The notes under the pieces are model-generated. The model saw only the letters and a list, made by a program, of their open reading frames with translations, searched no databases and was not told the DNA's origin. Below, piece by piece: positions 1 through 64,000 of a stretch of 64,000 nucleotides of DNA. This DNA comes from Lamellibrachia columna (taxonomy: Eukaryota > Annelida > Polychaeta > Sabellida > Siboglinidae), in the NCBI GenBank assembly GCA_963662155.1, contig OY759262.1:10395000-10458999 (forward strand), written 5' to 3'. Within the stretch, counting starts at the first letter, position 1. Every line of letters starts with the position of its first letter. Made by a program: the position numbers and the translations under genes.

Positions 1-1044
1 AGAAAGACAACAATGCCAACTGCAAACAGGGAAGATCATCCTTATTCATTGCGATCACGAAAGTCTGCTGATCACAGTTATGCCAGCAGAAAGTAGAGGG
101 TAGATTATGAAACAAACAGAAAACAGAACACTTCTTACAAATGTGAACTTTCTACTTTCTCCCAGTTTCATCACTCATAGACCTGCAACCACAATACAAG
201 AAACCACCAACAGACAATGGACCATGACTGGCACATGGTGCCATCTTGTGAGCTATACATCAATCGACATTCGAAGACATCACTCAGCATGGGCTGACAT
301 ACACAACTGCATAAGATTGACTACAGCAGACGACACTTTGAAAAAACTGAAGGATTCAACACATCTAGAAAAATGTAGGTTTTACTATTGCATTGCCATT
401 GAAATACCTTGAATTGCAACATACCCTTTGGATATGGTGCATGACCAAAGCATACATTTTGACTAACACAATATTGCCTGTTGTTATTTATGGAATGTGG
501 CTCCATAGAGATATGACTTGCTGTCAGACACAGACTGTTATGACAAAGATGACTGGCATCTAAGCCAGGTTCAACACGTGTCATTTTGTGTTCAAGCATA
601 TAACTTAAACAATGCACTGTAACCGTTCTGTAACCACACTCAAAACGGCAATTAATCACACCTTAGTCACTGAATTTCCCTTTTTTGCACCTTGTCCACA
701 ACTGACACTGCCCATTGGCAGACAATACCACCTTTTCTTGTAATTTTACAGTGTACATTTTACAAAAATCAACATCCATGTTTTTTGTTTCCGTTGCCAT
801 GACACTCTATTTGGAGTCAGACCACAGTTGGGAATTGCATTGGTGGCCATGTTAACGTTTTGTCTGATTATAAGAAAACCTGACCATCAAAAATCCTGAA
901 ATAAATGTGCAGCAACTGCCATCATCTCATTGACATGCTCACCAACGTTAATCAAAATCACATGCCTCCAGCTCTTTTAAAATGCCCCCATGTGCGATGC
1001 CCGTCAATATTAAAAAAAAATAGTTGTGTATTCATGCGCCCACG
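1..1044 (+). mobile_element. 3' end of an upstream full-length Mutator-like element (cut by window edge)
   Basis: Matches 19079-20124 almost base for base: the basic transposase C-terminus (stop near 96), the 3' region, and the terminal string ending GCGCCCACG at 1044. It is followed without spacer by the element's 5' region (TGGCCCATAG...). This shows that the array continues to the left and that a full-length copy lies on both sides of the eleven deleted copies. The left end is outside the window, so the true 5' terminus cannot be fixed. Confidence 0.85.
321..800 (-). pseudogene. His-Cys box (I-PpoI-like) homing-endonuclease ORF, upstream copy, with in-frame stop
   Basis: Minus-strand copy of the ORF at 19428-19880. 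The start codon is at 800-798. An in-frame TAA at 665-663 replaces the Tyr codon of the other copy (SDYGVINC). Downstream of the stop the core is well kept: ASHLCHN, with the His expected to be the catalytic general base of the His-Me finger, then EPHS, N..R..C and C.GH. A later Cys of the other copy (YPKC) is Gly here, probably losing a zinc ligand. The C-terminus reads through to 321 because the downstream stop differs. Family assignment is by motif recognition; it is non-functional as written. Confidence 0.6.
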
Positions 1045-2396
1045 TGGCCCATAGCAGAAAAATTCCCATAAATCCCTCCTCCAGTCAAACTCCCAAAAAA
1101 ATACACTATTTCACAGCCAATAGCTTCTATAAACAAACCTGTGAATATTCATGCTCAAAGGCACTCATGTCACATAATATGAATTTATTAAATTCACATT
1201 TCACAATTTCGCGTGCCCTACATTCGTGTGAAACAGTAAACAGGAAGGTCAACTGTGGTCTTACCACAAATAAAAATGGTAACTGTGCAGAATTGTTTTT
1301 AATTTAGACTGTTGATAAAGGTAAATGAAAATCATGCATTCTTGCAAAAAATCTATGTCCTACCTAGTTGTTGGAGTTGCTTACATACACAAGGAACCAC
1401 CACCTGTGGTGGGCAGAACACACATATATGAGCTACTTCAGCTTGAGACAGTCTGTATTCTAGTACGATACTAGAATACACTCACTTTTTCAGCTCATTC
1501 GAATGAACTTGTAACATAATTTTGGGAATAGTCCAGCATGTGTTCTGTAATCAAATTCTATATAGCCAGTTGTTATTCCATACTGAAAGTTATAATAATT
1601 TTTTACCTGGTGCCACAATACACCTATGTAAACAGACCCAAATATCACCTTTGAGTGTGGATTACTGAAAAGACAGACACCTCAACTTGTCGAATTGCAT
1701 AACATTACATAACCTACTTAGAGGAGTCCTCAAAAACAACTCACCTTCCATGTGAAACAGTTACGTCAGCTCACTAGGCCATATCAGATAACAGCTGGGC
1801 CTGTCCAGGATTTTCTCAACTCCCAATAGATGTGTGCTCTTCACATGGACTTGAGTAAAGGTGACTGTGTCTAATTAACTGAAATAAACAAAAGTTGACT
1901 GCTAAGTAATTATATTATAATGTGACTTGTTCTGCTTTGATGTAACTTATCAGAGGGAGGCTGCACTAGTTTGAAGATGTCCCCACCCCCCCCCCCCAAA
2001 TATACTGGTCTCCTGTCACTGTCATCTGGTTTCTCAGGTGGATTAGACGTCTTTGCATTCAAATAACGGTTTTGTCACTTTAATTAGCAATTTTACTTGG
2101 ATTTACCTGGGATTTTAAAATGGAGGAGACAACACATGATAGTAGTAGTAGTAGTAGTAGTAGTAGAAAGAGTGAGGAGAAATGTCCACCAGCTGGTGGA
2201 ATTAAGATGAAAATTGGTGGCTTCAAGACCGGCCACTGTTACCACAAACCATCAGACCCAGCAATCCAACAGGAACCCAGTGGGGTTAGCAGTGGGGTTT
2301 GGTTGCCACGGCTAAGCCAGTATGACTTTGACAGAGTGGTGCAAACCACTCCTTCAGGATTGCTGGCAGTTTCCGACGTGTATTCATGCGCCCACG
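1045..2396 (+). repeat. Array unit 1: internally deleted Mutator-like element (1352 bp)
   Basis: Begins TGGCCCATAG and ends at the junction GACGTGTATTC...CCCACG. It consists of the element's 5' region, the first ~82 transposase codons and the last ~19 bp of the 3' end. The truncated ORF is 2120-2440 (106 aa), starting MEETTHDSSSS, with the longest Ser tract (AGT repeat) of the array, and it ends in the next unit. A poly-C run (near 1983-1998) is the other length-variable site. Confidence 0.85.
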
Positions 2397-3729
2397 TGGC
2401 CCATAGCAGACAAATTCACATAAATCCCTCCGCCAGTTAAACTCTCAAAAAATGCACTATTTTACAGCCAATAGCTTCTATCAACAAACCTGTGAATATT
2501 CATGCTCAAAGGCACTCATTTCACATAATATGAATTTATTAAGTTCACATTTCACAATTTCGCGTGCCCTACATTCGTGTGAAACAGTAAACAGGAAGGT
2601 CAACTGTGGTCTTACCCCAAATAAAAATGGTAACTGTGTAGAATTTTTTTTTATTTAGACTGTTGATAAAGGTAAATGAAAATCATGCATATATGCAAAA
2701 AATCTATGTCCTACCTAGTTGTTGGAGTTGCATACATACACAAGGAACCACCACCTGTGGTGGGCAGAACACACATATATGAGCTACTTCAGCTTGAGAC
2801 AGTCTGTATTCTAGTACGATACTCGAATACACTAACTTTTTCAGCTCACTCGAATGAACTTGTAACATAATTTTTGGAATAGTCCAGCATGTGTTCTGTA
2901 ATCAAATTCTATATAGCCAGTTGTTAGTCCATACTGAAAGTTATAATAATTTTTTACCTGGTGCCACAATACACCTATGTAAACAGACCCAAATATCACC
3001 TTTGAGTGTGGATTACTGAAAAGACAGACACCTCAACTTGACGAATTGCATAACATTACATAACCTACTTAGTGGAGTCCTCAAAAACAACTCACCTTCC
3101 ATGTGAAACAGTTACTTCAGTTCAATAGGCCATATCAGATAACAGCTGGGCCTGTCCAGGATTTTCTCAACTCCCAATAGATGTGTGCTCTTCACATGGA
3201 CTTGAGCAAAGGTGACGGTGTCTAATTAACTGAAATAAACAAAAGTTGACGGCTAAGTAATTATATTATAATGTGACTTGTTCTGCTTTGATGTGACTTA
3301 TCAGAGGGAGGCTGCACTAGTTTGAAGATGTCCCCCCCCTTAATATACTGGTCTCCTGTCATTGTCATCTGGCTTCTCAGGTGGATTAGATGCCTTTGCA
3401 TTCAGATAACGGTTTTGTCACTTTCATTAGTAATTTTACTTGGATTTACAAGAGATTTTAAAATGGAGGAGACAACACATGATAGTAGTAGTAGTAGTAG
3501 AAAGAGTGAGGAGAAATGTCCACCTGCTGGTGGAATTAAGATGAAAATTGGTGGCTTCAAGACCGGCCACTGTTACCACAAACCATCAGATGCAGCAATC
3601 CAACAGGAACCAGTGGGGTTAGCAGTGGGGTTGGGTTGCCACGGCTAAGCCAGGATGACTTTAACAGAGTGGTGCAAACCACTCCTTCAGGATTGCTGGC
3701 AGTTTCCGACGTGTATTCATGCGCCCACG
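2397..3729 (+). repeat. Array unit 2 (1333 bp)
   Basis: Same structure as unit 1. The truncated transposase ORF starts at 3463 but a one-base C loss (near 3611, GGAACCAGTGG instead of GGAACCCAGTGG) shifts the frame and it stops at 3648. The same lesion is in unit 5, so the two share ancestry. Confidence 0.85.
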
Positions 3730-5066
3730 TGGCCCATAGCAGAAAAATTCCCATAAATCCCTCAGCCAGTTAAACTCTCCAAAAAATGCACTATTTCACA
3801 GCCAATAGCTTCTATAAACAAACCTGTGAATATTCATGCTCAAAGGCACTCATGTCACATAATATTAATTTATTAAGTTCACATTTCACAATTTCGCGTG
3901 CCCTACATTCGTGTGAAACAGTAAACAGGAAGGTCAACTGTGGTCTTACCCCAAATAAAAATGGTAACTGTGCATAATTTTTTTTAATTTAGACTGTTGA
4001 TAAAGGTAAATGAAAATCATGCATTCATGCAAAAAATCTATGTCCTACCTAGTTGTTGGAGTTGCTTACATACACAAGGAACCACCACCTGTGGTTGGCA
4101 GAACACACATATATGAGCTACTTCAGCTTGAGACAGTATGTATTCTAGTACGATACTCGAATGCACTCACTTTTTCAGCTCACTCGAATGAACTTGTAAC
4201 ATAATTTTTGGAATAGTCCAGCATGTGTTCTGTAATCAAATTCTATATAGCCAGTTGTTATTCCATACTGAAAGTTATAATAATTTTTTACCTGGTGCCA
4301 CAATACACCAATGTAAACAGACCCAAATATCACCTTTGAGTGTGGATTACTGAAAAGCCAGACACCTCAACTTGTCGAATTGCATAACATTACATAACCT
4401 ACTTAGTGGAGTCCTCAAAAACAACTCACCTTCCATGTGAAACAGTTACGTCAGCTCACTAGGCCATATCAGATAACAGCTGGGCCTGTCTAGGATTTTC
4501 TCAACTCCCAATAGATGTTTGCTCTTCACGTGGACTTGAGCAAAGGTGACTGTGTCTAATTAACTGAAATAAACAAAAGTTGACTGCTAAGTAATTATAT
4601 TATAATGTGACTTGTTCTGCTTTGATGTAACTTATCAGAGGGAGGCTGCATTAGATTGAAGATGTCCCCACACACCTAATATACTGGTCTCCTGTCACTG
4701 TCATCTGGTTTCTCAGGTGGATTAGACGTCTTTGCATTCAGATAATGGTTTTGTCACTTTCATTAGTAATTTTACTTGGATTTACCTGGGATTTTAAAAT
4801 GGAGGAGACAACACATGATAGTAGTAGTAGTAGTAGAAAGAGTGAGGAGAAATGTCCACCTGCTGGTGGAATTAAGATGAAAATTGGTGGCTTCAAGACC
4901 GGCCACTGTTACCACAAACCATCAGATGCAGCAATCCAACAGGAACCCAGTGGGGTTAGCAGTGGGGTTTGGTTGCCACGGCTAAGCCAGGATGACTTTG
5001 ACAGAGTGGTGCAAACCACTCCTTCAGGATTGCTGGCAGTTTCCGACGTGTATTGATGCGCCCACG
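3730..5066 (+). repeat. Array unit 3 (1337 bp)
   Basis: Truncated transposase ORF 4799-5056. The ORF stops at the deletion junction because TATTCATG has become TATTGATG. The poly-C site is replaced by CCCCACACACC, a variant shared with unit 4 only. Confidence 0.85.
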
Positions 5067-6402
5067 TGGCCCATAGCAGAAAAATTCCCATAAATCCCTC
5101 CGCCAGTTAAACTCTCCAAAAAATGCACTATTTCACAGCCAATAGCTTCTGTAAACAAACCTGTGAATATTCATGCTCAAAGGCACTCATGTCACATAAT
5201 ATGAATTTATTACGTTCACATTTCACAATTTCGCGTGCCCTACATTCGTGTGAAACAGTAAACAGGAAGGTCAACTGTGGTCTTACCCCAAATAAAAATG
5301 GTAACTGTGCATAATTTTTTTTTATTTAGACTTGATAAAGGTAAATGAAAATCATGCATTCATGCAAAAAATCTATGTCCTACCTAGTTGTTGGAGTTGC
5401 TTACATACACAAGGAACCACCACCTGTGGTTGGCAGAACACAAATATATGAGCTACTTCAGCTTGAGACAGTCTGTATTCTAGTACGATACTCGAATACA
5501 CTAACTTTTTCAGCTCACTCGAATGAACTTGTAACATAATTTTTTGGAATAGTCCAGCATGTGTTCTGTAATCAAATTCTATATAGCCAGTTGTTATTCC
5601 ATACTGAAAGTTATAATAATTTTTTACCTGGTGCCACAATACACCAATGTAAACAGACCCAAATATCACATTTGAGTGTGGATTACTGAAAAGCCAGACA
5701 CCTCAACTTGTCGAATTGCATAACATTACATATCCTACTTAGTGGAGTCCTCAAAAACAACTCACCTTCCATGTGAAACAGTTACGTCAGCTCACTAGGC
5801 CATATCAGATAACAGCTGGGCCTGTCTAGGATTTTCTCAACTCCCAATAGATGTGTGCTCTTCACATGGACTTGAGCAAAGGTGACTGTGTCTAATTAAC
5901 TGAAATAAACAAAAGTTGACTGCTAAGTAATTATATTATAATGTGACTTGTTCTGCTTTGATGTAACTTATCAGAGGGAGGCTGCATTAGATTGAAGATG
6001 TCCCCACACACCTAATATACTGGTCTCCTGTCACTGTCATCTGGTTTCTCAGGTGGATTAGACGTCTTTGCATTCAGATAATGGTTTTGTCACTTTCATT
6101 AGTAATTTTACTTGGATTTACCTGGGATTTTAAAATGGAGGAGACAACACATGATAGTAGTAGTAGTAGTAGAAAGAGTGAGGAGAAATGTCCACCTGCT
6201 GGTGGAATTAAAATGAAAATTGGTGGCTTCAAGACCGGCCACTGTTACCACAAACCATCAGATGCAGCAATCCAACAGGAACCCAGTGGGGTTAGCAGTG
6301 GGGTTTGGTTGCCACGGCTAAGCCAGGATGACTTTGACAGAGTGGTGCAAACCACTCCTTCAGGATTGCTGGCAGTTTCCGACGTGTATTCATGCGCCCA
6401 CG
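5067..6402 (+). repeat. Array unit 4 (1336 bp)
   Basis: Truncated transposase ORF 6135-6446 is open (103 aa). Shares the CACACC variant and the ATG in 'ataatggttttg' with unit 3, so units 3 and 4 look like a recent local duplication. Confidence 0.85.
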
Positions 6403-7735
6403 TGGCCCATAGCAGAAAAATTCCCATAAATCCCTCCGCCAGTTAAACTCTCCAAAAAATGCACTATTTCACAGCCAATAGCTTATGTAAACAAACCTGT
6501 GAATATTCATGCTCAAAGGCACTCATGTCATATAATATGAATTTATTAAGTTCACATTTCACAATTTCGCGTGCCCTACATTCGTGTGAAACAGTAAACA
6601 GGAAGGTCAACTGTGGTCTTACCCCAAATAAAAATGGTAACTGTGCATAATTTTTTTTAATTTAGACTGTTGATAAAGGTAAATGAAAATCATGCATTCA
6701 TGCAAAAAATCTATGTCCTACCTAGTTGTTGGAGTTGCTTACATACACAAGGAACCACCACCTGTGGTTGGCAGAACACACATATATGAGCTACTTCAGC
6801 TTGAGACAGTATGTATTCTAGTACGATACTCGAATACACTAACTTTTTCAGCTCACTCGAATGAACTTGTAACATAATTTTTGGAATAGTCCAGCATGTG
6901 TTCTGTAATCAAATTCTATATAGCCAGTTGTTAGTCCATACTGAAAGTTATAATAATTTTTTACCTGGTGCCACAATACACCTATGTAAACAGACCCAAA
7001 TATCACCTTTGGGTGTGGATTACTGAAAAGACAGGCACCTCAACTTGACGAATTGCATAACATTACATAACCTACTTAGTGGAGTCCTCAAAAACAACTC
7101 ACCTTCCATGTGAAACAGTTACATCAGCTCAATAGGCCATATCAGATAACAGCTGGGCCTGTCCAGGATTTTCTCAACTCCCAATAGATGTGTGCTCTTC
7201 ACATGGACTTGAGCAAAGGTGACTGTGTCTAATTAACTGAAATAAACAAAAGTTGACGGCTAAGTAATTATATTATAATGTTACTTGTTCTGCTTTGATG
7301 TGACTTATCAGAGGGAGGCTGCACTAGTTTGAAGATGTCCCCCCCTTAATATACTGGTCTCCTGTCACTGTCGTCTGGTTTATCAGGTGGATTAGATGCC
7401 TTTGCATTCAGATAACGGTTTTGTCACTTTCATTAGTAATTTTACTTGGATTTACCTGAGATTTTAAAATGGAGGAGACAACACATGATAGTAGTAGTAG
7501 TAGTAGAAAGAGTGAGGAGAAATGTCCACCGTCTGGTGGAATTAAGATGAAAATTGGTGGCTTCAAGACCGGCCACTGTTACCACAAACCATCAGATGCA
7601 ACAATCCAACAGGAACCAGTGGGGTTAGCAGTGGGGTTGGGTTGCCACGGCTAAGCCAGGATGACTTTGACAGAGTGGTGCAAACCACTCCTTCAGGATT
7701 GCTGGCAGTTTCCGACGTGTATTTATGCGCCCACG
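6403..7735 (+). repeat. Array unit 5 (1333 bp)
   Basis: Truncated transposase ORF 7469-7654, frameshifted by the same single C loss as unit 2 (spacing 4006 bp, three units). Confidence 0.85.
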
Positions 7736-9074
7736 TGGCCCATAGCAGAAAAATTCCCATAAATCCCTCAGCCAGTTAAACTCTCCAAAAAATGCACTAT
7801 TTCACAGCCAATAGCTTCTATAAACAAACCTGTGAATATTCATGCTCAAAGGCACTCATGTCACATAATATGAATTTATTAATTTGACATTTCACAATTT
7901 CGCGTGCCCTACATTCGTGTGAAACAGTAAACAGGAAGGTCAACTGTGGTCTTACCCCAAATAAAAATGGTAACTGTGCAGAATTTTTGTTTATTTAGAC
8001 TGTTGATAAAGGTAAATGAAAATCATGCATTCATGCAAAAAATCTATGTCCTACCTAGTTGTTGGAGTTGCTTACATACACAAGGAACCACCACCTGTGG
8101 TTGGCAGAACACACATATATGAGCTACTTCAGCTTGAGACAGTATGTATTCTAGTACGATACTCGAATGCACTCACGTTTTCAGCTCACTCGAATGAAAT
8201 TTTAACATAATTTTTGGAATAGTCCAGCATGTGTTCTGTAATCAAATTCTATATAGCCAGTTGTTATTCCATACTGAAAGTTATAATAATTTTTTACCTG
8301 GTGCCACAATACACCAATGTAAACAGACCCAAATATCACCTTTGAGTGTGGATTACTGAAAAGCCAGACACCTCAACTTGTCGAATTGCATAACATTACA
8401 TAACCTACTTAGTGGAGTCCTCAAAAACAACTCACCTTCCATGTGAAACAGTTACGTCAGCTCACTAGGCCATAACAGATAACAGCTGGGCCTGTCTAGG
8501 ATTTTCTCAACTCCCACTAGATGTGTGCTCTTCACATGGACTTGAGCAAAGGTGACTGTGTCTAATTAACTGAAATAAACAAAAGTTGACTGCTAAGTAA
8601 TTATATTATAATGTGACTTGTTCTGCTTTGATGTAACTTATCAGAGGGAGGCTGCACTAGTTTGAAGATGTCCCCCCCCCTTAATATACTGGTCTCCTGT
8701 CACTGTCATCTGGTTTCTCAGGTGGATTAGATGTCTTTGCATTCAGATAACGGTTTTGTCACTTTCATTAGTAATTTTACTTGGATTTACCTGGAATTTT
8801 AAAATGGAGGAGACAACACATGATAGTAGTAGTAGTAGTAGTAGAAAGAGTGAGGAGAAATGTCCACCTGCTGGTGGAATTAAGATGAAAATTGGTGGCT
8901 TCAAGACCGGCCACTGTTACCACAAACCATCAGATGCAGCAATCCAACAGGAAACCAGTGGGGTTAGCAGTGGGGTTTGGTTGCCACTGCTAAGCCAGGA
9001 TGACTTTGACAGAGTGGTGCAAACCACTCCTTCAGGATTGCTGGCAGTTTCCGACGTGTATTTATGCGCCCACG
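7736..9074 (+). repeat. Array unit 6 (1339 bp)
   Basis: Truncated transposase ORF 8804-9118 is open, with one extra AGT (Ser) codon. Its first part resembles unit 3 (shared SNALTF variant). Confidence 0.85.
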
Positions 9075-10416
9075 TGGCCCATAGCAGAAAAATTCCCATA
9101 AATCCCTCCGCCAGTTAAACTCTCCAAAAAATGCACTATTTCACAGCCAATAGCTTCTATAAACAAACCTGTGAATATTCATGCTCAAAGGCACTCATGT
9201 CACATAATATGAATTTATTAAGTTCACATTTCACAATTTCGCGTGCCCTACATTCGTGTGAAACAGTAAACAGGAAGGTCAACTGTGGTCTTACCCCAAA
9301 TAAAAATGGTAACTGTGCATAATTTTTTTTTATTTAGACTGTTGATAAAGGTAAATGAAAATCATGCATTCATGCAAAAATTCTATGTCCTACCTAGTTG
9401 TTGGAGTTGCTTACATACACAAGGAACCTCCACCTGTGGTGGGCAGAACACACATATATGAGCTACTTCAGCTTGAGACAGTCTCTATTCTAGTACGATA
9501 CTCGAATACACTAACTTTTTCAGTTCACTCGAATGAACTTCTAACATAATTTTTGGAATAGTCCAGCATGTGTTCTGTAATCAAATTCTATATAGCCTGT
9601 TGTTATTCCATATTGAAAGTTATAATAATTTTTTACCTGGTGCCACAATACACCTATGTAAACATACCCAAATATCACCTTTGAGTGTGGATTACTGAAA
9701 AGACAGACACCTCAACTTGTCGAATTGCATAACATTACATAACCTACTTAGTGGAGTCCTCAAAAACAACTCACCTTCCATGTGAAACAGTTACGTCAGC
9801 TCACTAGGCCATATCAGATAACAGCTTGGCCTGTCCAGGATTTTCTCAACTCCCAATAGATGTGTGCTCTTCACATGGACTTGAGTAAAGGTGACTGTGT
9901 CTAATTAACTGAAATAAACAAAAGTTGACTGCTAAGTAATTATATTATAATGTGACTTGTTCTGCTTTGATGTAACTTATCAGAGGGAGGCTGCACTAGT
10001 TTGAAGATGTCCCCACCCCCCCCCCCTAATATACTGGTCTCCTGTCACTGTCATCTGGTTTCTCAGGTGGATTAGACGTCTTTGCATTCAGATAACGGTT
10101 TTGTCACTTTCATTAGTAATTTTACTTGGATTTACCTGGGATTTTAAAATGGAGGAGACAACATATGATAGTAGTAGTAGTAGTAGAAAGAGTGAGGAGA
10201 AATGTCCACCTGCTGGTGGAATTAAGATGAAAATTGGTGGCTTCAAGACCGGCCACTGTTACCACAAACCATCAGATGCAGCAATCCAACAGGAATCCAG
10301 TGGGGTTAGCAGTGGGGTTTGGTTGCCACTGCTAAGCCAGGATGACTTTGACAGAGTGGTGCAAACCACTCCTTCAGGATTGCTGGCAGTTTCCGACGTG
10401 TATTCATGCGCCCACG
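9075..10416 (+). repeat. Array unit 7 (1342 bp)
   Basis: Truncated transposase ORF 10149-10460 is open (103 aa). Confidence 0.85.
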
Positions 10417-11757
10417 TGGCCCATAGCAGAAAAATTCCCATAAATCCCTCCGCCAGTTAAGCTCTCCAAAAAATGCACTATTTCACAGCCAATAGCTTCT
10501 ATAAACAAACCTGTGAATATTCATGCTCAAAGGCACTCATGTCACATAATATGAATTTATTAAGTTCACATTTCACAATTTCGCGTGCCCTACATTCGTG
10601 TGAAACAGTAAACAGGAAGGTCAACTGTGGTCTTACCCCAAATAAAAATGGTAACTGTGCAGAATTTTTTTTTATTTAGACTTGATAAAGGTAAATGAAA
10701 ATCATGCATTCATGCAAAAAATCTATGTCCTACCTAGTTGTTGGAGTTGCTTACATACACAAGGAACCACCACCTGTGGTGGGCAGAACACACATATATG
10801 AGCTACTTCAGCTTGAGACAGTTTGTATTCTAGTACGATACTCTAATACACTCACTTTTTCAGCTCACTCGAATGAACTTGTAACATAATTTTTTGAATA
10901 GTCCAGCATGTGTACTGTAATCAAATTCTATATAGCCAGTTGTTATTCCATACTGAAAGTTATAATAATTTTTTACCTTGTGCCACAATACACCTATGTA
11001 AACAGACCCAAATATCACCTTTGAGTGTGGATTACTGAAAAGACGGACATTTCAACTTGTCGAATTGCATAACATTACATAACCTACTTAGTGGAATCCT
11101 CAAAAACAACTCACCTTCCATGTGAAACAGTTACGTCAGCTCACTAGGCCATATCAGATAACAGCTGGGCCTGTCCAGGATTTTCTCAACTCCCAATAGA
11201 TGTGTGCCCTTCACATGGACTTGAGCAAAGGTGACTGTGTCTAATTAACTGAAATAAACAAAAGTTGACTGCTAAGTAATTATATTATAATGTGACTTGT
11301 TCTGCTTTGATGTAACTTATCAGAGGGAGGCTGCACTAGTTTGAAGATGTCCCCACCCCCCCCCCCCTAATATACTGGTCTCCTGTCACTGTCATCTGGT
11401 TTCTCAGGTGGATTAGACGTCTTTGCATTCAGATAACGGTTTTGTCACTTTCATTAGTAATTTTACTTGGATTTACCTGGGATTTTAAAATGGAGGAGAC
11501 AACATATGATAGTAGTAGTAGTAGTAGAAAGAGTGAGGAGAAATGTCCACCTGCTGGTGGAATTAAGATGAAAATTGGTGGCTTCAAGACCGGCCACTGT
11601 TACCACAAACCATCAGATGCAGCAATCCAACAGGAATCCAGTGGGGTTAGCAGTGGGGTTTGGTTGCCACGGCTAAGACAGGATGACTTTGACAGAGTGG
11701 TGCAAACCACTCCTTCAGGATTGCTGGCAGTTTCCGACGTGTATTCATGCGTCCACG
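10417..11757 (+). repeat. Array unit 8 (1341 bp)
   Basis: Truncated transposase ORF 11490-11801 is open. Together with unit 9 it forms a dimer repeated as units 10-11 (spacing 2679 bp): the peptide and the RLRQDD and SCVHV variants are identical to unit 10. Confidence 0.85.
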
Positions 11758-13095
11758 TGGCCCATAGCAGAAAAATTCCCATAAATCCCTCCGCCAGTTA
11801 AATTCTCCAAAAAATGCACTATTTCACAGCCAATAGCTTCTATAAACAAACCTGTGAATATTCATGCTCAAAGGCACTCATGTCACATAATATGAATTTA
11901 TTAAGTTCACATTTCACAATTTCGCGTGCCCTACATTCGTGTGAAACAGTAAACAGGAAGGTCAACTGTGGTCTTACCCCAAATAAAAATGGTAATTGTG
12001 CAGACAAAAATTTAATTTAGCCTGTTGATAAAGGTAAATGAAAATCATGCATTTATGCAAAAAAATTATGTCCTACCTAGTTGTTGGAGTTGCTTACATA
12101 CACAAGGAACCACCACCTGTGGTGGGCAGATCACACATATATGAGCTACTTCAGCTTGAGATAGTCTGTATTCTAGTACGATACTCGAATACACTCACTT
12201 TTTTCAGCTCACTCGAATTAACTTGTAACATAATTTTTGGAATAGTCCAGCATGTGTTCTGTAATCAAATTCTATATAGCCAGTTGTTATTCCATACTGA
12301 AAGTTATAATAATTTTTTACCTGGTGCCACAATACACCTATGTAAACAGACCCAAATATCACCTTTGAGTGTGGATTACTGAAAAGACGGACACTTCAAC
12401 TTGTCGAATTGCATAACATTACATAACCTACTTAGTGGAGTCCTCAAAAACAACTCACATTCCATGTGAAACAGTTACGTCAGCTCACTAGGCCATATCA
12501 GATAACAGCTGGGCCTGTCCAGGATTTTCTCAACTCCCAATAGATGTGTGCTCTTCACATGGACTTGAGTAAAGGTGACTGTGTCTAATTAACTGAAATA
12601 AAAAAAATTTGACTGCTAAGTAATTATATTATAATGTGACTTGTTCTGCTTTGATGTAACTTATCAGAGGGAGGCTGCACTAGTTTGAAGATGTCCCCCC
12701 CCCCTTAATATACTGGTCTCCTGTCACGGTCATCTGGTTTCTCATGTGGATTAGACGTCTTTGCATTCAGATAACGGTTTTGTCACTTTCATTAGTAATT
12801 TTACTTGGATTTACCTGGGATTTTAACATGGAGGAGACAACACATGATAGTAGTAGTAGTAGTAGAAAGAGTGAGGAGAAATGTCCACCTGCTGGTGGAA
12901 TTAAGATGAAAATTGGTGGCTTCAAGACCGGCCACTGTTACCACAAACCATCAGATGCAGCAATCCAACAGGAACCCAGTGGGATTAGCAGTGGGGTTTG
13001 GTTGCCACGGCTAAGCCAGGATGACTTTGACAGAGTGGTGCAAACCACTCCTTCAGGATTGCTGGCAGTTTCCGACGTGTATTCATGCGCCCAAG
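11758..13095 (+). repeat. Array unit 9 (1338 bp)
   Basis: Truncated transposase ORF 12828-13139 is open. Its end junction is CCAAGTGG instead of CCACGTGG, as in unit 11. The variants 'gcagacaaaaattt' and RSHIYELLQLEIV are also shared with unit 11. Confidence 0.85.
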
Positions 13096-14436
13096 TGGCC
13101 CATAGCAGAAAAATTCCCATAAATCCCTCCGCCATTTAAACTCTCCAAACAATGCACTATTTCACAGCCAATAGCTTCTATAAACAAACCTGTGAATATT
13201 CATGCTCAAAGGCACTCATGTCACATAATATGAATTTATTAAATTCACATTTCACAATTTCGCCTGGCCTACATTCGTGTGAAACAGTAAACAGGAAGGT
13301 CAACTGTGGTCTTACCCCAAATAAAAATAGTAATTGTGCAGACAAAAATTTAATTTAGCCTGTTGATAAAGGTAAATGAAAATCATGCATTCATGCAAAA
13401 AATCTATGTCCTACCTAGTTGTTGGAGTTACTTACATACACAAGGAACCACCACCTGTGGTGGGCAGAACACACATATATGAGCTACTTCAGCTTGAGAC
13501 AGTCTGTATTCTAGTACGATTCTCGAATACACTCACTTTTTCAACTCACTCGAATGAACTTGTAACATAATTTTTGGAATAGTCCAGCATGTGTTCTGTA
13601 ATCAAATTCTATATAGCCAGTTGTTATTCCATACTGAAAGTTATAATAATTTTTTACCTGGTGCCATAATACACCTATGTAAACAGACCCAAATATCACC
13701 TTTGAGTGTGGATTACTGAAAAGACGGACACTTCAACTTGTCGAATTGCATAACATTACATAACCTACTTAGTGGAATCCTCAAAAACAACTCACCTTCC
13801 ATGTGAAACAGTTACGTCAGCTCACTAGGCCATATCAGATAACAGCTGGGCCTGTCCAGGATTTTCTCAACTCCCAATAGATGTGTGCCCTTCACATGGA
13901 CTTGAGCAAAGGTGACTGTGTCTAATTAACTGAAATAAACAAAAGTTGACTGCTAAGTAATTATATTATAATGTGACTTGTTCTGCTTTGATGTAACTTA
14001 TCAGAGGGAGGCTGCACTAGTTTGAAGATATCCCCACCCCCCCCCCTAATATACTGGTCTCCTGTCACTGTCATCTGGTTTCTCAGGTGGATTAGACGTC
14101 TTTGCATTCAGATAACGGTTTTGTCACTTTCATTAGTAATTTTACTTGGATTTACCTGGGATTTTAAAATGGAGGAGACAACATATGATAGTAGTAGTAG
14201 TAGTAGAAAGAGTGAGGAGAAATGTCCACCTGCTGGTGGAATTAAGATGAAAATTGGTGGCTTCAAGACCGGCCACTGTTACCACAAACCATCAGATGCA
14301 GCAATCCAACAGGAATCCAGTGGGGTTAGCAGTGGGGTTTGGTTGCCACGGCTAAGACAGGATGACTTTGACAGAGTGGTGCAAACCACTCCTTCAGGAT
14401 TGCTGGCAGTTTCCGACGTGTATTCATGCGTCCACG
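13096..14436 (+). repeat. Array unit 10 (1341 bp)
   Basis: Truncated transposase ORF 14169-14480 is open and its peptide is identical to that of unit 8. Confidence 0.85.
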
Positions 14437-15780
14437 TGGCCCATAGCAGAAAAATTCCCATAAATCCCTCCGCCAGTTAAACTCTCCAAAAAATGCACTA
14501 TTTCACAGCCAATAGCTTCTATAAACAAACCTGTGAATATTCATGCTCAAAGGCACTCATGTCACATAATATGAATTTATTAAGTTCACATTTCACAATT
14601 TCGCGTGCCCTACATTCGTGTGAAACAGTAAACAGGAAGGTCAACTGTGGTCTTACCCCAAATAAAAATGGTAATTGTGCAGACAAAAATTTAATTTAGC
14701 CTGTTGATAAAGGTAAATGAAAATCATGCATTTATGCAAAAAAATTATGTCCTACCTAGTTGTTGGAGTTGCTTACATACACAAGGAACCACCACCTGTG
14801 GTGGGCAGATCACACATATATGAGCTACTTCAGCTTGAGATAGTCTGTATTCTAGTACGATACTCGAATACACTCACTTTTTTCAGCTCACTCGAATTAA
14901 CTTGTAACATAATTTTTGGAATAGTCCAGCATGTGTTCTGTAATCAAATTCTATATAGCCAGTTGTTATTCCATACTGAAAGTTATAATAATTTTTTACC
15001 TGGTGCCACAATACACCTATGTAAACAGACCCAAATATCACCTTTGAGTGTGGATTACTGAAAAGACGGACACTTCAACTTGTCGAATTGCATAACATTA
15101 CATAACCTACTTAGTGGAGTCCTCAAAAACAACTCACATTCCATGTGAAACAGTTACGTCAGCTCACTAGGCCATATCAGATAACAGCTGGGCCTGTCCA
15201 GGATTTTCTCAACTCCCAATAGATGTGTGCTCTTCACATGGACTTGAGCAAAGGTGACTGTGTCTAATTAACTGAAATAAAAAAAAGTTGACTGCTAAGT
15301 AATTATATTATAATGTGACTTGTTCTGCTTTGATGTAACTTATCAGAGGGAGGCTGCACTAGTTTGAAGATGTCCCCACCCCCCCCCCCCTAATATACTG
15401 GTCTCCTGTCACGGTCATCTGGTTTCTCATGTGGATTAGACGTCTTTGCATTCAGATAACGGTTTTGTCACTTTCATTAGTAATTTTACTTGGATTTACC
15501 TGGGATTTTAACATGGAGGAGACAACACATGATAGTAGTAGTAGTAGTAGAAAGAGTGAGGAGAAATGTCCACCTGCTGGTGGAATTAAGATGAAAATTG
15601 GTGGCTTCAAGACCGGCCACTGTTACCACAAACCATCAGATGCAGCAATCCAACAGGAACCCAGTGGGGTTAGCAGTGGGGTTTGGTTTCTACGGCTAAG
15701 CCAGGATGACTTTGACAGAGTGGTGCAAACCACTCCTTCAGGATTGCTGGCAGTTTCCGACGTGTATTCATGCGCCCAAG
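14437..15780 (+). repeat. Array unit 11 (1344 bp)
   Basis: Truncated transposase ORF 15513-15824 is open. It is the near twin of unit 9 and has the CCAAGTGG end junction. Directly followed by the full-length element. Confidence 0.85.
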
Positions 15781-16837
15781 TGGCCCATAGCAGAAAAATT
15801 CCCATAAATCCCTCCGCCATTTAAACTCTCCAAACAATGCACTATTTCACAGCCAATAGCTTCTATAAACAAACCTGTGAATATTCATGCTCAAAGGCTC
15901 TCATGTCACATAATATGAATTTATTAAATTCACATTTCACAATTTCGCCTGCCCTACATTCGTGTGAAACAGTAAACAGGAAGGTCAACTGTGGTCTTAC
16001 CCCAAATAAAAATAGTAATTGTGCAGACAAAAATTTAATTTAGCCTGTTGATAAAGGTAAATGAAAATCATGCATTCATGCAAAAAATCTATGTCCTACC
16101 TAGTTGTTGGAGTTACTTACATACACAAGGAACCACCACCTGTGGTGGGCAGAACACACATATATGAGCTACTTCAGCTTGAGACAGTCTGTATTCTAGT
16201 ACGATTCTCGAATACACTCACTTTTTCAACTCACTCGAATGAACTTGTAACATAATTTTTGGAATAGTCCAGCATGTGTTCTGTAATCAAATTCTATATA
16301 GCCAGTTGTTATTCCATACTGAAAGTTATAATAATTTTTTACCTGGTGCCATAATACACCTATGTAAACAGACCCAAATATCACCTTTGAGTGTGGATTA
16401 CTGAAAAGCCAGACACCTCAACTTGTCGAATTGCATAACATTACATAACCTACTTAGTGGAGTCCTCAAAAACAACTCACCTTCCATGTGAAACAGTTAC
16501 GTCAGCTCACTAGGCCATATCAGGCCTGTCCAGGATTTTCTCAACTCCCAATAGATGTGTGCTCTTCACATGGACTTGAGTAAAGGTCACTGTGTCTAAT
16601 TAACTGAAATAAACAAAAGTTGACTGCTAAGTAATTATATTATAATGTGACTTGTTCTGCTTTGATGTAACTTATCAGAGGGAGGCTACACTAGTTTGAA
16701 GAGTTCCCCCCCCCCTAATATACTGGTCTCCTGTCACTGTCATCTGGTTTCTCAGGCGGATTAGACGTCTTTGCATTCAGATAACGATTTTGTCACTTTC
16801 ATTAGTAATTTTACTTGGATTTACCTGGGATTTTACA

Positions 16838-19173
16838 ATGGAGGAGACAACATATGATAGTAGTAGTAGTAGTAGAAAGAGCGAGGAGAAATGTCCACCT
16901 GCTGGTGGAATTAAGATGAAAATTGGTGGCTTCAAGACCGGCCACTGTTACCACAAACCATCAGATGCAGTAATCCAACAGGAACCCAGTGGGGTTAACA
17001 GTGGGGTTTGGTTGCCACGGCTAAGCCAGGATGACTTTGACAGAGTGGTGCAAACCACTCCTTCAGGGTTGCTGGCAGTTTCAGACGCAGAGGGCCGGCC
17101 AGGCACGAGCAATATTCTACGGCCACAGCTTGATCAATGCCCTGACCTAACATACATCTATCTTCAAGCTGACGTACAGACAGATATTCATGCAGTTTCT
17201 GAAATGCGTCTACTTAGTGTGGACAAAAATGCATCAATGTGGAATGATTGCTTTAAAGAGCATGCTAGCAGAGAGGACACATGTATTCTTCCACACTTCG
17301 AAGTACATGAGAAAAAATTTGGTTTGTGTTGGCAACAGTCATTGTCCTGTACAGCCTGTCACTACAAGTCACGTATGTATAAACTGTATTCCGAAGTAAA
17401 CACGGGCAGTCGTGGTCAGAAACCGTGTGCTCCAAATGTAGCCATCCATGTAGGACTACAAGATACAACGATGGGAAACACAAAGTTGCGACACATTCTG
17501 CCCACAACAAACACACCTCCCCCAAGTCGAAGCGGGATGCAAAGGACATCCAACCGGGTTGCCACAATTACTTCTCAGTCCACGACTGATGACCTACAGC
17601 AGAAGAGGGAAAAAACCAGAGATAAATGTTCTGCGTGGTCTTCCAGCAAATGCACCAATCAATATAAGCATGGATGTGAGGTACAATCAACATCCCTGAA
17701 AAACAGCTACGGTTGTGGACAGAGTGCAAGTCAAGCAGGAGGAACCGCGATTGATTGGCAGACGGACAAGCATGAGATTCTAGGTTTTCACATGGAAAAC
17801 AAGCTATGCAAACTAGGCTCATCACTTCGCAATCAAGGTCAAAATGTGTCGTGCACAGGCCATCAAGGATGTACAGCCACGATTCGTGTGGTCGATCCAA
17901 TGTCAGAATATGAAATAGGCCGCCAAATCGGAGTGAGCTTTGCCCAACAACAGGTCGGACTAAAATTCGTTGCAACAGACGGTGATGCGAAAGCATTTCA
18001 TGGGTTACAGGATGCCATGCCAACAGTCGCGGCAGAACGGCAGGCTGACACAACACATCTCGGTCAGACACAGTTCTGACATATCATGAGAGCATCTTTC
18101 TCATCCAGAATGTTCCCGGGGGAGAATGCCATGGTGAGAGCTGAAAACAAGAAAATTTTTGCAGAGGATGTAAGAACACGATGCCAGAAAATCTACACTT
18201 TATGCTGGTGACATTAGAATGATAACTACTAAGATGCCAAAGATAATCCAAGCAACACTGGACTGTTATTCTGGCTCATGTCAGAACTGTCACCCACCGA
18301 CATGGAATTGTCTGTCGTGGAGGCAAGCGAAACAACTGGTGGAAAAGGTCACACTTTATGCTGGTGACATTAGAATGATAACTACTAAGATGCCAAAAAT
18401 AATCCAAGCAACACTGGACTGTTATTCTGGCTCATGTCAGAACTGTCACCCACCGACATGGAATTGTCTGTCGTGGAGGCAAGCGAAACAACTGGTGGAA
18501 AAGGTCACAGCATTTGAAGGCATGTGGCCTGACACGACTCAATATGACAGATGAAGACCGAGCAACACTTAAAGGATTAATAGAAATGCGACTTGGAAAT
18601 TCAGCACTCCAGATGACACGACACAGACTTACAACTGACAAGAATGAATCCATTAACCGATCATTCAGTGCTTCATTGCCGAAGAATGTTAAATTCAGTA
18701 GAAATGCACATGGACGAGTGAGTTCAGTGATCGATCGCATAAATTATGGAGCGGGGAATTCAATTCTGCGCAAGTTGGAGAATGTACATTGTCCTATTAC
18801 GAGAGGTGGACAGGTCGCTAGAGCTGTCAAGCAAATCCAGCATGAAGTGGAATACCAGAGACAATACAAACGTCGATCATCAGTGCGTCTGCATATCCGT
18901 CATACCAAGTTAAAGCGCATGCAGAACTACTTCGATTCAAACAGAAACCGCCGTCCAGAAGATCGATACCTGAAGTGTCAGCTTGATCCAAAACCATCTA
19001 CTCTTAAAGGGAAGAAAAAGCCAGCTTCAGAAACGCCAGCAGCAGTAGTTAAGCCAGTGGTCACAAGGAGTCGCCGCAGAAAGACAACACTGCCAACTGC
19101 AAACAGGGAAGATCATCCTTATTCATTGCGATCACGAAAGTCTGCTGATAACAGTTATGCCAGCAGAAAGTAG
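16838..19173 (+). pseudogene. Mutator-like transposase, broken by one stop, two frameshifts and an internal duplication
   Basis: Expected to be the DDE transposase that moves the element. The ATG at 16838 opens a frame to an in-frame TGA at 18077-18079. The first part has a Ser tract, a His/Cys-rich N-terminus and then C..H.GCTATI and DPMSEYEIGR..GVSF followed by FVATDGD, which looks like the core with an acidic catalytic position. After the TGA the same frame stays open for about 38 codons, then shifts near 18195 and again near 18514. The last 219 codons include DKNESINRSFSASLP and a very basic tail ending YASRK at 19173. A 156-bp (52-codon) segment is tandemly duplicated at 18195-18506. Assignment to the metazoan Mutator-like transposase family is from motif memory; it cannot make an intact enzyme. 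Confidence 0.7.
18195..18506 (+). repeat. In-frame 156-bp tandem duplication inside the transposase
   Basis: ACACTTTATGCTGGTGACATT starts at 18195 and again at 18351. The two copies differ at a single position I can see (AAAGATAA against AAAAATAA). Each encodes 52 residues with a Cys cluster (CYSGSCQNC) and a basic LSWRQAKQLVEK segment. The length is divisible by three, so it does not itself break the frame. Confidence 0.9.
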
Positions 19174-19427
19174 AGGGTAGATTATGAAACAAACAGAAAA
19201 CAGAACACTTCTTACAAATGTGAACTTTCTACTTTCTCCCAGTTTCATCACTCATAGACCTGCAACCACCATACAAGAAACCACCAACAGACAATGGACC
19301 ATGACTGGCACATGGTGCCATCTTGTGAGCTATACATCAATCGACATTCGAAGACATCACTCAGCATGGGCTGACAGACACAACTGCATAAGATTGACTA
19401 CAGCAGACGACACTACTTTAAAAAAAC

Positions 19428-19880
19428 TTAAGGATTCAACACATCTAAAAAAATGTAAGTTTTACTATTGCATTGCCATTGAAATACCTTGAATTGCAAC
19501 ATACACTTTGGATATGGTGCATGACCAAAGCATACATTTTGACTAACACAATATTGCCTGTTGTTATTTATGGAATGTGGCTCCATAGAGATATGACTTG
19601 CTGTCAGACACAGACTGTTAAGACAAAGACGACTGGCATCTAAGCCAGGTTCAACACGTGTCATTTTGTGTTCAAGCATATAAATTAAACGATGCACTGT
19701 AACCGCTCTGTAGCCACACTCAAAACGGCAATTAATCACACCATAGTCACTGAATTTCCCTTTTTTGCACCCTGTCCACAACTGACACTGCCCATTGGCA
19801 GACAATACCACCTTTTCTTGTAATTTTGCAGTGTACTTTTTACAAAAATCAACATCCATGTTTTCTGTTTCCGTTGCCAT
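19428..19880 (-). CDS. His-Cys box (I-PpoI-like) endonuclease ORF carried by the transposon
   Basis: Uninterrupted 150-codon ORF convergent with the transposase, between its stop and the element's right end. Start MATETENMDVDF at 19880. It contains CQLWTGC at residues ~32-38, GVINCRFECGYR, a V.HRL.YMLEH segment, then ASRLCLNSLC, SHISMEPHSINNNRQYC and CFGHAPYPKC. This Cys/His spacing resembles the zinc-binding loop of homing endonucleases (PF05551, His-Me finger). In I-PpoI the His of the S-H-L-C motif is the general base. Here it is Arg, while the copy at the left end of the window keeps His. The Asn of the INNNR segment, possibly the metal ligand, is kept. So this copy is open but probably catalytically dead. 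The alternative is an unrelated zinc-loop DNA-binding protein. Function within the transposon is unknown. Confidence 0.6.
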   Translation of the reverse strand: MATETENMDVDFCKKYTAKLQEKVVLSANGQCQLWTGCKKGKFSDYGVINCRFECGYRAVTVHRLIYMLEHKMTRVEPGLDASRLCLNSLCLTASHISMEPHSINNNRQYCVSQNVCFGHAPYPKCMLQFKVFQWQCNSKTYIFLDVLNP

Positions 19881-20124
19881 GACACTCTATTTGGAGTCAG
19901 ACCACAGTTGGGAATTGCATTGGTGGCCATGTTAACGTTTTGTCTGATTATAAGAAAACCTGACCATCAAAAATTCTGAAATAAATGTGCAGCAACTGCC
20001 ATCATCTCATTGACATGCTCACCAACGTTTATCAAAATCACATGCCTCCAGCTCTTTTAAAATGCCCCCATGTGCGATGCCCGTCAATATTTACAAAAAA
20101 TAGCTGTGTATTCATGCGCCCACG

Positions 20125-20244
20125 ATTTTGTAAGTTAAGGGAATTTGTTAGAAAAATTTTTTTTTAGTAATCAATAAACAACTATTGCTTATAGTAAGAT
20201 CATGATAATATAATAAGCACACAGGTCAATGGAAATATACTTAC
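20125..20244. other. Array right flank inside an intron-like stretch
   Basis: AT-rich unique sequence between the transposon end (20124) and the donor of the last DUF4806 exon (20244-20243). No ORF or repeat is seen. Confidence 0.5.
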
Positions 20245-23200
20245 TTGAGACCACTTTGCACAGCAGATGGTCTCGAAAGGGTAGTTTTCCCTTTTGCCCC
20301 ATAACACCGAACAAACTCATAAGGCCATGAGTCATCAGTGACCGCATAATGGCCCTGCAGGTTCTAGCAAGGCTTGCACCCTCTAGTGACGAAAGAATTT
20401 GAATCTGTGTAAAATAAATATATATTTTATATAAAATGACAACTCTATTTTAAAGGAACAAAGTTTGATCATTTCTATATTATAAAATTGTTTGCATGCA
20501 TTCATGCACGCACGCGCGCACACACGTACATATGTATGTATGCACTTGCAGAAACTCATTATTGTCACTCACAAGCAAATTTTTATTCCTAAACCAATAA
20601 TAAATAGGTAATTTATTTTTTTTTTGATTATTTTAACCTTTTGCTTCCCATGTTATAATGTTGGACCAACAATCAGTTACAGTCAGAGTATCTGTAGCTA
20701 TATGAAGTGAACTTGTCTTGAAGGAACACAAACATTATTGACTAAACAATTATGAAGCTGGACCATTTTGATATTCATACATTCATGAAATAATTTATAT
20801 TTCACACCTTTAAGCATAATTTGAAATGTCACAATAATTCCTAGAAATAGGTTCTGTATAGAAAGCTTTCCAAATTAATTTAGACTCTAAGGTTGCTTCA
20901 AAAATACAGTAAAAAAGCAATGCCACTTTATAATTGACTCAAACATATCTTAAACATACTAAATCAATTCCTTATGTCATCATCTTCACCCAACTGTTTT
21001 TCAAAATTGCTCAGTTCATTGAGTGTGTTCAGTTTCTTGCCATTAGGCAGAATGGTGTCTAATGTCAAGTCATCATCTGGCTGTGAAGTGACGAGAGATA
21101 ATTTTATCTCCTGCATTGTTTTCTCCAGTTTCTCTAGCTTGGCCAGAACTGAAAAATTGAGACAACTATATCCGCTTGAACCGATGCAAGCAATTTTAGG
21201 TGGGGCTTCCCCCTGCAAGCAATCCCCAAAGGGTGAGAAAGAAGTACATTTATTTATGGGAATTGTGCCAAGGCTAAAAAGAGTGTCAAATCTTCATTTG
21301 GGGTTCCCTGATTATGGAATGACCAATGCCAGCAATTTTAGTTGGGTCCTCCCCCTGCCAGTAACCCCCAAATGGTAAGAAAAGGGGCATTTATTTAATT
21401 GAATGATGCTTATTTAATGGGGTGACAAGGAGGATAAAAACAGTGTCAAATTTTCCCATGGGGTCCCCTGAGTAGGGAAAGACCAATGGTATATTAGCAC
21501 TTAAAACGGCCTACATGTAAAGAAGCATAAAGGAGTACCTTGAATGCAGAAGGAGCTCGACATCATCTGTGATCTGCCAGGACTCTCCATTTGCAGTCCA
21601 TCACCCTGTGGACGTTGTTGTTTGCCGAGAACTTGCGGCAGCTTAAGTTGGGCCTGGGATGAACTGCAACTAGGTCGAAATGGTGGCTCTGTACGCTTAG
21701 AAGATTTACCTCTGGGCAAATCACTGCCACTTTCAGTATCCAGTGCTGTATTGAACATAAATGTTACAATTATATATTATTATCTATTAGTTTATTTGAC
21801 ATGAAAGTCACAGTGACATGAAATATTTAGGATATACATTTGGACAGAGACATCACATTCTTACAATAGTAGATATAGAGAAACCAAGCAGACAAAACTC
21901 AGACTTCTTCAATAAATAGCCATTAGACCTGTACAAGTGAATCAGATGACATTTAATGTCCACATTATGTTATAGTATTCAACAAGTGTGATAGACATGT
22001 GTACAGTAAATGCACGATACTTTTGATATTAAAATCATAGCTCGTTAATCCAGACACATACAGTGGGTATCAAGGTGTCAGGATTAATCAAGTTCCACTG
22101 TCCTTTGTTGTACATTAACTATATTTTATGTATTTTTGTATAATTGTTACCTGAGAAACTGAAAGGAGGTGGAGGGAGTGCAACTGTTTCCACAGTATCT
22201 GGAGTTTCCTCAACTTCTGAATCTGAAACTATTTTCAGGGTTGTACAGAGTTTGTCTTGGTAGAATACCGATATGTTCTTGAAGTTAAACCTACAATCAA
22301 ATTGATATTTGTCCAGAATCAGACACCAAAGTCTTTCATAACAACAGAATGTCCACAAATCACATTTCAAAATCTTTTGTGAAAATAGAAAACATACATT
22401 AACTTCCCATCAAATAAGGTAGAATAAGAAATGTGTTGCAAACACATGTACACATTATACTTATGAATGTTGAATAATGTATGATATAAAATTTTACAAT
22501 TGATTTTAGTTGAATAAAAAGGCCATGTACAAATGTTTGGATAAAAGTATTGGTCATCTTTAAAATTCTGTAACATATAGACACCTCTCATTACAGACCG
22601 CTCTACTGGGAAGATATACATATTGGATGATAAAAGCAAATATGAGATGGGGCATTTTAATTTTCATTACCATCTTCTCCACACTCTTCACTAACTACTG
22701 CCGGTGAATCAGGAGATTGGTAGCGTTTTGGCTTTCGGCAATGCCGCTTCCCCTGTGCTTCATCTGGCTCAACATTAGATGTATCCTCTGCCTTTTTCGC
22801 ATACTTGGAAGCTGTCTCATAGTCGGGGTACTCTGAATTAATCAGGAAAATATCTCAACTTACAACAAAAACAAAGGATCTCCTTGCCTAAATGGACAAA
22901 TATTTAACAATTATTGGTTGGCAGTATACAATACATTTAGAATCAATGAAGCCTGTTGTCACACACTCACAAATGGGTTGATGACAATAGCATGAGTTAA
23001 TTTGTTGGTAAATTGTTGTAAAGCATGCATATACAATGTTGTCGGCCTTCTCATTTTCCATTTCTAATTAATTACAAAATAGCCAATGGTGCGTTTTTTA
23101 TTCTAAAAACAATCACATTTTGACAATTCTCTATCATGAGAACATGACTGCAACAAACCACCCCTCCTATATTCTACTTTACATATCATGAATCTAATAT

Positions 23201-25057
23201 GTAACTATGAATAATGTGCATTACCAGTTTTGCCTATGATGCGAACATTGTATGCTGTCCACTGCGCCTTGTCAGGCATTTCATTCCTCTTTATTTTCTT
23301 CTTCTGGTCATTTCCAGATGGCCAGTAGTAAATTTTCTGCCAAGTTAAACAAATATGACAAAGATAACTAACATTAAATTAAATAGTTAATGTAACAAAC
23401 TGACCTTATCTTTGTCTATTTGTAGATGTATTTAAGTATACATATTGAGAGACAAAAAGTTTGGCTATTTGATATTTTGGATTTTCTGTCACGGGTTTTC
23501 TCAAAATATAACCCAAATGTTTTTACACGAACCCTCCCCCTCTCCACTAAAACAAATTCTTACGTAGTCAGCCTGGGTAATGTCTGCAAATAACCAATTA
23601 AGCCATAATTAGTATTCCACACAAAAATTGCATTTTTATTACTTACCCCATCTCCTCTTTTTTCTATCCATGATGTTGGTACGCATTCCACTTCCACAGC
23701 ATCACCTTCTTTGAAAAGAACCACAGAGTATGGCATGGCTACACTGAAACCAAGGAGATGTGAAATCAAATCAAAACTGTTTACAAATCAGCTTGTACAG
23801 TTTTACACAGGCAAAGCTTATATTTTCTCTATGCTTTAAAATAATTGAAAAATTTAATATTAATTACACTGACATTCAACGAATTCCACAGTTTTGTCCC
23901 ATACTAATACATAATCAATGACATAGCCCAAGCTTCTATCAGTTGATACATAGGTTCTGGAAAACTGATTTTGTTTTCATGTGCAGCATGCATTTCTATG
24001 CCTTACAAATTACATATGAATGTTTTATTCATCTCTATATTTTAATGTTTGTAATATGTTAGTTATAACAGGTGGCTCAAATATCATGGCTATTAACATA
24101 ATACAATATGATTTTTTACAAAGGACATTAACAAAGTAAGCATGTGTGTGTGCGTGTGTACCTCAGTAGTCATGAAGGAGCTGAATAAACACAATGTCAC
24201 TGCCAGAGTCCATCCTTATACATCTCTTAGTTAGGACTTTTCCTTCAACAATTTTCATTTCATAGTTTGTTCTCCGCACTGGGCAGCCACCAATAGTCCG
24301 AGAATCACAGGGGTGCATAAATAAAGCCCCTGGTGAATGGTAAATCCTGCATTTGTATGTGTCTTCTTGTCTATTCTCCACACAAACCACTTCACAGTAT
24401 TAGATCTGTATGCATTATCTGGCCGTCTATGATAAATATGTCTTTGTAGAGTTGTATACTCCTCTTCATGTTGTATTTCTTCGAAGAGTCTTTTCACAAT
24501 TTGGGCGGCAGGATTTCTGCCAGACCTCACCTTTCTGATGATTCACTCTCACTGTATGATTCTACTTCCCTGTCAGTAGGGATGTCATCAGTAATAGTAT
24601 CACTGTATGCATTGTCATCATAATCATCATTAGTAACATTGTCACTATGGTGGTCATGTTCATCACTGTGGTCATGTTCAACACTGTGGTCATGTTCATC
24701 ACTGTGGTCATGTTCATCACTGTGGTCATGTTCAACACTGTGGTCATGTTCAACACTGTGGTCATGTTCATCACTGTGGTCATGTTCATCACTGTGGTCA
24801 TGTTCAACACTGTGGTCATGTTCATCACTGTGGTCATGTTCAGCATTTGTGTTATGCTCAACTTGGTCATTATTGCTTTCTTGAAATTCTGTCACATCTT
24901 CTGATGTTTCATTTTCGGAAGTGTCTCCAATTAATTCACGTGTATCTGCATCTATTTTGGACTTTATTCTCTTTTCCGACATCCATCTTCTGCAATATTC
25001 CCGTTTCCGTGCTCTTTTCATATGGGCACTCAACGCGTCTATATCCTGCTCAAACAA
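20245..25057 (-). pseudogene. DUF4806-domain gene, eight exons seen, 3' end lost against the transposon array
   Basis: Exons (minus): 25057-24531, 23743-23647, 23336-23225, 22832-22671, 22222-22151, 21745-21539, 21148-~20960, 20404-20245. All introns except the last have GT/AG ends with matching phases (2,0,1,1,1,1). Exon 1 encodes a basic start (MKRARKREYCRRW) and an acidic HDHS(D/V)E repeat. Exons 2-3 give MPYSVVLFKEGDAVEVE, VPTSWI and IYYWPSGNDQ, an N-terminal layout typical of DUF4806 proteins. Exons 7-8 give a short coiled coil, then LNTLNELSNFEKQLG and ILSSLEGASLARTC, the DUF4806 domain. Exon 7 hits TGA at 20966-20964 and the exon 7/8 junction is one base out of phase, so it is probably inactivated. 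The last donor (20244-20243) has no partner before the array at 20124. Role unknown; such proteins are often linked with mobile elements. Confidence 0.6.
24640..24860 (-). repeat. 18-bp coding minisatellite (HDHSDE/HDHSVE repeats)
   Basis: About eleven copies of an 18-bp unit inside exon 1 of the DUF4806-type gene, encoding alternating HDHSDE and HDHSVE. Divisible by three, so copy changes keep frame. The product is an acidic, His-rich tract that could bind metal or act as a flexible linker; this is inference. Confidence 0.9.
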
Positions 25058-25490
25058 ATTTCCTCTATAACTAATGATGCAGAAGATAAGTCATGGCAGA
25101 TGTTATATGTTGGCCAATCCCCTACTAAATGGACAGTTGATCAACAGTACCCCTAGCTGGCAGATAACCCTGTTGAAACTTGGAACTTAATTAGTGTTGC
25201 TGCTAGGGGTAGTGTAGTACTACTATACCACCCCTTGCTATAGTGATGATTACACAAAATAAGTAATGTCACTGGACACAACTGTCTCAGATCTACACAG
25301 TGTTAAGTTGGTAGATTAGCCTTATATTTGGCAAGGATAACATTTGGGAAAGTACATGTGACAGCGTGCTGCATTTTGAGATTGATCTTGACATCAAGTT
25401 TAACAATGAAAAACAATACATTTGTAATACTAATACATTCTAAGTGACTTTTGGTTATTCATCAGTTAGCTACATACCTCGTTGCATCTA
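25058..25490. other. Non-coding flank upstream of the DUF4806-type gene
   Basis: Likely 5' region of the minus-strand gene starting at 25057. A short imperfect palindrome (GTAGTGTAGTACTACTATACCAC) lies near 25210. No TATA or initiator can be assigned with confidence. Confidence 0.3.
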
Positions 25491-25491
25491 C

Positions 25492-25600
25492 AGTCGAGCC
25501 TTGTTATAACGCGGTAGTCGGGGTCCACGACTTCGGACCGCGCTGTAAGCGAGGCGCGTTAGGTGTTCTCATATCTGCCACCAGGGAGCTACTAAACAAC
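25492..25600 (+). mobile_element. pogo/Tigger-like terminal fragment
   Basis: Starts CAGTCGAGCCTTGTTATAACG after a TA dinucleotide, the look of pogo/Tigger-type termini (CAGT...TTATAACG). It continues with GC-rich sequence and CTGCCACCAGGG. No matching inverted end is found downstream, so the element is a fragment. A related degraded segment in the same direction lies at 26097-26160 (ATATAACGCGGTCGG, CTGCCGCCAGGGG). Confidence 0.45.
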
Positions 25601-26096
25601 AGCGACCCCCGCCCGCTGCACCAAGACCAAGAACGCTGTCGAAGCCCCGTGTGCTTGCACCATTATCTTATACGGAAATATGCAGTTTATGGAACTTATT
25701 AAACGAGTATACTAGCATCAACGTGTATTATTTTTAAATGTCACACCCTCTTGACTCTTGAACTAAATAAAACACACGTACGTATTTTGTTATGGAATAG
25801 ATCTACTACGATGATGATGTACTGGACCAACAGGCCTACGAATCGAAAATAATAACCTGGACCTGAGCAGCCGAAAACGTATATGATTTGACAAACGTAG
25901 TATGTAAGCTGATAAAACACAGAAAAATACAATAGGTAGAATTAATAATTGTATCACCTCGTCTTTCAACCGATCTCGACCGAAGCATACATTTATTACG
26001 CACCACTTAACATCGTTTCATATGCGGATGACGAATTCGTATTTTCGTTGGTTTCGCGTCGCGAAAACGATTATATTTACGATGTAATGTAATATT

Positions 26097-26160
26097 ACGC
26101 GGATTCGGATATAACGCGGTCGGTCGTGGATCCCGAATTTCTGCCGCCAGGGGAAAATGC
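26097..26160 (+). mobile_element. Second, degraded pogo/Tigger-like terminal fragment
   Basis: GGATATAACGCGGTCGG followed by CTGCCGCCAGGGG parallels the order of motifs at 25500-25595. Same orientation, so the pair is not two inverted ends of one element. Confidence 0.3.
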
Positions 26161-26306
26161 CAACTGGGCCTGCTTAAACCTACTTAGAATTGCTTTGACA
26201 ATTCTCAAGAAACATTAGGTGAACAATGTCAATGAACGAGTATCAACGTGTTGTTTGTTTTGCGCTGCCGCCGACATCAATCGCTGTCGCTGGCTTCGCT
26301 TCGCAC

Positions 26307-27923
26307 ATTTTGATATTATTATAACATAAAAAAAAAAAATTATTACATTTTTAAAAAAAAATTCTGATGTTTTTAAAACAGTATTGTGTTTGCTGGGCTC
26401 AGCCATAAAATTAAAGCTTTTCTGATACCTTTCAAAGTGAAATGTTTTAATAAAACATTAAAATAATTTTTTTGTGATGTTATGCTCCTTTGTCAAAAAT
26501 ATTTTTATGATGTTATATATATGTTTTAATAAAACATTGTTCAAAAAGGTTTTTCAAATGTTTCCAAGATGGCACATTTTGATATTATTATAACATAAAA
26601 AAAACATTTTTATGACATTTTAGAAAACATTGTTCTGATGTTTTTAAAACAGTATTGTGTTTGCTGGGTTTAGCCATAAAATCAAAGCTTTTTTGATACC
26701 TTTCAAAGTGAAATTTTTAATAAAACATTAAAATAAAAATGTTGTGATGTTTATGTTCCTTTGTCAAACATGTTTTTATGATGTTATATATATGTTTTAA
26801 TAAAATATTGTTCAAAAAGGTTTTTCAAATGTTTCCAAGATGGCACATTTTGATATTATTATAACATAAAAAAAACATTTTTATGACATTTTAGAAAACA
26901 TTGTTCTGATGTTTTTAAAACAGTATTGTGTTTGCTGGGCTCAGCCATAAAATGAAAGCTTTTCTGATACCTTTCAAAGTGAAATGTTTTAATAAAACAT
27001 TAAAATAATTTTTTTTTGATGTTATTTTCCTTTGTCAAAAATGTTTTTATGATGTTATATATATATTTTAATAAAACATTTTTGAACAATGTTTTTCAAA
27101 TGTTTCCAAGATGGCAAATTTTTATATCATTATAGCATATACAAAAACATTTTTATGACATTTTAGAAAACATTTTTCTGATGTTTTTTTAAACAGTATT
27201 GTGCTTGCTGGGCTCAGCCATAAAATCAAAGCTTTTCTGATACCTTTCAAAGTTAAATGTTTTAATAAAACATTAAAATAACATTTTTGTGATGTTTATG
27301 TTCCTTTGTCAAACATGTTTTTATGATGTTATATATATGTTTTAATAAAACATTGTTCAAAAAGGTTTTTCAAATGTTTCCAAGTCGGCACATTTTGATA
27401 TCATTATAACATTAAAAAAACATTATTATGACATTTGAGGAAACATTTTTCTGATGTTTTTAAAACAGTATTGTGTTTGCTGGGCTCAGCCATAAAATCA
27501 AAGCTTTTCTTATACCTTTCAAAGTGAAATTTTTAATACAACGTTAAAATAGCATTTTTGTGATGTTTAGGTTCCTTTGTCAATCATGTTTTCATGATGT
27601 TATATATATATTTTAAAAAAACATTGTTCAAAAATGTTTTTCAAATGTTTCCAAGATGGCACATTTTTATATCATTATAACATTAAAAAAACATTATTAT
27701 GACATTTGAGGAAACATTTTTCTGATGTTTTTAAAACATTATTGTGTTTGATGGGAATGTTTTGATGATGTTTTAAAAACATCACTGAAAAATGTAAAAT
27801 TACGTTATCTTAAAAACATCTGTATGATGTTTCTGAAATTTTACATAACATTTTATTTACATTTACGAAATGTTATTGAAAAATGTTTTCGTTATAACAT
27901 AAAAATGTTATGTGTTTGCTGGG
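26307..27923. repeat. 271-bp AT-rich satellite, about six units
   Basis: TGCTGGG marks recur at 26391, 26662, 26933, 27206 and 27478, with the variant TGATGGG at 27749 (spacing 271-273) and a final TGCTGGG at 27917 (168). Units contain many short inverted motifs of the type AAAACATTTTT/AAAAATGTTTT. The array starts abruptly at CACATTTTGATATT (26307) and ends at TGCTGGGC (27923). No coding potential. Confidence 0.85.
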
Positions 27924-27924
27924 C

Positions 27925-28320
27925 GGTCACATAATCTCACCGGCAGCAGAATACGTTCGACCGCAGTGATGTCGAGGTTGTTGTCGGCTGGACGATAGTA
28001 AGCCAGATGTCAATAGATCGTGGAGACGGCGATGTTTCATAACGAGGGCTGATGCGGACGCTCTGGTGTCACACACGGGGAAGACAGTTGAACGGTCAGC
28101 TGGACGTACAGTATGTCAGCCGGCAGTATGTCGTGGAGACGGCTAACGTGTCGTGACGACGGCTAACGTGTCGTGACGATAGCTCGTGCGGACGCACTGG
28201 TGTCGCGCGCGCGGGGAAGGCAGTTGAACGGTCGGCTGAACGCTCTGTAAATCGGCCGTCAACATGACTTGGAGACGACGAACGTGTCGTGGACGGTCCC
28301 ATTACGTTGATACCCCTTTT
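27925..28320. repeat. GC-rich direct repeat block
   Basis: Unlike its surroundings this block is GC-rich. GGACGC(T/A)CTGGTGTC and GGGGAAG(A/G)CAGTTGAACGGTC appear at 28056-28105 and again at 28190-28240. Shorter tandem copies of ACGGCTAACGTGTCGTGACG lie at 28139-28178. No convincing ORF. Confidence 0.6.
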
Positions 28321-28618
28321 AATATAATGTACCACGCCAAAAGCGAAAACATCATGGGTACAATTATTGCATAACCTGGTCATGCCCCATGCCTAACAAT
28401 AAACTTCCAATGTGGGCTCCCACACCACACTTGGATACTATTATTGCACAACTTGTCGATGCAATTCGTCTATATACACTCTAACATTTACCTCACCATA
28501 TTCAGGAAAATAGTTCATATAATAGCAATTCGCAGAAATTCGACATTATGACACCTACTTGTGTAAACACACAAAATGGGGATAGGCAACAACGATCCGA
28601 TTGAAGTGATCCTTTATA

Positions 28619-28757
28619 CTATTTACTCTCGGTCCACCAAAAAAACTACCCCAACACCTGTAAGAAAACCTCAAGTAAAGGTACGTTGTTATACAGCACG
28701 CTATCCAGTCCTTGGGATTGTTCAACGTGCTTACCATCGAGGTACCGAGAGTAATGG
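28619..28757. repeat. Small inverted-repeat element (MITE-like)
   Basis: TTTACTCTCGGTCCACC at the left is mirrored by GGTACCGAGAGTAAT at the right, enclosing ~105 bp. Could be a MITE or a hairpin RNA source; a target duplication is not clear. Confidence 0.35.
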
Positions 28758-29145
28758 TGATAATACAAGTCACAATACAATGGTGAGATAGGTCTGCCAA
28801 TCATTAATAATCTCACGTGCCCATTAAATGATATGCGCACATAGGCTTAGGTGGTTATATTCTTGATATCGAAAAATTGTTTTTAAAACAAAAACAATAG
28901 TAATATATTAACCTACTGCCTTGATTTGGCATGTACCAACTACAAATCAGCATAACTAAATAGATTACTGTAATTGTATTTAGTCTGAAAAATAAAATGA
29001 TACTCTGTAATAAATCATCTATCCGTATAATATGGATAGGTTATATTAATTGAAGGTGTGCAAGTGTGCAAGTGCCAGACAATGCTTACGTCATTTGACG
29101 CAGCTGTGTCTCGGGAATGTCCGCAGGAGTTACGTAACGCAGGCG

Positions 29146-29962
29146 TCAAACACTGCGCACCTTGAAACATGCGTCCTGTTTACTTCGTACTTGATGGACA
29201 ACACCCTGAGTGTCTGTGTACAAGATATTCCTATTGAAAGACCAACAGTCAGAAATCAGTTCATTTTTTTTCCAAGTTCATACAGAAGTTCAGAACGAGT
29301 TTTCGTGAGGTGTTCATTAACAAATAAACGAAGGTTTAGACCCGAGGCTGTATTGTGATGTTTTAGGTTGATTCGAGCTGTGTATGTCCCTCCGACGTTC
29401 GCTATTTAGTGTAAAAATCTTAGTGCGGGGTCGCCCGCCATCCGTTTTAGGGCGGCCAATTCTGTGCGCTCGCTCAATCTCTCTGAGACTGCAGGACTGA
29501 GGTTAACTTCATATGATCATTGACAATGTCTAGGATTGCATTTTCAATTTCACCAATACCTACAGATTCGGGTATTCCTTCTATTCTCAAATTGGATCTT
29601 CTAGAATATTGTTCGATGCTGTCGTTGGCCGATTCTAACAAGTCGACTCTACTTTCAAGTTGTTTGATTTTCTCGTCCTTCTCTTTCACAGTTTGTTTTA
29701 GTTGCTCAGTCTGAGCTGCTAAGTAGTCTATTTTGTCAGCAATCTCTTGCGGGAACAGAGCTCGTTTCAATTGTTTTATAACATCACTGTCACTCAGAGT
29801 TGCAATAAAGGTAAGTTTTAGTAGTTCATTGTCAATACCTTCAAAGCGAGTAGCCTCTGACGAGCTTTTTTTGGCGATGCTTGGGCGGCATGATGTCTTA
29901 TTGTCGTTGGTTACACATATGATAGGTGTGTCAAATGTGACATGTCCAAGATGGACGTTCAA
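29146..29962 (-). pseudogene. LINE ORF1-like protein (coiled coil plus RRM-like), frameshifted
   Basis: Starts MNVHLGHVTFDTP at 29962. A long heptad-rich coiled coil (LKQTVKEKDEKIKQLESRVD) is followed by EQYSRRSNLRIEGIPES, the hallmark start of the LINE ORF1 RNA-binding domain. A frameshift near 29500 moves the frame to REIERAHRIGRP and RPRTKIF. The frame continues to NEHLTKTRSELLYELGKKMN, shifts again at a T-run near 29265, then DCWSFNRNILYTDTQG to a stop at 29146. This order (coiled coil, RRM, C-terminal domain) is the L1-type ORF1p layout. No ORF2 is seen downstream, so it is a truncated, decayed copy. Confidence 0.75.
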
Positions 29963-31680
29963 TATGGCAGCACGCTAAATCTGACAGACCCATATATTAT
30001 GTGCAAATCCACCCCCATCTTAGGGTATTGTGAATGTTTATCTCACCAGATTCATCGTACGGATCGTTGGAAGTTCGATGCCATTAGATAACTTCATTAT
30101 TTTCCGTCGCATTTGTAACAAGAGAACATCGTCACACGAGAGCTCAACGAAACGCGGCCTGCTCCGTCCGACGTCATGAGTCGGACCATATATAAGTTAA
30201 CGTTTCCGCCTGATTGTATCCCTACCAATATTATCTGGACAATATCCTATCTTTAAATACATGGACTCTATTCCGGAAATACTGTTTATTAGACAAAATA
30301 TATCCTGGATATTGTTCTTCTACTGCTTTATATATACAGAATGTCTGCAAATTGTCCAGTTACTGAGGTTTATTTAGGTTACTGTCTTTGGAGACGTACA
30401 ATGAATTACAGTTAGTAATTTATTATTTAAGCAGTCACATCAGTCAAAAATGCAAATTGCTGGCCCAGTAATTTGAGTTAATAAAAAATTAAGGTGGCTC
30501 CTCGAATTTTACTATTAAATTCATGTATCTCATGACCCTATTGTCTTATCAACTTATGCTCCTATTGCATGCCATGATTTTGTCTATCCATTATACACTT
30601 TTGATTGGTCGATGTATGTATAATTATTATAATTTGTATTTACGGATGTAAGAATTATTAGGAGTTGTTATTTTTTCTTAAATAAAAGCATTCCTCTTCA
30701 CATAACAGGCGGGTCCACACTAACAACAAAGAGGTGCCCAGTTTCCCAATAAAACACCAATAATAGCAACTATAGTTATCCATATTTCCACACAGACAGC
30801 ACTTTCTAGAAAACAGCACAATGGAAGGTATATATAAAAAAAAAATATTACGTAACATTATATATACTAATTTACTTAAATATCTAATGCTTGTAATTCA
30901 AGATCCTCTCAATGTGATTTACCAAAGCCGGTACTGTGGATATACTGAAGGTGTGGTTCCACGTTCTCTATGGAGATGACCTTGAATGATGCCAAGGGCA
31001 TCAAGCCAGGCTGTGTGTTGATCATGCCATGGAAATTAGCTGTGTCCTAACCGTATCCATCCAGACTAATATGACTTTAGCTGTAATCATAATCAATGCT
31101 TCAATTTGGATTAATTGAAAAGAGAATCAAGCTTTCTCTTGTATATTTTATCTTAAATTACACAACTGTGGATATAAGAGTGCATAAACGTTATATAAAA
31201 GTGACCTGGTTATCATCATTAAAAAATAGCAACAACACGTTTTTCAATGCCCCTACTAATATTTTCTTATTTTCTAGCATAAAAAAACATGCACACTGTG
31301 TTTTATTTATCTGTTTTGTCACGGTTATAACGCAAAGCATGTTAATCGTGATGACAAGTAAATATAAAGCTTCAGTTATTTTTAATTGTTACAACGAATA
31401 TGGGTATATCAAGGACACATTAGCTATACTTTAATACTTTTTACCTTAATACACAAATCTCAAAAACTGCTGTATTTGCAAGATATTTATGAAATACACA
31501 TCACAGTTTCATTCAAAAGATGACAATTAAAATATGATGAAACAACATCCTCATAGAAATAGCGAATTGCTGGTGCAATTTTGCTCATTTGCATAACATT
31601 TCATTTGTCCATATACTTATACACAACTATCTCCGCTGCGACCCCCTAGAGACCACTGATTGGCCGTCACGAGGAGCCTT
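29963..31680. other. Non-coding stretch, probable LINE 5' region then unassigned
   Basis: 29963-30230 is less AT-rich and probably the 5' UTR of the minus-strand LINE. 30230-31680 is AT-rich with only short shadow ORFs; nothing recognised. Confidence 0.3.
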
Positions 31681-31684
31681 ACCT

Positions 31685-32000
31685 GCCAGTTCTGTGTCGT
31701 GTCATGGCATGGCACACCCCGACCTTGCCTGCCCTGTTGAGTGCAGCCACCGTATGATTTGCCTGCCAGTTCTGTGCCATGGCATGCCATACCCCGACAT
31801 TGCCTGTCATATTGAATGGAGCCAATGTGAGCGAAAAATCTTCCACGGTGAGAGATTTACCTGCACGTTCTTTCATTGTATGCCACACCCCGACCTTGCA
31901 TGTCATACTGAGTGCAGCAATCATGAGATATTTAACTGCCAGTTCAGTGCCATGGCGTGCCACACCCTGACCTTGCCTGTCCTACTGAGTGCTGCGAGTT
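31685..32000. repeat. Four-unit ~80-95 bp degenerate tandem repeat
   Basis: Units begin GCCAGTTCTGTG or similar at about 31686, 31764, 31862 and 31938, each with CATGGC(A/G)TG(C/G)CA..CCC(C/T)GAC(C/A)TTGC. Plus-strand reading gives repeated CHGM.HPD.AC..EC, a Cys/His pattern. Minus-strand reading gives repeated VGVWHAM. The core motif is also found in the LINE leaders at 56680 and 63577. Probably repeat-derived, not a gene. Confidence 0.5.
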
Positions 32001-32217
32001 GATTGCCAATGAAGAACAGGTTGTTCATGACAACATACATTTGGAATTTGCCTGCAAAGGGGAGAGAACACTTTTATTCAGTGAAGTAGCACGACGTTTT
32101 CACCTTACACTAAGCACAAATTTGAATAAAACAGTTGTTTATGGACCTGCTAAATGGATATATTTAATCCACATAAAAGTACCTCTGTCTGAATGAATCA
32201 GTTTAGTCGACTGTACT

Positions 32218-32340
32218 AAAAAATTCAATTCAAATTTATTGTAACTCTATACAATAAGAACAAATACAAAGCAGAGCGAAGTCCTATCTAATCGCATAAA
32301 GTTAACAATAGGGGAAGAATAATGTATAATGTTGTACTCC
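32218..32340 (-). mobile_element. LINE 3' tail-like fragment
   Basis: Minus-strand reading ends TTGTATAGAGTTACAATAAA followed by short TTGAA repeats, as in 3' ends of L2/CR1-type LINEs (short tandem tail instead of poly-A). No coding part attached. Confidence 0.35.
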
Positions 32341-32569
32341 CTTTTAGTTTCATCAACTACAGTTTTGAGCTATGGGTGGTTTGGAACATTTGTGTTTGGC
32401 GAAATAGATTTGTACTTAGCAGAGACTGAAAACCATATAAAACTGCACGTGCAGTAATGTTGCAGGAACTAGTTGCCCACCCAACCGAATTACGTAGTCG
32501 TTGTCCACACGCTCTCTTCATTATAGGGGCATTGTTAGCATACATTGTTAGCATACTTCAATATAGGGG

Positions 32570-32595
32570 CTGCCTCTGTGAAGGTACAGAGGCAG
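32570..32595. repeat. Perfect 10-bp hairpin
   Basis: CTGCCTCTGT (32570-32579), loop GAAGGT, ACAGAGGCAG (32586-32595). Isolated, purpose unknown. Confidence 0.6.
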
Positions 32596-35579
32596 TATGC
32601 GAAAAGAAGGAAGCCTGGAAAGAAATAGAGAAGACCAAGGAGAGAGGAAATCATCCGGATTCAAGGATATACACACATACGCTTTTTTCAATCGTTATAT
32701 ACTATTTAAGACTAACATGACGGACACAATAATAAGGGTGAAGGACATGGAGTCCGCCAGTTAACCCGTATGACAAGCGGTAATTAGTATACACGGTAAT
32801 TAACGTCAACCCCACAAAGAATAATATAATGTGACTACGCAACAGGATGATGAACAAATCAAAATGGCAGGCCTAACTTAATTTCCAGGTCTATGGCCGT
32901 GAATGAAAACCGGTCACATGCATAAACATAACAAACCGCTATCGCCGTATCTTAATTTACCCATGTTATGGGTGGTCGCATAAGTATGCAAAGTCAAAAA
33001 CACGTATAGTGTTTAGGACTTTGCGAACTTATACTACCATCCCTTATTTGTCTGATGTATAAGGACATATTTAAAACAACGATGCAATTATAATACATGA
33101 CTAATACAATTTCATAAACATAATGCACATAATATAATTCTGAAGTTCTGAGTAATATCCCAAACAATCACAAATGTACATAGACATGAACGTTGTTTAG
33201 ACACAAACGTCAACAATTATGTCCAAACCAACGTGTTATTTTATGACTATTCTGAACTGACGTACGTCGCCTCTAAACAACATACTAACAGAGGTTCAGC
33301 ACGTGAAACATGTAAGTGTACGTGGACGTGTACATGTAGCTAGCGGCCCGTACGCTTACATTTTAATATCTACACATTCGCCCGTATTTAATTCCTTAGA
33401 CCTTGATATAATCCCATTCCTTCTACGAGAGAAGAAGGAACATTCCAGAAATGTTCCTGCATTATCAAACAGCACAATTGAAACAGAGTTTCGTCACAGG
33501 GATGGAACTTTTGCATACACATTCCTCTTGGTAGGCGGCGATGCGTTGCTGGTTGACTTCTCAGAGTTCGTTATGAACACCGTAAATATGCGGTAGGTGA
33601 AACATAACTATTGGCTTTCCACTTGGAGACACTTGCTTTCTTGACGGTCTAATAATGTGGATATACCAAATATGGACCATGCTATCAAGTTCTTCTTAGA
33701 AGAGAGAGAAAGATAGAGAAAGTGGAAAATATAACAATAAATGAAGATACTATTATAACGTACCATAGGCCTGCAAACTAAAATAAATAACGTGCAAAAG
33801 TATGATTTCTGATAAGCGGTGTGGTGATCGGTGTGGTGGAATCTTGGAATCACACACACGCACACACACATTTTGCAGAAGTCATCCCAGAAAACCATGT
33901 CTATTAATGCTAAAGATGTGACAATACTGTTATTGACATTTGTTTATTTCATAGCTACAAACCAACTATCCCAGTAGCGAAAAAACTTTGAGAAGGGAAA
34001 TACGGAGTTGAGTACGTAAACCGTGTCTTTCCGTTGTCCCATAATTAATAATGTCTTATGATACAAGCAACCTAAATAATACAAGTGGTCTTAAATTACG
34101 ACCGCTCATACAAATTTAAATTATTCTATTGGGTCACACCCTCATGAGAAAATGTGACTTCCACATTTTAAAACCAACATTATTATGATAGGTATCATGC
34201 CTAATGTATGGAACAATAATTTTTTAACAGTGTTACGTAGTGGACAAAGGTTAATCGTGGATAGAAATCTATAGCGTTGGTAATTATTTGACAAAGATGT
34301 TTACAACAATGAATTCTGTAGGTCTGCCCAAGATGGGAGGAACATCGACATTTGGTAGTTTTTGACGTATAACCTGTGCTGTGTTGAAATGCAAGAGAGG
34401 AAACAAATAAACCAAAATTAATATTTCAGTAGGCGATATATCCAGTAGGCTACATAAACAAAACGTTTGGTCTGAATTATTTGACTGTTATATGTTGCTA
34501 GTTGAATGTAAAGCTTGTTTTTGATACTAATTTATTATATAATTACCATATGTATACATTAATGCATTAAATTGTATTAATAAAAAAAAAAACATACGAC
34601 TATTTTCACATCTTAAAATGTTTTTTACATGATATATATATATATATTAGATTTTTTTGAGCTGTAAAATAACTATCCTTTTAGGACAATCAAGTGAATT
34701 GGTTGATTGATTTTTTATGCATGAATAGTTGGGGCTAATGTCACTGCAATTAGCCTACATTTAAGAATATGGGAATGACTGTTATTTCCTGTTGTATAGT
34801 TCGTGGTCATTATAAGTTGATAACTGTTATTATACACATGATTGTGCAAAGTTAAGTGCAATTAAACATTGTATGTTGCATGCATCAGATAATTAATTTA
34901 CTAAGGATATAATTAGTGTATAATTACTATACTGGGCGAAATCTATAGATTCACCATGCAATTGTGCTTGTTAATGTTTTAGTTGTCCTTGTATTTTTGA
35001 TTGACTGGATAAAATTTGTAAAACATGCTAATGGGTATTGTATGGTATTGGCATTCAGCGTTATGGTGTTGTGTACTGCATATTTTGTACACAGAAATTG
35101 TGTTGCCACATAGTTGTATATTAAAAATGCCATGGCAGCTGCATATTCAGTTCAGAGTGAGTAGACCAACAGGCTTAGGATCCTAAATACTGACAATGCC
35201 CCATTTATATCACACAGTAATGAATTGGGAGAGAATATGTGTATGTATGAGTCATGAATGAATGGGTACAATTTATTAAAATGGCTTTCATAAATATAAT
35301 AGTAATAATTGTATTATTATGCCCAATGATACATGTTTAGCATTGATCATATTTATCCTAGATTGTGAGTGCATTATTTGAGTAGAAGTAAACGTCAAAT
35401 CAATTGTCACACAGTTTATTCATGCACACCAGTGCAACAATTTGAAGTCTTACATAACATTACTTATAAGACGATTCAATCAAAGAGTGGGTCTGCTAAG
35501 TCAGCACAATCGGCAGCGAATACAAATGACAACAAATTAACATAACGAGGCTTAGTGCAATCGATAGTGTCACATCTGG

Positions 35580-38500
35580 CTAACCAACGATTGCATTGGC
35601 GTGTTCTTCTTTCAGGCCAAGGGCTTGAAGTGTTTGACCAAACAGAAATGGTTCGACAACAAGCCTCTTGTACGATGCGCTGCAATGGAATGAATTACAC
35701 ATATAATGCAACTGTAAAGCTCTGTGAACAATATTGGACGTGGCGCTGAACAAAATAAATGTTATTATTATTATGATGAGAAATCCTGCACAGCCTAATA
35801 CAGAAGAAACATACAATTGACCCAGTAGTCTTCAAGGAATACTGTTAGAATAACACCTCTATTATAAGTGTGTTGCTTTGTGAATTTGTTATTTGAAGTT
35901 AGCAATGTGTCAATGACACGCAGATTTTTTAATCCATTCGTGGACCTTCATTATTCTGAATATGAAATTCAAATAGGCTATTCACATAGTAGAGAGTTTG
36001 AAGTAAAATAATGTCAGATTTGACGAGCTATTATATTGAGAAGCAATTTTAAAAGACTGCAGTGGTGTTACGTCTAGTGAGCATATATCGTTAGATTATT
36101 CCTACTTACACCTTAAAAGCTTCATAATCCAGGTGTTCGTAACACATGATGTACAGAGTTAAAAAAAGAAGTGTGCCATATATTGTGCATAAATGTATTC
36201 ACGTATAATTAGATAAATTACCCTTATTTTTGTAACTTACAGAGATGACAATTTCCTCAAATTGTCTGGCACCAGATACAGGGTTTCGGTGGAGTACAAC
36301 TCTGTTATGATTGTTGTCTCACATGCCCTCTTTGCCTGTATGAGCAGTGTTTCCACAACCTAAAACGTGAAATGCGTCAGCAATAAATTATTTAATAAAT
36401 ACCATCTATAAGCAATGCATCATAACCGAAAGGTTATTAAAAAGAAAGGATAGAACAAATAAAGCACAATGATTTGCATTGTAACAAAACTTATAATGTG
36501 TTCAAAACATAACTTCAAAATAGCGTTTTCCATTAAAGTTAGAAGGAAACTGAAATAAAACTTTAGAATTTGACCATTTGTCAACCTCACTTTTGTTCTG
36601 ACCCTTCAACATGCATGATGTCCAAGGCAAGCCCATAGACACTGATAGATTGGATAAGGTATCGAATGCATACACGACCTGCTATTTACTTTAGTGATGC
36701 TTTCACGACTTTAATTTGTTAATTTATTTATAATAAACAGAAAAAATATGAGCACAAGAAATAGCTGTGAGGTGGCAATTTTGGCAAATACTGGACGAGG
36801 TGGGTGACAAAGACAGCGAGGTGGCCCACCTGCACAAGTGAAAATCTACCATATATTTCAAGAGCAAATGTTTCACTACAACATATCTCAATAGCATTGT
36901 TTGGTATCTTACCCCAGGACATGCCGAGGCAAGGGCAGCATAGTCGGTCAATAGTCTAAGGCGTTGTCCCCTTGGTGCTGCACAATGTCGTGCATACTTT
37001 GCTGGAACGCGGCCTGCCCTAAAAACAGACCAAATATCATTTGTAGAGATACATAGCACTTAGTTTGATGTATAAATATAAATGTGACTGCAATTCCTAC
37101 AATGTATACGTAAAAGCAATTTGACAACATTACTTTTGTTTTAAAGAATGATCATTATTTTTGTGTAAGATCTTGAGGCTCCTGTCTGCACTCCTTATAA
37201 TTATAGGAGTTATAGTGTACATTTAGTAAAAATTGTGTCTTGCCTCTCAAGCCGTGAATTATAGTCAGGCTAACGAAAATGTTACCATGGATTGCTCCCA
37301 CTAAGAGCGATGAAAATCTGGCATGACTTTAAGTAACAGTTACAACAAAAATAATGCATATTAAACTTGAACACTTGATGGAAAATATCCCCCTATGCAT
37401 ACAATAAGAAAATATTACTTAATCCTTTAGAATAAAAATTTGTTTTCTCGGACCTCCAAAAATCCATTTCTACACTTTTTTGGACATTGGTCCTATAGAT
37501 GCTACATGGTGATGGCTTGTTTTGAAATTTAAAGTCTGAAGATTCTAATTATAATATATATTATAATAGCTAACTTACTTGGGTTCTTGGAATGTGAACA
37601 TGTCATGAAGGTCGCTGAGCACAATGTCCCTCACCTGTAAACACATATAAAATTTAACATCTTATAATTTCAAACCCTGCAAAATTCCATTAATATGTGA
37701 TTGCTGTATTATAGAGTGACATTTGCAGACATGTATTTTAATAGTCACATTTCTACATGAAAATGAGGGATATGCAAATGAATTAGGGATGATAGAATAC
37801 ATAATTTGCATGATAGATGTCCATACTAATATTGATGGAAAGTTCATCAAAATCCATAAAATATTAGCTAAGTTACGAAGTGTTTGATTTTGCCATTTTA
37901 CGGTTACCATTATTGTCTTAAGTATTGCTACCTTATCAGCAAACTGTCTCTTTGTGCATGTTGTAATGAGAGCGTAGGCCTCTTGTACATGTGGGGCAAC
38001 TTTGTCAGGATTCCACTCCACCAAGTCATCATCCAGTGAAAGAACATCTGAAACAAAATCATGGGATTTGTACATGTAAAAGAACAGGTGACAATATTGA
38101 AAACAAATAGCTTTAAAAAATCATTTGCACACTGTATTAGATAATTCACTACAAACGCTGGGCTCTAAATTAATGATACCAGTTGTTAGAAAATGTCTTT
38201 TTTATTATAACTGCCTGCGGACAAGTAGGTTATTTGATGTATTTCTAGCCCTTGACAAGTGTAGACTTACAGTAAACCTCACATAAGTCGGAATCAAAGG
38301 GACCAAGCGATTTAATCCGAGTTAGGTGAAGATCCGACTTAGACATAGATTTCGTATGGGAAATAAATACATTCCAAGTCGGAATTGTGTCCAAGCTGAG
38401 CGAAGATACGACTTAGGAGAATCTGACGTATGCAAGGTTGACTGTATTTATAGTTATAAAGAAGAATGTTGGATAGTACTTACCTATCTGTCAAAAATAT

Positions 38501-38991
38501 ACTATAAAAATCTGTGGTCTTAAACTAAACATGCAACAGAATGAACGTTAAAGTGACCCGTCATAACAAAAGGTTAGATGAACATAAACTTAAGTCTAAT
38601 TTGCAATAACAAAGCAACAATTTGTCTGCAAAAAAACTATAGGTGCTGCATCAACTCGTCATCAGGTTTACTGGTGCAAAAAAGATCACTTTCAGCAAAG
38701 TGTGTTATCGCGGCATGTCAAAAGCCCGATATTTATTCCTGTTGTTGAATTGGACAAAAATGTACCAAAACAAAAAACAAATTGATTAAGCACCTTTAAT
38801 TAGGATACGTACCTAAGCACATGTGATCTGTTTGTTTGGAAATCGCCTGCATAATGATGCACAAAGACATTTTAGTCATAATGACAAAAAATTATTTCTC
38901 ACTATTGTGTTATGAAAAAAATAATACTTCAAACTACAAAACAGACATTTACCTTAACATAGCACTTTTTCTGTGAGAAGTCAGTCATCAT
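35580..38991 (-). CDS. Unrecognised multi-exon gene, seven exons, ~189 aa
   Basis: Exons (minus): 38991-38953, 38846-38813, 38047-37932, 37634-37579, 37018-36913, 36359-36241, 35679-35580. Every intron is GT...AG and all phases agree (0,1,0,2,0,2), which is strong evidence for a real coding gene. The start is MMTDFSQKKCYVK; the exon before it may be partly 5' UTR. Middle pieces are DDDLVEWNPDKVAPHVQEAY, QFADKVRDIVLSDLHDM and RLLTDYAALASACPG. The end is LFGQTLQALGLKEEHANAIVG followed by TAG at 35582-35580. The product looks helical, soluble and acidic/basic mixed, with no signal peptide. A competing last exon (36832-36729, after CAG, VGHLAVFVTHLVQYL then stop) is also phase-compatible. The terminal GTTAG could be a donor, so the 3' end is uncertain. 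I do not recognise the family. Confidence 0.6.
38270..38444. mobile_element. 175-bp TA-flanked MITE (pogo/Tigger-like)
   Basis: Flanked by TA on both sides (38268-38269 and 38445-38446). Left end CAGTAAACCTCACATAAGTC, right end (reverse complement) CAGTCAACCTTGCATACGTC: imperfect ~20-bp terminal inverted repeats. The CAGT ends and TA duplication are those of pogo/mariner-class elements. It lies inside the second intron of the seven-exon gene. Confidence 0.75.
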
Positions 38992-39362
38992 TTTCACAAT
39001 CGTGACTCAAATGTGCACACGTGTCTGCAAACCTATCCAAACAAAGTGAACAATTTGCTGAGCATGTATAACATCAGAGAATGTGTTTTTTATTATATTT
39101 TGGTGAAAATATTACAGCCTATCCCACCAAAAGAATCAGCATAAATTGTCAACAATTTCCTACATGAAAACATTTCAACTATACCAGTATCTTTCAATAT
39201 ATTTCAACCACATTGAATATATACGTACACATGTATAATTATCATATGCATATATTTTACATCTACTGTTTATGCCAAGGGAAATTAAAGATCCCACTCG
39301 CGTTATATAAATGCGTACTCTTCAATATCATGGCAATTATTAAGTTACACATTAAGTCTAAC

Positions 39363-41725
39363 CTCATGCTGCTTGGGAAGTGTGTCATGACACCACTTTC
39401 AATGCAGGTTCGCAAGAGTCCACGCATTGCAGCCTGATCGTACTCGCCACTGGGGAATTCCTCATAACACACAGATGTTGCTGCTGCAATGGCGTAGAGC
39501 CCACAATCAATGACCCCACTCTGTCGCTGACTGGTGTCAACAACACACCTGATTCTTGAGTGTGTTGTTCACAGCAGTGAAGCAATCTGCATTTTGCAGT
39601 GCATGTTGACACTTCTGTTGAGCGAGTCATAAACGATGACATCTGCATCCACGTGGGGTTGTGGAGTGGCGACAGTTACCCTGTGCAGTTATCCATCATG
39701 CAGTACATACACAAACGGTCCACTCGCAACAGCGAACTGCAGAACGGCACCGAGAACTGGGTTTTGCAAGCCGGCCATTCCAGGAAATTGCTTCTTCAGC
39801 AATTGTAGTTCTACCCATACGTGGTCGTCTGTCAGCAAACTGAACTCATCTAAAACGAAGTCCACACGCTGCTGTTTTGACGAACACACAACCTTAGCGT
39901 TCTTGATGTGTGGCCGCTTGGTTGGCACTGGCAGCAGTGAGGCAGTCATCGCTGGGCAGGCAGTAGTCGAAAGGAGTGCAGCAGCTGGGCGGGTGGTAGT
40001 CGTCACGATTGCAGCAGCTGGACGGGTGGTAGTCGTCACGATTGCCGTAGCTGGGCAGGTGGTAGTCGTCACGATTGCAGCAGCTGGGTGGGTGGTAGTC
40101 GTCACGATTGCAGCAGCTGGGCGGGTGGTAGTCGAAACGAGTGCAGCAGCTGGGCAGGCAGTACTCATTAATTATTAAGTTAATGATTAGGTGAAGTTAA
40201 TCACCTCATGCCTGTTATTTGATACAATGGGAAGAAATATGCAGCACCCAACCAAGAGAAAAACAATAAAAAAACATTACTAAAAATACATATAAAAAAC
40301 AGATAAGTTTACTATACCTTCATGAAACGTGCGATCTAAATATGGCTTGAGCTGGCCAAAGTTCACTTTGTGCTTCAACAGCACCCCGTCCTTCTCTAAG
40401 ACCGCCTGATGGTTCGGTCCGACGGTCTTAACCGTGTATGGACCGAGCCAGTTGGCCTCCAGCTTACCACCTGCATCAGACAAGCATAATGTGATATAGT
40501 TCATTAAAATGAGACAACTGACATGCATCCTAACATCACCAAAATATGCATATTATTATTTTAATGCTAATAGTAATATGTAAAATAATAATAAGCAGCC
40601 AAGTGAGAAGTATATTTGTGCCATACCACATTTATAAACTCAGGAGGCGTTGTGGTGGCCCGTAGGAATAGAAGAGGTCAATGATAGCAGCACTGACATC
40701 CCCTGCAGCTTTGCTCTGTCACTGTCAATCAGAATTCATCATTGAACATTATTGTACATTTGCACTTCATACATTTGCCATGATAGATACATATACTGTA
40801 ATCCACATATAAAGCATACGTCCAAGAGAAGCAAGGAAGCTAGATAATATTGCCCAAAACAGCATCAATGTTAACACTGTCAAATGCAATAGTATTTGAA
40901 GAAAGTCAGTTTAATTGGTTACAGTGAGGGCTGATAACAAAGTTAGCCTATAGTGTCATTTACCATGTCCATAAATGAATGTGCGAAGGTCGGTAATAAA
41001 CTGTGCATATAGGAGTGGACACACAATATGATTGAAAGCCAAACAGAACTGTGCAGTGCTATTAGTACCTTAATCGGCCTTGCGAAGACAAACTTAGAAA
41101 ACAAATCAGTCGCAGTGAAAATGTATTTACCCCGTTCGAAGTTTCGAAGTAAGGCCCCATCAGGTCGATACCTACTACATCCCAGGTAACATCTGTTTTG
41201 ATGGGCTGAAGCTCGGGAGCCAGTCTTCATTTTGTGCTGGCATGCGGGCACGCTTTCACCTACAATGTGAAATAGAAAAGAATCAGAAGACATTTTGTTA
41301 AATTCACTATAAATATTATGCAACACAGAATGCGAGTTTAATCACTGAAAGCCTGAAAAAAATAATCACAGTGCTAAATTGTTGACGTCATTACCCGATG
41401 ATGTAATAGTTTCACCAGCACTAGCAAAGTACAATAAAGTTATGACATAGTGGCATAGTCTCTGTAACACTACACAGGCTTAACATATCACTCATGCTGT
41501 TATGGCAATTTGTACTCCAATTACATTTATAAAGATAGTATGTTTAACTTACCAAATATATCACATATTTTGCCATCGTAGTCCAGTTTTTTCAAAGTAA
41601 CCGCCACGCCCCGATGACCCCCAGTGCCCGGATCATCGTGGCACTCTCTAAGTGCTGCCTCGATCTCAGTACGGCTGCGCAGTACCAACCGCAGGCCTCC
41701 TTTTGCCACAAAACACAACTTTCCC
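39363..41725 (-). pseudogene. Intron-containing integrase transposon (Ginger-like) with Ulp1-like peptidase, decayed
   Basis: Read from the right: exon 41725-41553 has the integrase HH-CC-type N-terminus (ALRECHDDPGTGGHRG..VTLKKL) and ends at a GTAAGT donor. Exon 41259-41069 has C.HK, WDVVGIDLMGP with the first catalytic Asp, and FTATDLFSKFVFARPIK, but two compensating frameshifts. A piece starting 40712 (AAIIDLFYSYGPPQRLLS) loses the second Asp region (D-Q-G-R) and hits a stop. Exon 40470-40318 has the C-terminal GPY/F motif (NWLGPYTV). The last block, 40168-39363, is one frame: a TTTRPAAAIVT repeat, then an Ulp1-like cysteine peptidase with LH, VYDSL, RQSG and DCGLYAIA as candidate His, Asp, Gln and Cys, broken by TAA (39691-39689) and TGA (39571-39569). 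Integrase plus GPY/F plus Ulp1 in an intron-containing unit fits Ginger DNA transposons; a domesticated gypsy integrase is the alternative. Confidence 0.6.
39965..40165 (-). repeat. 33-bp coding minisatellite
   Basis: About six copies of a 33-bp unit (GCAGCAGCTGGGCGGGTGGT...) giving 11-residue AAAIVTTTTRP repeats in the linker before the Ulp1-like domain. Frame is preserved. Confidence 0.9.
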
Positions 41726-41749
41726 CTGCAACACACACTATCCATTAAT

Positions 41750-43160
41750 TAGTGAATATTATATATTATATAAATATTCAAAATATATGTTTAACTATTG
41801 GAGACAAATAACATGAAGAATGCTTGTCCCAACACTTGTGTGCAAATTATGTGCATAAATTGATAAACTCTACATGCAGATGAACGTTCTACAAATAATT
41901 GCTAATATTTCGTAGATCAGTGTGGTACGTGATAATGATAATATAGTGAACTTAATGCGCCTGCGTCCCCAGGAATCTGAGCTCATAGAAGTATGTGCAG
42001 AAGTGGAAATAGATAACCGAATGTCTCAGTACTTAAGACAAAACATTTGGTTGCTGACATTTTTTTACTTAGGAAATAATCATTGTATAATTGCTATACT
42101 GGATGAAATATACAGATTCATCGTACGATGGTCCTTGTTTTGTTTGTTTATTTTCTAACCTGGAAATTTGCATGTGACTCAATATGATCCGTGCTGCCAT
42201 GCAGAGAAAGCACATTTGTCAATGTCAATATTAGTTTTGTGGACAAAAAGTTGTTGTGGCACAGATGATCTTAGATTCCTAGGGATATCTGTAAAATGCA
42301 AGAAACTAACCAAGTAGGGTGGTTGTTGTGTAGAAAGGGCCCAATACATAATGGTAGCTAATTTGGTTCGATACACAACCAGAAGAGAAGACAGTGGAGC
42401 TGTTTAAGTAGAGGAAGTGATGTTGAGAAACGAGGGGCTTTGATTACAACACATGCCAAACAATTATGTACTCCTTCAAGTCCTTTTTAGCAACATTGTT
42501 TAGCAGTGACTTGCAATAGTCAAGGCGACTACAAATTATAGGGGACTTGTGCGATTTTGCCATTATAACTATAGTTTTGCCTAAATTTGATACCTCAGTG
42601 CTTTAGTTCCATGGCACATACCAGGGTGCTATTTGGCCCTAAAAATGATCTAAGATAGAACATTTTTGTAACATAAATATGCCTGGGATCATATTGAATG
42701 ATGGAACTAAAGCACGGACTCCTGTGACTGAGCACAGCTCAACTCTATTTCAGATCCTCCACTATGAAAACAATCTGCGTAAGTCAGCTAAATCAAATAT
42801 CAATGACTGCACATACCTCTCAAACGAAACTTCTTTGCAGATCGCTGCACACTGGCTCTAAATGTATTGCTAACGGACGTGTGGTAGAACCCATTTGCAA
42901 GGAAATAAAACATGTGATCGAAGCGTGGTGAATCCGCAGTCAGACCCACACTGGCCACAGCCACAGGCATCGTTTAAAACTGAAAAATGACTTAACATTG
43001 TAGGTATATAATATAAATCACACACGCACGTGCGCGTGCACACAGACACACACAAAACTGGTACACACTCTCAGAGAATACTAATAGCCCATATATTTCA
43101 TTATTAATATTATAATCATAGCCCCCATAATAAAAAATAAGGCGGGTGACCTGTCTGATA
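41750..43160. other. Non-coding stretch with a 15-bp inverted repeat
   Basis: No supported gene. 42598-42612 (GTGCTTTAGTTCCAT) and 42701-42715 (ATGGAACTAAAGCAC) are perfect reverse complements with an 88-bp loop. The segment 42090-42140 resembles 34920-34970 (ATAATTGCTATACTGG...GATTCA), a dispersed repeat. A CA/CG run lies at 43019-43055. Confidence 0.4.
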
Positions 43161-43164
43161 ACAT

Positions 43165-43294
43165 AACTACCGACCCATTGCTCTAGCCACAATTGCTAGT
43201 AAATTATTTGAATCCTTGATGTTATCCAGGGTTTATACTTTTTTATCTACATGTGTAAACCAATTTGGATTTAAAAAGCATCACTCAACTGAAA

Positions 43295-43299
<5 letters not shown>
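43165..43299 (+). pseudogene. LINE reverse-transcriptase fragment (45 codons)
   Basis: Reads NYRPIALATIASKLFESLML to QFGFKKHHSTETD, the standard RT block of CR1/L2/Jockey-type LINEs (NYRPISL..., QFGFR..HST). It is cut on the right by a TA microsatellite and has no continuation. Confidence 0.8.

Positions 43300-43346
<47 letters not shown>
43300..43346. repeat. (TA)n microsatellite
   Basis: Uninterrupted TA dinucleotide run joining the RT fragment to the SGNH-like fragment. Confidence 0.95.
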
Positions 43347-43351
<5 letters not shown>

Positions 43352-43688
43352 TAATTAGGGTATTGACTATTGTAAGCAGTTCGCGTGCGAATGCTACAAT
43401 ACGCTCTGCCAGGTCCTCAGGTACACAACCATTACCTAAATCATTTGTTCCGATGTCAACCAGAACGACAGTTGGTACAATTACCCACACCGCTCTCAGT
43501 TCACGAAAAAGGCGATACACGGTAAGTCCCCCTTTCCCTCGGAAAACGACCTTTCCAAACATATCAGCAAGGTCAAGATCTCGTCGATAGTACCTGTGCC
43601 GCTCCCCACCTACCTCACCGACTTGGCACACGTGGTGCATCCTACGCACAAAACTGTGCCCTATCACCAGCAATATCGGCTTTTCCAT
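43347..43688 (-). pseudogene. SGNH-hydrolase-like domain fragment
   Basis: Minus-strand frame from MEKPILLVIGHSFVRRMHHV (start ~43688) through VVFRGKGGLTV to VLVDIGTNDLG. These are SGNH/GDSL blocks I (G-H-S replacing G-D-S), II (Gly) and III (G-x-N-D); the final D-x-x-H block is missing because the frame runs into the TA repeat. Such SGNH-like domains are common in mobile-element proteins of invertebrates. No intact gene around it. Confidence 0.5.
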
Positions 43689-43706
43689 ATTCTGGAAAGA
43701 TTGCAC

Positions 43707-44211
43707 AAATTGTTAAGTTTGCGTGCCTATTCCCTACATTTTTAGAAGTGCAGTATTACCACACTGTTCTTAGTGCACACACCACCGATGTTTTACCAGT
43801 GTTGTGATTCACGACAGAAACCACGAGGAGGTGACAATGTGAACCTTCTGTCTATGTATGTGAGTATGCGAGGATGTTTGTATGAGTGTACGTTTGAGTA
43901 CATCATCATAAATAGTATGTATATATTATGCTATACGTATATATTATATGCTGACCTTCTATACTTATATAAATATTATACATTTATGCTATACATCGTA
44001 CATTATATATATATATATATGCTATATCCATGTCACTATTAATAAACAATCAACCTACGTAAATAAATATTATATATTATGCTATATATTAAGCTATATA
44101 TTGTACATATATATATATATAAGATAAATAGCATTTGCCCTAACGTTTAGTTATAATTTATTTACTCTGTCACATACTGTTTGAACCAGGATCGCTCTGG
44201 TACAGACAGAG

Positions 44212-44215
<4 letters not shown>
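43707..44215. other. AT-rich stretch with TA tracts
   Basis: Contains TA/TAT-rich runs (43920-44125). 43751-43836 resembles 47271-47345 (ACTGTTCTTAGT.CACAC..., CACGAG(G/A)AGGTGACA), a shared degraded coding-like fragment on the minus strand (HLLVV...). Confidence 0.4.
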
Positions 44216-44256
<41 letters not shown>

Positions 44257-44290
44257 CATGTACATGTATATGTATATACATATACATATT
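44215..44290. repeat. (TA)n/(TACATG)n microsatellite
   Basis: TA run grading into ACATGTACATGT and GTATATACATATACAT; it truncates the transposase fragment on its right. Confidence 0.95.
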
Positions 44291-44849
44291 AGAACTGACA
44301 CAGCTTGATGCTGAAGTGGCTGACCTTCCATCCATGAACTTCCATCCCTAATGAACTCATGAATCTTGTCCTTCGTTTTGTTCCACATAGTACGGGACAC
44401 AGGTGGAGGCATGTTCATCTCTCCGAGGAGACGCACAGCTTGTTGTCGGTTGCGGCCAATGCTAAACATGGCCATCTCAAATCTGGTGTTGACACTTTCA
44501 CCATCAGGCTGAGAGTTCAGTTTGTAAGTGTGGCCACAGTCATGATTCATGCACTCAAATGACAGAGAACTTCGGAGTCCAGCAATGTCCTCTGTGACAG
44601 TATACCCATGACCACCGCAGTTAGGACAAGTGTAAGCACTGACAAAGTTCACCAGATTTCGCACATCTATCAGTCTGTACCCATCAAGTTCAGTGACAAC
44701 ACTTCTCTTCTTGGTGTACTGTAGTTTCTATTCAGAAGCACACGGCTTGGCAGTTTCTTTCAATGGTCGTGTATACTTGTTGCCATAAAATTTCTGCTTC
44801 TTTGTGGGCTTTGCCCGTGGCATGATGACACTCGAGTAGTGACGAACCT
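44284..44849 (-). pseudogene. Second Mutator-like transposase, N-terminal fragment with stop
   Basis: An acceptor-like CTTTCCAG precedes 44849; ATG at 44823-44821 starts MPRAKPTKKQKFYGNKYTRP. An in-frame TAG follows at 44730-44728. Then YRLIDVRNLVNFVSAYTCPN, a C..C...L.F.C...CG zinc-like cluster, NTRFEMAMFSIGRN and EMNMPPPVSRTMWNK. This order matches the N-terminal half of metazoan Mutator-like transposases and is a different family from the array at 1-20124. It is cut at 44284 by the microsatellite, so the catalytic core is absent. Confidence 0.6.
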
Positions 44850-45121
44850 GGAAAGTAAACAGTGTGATAAATTATTCAGTTATGCCAAAAGTAATCAAAA
44901 GGTAGTGAAATTAGCTTGCCTCAGCTAAATTATCTGAATAATAACACTACTTTGACAACATTTTGCAGTAAAAACACCATCAATTAAATGTATTGGAACT
45001 ATTACAACATGGTCACAGGCCTAGACCCCCTAGACAGCCCCAGTCAGGATACTAGTTAGTCACTTGTCTGACTTAGTGACCTGCCCCGTCTAGGCTAGTT
45101 AGACTGGCAGTAGGCAAACAT

Positions 45122-45215
45122 TTTCGCCCCGCTCTTCGTCTCTGGGGCGAAAGGCCTGACGTGCATTTGCTAAAGCGCCATTTTGGCAGTTCCGTAGCCA
45201 TTTGGCTACGGAACT
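45122..45215. repeat. Two adjacent strong hairpins
   Basis: Hairpin 1: TTTCGCCCC (45122-45130) with GGGGCGAAA (45144-45152). Hairpin 2: AGTTCCGTAGCC (45188-45199), loop ATTT, GGCTACGGAACT (45204-45215), a perfect 12-bp stem. Could be a cruciform, part of a foldback element or an RNA hairpin. Confidence 0.7.
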
Positions 45216-45784
45216 AATAACTTAAGTTTTAAAACCGATACGCACTAACCGTTTCACATGTGTATTCTGTGACATACCACCGACAATTGGGCGTCAAGAA
45301 ACTGAAGAAATGTGCTCCAAATAATTACTTATGAGTACTTTTATCGGTGACATAGAAAACATTTCACAATTAGCCGCCATACTGTGCACGTGATGTTGCC
45401 TTTTGGTCACATGATCAAACGCGATTTCGTGTAGAATGAGGCCAGAAGCACAGACATAAATAAAACACCCGTTAGTAAGTTAGTAGTTTATAGGGGCATT
45501 ATTAATGATGTAACTCTATGGCCAGCAGACGGCAATTCTTAGCGTGACCTTATATAGATCTATGGAAATCCCGCGTGCTATTCTCGCTCCCAACAACATC
45601 CGGTTATATACAAACCTTGACAAGCACATGCGTTCTGACAAAAAGGTAATAATTTCACACTTTTACATGGTTATTGTCAGGTAACTTTAGTGATATACAT
45701 ATAAGAATGCATACAGACACGAAAGACGTGTTTATTGCTCTATTTATGGCGTTTTTGTAAGGTTTCACGTTTCATGAAAATACT

Positions 45785-45903
45785 TACGTTTCGGCCGAGC
45801 GAGATCTTCGCCGTACTAGTAGCAACAGCCAGATAGAAAAACATTGTAGGGCGATTGACTTTGCCTAGACTGGCAGTGCCATGCCCGTGACATTTTTCGT
45901 TGC
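45785..45903 (-). other. Possible 5' exon of a minus-strand transcript
   Basis: Bounded by TTCAATTAG on the right and GTAAGT after GGCCGAAAC on the left. It has ORFs of at most ~40 codons. It would splice to the acceptor at 44849 of the transposase fragment in frame, but may be only untranslated leader. Confidence 0.3.
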
Positions 45904-45909
45904 TAATTG

Positions 45910-48376
45910 AACAAAATAAAAACTGTACTAGTTTCTGCATGCTAGCACTAACAAATGCATAGAGTACAACCATTCGCGAAAGGTCAGGATATTTAATATG
46001 CATGCATACATTGGACAAACTCGTGGTGCAGTTCATGCAGAAATTACAAAGAAACACGTTAGAAGGTACGAATCAACTTTGAACATTTGAAACTGCCGGG
46101 TCTATGGGAGCGTAAAAAACACAACTGCACACTTGGAATTCAAAACGCACAATGAAGACCCAACTGCCCGTTTTCACTACATAATATAACGGGGACGCTC
46201 CACATAATGACCATAACGACGTGTCCACCTTCCCACGATGTTAACGGTCAAGCAATTCGAAGTGATCATTGCGCTACTAGGACCGCCCATCCTCGCGGGG
46301 TGTTTGTAATAATGAAACTGAGCTAGCTCAGATGTGGAAGCAGAGAAGCAAGGAATATAATAATTTTCATTGCTACAAAAGCAGTTAGCAAGGATTGTCA
46401 GAAATGTATACTATTGCCATTATACAAAATGGATTATAATGTGAATTGCATATATTAAAGCTATCTGATTTTGTAAAACTAAAAACTCCCAATATAATGT
46501 GTGAAACAAACAAAAAGTTGTTACCAAATAATATGCTGTGGTTATTCAACAGTTTATGACACAACACGTGAAAACTTAAGACAGTTATTTGCAAGAATGA
46601 CTCTAAAAGCCAAATGTATATCTGTACAAGGTATACAATTATGAAATAAGCAAATTTGGACATATGCAATATAAAATGCGAGAACATGTACTGTCCATGT
46701 GAATACATTTATTCAAGTAGTGGTCCCATGATGGTGCGAAAGCTACTATGTTATGTAATGTAATATTCTACATTCTTATGGGTTTGATGGGTTTAACATA
46801 GAAAACTACTATCCCACTGGAGAAAAAATTAGATAACAATGAGAGGAAGCGTGTAACTTGTTATGTTCATTACCTTGTTGCACTAACCAACATTGTCTAG
46901 GCTGTCAAAGAAGTACCTTTTGAAATACCAGAGACAGCAAAGGAGGCTCAGTTGTAGACCATTCCGAAGACATGACAATGTTCCTGCTGCACATCATTGT
47001 TCACAACAGCAAATATGGGTCGGACTGCAAACGTCAATAATGTAACCGAGCCAAATATGTGTTTCCTTCATAACAATCAGGCTCCATATCACCATCATTT
47101 AAGACGTCAAGCTGAATGATGTGGCAGTATAATATTTAGTTGGTATCAACCACATTTCCCTTTTGACACAAAACCGTGTACCTACCATCTCGAGTCAGCA
47201 ACCGATGACTTCACTGACCACCAAGCCACTATAAAACAAACACAATATCCACAGTTGACAAAATAGTGTCAGTATGCGCTGTTCTTAGTTCACACGACAG
47301 CAGTTTGCTGTCGTGATCCACAGTAGGAACCACGAGAAGGTGACACGCGCTTTTCCCACCACAAGTATTGTGTGCATGCAGTATAAGTGTGAAAAGTTGT
47401 GCCTGAAACTGAACCATCTCCATCATTAGCTAGGATACCGCTACCAGTGGTCATTGGGGCCCATCTCTGTATCCTTTCAGAATATGGTCGAAGATGTTAG
47501 CAACATATCCTATAGAAAGATACATTTCATAATATTAGTATTTTCGTTTACTTTAACATGTTCTCAAGAAAATTGTACTTCTAAAACAAATGGAATTTTT
47601 TTTTGTCGAATATGAATTAATTAAATATAATTTTAGAAGAGCATAACATGTCACCATATATAGGCTATGTCAAAGCTGGTGTGTTTGGTCGCAAAATTAT
47701 TGACAAGACTGCAAAAAACCTAACCCTAACCCTGGTCTGGTGAGTTTCCTGACATCTTGCAGCACATTCTTGAGTAACAGTTCCTCCTGCAATATTACTG
47801 CAACCTTAGAACCTGAAAATAAAATACTACAAATATTACATATTGCAATATTTTGAGGATTTATTAGGAGTATGGAGATATGAATATTATAAGATTTGTC
47901 CAGTTAATGTCAAAATGGGTTATTCTGTATGAGAAAATTTTCTGTATATTCTAAGCTAAAACTTAAAAAAAAAAAATGTACATGTCTATGTTAATTTGTA
48001 TTCAGTAGTGGCTTCATTACCTGGAACAAGCCACTCTGGTTTGGTTTGTACCCAAAATAATTTAATTGTTAATTGAATTAAAGTTAATTGTTAATTTAAT
48101 TGGACAATTTGGGAGGTTAATTTAATTGGAACATTTCTGATTTAATCGTAATTTAATTAATTAACTTTTCAAGTTAATTGCCCCATGCAAGGTAGTTTAT
48201 GCAAAACTATCAGTAACTTTAATAAATGCATTTGTTATATGTAAATGCATCATTACAGTTGTAGATTTTAGTGATAATTACTATCGTAGGTAGTCCTTGA
48301 ATATATGGTATTAAACTACGCTGAGTCAATATTATTGACCCCTAATGGCTTTTGCTGGTTGGTGAATAAATAATAT
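45910..48376. other. Long non-coding stretch
   Basis: No supported gene. 47229-47426 (minus) has a coding-like remnant (HLLVVPTVDHDSKLLSCELR) related to 43751-43836. A short CCTAACCCTAACCCT lies at 47719. 48050-48180 is TTAA/AATT-rich and similar to 54190-54360. Confidence 0.35.
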
Positions 48377-48570
48377 TTGCATGGGATCTTTTACTTCGCC
48401 TGGCACAGACACCAGATAGAAGGGACCAATGGCTTTTACTGTCTCTTCCGAAAGACACAGGCAAAGTGGGGTAAACGAAATTGCCCAAGCTATGAAACGG
48501 CGGAGGGGGTATCAAACCCCGGTCCCTTCGACCAAAAGCTCGGCGCTCTATCACACGACTACCGTGCCAC
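48377..48570 (-). mobile_element. tRNA-derived SINE
   Basis: Minus-strand head GTGGCACGGTAGTCGTGTGA then TAGAGCGCC resembles a tRNA 5' half with box A, and GGGTTTGATACCCC fits box B (GGTTCGANNCC with one change). A ~100-bp body follows, with TGTCTTTCGGAAGAGACAG and GGATCTTTTAC motifs seen on the plus strand. Layout is that of metazoan tRNA-SINEs; no clear tail or target duplication. Confidence 0.65.
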
Positions 48571-48630
48571 ACTAATGTTGTATTGAAAATCTCAGAGGAA
48601 TGGAAAACCAAAAATGTACACAATAATACT

Positions 48631-48883
48631 AACTCTTCATCAATGGACTCCTCATCATTGGTCTCTTCTGCAGCATCCAGAATAGAGAGGTCAGATGGTT
48701 TCTAGTCACTGGATGACTGTACTGGTGACGACAAGATGAAGGGAGAGGGCGATGGTGGCTCAGCTGGAGTCTTCTTGGGTTTAGACATTAGACAGGGTGG
48801 CTCAAGTTGAATGTCGACAGAGGTATCATCCAAGCTGTACTGTGACCCTGTGTCACATGTCACCACCATGTCTGTCTGAATCT
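48631..48883 (-). pseudogene. Exon-like acidic/Pro-rich segment with in-frame stop
   Basis: Follows CATTCCAG and reads EIQTDMVVTCDTGSQYSLDD, then KPKKTPAEPPSPSPF, a TAG at 48704-48702, then SILDAAEETNDEESIDEE up to a possible donor. May be a downstream exon of the degraded gene at 50238-50785. Family not recognised. Confidence 0.35.
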
Positions 48884-48899
48884 CTGGAATGTAGAATAA

Positions 48900-49480
48900 T
48901 CATTTATGCAAAAAGAAAGTTCATAATAATTATGTATATTTGCTGACATAGAGACTACACGCCAAAGATGTAGTGGTAATAATGCTGAGAGAAATACAAT
49001 TGTGATCTATTTTCTTGTATGGTATATAAATGTACTAATACTTATGTTGGTAAAGACAGACATTCATGACACAATTCTTTACAAATATTAATGATGTTTT
49101 CATTCACATTTCCACTGTCTTTTGGCTTCATATATCAGGCACTGTCTTATTTTTAATAGACTTGTCTGGTTTTTGGTCTGCAGGTGGTATAAATCTACCA
49201 CAGTTGCTACAGGGCTTTCACAAAACCATAAAATTATGATATACTGATGGTCTCACCAGGCTCGAGCTCCCTCCCTAAAATTGCATGCCATAAGCTGTGA
49301 ACATTTTTAACAGTTAGCTTGAAAATTGTAGATTTTGGGTCATCTTGCCCATGTTAATTTCCCTGCCCTTTCCGCCTGCAACTATAGATAAAATATTATG
49401 TGTCATTTTTGTAATAGTGGGTAGCAAAAATTCGCAATTGAATTGTTGCACAATTATTCTGATATTTGACACAAGGCTGG
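48900..49480. other. Non-coding stretch before the minisatellite
   Basis: AT-rich, no feature seen beyond short shadow ORFs. Confidence 0.3.
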
Positions 49481-49484
49481 AAAT

Positions 49485-50060
49485 ACCACACACATACATA
49501 TAGCTGGAGACACCACACACAGACAGATGGCTGGAGATGCCACGCACAGACAGATGGCTGGAGACACCACACACAGACATATGGCTGGAGACCCCACGCA
49601 CAGACAGATGGCTGGAGACACCACGCACAGACAGATGACTGGAGATACCACACACAGACACATGGTTGGAGGCACAACACACATACACATATCAGGCTGG
49701 AGATATATGGCTGGAGGCAATTCACACAGACTGATGGCTGGAGACACCACACATTAAAACATGGTTGGAGACACCACACACAGACACATGGCTGGAGACA
49801 CCACACACAGACACATAACTGGAAACCCCACACATTAACACATGGCTGGAGACACCACACACTAACACATGGTTGGAGACACCACACACTAACACATGGT
49901 TGGGACAGACACATGGTTGGAAACACCACACACATACATATGGCTGGAGACACCACACAAAGATACATAGCTGGAGACACCACACACAGACACTTGGCTG
50001 GAGACACCACACACAGACACATGGCTGGAGACACTACACGCAGATATATGGCTGTAACCA
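49485..50060. repeat. 27-bp minisatellite, ~20 copies
   Basis: Unit ATGGCTGGAGACACCACACA then CAGACAC, with variants (TTAAAACATGG, ACTAACACATGG). Because 27 is divisible by three and stops are lacking, long ORFs appear on both strands (about 200 codons each); these are repeat artefacts. Confidence 0.9.
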
Positions 50061-50237
50061 GTTAGTCGTACTACATAAAACATAAAACAGGATGGCATAA
50101 ACCGTAACCAGTTAGTCGGACCACATAAAGTCCAGTATTGATGATTGGTCAACATTACATTAATGCAAGTAACGATACCTTTTGACAAGTTTGTACAATT
50201 TTGAAGAATTCATATAACATCTCAAGATGTGCCTTAC

Positions 50238-50785
50238 CTTAATGACATCTTCACCAAAGTAACCTTCAAACGGCCTGTATTTGAACATTGTGACAACCCA
50301 GGCTAGCTTGCATGTTGCAAAATCCGTACCACATGTGTTTGGCAGTGACACCTCCAGTATAGTGACCGAATCAGAAATTAGTTTGGTGAGTTTATTCCAC
50401 AGAGGATGCCTTATATCGCAGGGCTGTGAGCAGTCTTGTTCAATGAGGTTGATGATCTTTACTTGGCGGCACAGCGTCAGATTACCATGTTGAGGTGGAT
50501 CAAACTTCAGTGATACATCATCAGTGTTGTCAGGATTATAAGCAGGAAGGATGCAAGCCATATCTGGGGAAGATGAATACTTCCCACTGTTTTCTTGCAT
50601 TGTTACCATGGTGACAGATGATGGGGAAAGACACCACATCCTCTCTCAAACATCTGAAGAGTAGGAGAATCTGATGTATTCCTTATGATGACTAACAACT
50701 TGCCTTCAACAAAGAGTGCTGGCTCCTCATCAGTCCTGTGTTCCCACACAGTGAAGTAGCAGTTTCCCTGTAGCAGTTGGCACAC
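50238..50785 (-). pseudogene. Unrecognised exon(s) with a frameshift
   Basis: From the right: CQLLQGNCYFTVWEHRTDEE, FVEGKLLVIIRNTSDSPTLQ up to ~50640, then a one-base frame change to SSSPDMACILPAYNPDNTDD, VSLKFDPPQHGNLTLCRQVK, NTCGTDFATCKLAWVVTMFK and YRPFEGYFGEDVIK, ending at a GTAAGG donor (50237). The composition is protein-like and the donor is good. An intron in place of the frameshift is possible but no splice pair is evident. Not assigned to a family. Confidence 0.4.
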
Positions 50786-51179
50786 GGAGTATAAGTCAAC
50801 ATGCCATCAAGAGCCAGACTCAGTTGAGAAACATATGTCACACAAACACAAACACTTCAGCTGTAACCCACATGTCACACAAACACATCAAGAAAACTGT
50901 TATGTTGGAACTTAACCATGTTGGAACTTAACCATTGATATATTAAATCAATGGTAACCTGACTGACGAATTGGTCAAGAAATTTAATTGATGAGAAACT
51001 CTAATAGTTTAATAATCCAACATTACAATAATCAATATATTCATCAATGAGTTGTTCAAAAAAGTTATCCATCAACGTATTAAAACAACCAATCAGCTAG
51101 CCAACACATGAAATTACCCATTCTGTTGGTGAATGAATGTATCAGAACCTCTGTTATTGGATAACTATAACTGTTCAAT

Positions 51180-53071
51180 ATACCAGTGCTTCTCATTTCA
51201 AAGTCTCCTTTACACAAGTTGTGCAACTTTATTTTAACATCTGTCTAAAAATGTGCTGTATTATGGGGGATATCTCTTTAGCAGTTTTCTTTAGTATTTT
51301 TGCAGGAATGTCGGATGGCCCTGGCGCTTTGTTGGAGTTTAGAGCTACAAGCTGTTTTATGATGCCGCTCCGATTTCTAGGGTTTGAATTGAGGGAGATG
51401 GTGATGGGCCTTTTGTTGGGATAGGAAGTTGTTCATTTGTAAAAAAAACTGATTGAAGAGGTCATTGAGAGCATTTGCTTTGTCATGGTCGGCTGTTTTC
51501 AAGTCGTTATTTACTTTTAGTACTGGAATGCCAAGATTTTTTGTTTTATTTTGTTTTGTCTGATGAAAGACCAACATTGTTTTGGATTTGTCGTCAAACT
51601 TTTTCCCATGTTGTTAATGTAACTGTTATAGGATTTGGTCACTTCTTTGGTGGATAATTTTCTTAAATTTTCCCAATGTTTTTTTGGCTTTAGCATGAGT
51701 TTTGTCCCTTTTTCTCTGTAGGCTAATAATGCTTCTTGTGGTTCAGTGTAGGTGTTGTTTAGATTTTGTCATGGGGCTAGCGATGGATTCTCCTATCAGG
51801 TTAGTGTAGTGTTTATGAAAGAAGTCCCAATTTGAGTTTACATCTTGTTTATCTGGTTTTCGAGTAAAGTACTGCTGAGCAAGCTGGGTGCATTTCGCTT
51901 CAAGGGATTCCCAGTTTGCAGATCTGTAGTTGTATACTTTGTGTGGTGGTTTTTTTTTTCTGAGAATGGCTTCATGATCACTAATGCCAGCCACTGTGTT
52001 TATGGTGGAGATAAGGAATGGGTTTGATGTAAGTACTAGGTCTAATATATTTCCGGAATCTAATCGGTTGGGTTCATTTACTATATTAACTAGTCCAAAT
52101 TCCACAACTATTTCAATTAGTTTGTTATGTTTCACAGTTGTTTGTTGGTTTGTTGCACACACATTCTCTCAGTCAATGTCAGGAAGGTTTAGATCTCCAG
52201 CTAGAATGACAGATGGGGTATCTTGTAGCTACGGTATAGAATGGAGAGAGATTCATGTAAGGCTTCTAGAGATGTGTAGTCATTTGGAGGTCTGTAGTAG
52301 GATGCCAGATAGATATATAGCTTTTTTATGCACATAGTGTATTTTTGATCAAATAATTTCACAGGTTGTGTTTAGTTTGTCTTGGGGGCTGCTATAATGT
52401 CATTTCGGAGTGCTATAAAAACACCTCCACCGTGGATGTTACGATATTTTTGGATTGCTTAAGAATTTGTGGGGAGCACATAGTATGTGGGGATACTTGA
52501 GTTGAGTTTGGTTTTAACTAGAAAGATTATGTCAGGGTTTGTTGAGTTTATTGTTGCCTGCCATAGGGATACTTTGTTAGTGCTCTTGATGCTGAATGCA
52601 GTTTATCAGCAGTTTAGGTTTACTTGTTATCTTTGCTCGGTCAGGAGTAGACGTATTAGCTGGATTTGGTGCAAATGTAGGATTCGTATCATCAGAGATA
52701 TTTGTGTAGTCACTGCTGTGTGGAAGTGACTCAAGGACTGAGTTAGGGTTTGGAGTATTAATGTTGCTGGTGAATAGATACACAGAATAGTTTGGCAATC
52801 CACAGCAAGAACAGAACCAAAGCACACTACGATATTTTAATTGTTCTTATGTGGTGTCATTAATTTGGACACATGCAGTATGGTACGAACTGTCACATTG
52901 ATCACACTGTATGGCATGGTGGTGATCATGTACCTCATGGCTGCAGGTGCCACATGGATATTTTGGAGAGGGATCTGGGGTGGGACCAGGGTTTGTGTGA
53001 CTGTACCCTGCTTGTATTATAAGGCCACATATATATAATAGAGATAGGGTATAGGGCTTAGTTGGCATCAT
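51180..53071 (-). pseudogene. PHD-finger/endonuclease LINE, 5' two-thirds, decayed
   Basis: From the right: a hydrophobic start (MMPTKPYTLSLLYICGLIIQ), then SHTNPGP, then a PHD finger split by TAA (52849-52847): CGTC, CDQC, YHTAC, then after the stop WFCSCCGLPNYS. An endonuclease domain follows with several breaks: ILAGDLNLPDID (then TGA for a likely Trp), LDLVLTSNP, ISDHEAIL. The RT domain begins with NSNKAPGPSDIPAKILKKTA and is lost at about 51180. PHD-EN-RT is the layout of some CR1/L2-clade LINEs in marine invertebrates. NPGP is the end of the 2A-type motif known at the N-terminus of such LINE proteins, but the upstream D-x-E residues are missing here. Confidence 0.7.
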
Positions 53072-53800
53072 TTTGTTTTTTCTTTGTGGTTGAGAACGTT
53101 GGGAATGGTGGCAGGTTTCTTGTCAGCATGGCTGAGAATGTTGTTGTGGAATCCTCATTGTTGGTGGCAATTTGATACAGGTACAGAGGCGAGAGTGGTG
53201 TAAAATAAAGTGGTTTTGAATTTTCTTGTGAAAGTATGTATTAGTAGATGTTTGCTATAACTTGCCTTTAGAGGGCTAAAGTCACATTAGATCAAATATG
53301 TACTAAACTGTTTAAAAGTGCATGTGCACAGTTTGGGCTAGTGCGAACATAGACAGATAGTCAGTAGGAAATCTAGATGTGTGTTATGTCTGTGGTCCTC
53401 GGCTGACTCAGGAACTCTGGGTATATGAAAATACAGGGGTGGCAATAAAGCACCCGAAGAAGGGCCTGTTTCTTAGTACAAGATGTGATAAAAACAGGGT
53501 AGGATTAGAAATTCTAAGCTAAGTGTATCTAGTTTATATTTATAACTAATACACAGTATATTGAAATTTAAATACATGCACTATTTTTAGTTGTGTTGGG
53601 GATGATTTGGGTTTCGCGAGTTTTAACGACTACAGTTTACATCCGTCATCTTGATTTGTTCAATGTTAAGCAAGGTAAACGCAGCTGATTGAGTAAATTT
53701 GGTTTAGGAACGTGTGATCTCTAACGTTATAACACGATTATATTCTGATTTTGACACTGTTGCATATCTGTAAGATTGGGGTGTAAAGAGCCTTTAGAAA
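53072..53800. other. Probable LINE leader and unassigned sequence
   Basis: Upstream of the minus-strand LINE start; low-complexity GTTG/TGTT-rich, consistent with a 5' UTR to about 53220. No gene beyond that. Confidence 0.3.
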
Positions 53801-53810
53801 TGTCACGAAC

Positions 53811-54030
53811 CTGTCACTATGAGACAGGATATGAAAAGACAGACACTAATCTGTCATTATGAGACAGGAGTTGACCAGACAGACACTAATATGTCACTAT
53901 GAGACAGTAGATGACAAGACAAACACGAACCTGTCACTATGAGACAGGAGATAACATAACAGACATAAACATGTCACTATGAGACAGGAGATGACAAGAC
54001 AGACAAATATGTCACCATGAGTCAGGAGAT
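53811..54030. repeat. 40-bp minisatellite with an internal hairpin in each unit
   Basis: Units start at about 53811, 53851, 53890, 53930, 53970 and 54008. Each carries CCTGTCACTATGAGACAGG: a six-base stem (CCTGTC/GACAGG) around a 7-base loop. More units lie at 54095-54190 and 55235-55330 inside a tandem duplication. Confidence 0.85.
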
Positions 54031-56188
54031 GATAATAACACTGTTCCTAAGATGCAATAACTAAAGTAATTTCCTTTAAAAAAAAATTTATTAGTCACCA
54101 TGAGACAGGAGATTACAAAATTAACACTAACATGTCGCTATGAGACAGGCGATGACAAGACAGACATTAACCTGTCACTATGAAACAGGACATGACAGTC
54201 ATGGGTTAATTTCAATTGTTAATTTAATTAACTCAATTAATTTAATTTAATTAATTGATTTACAAGAAAAGGTAAAGGCTAAATTAGCATCACCAAAATG
54301 GGGTAATTTTATTCTATTTAATTGACAAATTCCAAATTAACTCTCAATTAAGTGCTCATTTAACAGTAGGTATTACTGTATAGTTCACACCCATGTTACT
54401 CAGGCATTTCCAAAAGGCAGTCACCATTCCAGTGATTAGTCTGACAGAGATAAGGTTAAGGTATGTATGAATGGGAGGGAGAATATCTCTCGACATTAAT
54501 ACTGTCTGTACCAACTGGAGTTACTGGTCATTCAGGCACATGTGAATTGGAGGGACGGCCTAGACAATAGAATGTCCTCTTTTAGTGTGGTAAGTTGATG
54601 ACAAATGGTGGCTACTGCAAATCTGCAAAATACTTGGCTGGTAACCTGCAGCCAAATGGACCTATACATTAGACTATGTATCTATATATTTTCGGTATGT
54701 CCGCAAGCATACATATATCATGCATAGAAAAATAAAATAGCTTCAGTTTGGGATCTTTTTACAGCGCCAACTGGTATCAAAAGCAAGCCAATTCAAGTGA
54801 TACATAAAAAAATTGTGTATAAATATTTAAATACTAGTGTATAAAGGGGAAACCTAATGAGTTAGCATTAACACATTGCATAAATAACACTTTGATGCAT
54901 AGAAATTATGTATGTAGTTACCCGGTTTTGTTAATTTGGTGGTGGAATACTGGAGGAAACTCCACACCCTGCAAATCCTCAGCCACAAATTTACATTCCT
55001 TTCAGAAAAGAACATTAATTTTAACAAGCATCTACAACTTTTAAAATGTGATCAAATACCCCATAAACGAATGTCTTGGTATATAAATATTGTATAAGCA
55101 CATCTTTTTCCAACAAAGTTACAAAACATATTTCTTTTATAAGTCAACGCAATGTTCACATTTGTTTGATGATAATAACACTGTTCCTAAGATGCAATAA
55201 CTAAAGTAATTTCCTTAAAAAAAAAATTAATTAGTCACCATGAGACAGGAGATTACAAAATAAACACTAACATGTCACTATGAGACAGGAGATGACAAGA
55301 CAGACATTCACCTGTCACTATGAAACAGTAGATGAGAGTCATGGGTTAATTTCAATTGTTAATTTAAATAACTCAATTAATTAAATTTAATTAATTGATT
55401 AACAAGAAAAGGTAAAGGCTAAATTAACTTCACAAAACAGGGGTAATTTTATTTTATTTAATTGACAAATTCCAAATTAACTCTCAATTAAGTGCTTATT
55501 TAACAGTAGGTATTACTGTATAGTTCAAACCCACGTTACTCAGGCATTTCCAAAAGGCAGTCACCATTCCAGTGATTAGTCTGACAGAGATAAGGTTAAG
55601 GTATGTATGAATGGGAGGGAGAATATCTCTCGACATCAATACTGTCTGTACCAACTGGAGTTACCTGGTCATTCAGGCAAATGTGAATTGGAGGGAAGGC
55701 CTAGACAATAGAATTTCCTCTTTTAGTGTGGTAAGTTAATGACAAATGGTGGCTTCTGCAAATCTACAAAATATTTATCTCGTAACCTGCAGCCAAATGG
55801 ACCTATGCATTAGATTATGTATCTATATATTTTCGGTATGTCCGCAAGCATACATATAACATGCAGAGAAAAGTAAAATAGCTTCAGTTTGTGTATTTTT
55901 ACAGCGCCAATTGGTATCAAAAGCAAGCCAATTCAAGTGATACATGAGAAAATTTAAATACTAGTGTATAAAGGGGAAACATAATGAGTTAGCATTAACA
56001 CATTGCATAAATAACACTTTGATGCATAGAAATTATGTATGTAGTTACCCGGTTTTGTTAATTTGGTGGTGGAATACTGGAGGAAACTCCACACCCTGCA
56101 AATCCTCAGCCACAAATTTACATTCCTTTCAGAAAAGAACATTAATTTTAACAAGCATCTACAACTTTTAAAATGTGATCCAATACCA
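54028..56188. repeat. 1.14-kb tandem duplication
   Basis: GATGATAATAACACTGTTCC starts at 54028 and 55169 (1141 bp apart) and the copies stay alignable to AAAATGTGATC(A/C)AATACC at 55062 and 56188. The second copy is then interrupted by the 440-bp repeat. Contents: hairpin minisatellite, TTAATT-rich tract and non-coding sequence. Confidence 0.85.
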
Positions 56189-56191
56189 AAT

Positions 56192-56632
56192 TTTTCTCTG
56201 ACCCTTCTCCTTCTCTCCCATCGAATGGGGCGTGATAACGTTCCAGATAGAACGTCAGGCTCACAGTTGTGAAAACCCTAGCTTGAACCGTCTTGCTGCC
56301 GTTTCGAAGCTTTGGCAATTTGCTTCACCGAACGTTGCCACAGCTCATTCGTTTGTATAAATGAGTACCTGGCTATATGCAGTTGTGATTACACGTACGA
56401 ATGGTCTTCGAGCAGTAACTGCAGCATGACTGAGTGCTTCCCAGAGAAGTCGAGATGGAGTTGGAATTAACAGTTGTGCTAGGAAGTGAAGTGAAAAACA
56501 CTTTGAACACTGAACGTACACTAACTGATGCGTATTATTATTTTTTTGTGTAACAATGTTGAGAAAATAGCTGTAAACAGAACGATTACGTATCCTCAAT
56601 AGAACCACACGCATGTGTCGATACAATTAGGA
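56192..56632. mobile_element. ~440-bp interspersed repeat, copy A
   Basis: From TTCTCTGACCCTTCTCC to GTGTCGATACAATTAGGAT; nearly identical to 58900-59342. Class unknown: no clear terminal inverted repeats, no tRNA boxes recognised. Confidence 0.7.
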
Positions 56633-56637
56633 TGACG

Positions 56638-57650
56638 TGAGTCTGACTTTGTAATGAGTTGGTTGTATTTAGTCAGTTCTGTGTCATGGCGTGCAACACC
56701 CAGAACTGTCATGTTCCTGAGAACAAAAAGAAGAGTTGTGGTTGGATATGGGTTGTCGGAAGAGTTTAAAGTTAACATCGGTTAGAGGCAAGGAAATGTA
56801 CCTTTACTCTTTATCATGTTGGTGGCACTAATCAGCAGGAAGATCAGCATGAAGGATGTTCTAAGGAAGGGGATGTATGCAAACGATCTGGCCATGATAG
56901 CAGACACAAATCAAGAACTACAGGAAGTGTTGGAGGAATGGAAGGGGGTGTTCAAGAAGCACGGACGGATAATGAGCCGGGAGAAGACAGAAGAGATGTG
57001 GGTTTTACATCAGAGAGAGGACTTGAACATTAGTTTGAATGATATGGAGTTCAACCAAGTGGATGGCTTTGTGTAACTTGGAGGAATGGTTAATGAGGAT
57101 GAGTATTCAGAGGTAGAAATGCGATGCCGGATACAACAGGGAGCGAATGCTTCGGGAAAGGTAGAGGGAGTCATGTTGGACAGAAACATTTTGAAAAGGC
57201 TGAAAAGGAAAGTCCTGAGAGCTTGTGTTACACAAGCATGCCTCAATCTGTATCTGGAGACAGTGGCGTTGACAGAACAACAACAGCAGCTGCAAGGTTG
57301 GTTCTGGTTTTGTCGAAAGAAAAGATGAACGACCTGACGAAATATGTGATGCAACAAAACAGTTCAACAGGAAGATTGGTGAGAAGCAAGTTGAAATGGG
57401 CAGGCCACATGGTAAGCATGGATGAAGACATACTAGTAAAGAGAGTGGAAAAAAAGGTGAAAAAACATCAAGGATGCAAGAAAAGGGGAACGAACAGATA
57501 AGATCGAAGGACTGCGTGAAGTAGGATATGAGAAGATCGGGGGAAGATGAAAGATGGAGAGGGGGAAGATGAAAGATGGAGAGGGGGCAGCTGATAGAAA
57601 AGTATGGAAAGAAAAAACAGAAAGAGTGACTCGACAATATTTTACCTGAA
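56638..57650 (+). pseudogene. LINE reverse-transcriptase 3' part with YAND active site
   Basis: Leader 56638-56815, then LVALISRKISMKDVLRKGMY. The RT catalytic box is YANDLAMIAD: the first catalytic Asp of YADD is Asn. Then EWKGVFKKHG..MSREKTEEMW, a TAA inside FV.LGGM, GANASGKVEGVMLDRNILKR, LRACVTQACL and, after frameshifts, RSKLKWAGHMV. This is the C-terminal half of an RT of the RTE-like type seen in many invertebrates. It cannot be active. Confidence 0.75.
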
Positions 57651-58130
57651 CCTAACCCATGAACATCAGTGAAAAAAGAGGAAAAGCACCGTTAGTTTGG
57701 TAAAAAAAACTTATGTTTAATAAATCCAATAATATGGTCAACATTTTCATAATCAGTGTATAAATTGCTTATGAGAAAAAACATTATTTCAATAGAATAT
57801 TTGTTAAATATTTACAAAATCAATCTCTCATATGTATCTCTGTTTGAGCAATATGCATTTTACCATATGGTTGTATTCATATAAACGACGTACTTTTCTT
57901 GACTAGAGCATGCTCATAAAAATCAAATATACTTTGACAAGAAGGATGTACAGTGAAAGTATAAATAAAAACATTAAACAAATCGATCTGGTTACCAAAA
58001 CATAAGCCATTACTACTCAGCGCAAATACTGATTTATTAGAACAACTGTGAGCTCACTGTAAATCCAACACGCCGCTAACTTTGTCTATTGCCAGGGCGG
58101 CTTCGCGATAATCTCGCGCTAAGTTTGCAG
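57650..58130. other. AT-rich spacer
   Basis: No feature seen up to about 58040, where base composition changes sharply to GC-rich. Confidence 0.4.
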
Positions 58131-58419
58131 TCAACTGTTGAAACACGTCGAAGACGAGTGGGGATTGCCTCTCTACGTCGGTGATCGCGACGACGTCGGC
58201 GCCTTGAAAATAGGAGGCTTCGACAACGGCGACAATGTGGTCGTATGTTTGATGCGACAGTTCATCGACGACAGCGAACTCATGACGACGGCGCTCGGCA
58301 GCATCAAACCGCTGCCCAAATACATATTTGTCTTGCTCGACGTCACCCAATCTTCATCCTTTCGCCCACGTGTACAGCAACTGCTCTTACAAGACTCTGC
58401 CTCCATCCAGGTCAAGTGA
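58125..58419 (+). CDS. Unrecognised GC-rich ORF, possible terminal exon
   Basis: An acceptor-like TTTGCAG (ending near 58128) opens a frame QLLKHVEDEWGLPLYVGDRD to GGFDNGDNVVVCLMRQFIDD, KPLPKYIFVLLDV and QDSASIQVK, stop TGA at 58417-58419. Third codon positions are strongly G/C while the neighbourhood is AT-rich. AATAAA lies near 58648. The minus strand also has an open 98-codon frame (58350-58054, ...FAVVDELSHQTYDHIVAVVE), and which strand codes is uncertain. The composition suggests DNA of other origin (for example an integrated virus or transferred gene), but no family is recognised. No ATG is seen near the start. Confidence 0.35.
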
Positions 58420-58429
58420 AGCACTGATG

Positions 58430-58899
58430 CACGACTCCGACGTCTCTTTGATGCGATACCAATGCTAGTTTCGTTCCAGGACACATGTTAGATGATGTAA
58501 ACATTATAGCAAACAATCAATCATCTTTGATATAGCATTCAACGCTCCCCATCAAAGACACCGCGTGCGACACAAGTGTTGACTTTGTACCAGGATACAC
58601 GTGTGTAACAAACACTGATACGCAGACACGCTTCCCTGCCGACGTTTAATAAAAGCCACATGCCGTGATATGAGCTGGTATGCGCATTGAGCTATAGAGG
58701 CCTATGTTGCAACATTTGTTTTTGCGCGGTTTATTATTTTACTTTTCGTACTAGTGTTAGCAGTAAGATGCGCGCATGAGTAAGCTACAGCGTGGTGCGA
58801 ACCATGGCCATATTAAATATTGCTAAACACTTGTACATGTCTGCATTAACAAACAAACGGCATATCTCCCTCCCGCGCTGCCTCCTCTCCCTTCCTCGC
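58430..58899. other. Non-coding stretch after the GC-rich ORF
   Basis: Holds a possible poly-A signal near 58648 and a short CT-rich tract (58865-58910) before the 440-bp repeat; otherwise nothing seen. Confidence 0.3.
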
Positions 58900-59342
58900 T
58901 TCTTCTCTGACCCTTCTCCTTCTCTCCCATCGAATGGGGCGTGACAACGTTCCAGATAGAACGTCAGGCTCCCAGTCGTGAAAACCCTAGCTTGAACCGT
59001 CTTGCTGCCGTTTCGAAGCTTTGGCAATTTGTTTCACCGAACGTTGCCACAGCTCATTCGTTTGTATGAATGAGTATCTGGCTATATGCAGTGGTGATTA
59101 TACGTACGAATGGTCTTCGAGCAGTAACTGCAGCATGGCTGAGTGCTTCCCAGAGAAGTCGAGATGGAGTTGGAATGAACAGGTGTGCTAGGGGTGAAGT
59201 GTAAAACACTGTGAACACTGAACGTACACTAACTGATGCGTACTATTATTTTTTGGTGTAACCATGTTGACAAAATTCCTGTAAACAGAACGATTACGTA
59301 TCCTCAATAGAACAACACGCATGTGTCGATACAATTAGGATA
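58900..59342. mobile_element. ~440-bp interspersed repeat, copy B
   Basis: Same sequence and orientation as 56192-56632, ends at AATTAGGAT. Different flanks on both sides, so the boundaries are real. Confidence 0.7.
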
Positions 59343-61429
59343 CCAGAATAATTGCGACATAGAAATTGCGCTTCTAAGTGAGGATTACAACGTCATTCAG
59401 GGCGTTGACAGGTGTCAAGGCGTGGTGCTGCAATAGATTATGTTATGCAAACAGGACAACGCCGTCCGAGCGCATGGACAATGCGTGTCGTAGTTCGTTG
59501 ATTACTTCCGCCAGCACAGACAACAGACCACAATGGTTCATCCCTGTTTACCAGCCAGCATGCGGGGAGTTCTTGCATTTAGCGTGTCTTATATAGCAAT
59601 CCATGCGAAGTTGGTGATTCTTCTTCCAAAAATTGGTATACGGTGTATGGCCTACCATGACCGAAGAATGATCAATTGGAGAAATATGGAGGAGTGTGCA
59701 AGATAGCATTTCGTGAGCTACATCCGTGTTGGAGTGCATGTTATCTGCTTCAACATACGTTGTATATCAATAGCACACGCTGCGTGCTTCCTGTGGTGTT
59801 CTCTGTAAAAGCTGATCTCATCTAGATAGGTAGAAATGCATTGCGTTGACAGCCAGTCGGACGAAATTGGTGAAGAAAGAGATGATTCGAGACAGCTACT
59901 AACAAAAGGAGCATTATAAACAGGGACTTTGTGACCTACCAGAATGCGGAAGGTTTGTGTATAAACATTGTTTGGCTTTGTAGATAAATAATATCTATAC
60001 TACGGAGTACACATATTTGATATGGTTTTAATTCTGATACATATTTTATTCATTCTACAAACGATTGATCATTTCATATGGAGTTTTGGTTAATGTATTG
60101 GGACAGATTACTTATTAGTGACAACTATGTTTTTCTGCTTCTGATGCAACTCATGACTGTGTATTAGTCGCACGAAAATTTTGCTAGACTGTTGCTGGCA
60201 AGGAGACGGGACACTTTCTATGCGTTTTGGCTTATTGTTGGCTAACGTAACAGTTAACAAAGTAACGGCGGTGGGAATTGCTAGATGCATAGATAATAAA
60301 CAGACATACCAGTTATCACAACTGTTCGATGATACTATTGCCAATATAATAAACCTTTTCCACTTGGAGTGTGTTGTATTCCTAAGACAGGGTTTTGTAG
60401 GGTTGTTGATATCAATTACACGGCCAACGTTCTAGTAGACGCCATCTTAGAGTGATAACTTCCGGCGCATGCGCATAATTTCACCACTAGATCTGCATAA
60501 TTCAATATCAATAACATAGACTAGTAATATTATTTATGCATGTTATACACTTTGCAGCATTACAACATGAACTATGCCATATAAGAAACATTCTAATTAA
60601 CTAAATTGTTTAATTAGTAGTTGTTATATCAGTTAAATGTAAAGTTAACCTGTTTCAAGAGTTCACACCACAAATTCAGCTAAATAGGATTACCTACTAT
60701 ATAAACGGGTTGTCGTGTTGTCATAGGAGGTTACAAGCTCAACATATAGGGATTGTCAGTAGTTTGGCTGGAGAACTACAGGAAGGTCTGGGGGCCGACA
60801 AATCTCTCCCCTGAGAGCTGCTCGATATGTAACCATAAGAGACCCGGTGACTGTGGATTGGTCTCTCCAGCGACCGATAGGAGGTGCAACCAAATAGCAG
60901 ATAATGCTAAGTGTCACTCACGTCATTGGACTCTTATTTTTTAAACAAAAGTACATTGATCATTACATATTCAGATTCAGGTTATTATTCTCGATTCGCA
61001 TTAGTTGGTCAATCGGCATCAGTTTTATTGTCATCGTAGCAAACGTCTGTCAATCCGTAATCAATTACATGTAAATTATTACGTTGATGTCCTTCCTTGC
61101 ATTTTAGTAAATCAATGCTTTCATTATATCACTCTACGTCACTCCCTAAACAAAAAGGCTATATAATATTAGTGTTTTATGGCACTCCAGCAAACATGCA
61201 AATTTGTTCTCATCGAAGAACAGCCAGGCGACACTGTTAAGCTAATGCTTTCCACACGTTTTGATTTTACTGTGCTTCTCTACATGCAATCTAAAGTCTG
61301 ACACATAAGGAAACGTCTTGCAACATATTGTGCGCACCTAATCGATTCAAATAGACATGCAAAATTTACCCCACCAATAATAACTAACTCGGATTTACTT
61401 GCATTTAACTTTAATGTGGTCTCTGTCAT
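59343..61429. other. Long non-coding stretch
   Basis: No supported gene, RNA or repeat; short ORFs only (longest 60181-60435) without similarity or splice context. Confidence 0.35.
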
Positions 61430-61985
61430 CAAATGGAAGATTTTGTGGAGACAATCCCTGAGCTAGTTTTGGAAGTGATTTGTATCTCATGTAGCCAAAA
61501 TAGCATAGGTCTGTGATTTATTAGCATACACTTGGTGATCCAAGTTGTGACGTTGGATAACTGAGCCAAGTAGAGTAGCGTAGAGAGTGAAACACCCTGA
61601 GGAACATTACGTGAAGTAGGGAGCGTAGCTGAGAAACAATTCGCTATCTTCATTCTTTTGCATCTATCAGTTAAATATTATGAGAACCAGCTCTGTTCCA
61701 GATATGCCACACCACATTGACACACTTTTAATAAGTTGTCCTGTGACCAATGGTATCAAATGCAGCAGATAGCTTCAGCAAGAAAATGGTCTCCTTCCAT
61801 ACACTTCCTGGACCCACTACCCAGTGTGTAGATCCGCTCAAGTCTGGTCAATAACAGATTTAACACCTACACATGGTTCACTGAATGGTATTAATTCAGT
61901 CAACACTTGATCATTTGCTGTGTCGCCAGAACAGTCTGCATTGATTGTCCTTAAACACTTCCAGGAGAAACCATATGGCAATATC
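61430..61985 (-). pseudogene. LINE reverse-transcriptase fragment
   Basis: From the right: FLLKLSAAFDTIGH (RT block usually LLDLSAAFDTIDH, so the first catalytic Asp is Lys here), several stops, then SRNVPQGVSLSTLLYLAQLS (block usually GVPQGSVLGPLLF). Typical of L2/CR1-type RT, heavily mutated. Confidence 0.65.
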
Positions 61986-62211
61986 TTCATTATGTTGGAC
62001 CGTCGACTGCAACGGTATTTTTTTTAATAATACAATAAGTTATAACATTTATATAAATTAAATTTAACAAAGGTAATAATAAATACATTTGTATGTGGGC
62101 GTTTTCACGTACAGGGTACACTTTTGCCAAAATGAACTTTCCCGCATAGTATTGAAATAATTAATGGTGTAATAGTAATTCAGTCTAAATATATATTCCT
62201 TGCTCACTTAC

Positions 62212-62319
62212 CATATGCTTCTGGGAAAATCTCAGCTGATTGATGCACAACAACCAACTCACTTCTTCGTGGTGACGTACTACTCACGAGAGATGGAGTA
62301 AAGAGCTGACCCATTGTGT
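62212..62319 (-). CDS. Exon candidate of unknown gene
   Basis: Acceptor CATTGCAG, then TMGQLFTPSLVSSTSPRRSE and HQSAEIFPEAYG, perfect GTAAGT donor at 62211. The frame is also open further upstream (to about 62458), so the 5' border is uncertain. Possibly belongs with the exon at 63244-63416, but phases do not join directly, so at least one exon would be missing. Confidence 0.4.
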
Positions 62320-62769
62320 CTGCAATGATATTAACAGATGTCGTCATTTCATCATCCCAAAAGCCAATAAATGAATGGGTCAAATTTTCTACAGTTTCTT
62401 TTAATGCAGGCCATGTGAATATGTTACACATTTTTTTTACAAATATCTTGTTACACATAGGTGTAAGAAAACCTGTCTACTTAAATGCTTCCTTTTCTGT
62501 CTGAATCAAATAATGGTTCCATTCCAAAAATATATATAATTCGACCAAACATTACATCTATATTACACATCTGTTGAATACTAGTGGAATGATAGGATGA
62601 ACATTTGAAGCAGTGTGCCGACGACCATAAAAGGATCAACATTTGCAGCAGTAAAAATACCCCAAAAAGCCATCTTAGTGCCCCCTGGGGCAAGACAGCT
62701 ACCCATATACCTGGGGCAGTTCGGTCTACAACTCCTTCCCGCGTGTTTTTAATGCACGAGCAAGAGAGC

Positions 62770-63225
62770 TCTTTACACTTCTAGTAAGCTGTAATGTCCG
62801 TGAAAGACTAACCGGGTTGCGAGTGCAAAAATCACTTTACACTACAAGTCAGCTGTTATATCTGTATAGAGACTCACTGGTATGTAAGTGCAATAATTAT
62901 TTGACACTTTGAGTCAGTTGTATGGCCTATATAAAGACTCACTGGTATGTGAGTGGAAGAATAATTTTTCAATTCGTGTCAGCTGTAATGTCGGAATAAA
63001 GACTGACTGGGCTGTGAGTACAACAATCACGTGACACTTCAACTAAGCTGTAATATATGTGTAAAGACTGACTTGGCTGTGAGTACAACAATCACTTTAC
63101 ACTTCAAGTAAGCTGTAATATCTGTGTAAAGACTGACTGGGCTGTGAGTACTTCAATCGCTTTACACTTCAAGTAAGCTGTAATGTCTGCGTAAAGACTG
63201 ACTTGGCTGTGAGAGCAATAATCAG
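62770..63225. repeat. 65-bp minisatellite, ~7 units
   Basis: TAAGCTGTAAT marks at 63044, 63109 and 63174 (65 bp apart); older, more diverged units extend left to ~62770. Sits between two exon candidates, so probably intronic. Confidence 0.85.
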
Positions 63226-63243
63226 CATGAGACAAGAACTTAC

Positions 63244-63416
63244 GCTGTCGATGTTCTCATCCTTGTGTGGTTTGTCCCAGGTGACACCGACGCCGTCCTG
63301 TCGTGACGTCTTTACAGCTGGTACGTCAATTGTTGTGTAATCGAATGGCTCTGTGTCGTCCACTGATGTAGTCATGTTGTGTACTGACTTTTGTGACTGA
63401 GGTTTGATGGTGGCAC
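63244..63416 (-). CDS. Exon candidate of unknown gene
   Basis: Acceptor ATCATTCCAG, then GATIKPQSQKSVHNMTTSVD, EPFDYTTIDVPAVK, VTWDKPHKDENIDS, perfect GTAAGT donor. 173 bp, entry phase 1, exit phase 0. Polar, disordered-looking. Function unknown. Confidence 0.5.
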
Positions 63417-63533
63417 CTGGAATGATGATATCAAGTCTATACAGGCAATACATATCAGTCAGTGTTGTAGTTTGATCATTATAATAGTTTACAGAAATTA
63501 CAAAATAAGTTATCTGGGAGTCTGACTTATCTG

Positions 63534-64000
63534 GGAGTCTGACTTTGTAATGAGTTGGTGGTATTTAGTCAGTTCTGTGTCATGGCGTGCAACACCCATA
63601 ACTGTCATGTTTCTGAGAACAAAAACAAGAGTTGTGGTTGGATATGGGTTGTCGGAAGAGTTTAAAGTTAACATCGGTTAGAGGCAAGGAAATGACCCTT
63701 TACTCTTTATCATGGTGGTGGCACTAATCAGCAGGAAGATCAGCATGAAGGATGTTCTCAGGAAGGGTATGTATGCAAACGATCTGGCCATGATAGCAGA
63801 CAAAAAACAAGAACTACAGGAAGTGTTGGAGCAATGGAAGGGGATGTTCAAGAAGCACGGACCGATAATGAGCCGGGAGAAGACAGAAGAGATGTGTGTT
63901 TGACATCAGAGAGAGGACTTGAACATTAGTTTGGATGATGAGGAGTTCAACCAAGTGGATGGCTTTGTGTAACTTGGAGGAATGGTTAATGAGGATGAGC
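63534..64000 (+). pseudogene. Second copy of the YAND LINE fragment (cut by window edge)
   Basis: Collinear with 56638-57100 from the same starting word (AGTCTGACTTTGTAATGAG). Same YANDLAMIAD box and same TAA in the FV.LGGM motif, plus its own TGA (63901-63903) where the other copy reads on. Preceded by an 18-bp duplication (TATCTGGGAGTCTGACTT twice). Confidence 0.75.

Follow-up and report, generated by a model that had tools for sequence, protein, structure and literature searches.

The 150-aa antisense ORF at 19428..19880 very probably encodes the accessory nuclease of a KolobokP DNA transposon, with the locus around it a decayed (LTDR-INT)n multimer of that element. KolobokP is a lineage of the Kolobok superfamily described by Kojima & Bao (2022, Mob DNA 13:24, PMC9587614), and the assignment draws on the two genes and how they are oriented, on the motifs of the transposase and on the multimer form. 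Their account covers 228 families across 7 animal phyla, organized as LTDR-INT-LTDR, with a DDD/E transposase and, downstream of it on the complementary strand, a His-Me finger nuclease; it reports solo LTDRs and, from several genomes, (LTDR-INT)n multimers (PMC9587614). The features of the window, by which we mean the whole 64,000-nucleotide stretch of Lamellibrachia columna DNA that was analysed, are listed here.

1..1025, plus strand: right part of another large unit, whose left part lies beyond the window
324..800, minus strand: nuclease copy 1, in which SHLCHN is kept, codon 46 is an in-frame stop, and R64C is joined by C126G at the C138 position
1026..15761, plus strand: eleven tandem internally deleted units of ~1.34 kb
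15762..20105, plus strand: final and largest array unit (repeat plus internal region), 4344 bp
15762..16217, plus strand: 456-bp candidate for the long terminal direct repeat, between GTGTATTC and GAATACAC
16352..16522, no strand: putative crossover interval, deleted unit by large unit, with U10-type sites to its left and U12-private changes to its right
16790..18079, plus strand: transposase, first reading frame (PF20700 'Mutator', E 1.7e-39), terminating at an in-frame TGA at 18077-18079
18080..19173, plus strand: the transposase gene continued in other frames, with ORFs at 18219-18554 and 18514-19173
19428..19880, minus strand: nuclease copy 2, an I-PpoI-type His-Me finger nuclease ORF by PF05551 and predicted fold, 150 aa with an ATG start
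20106..20124, plus strand: right end of the array, made up of 19 bp of unit start, with unrelated sequence beyond

The antisense ORF belongs to an I-PpoI-like nuclease family

The sequence-only reading had proposed an antisense ORF with the Cys/His layout of I-PpoI-type enzymes. The ORF is present exactly at 19428-19880 on the minus strand, and the resemblance goes beyond chance. Its product matches PF05551 with 26.7 bits (E 7.3e-6), though it misses the curated cut-off by 0.3 bits, and 16 of the 18 members of our first nuclease alignment, A1, match the same family at E <= 0.01; no other family was found in those 18. A search with the single sequence returned 17 of 21 candidates at E <= 0.01, with 61-99% identity over the matched part, and a profile built from nine sequences returned 318 of 597 candidate proteins at this threshold, 120 of which were listed and supplied the alignment used below. 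Searching PDB sequences with the ORF by itself gave 0 matches at E <= 1, and the profile reached I-PpoI at E 0.71-0.95 only. Scanning of viral contigs confirmed no relatives. Forty phage records match the nuclease; the 20 listed, which are mostly annotated as HNH endonucleases, have ~30-35% identity with E-values from 2e-4, and we read them as distant members of the superfamily only.

The structure used here was predicted from a 109-row alignment (pLDDT 85.5); a prediction from the 18 rows of A1 (pLDDT 33.2) was set aside. An unlisted TIR or fold was not counted as absent. The best fold for the predicted structure is that of I-PpoI, the His-Cys box homing endonuclease of a Physarum polycephalum group I intron, with ~17-20% identity in structural alignments. 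Foldseek by itself found no PDB match at E <= 0.001 (best 4.1e-3). I-HmuI, the HNH homing endonuclease of phage SPO1, gave a lower score and coverage (89 residues). Kojima & Bao (PMC9587614) place it in a different His-Me group.

For the active site, the window ORF was aligned with 108 of the 120 listed relatives, 12 short, partial or frame-hybrid rows having been excluded beforehand; equivalents of I-PpoI C41, C132, H134 and C138 were assigned by order in this alignment. The positions equated with C41, C100, C105, H110 and N119 are conserved in 108/108 relatives, and those of S97 and E114 in 106/108. The equivalent of H98, the catalytic base of I-PpoI, is His in 104/108, the exceptions being three Tyr and one Arg. 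All eight positions of the two zinc sites are Cys or His in the window ORF and are kept in 99 to 108 of the 108 relatives. The nuclease resembles I-PpoI in its predicted fold, in the aligned SHLCHN...C...H...E...N...C motif and in the family-wide conservation of its zinc and active-site positions. It differs in that the I-PpoI gene lies in a group I intron, whereas this one is borne by a DNA transposon, and in that copy 2 has Arg at the H98 position.

Neither copy in the window looks active. Copy 2 combines this Arg with Leu at the H101 position and retains the N119 position; in copy 1 the H98 and N119 positions are both retained, but the stop at codon 46 precedes them. The two copies differ at 15 of 453 positions within the ORF, 12 of the changes being non-synonymous (stop changes included) and 3 synonymous, and their flanks differ at 8/350 and 5/244 positions. 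There is thus no sign of selection since the copies split, because 12 of 15 differences are non-synonymous and their density is not below that of the flanks. The nuclease family shows strong constraint, and the two window copies show none.

The transposase is probably of the Kolobok type

The nuclease ORF is convergent to the DDE transposase, as had been noted: it lies on the minus strand, the transposase ORFs (16790-18079 and 18514-19173) on the plus strand. In KolobokP, the transposase is described as having a C/DxxH motif and a CCHC zinc finger after the first catalytic Asp (PMC9587614). Our motif assignment follows that description. Among the 17 transposases of alignment A2, C314, C329, H332, C335, D394 and H397 are invariant, corresponding to CCHC plus DxxH, and the window transposase has both the CCHC residues and DTTH. 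Between DxxH and the last Glu, A2 also has C471, C479 and C486 (P0025 numbering) at least 90% conserved. These conserved Cys would set the A2 transposases apart from MuDR/Mutator sensu stricto, which is described as lacking a zinc finger between the second and third catalytic residues (PMC9587614). The original label, Mutator-like, is replaced by KolobokP of the Kolobok superfamily; 'Mutator' is only the name that Pfam gives to the domain. Judged from its frames, the window gene is broken: the open frame departs from the relatives around the first catalytic Asp, and the gene contains a direct duplication of 156 bp (18195-18506). A further partial PF20700 fragment lies on the minus strand at 44212-44664 (E 3.8e-9), in a position unrelated to the array.

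The Pfam name, together with the 0.3-bit shortfall, would also fit a MuDR/Mutator element whose antisense ORF arose by chance and has no more than a likeness to a zinc loop. We consider this extremely improbable: the ORF product has 318 relatives, five of its zinc or catalytic positions are invariant in 108/108, its best fold is I-PpoI, and the transposase has the Kolobok zinc-finger and DxxH features described in PMC9587614. A chance ORF is rejected on the first three of these points and on the 17 homologues of the single-sequence search.

The gene pair recurs in related elements

Using equal contig size as a proxy for a transposase and a nuclease on one contig, we found 11 sizes common to 88 transposase matches and the 120 listed nuclease matches, against a chance expectation of mean 1.1 and maximum 6 (2000 jittered resamplings). 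The survey in PMC9587614 likewise finds the transposase/nuclease pair in most families of the KolobokP lineage, so the expectation that related elements would conserve the second ORF stands. The proposal of a DDE transposon carrying a His-Me nuclease holds in that both genes lie in one element, but the combination is not new (PMC9587614). The architecture was described in 2022, and the element is, by that account, an ordinary member of an unusual family.

Two observations concern the contigs themselves. P0104 (538 aa, on a 4825-bp contig) is a nuclease-first fusion, with PF05551 at 46-111 and PF20700 at 129-318 in one frame, and its transposase part looks almost identical to P0050; this fusion, which requires inversion of the usual layout, may have come about by rearrangement or during assembly. 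Of the metagenome contigs under 10 kb with this transposase, 38/56 are 3.4-4.9 kb long, or about one unit; circles, collapsed arrays and plain interspersed elements would all give such ~4-kb contigs.

Anatomy of the array

The spacer-free tandem array that had been noticed is real in the assembled sequence: 12 unit starts stand in register from 1026 to 15762, each carrying GTGTATTCATGCGCCC with at most one mismatch. The deleted units (n=11) measure 1333-1352 bp each, and positions 1-1044 repeat 19078-20124 at 97.3% identity. The deletion junction is identical in 11/11 small units, which indicates a single origin for the deletion; to within one base, its right breakpoint lies where the shared unit sequence starts. 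The locus resembles KolobokP in its transposase with CCHC finger and DxxH, in the downstream nuclease on the complementary strand, and in its abutting tandem multimers and deletion derivatives. The 4344-bp unit is of the expected order, whole autonomous oyster families being 4,022-4,748 bp (PMC9587614). It is unlike KolobokP in that the window genes are broken and eleven units of one deletion derivative stand between large units.

A further difference is that inverted ends, RR..YY termini and the right repeat were not recovered within the window. KolobokP LTDRs are described as ~450 or 660 bp, with short terminal inverted repeats, 5'-RR..YY-3' ends and a target-site duplication of 3-5 bp (PMC9587614). 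The 8-bp candidate inverted pair GTGTATTC/GAATACAC has a local alignment score equal to the median of shuffled sequence, its ends as placed (GT..AC) do not fit RR..YY, and in U1 and U2 the best match for one of the two anchors falls elsewhere, in A-rich sequence. A search of U12 and its flanks for inverted ends (14-mers, up to 3 mismatches) gave scattered pairs only. Downstream of 20124 no other repeat copy was found up to 26000, and the best candidates for a right-repeat remnant in 20125-26000 on both strands scored 30 and 29, below the null maxima (32 and 33). The LTDR-INT-LTDR form is not seen as such because the right repeat is missing after the last unit. Beyond the window lie the left end of the array and any target-site duplication.

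Elsewhere the window contains a minus-strand ORF with an 18-bp tandem repeat encoding EHDHSD/EHDHSV repeats (24527-25057), an AT-rich tandem array of a 271-bp unit in 5.4 copies (26303-27755) and two minus-strand fragments with matches below the cut-off, one GDSL-like lipase (43281-43706; PF13472, E 5.3e-6) and one non-LTR retrotransposon endonuclease-like (51743-52162; PF14529, E 1.2e-5).

History and causes of the array

Pairwise divergence between units is 0.5-4.8% and grows as the units compared lie further apart: it is 2.65% at lag 1, 4.06% at lag 10 and 3.85% at lag 11. U9 and U11 have 12 private sites in common and differ by 0.5%, and U10 and U12 have 9 sites in common, the final one at 16352. 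From 16522 onward U12 alone carries a 10-bp deletion and 11 substitutions; one more substitution private to it, at 15899, lies left of the switch. The pattern reads as the duplication of a two-unit block, with a crossover in 16352-16522 that would have joined the deleted array to the large unit. This scar demonstrates homologous exchange, not the cause of the DNA break.

We envisage that a transposase would have mobilised the element in its active stage, that a single internal deletion with its right breakpoint at the repeated-unit start would have been passed on during array growth, and that unequal crossover between repeats would have enlarged the array. More speculatively, and as in the published model (PMC9587614), the nuclease may have cut the repeats of the element itself, or its abutted ends, and thereby provoked that unequal crossover; we infer a nuclease role here only in following this model. 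Nothing at this locus ties the nuclease to the array, because neither copy looks active, and a nuclease-driven array would therefore have needed active protein from an intact copy, elsewhere or earlier.

With a likelihood slightly below even, the array is a satellite that grew through unequal crossover of the ordinary kind or through replication slippage, with the nuclease uninvolved. The apparent inactivity of both copies, the absence of a sign of selection between them (12/15 non-synonymous) and a divergence that increases along the array, as expected from repeated local exchange, all agree with this; against it, a functional copy may have worked in trans or in the past, and multimers are common in the KolobokP lineage, which asks for a cause (PMC9587614). 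Long near-identical repeats are difficult to assemble, but an assembly artefact is highly improbable given units 0.5-4.8% apart with structured shared sites and multimers reported from several genomes (PMC9587614).

A specific target for a nuclease that acts on the array is suggested by the 8-bp palindrome CCACGTGG, which stands at the unit start in 10/12 units. The right end of the array falls one base past the CCACGTGG centre, reading CCACG and then unrelated sequence. The nuclease target might then be the unit start, where nuclease supplied by an intact copy, cutting the element at CCACGTGG, would have grown the array and destroyed the last repeat; this would be a transposon homing into its own repeats. 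We regard this as highly improbable, because a break at most 2 bp from some palindrome centre has a chance of ~2-3% before other ideas tried are counted; U3 has 8 perfect palindromes of at least 8 bp within 1337 bp.

Implications

The hypothesis made from the letters is essentially the published one (PMC9587614), arrived at independently, so that a transposon lineage with two mobility systems was recovered from raw sequence. The gain beyond the 2022 paper is modest. What the locus offers is a series of dated exchanges and, next to a large array, two nuclease genes in decay; it thereby has a bearing on whether an array depends on nuclease activity for its maintenance. It raises the question of whether the nuclease causes the multimers, which is directly testable.
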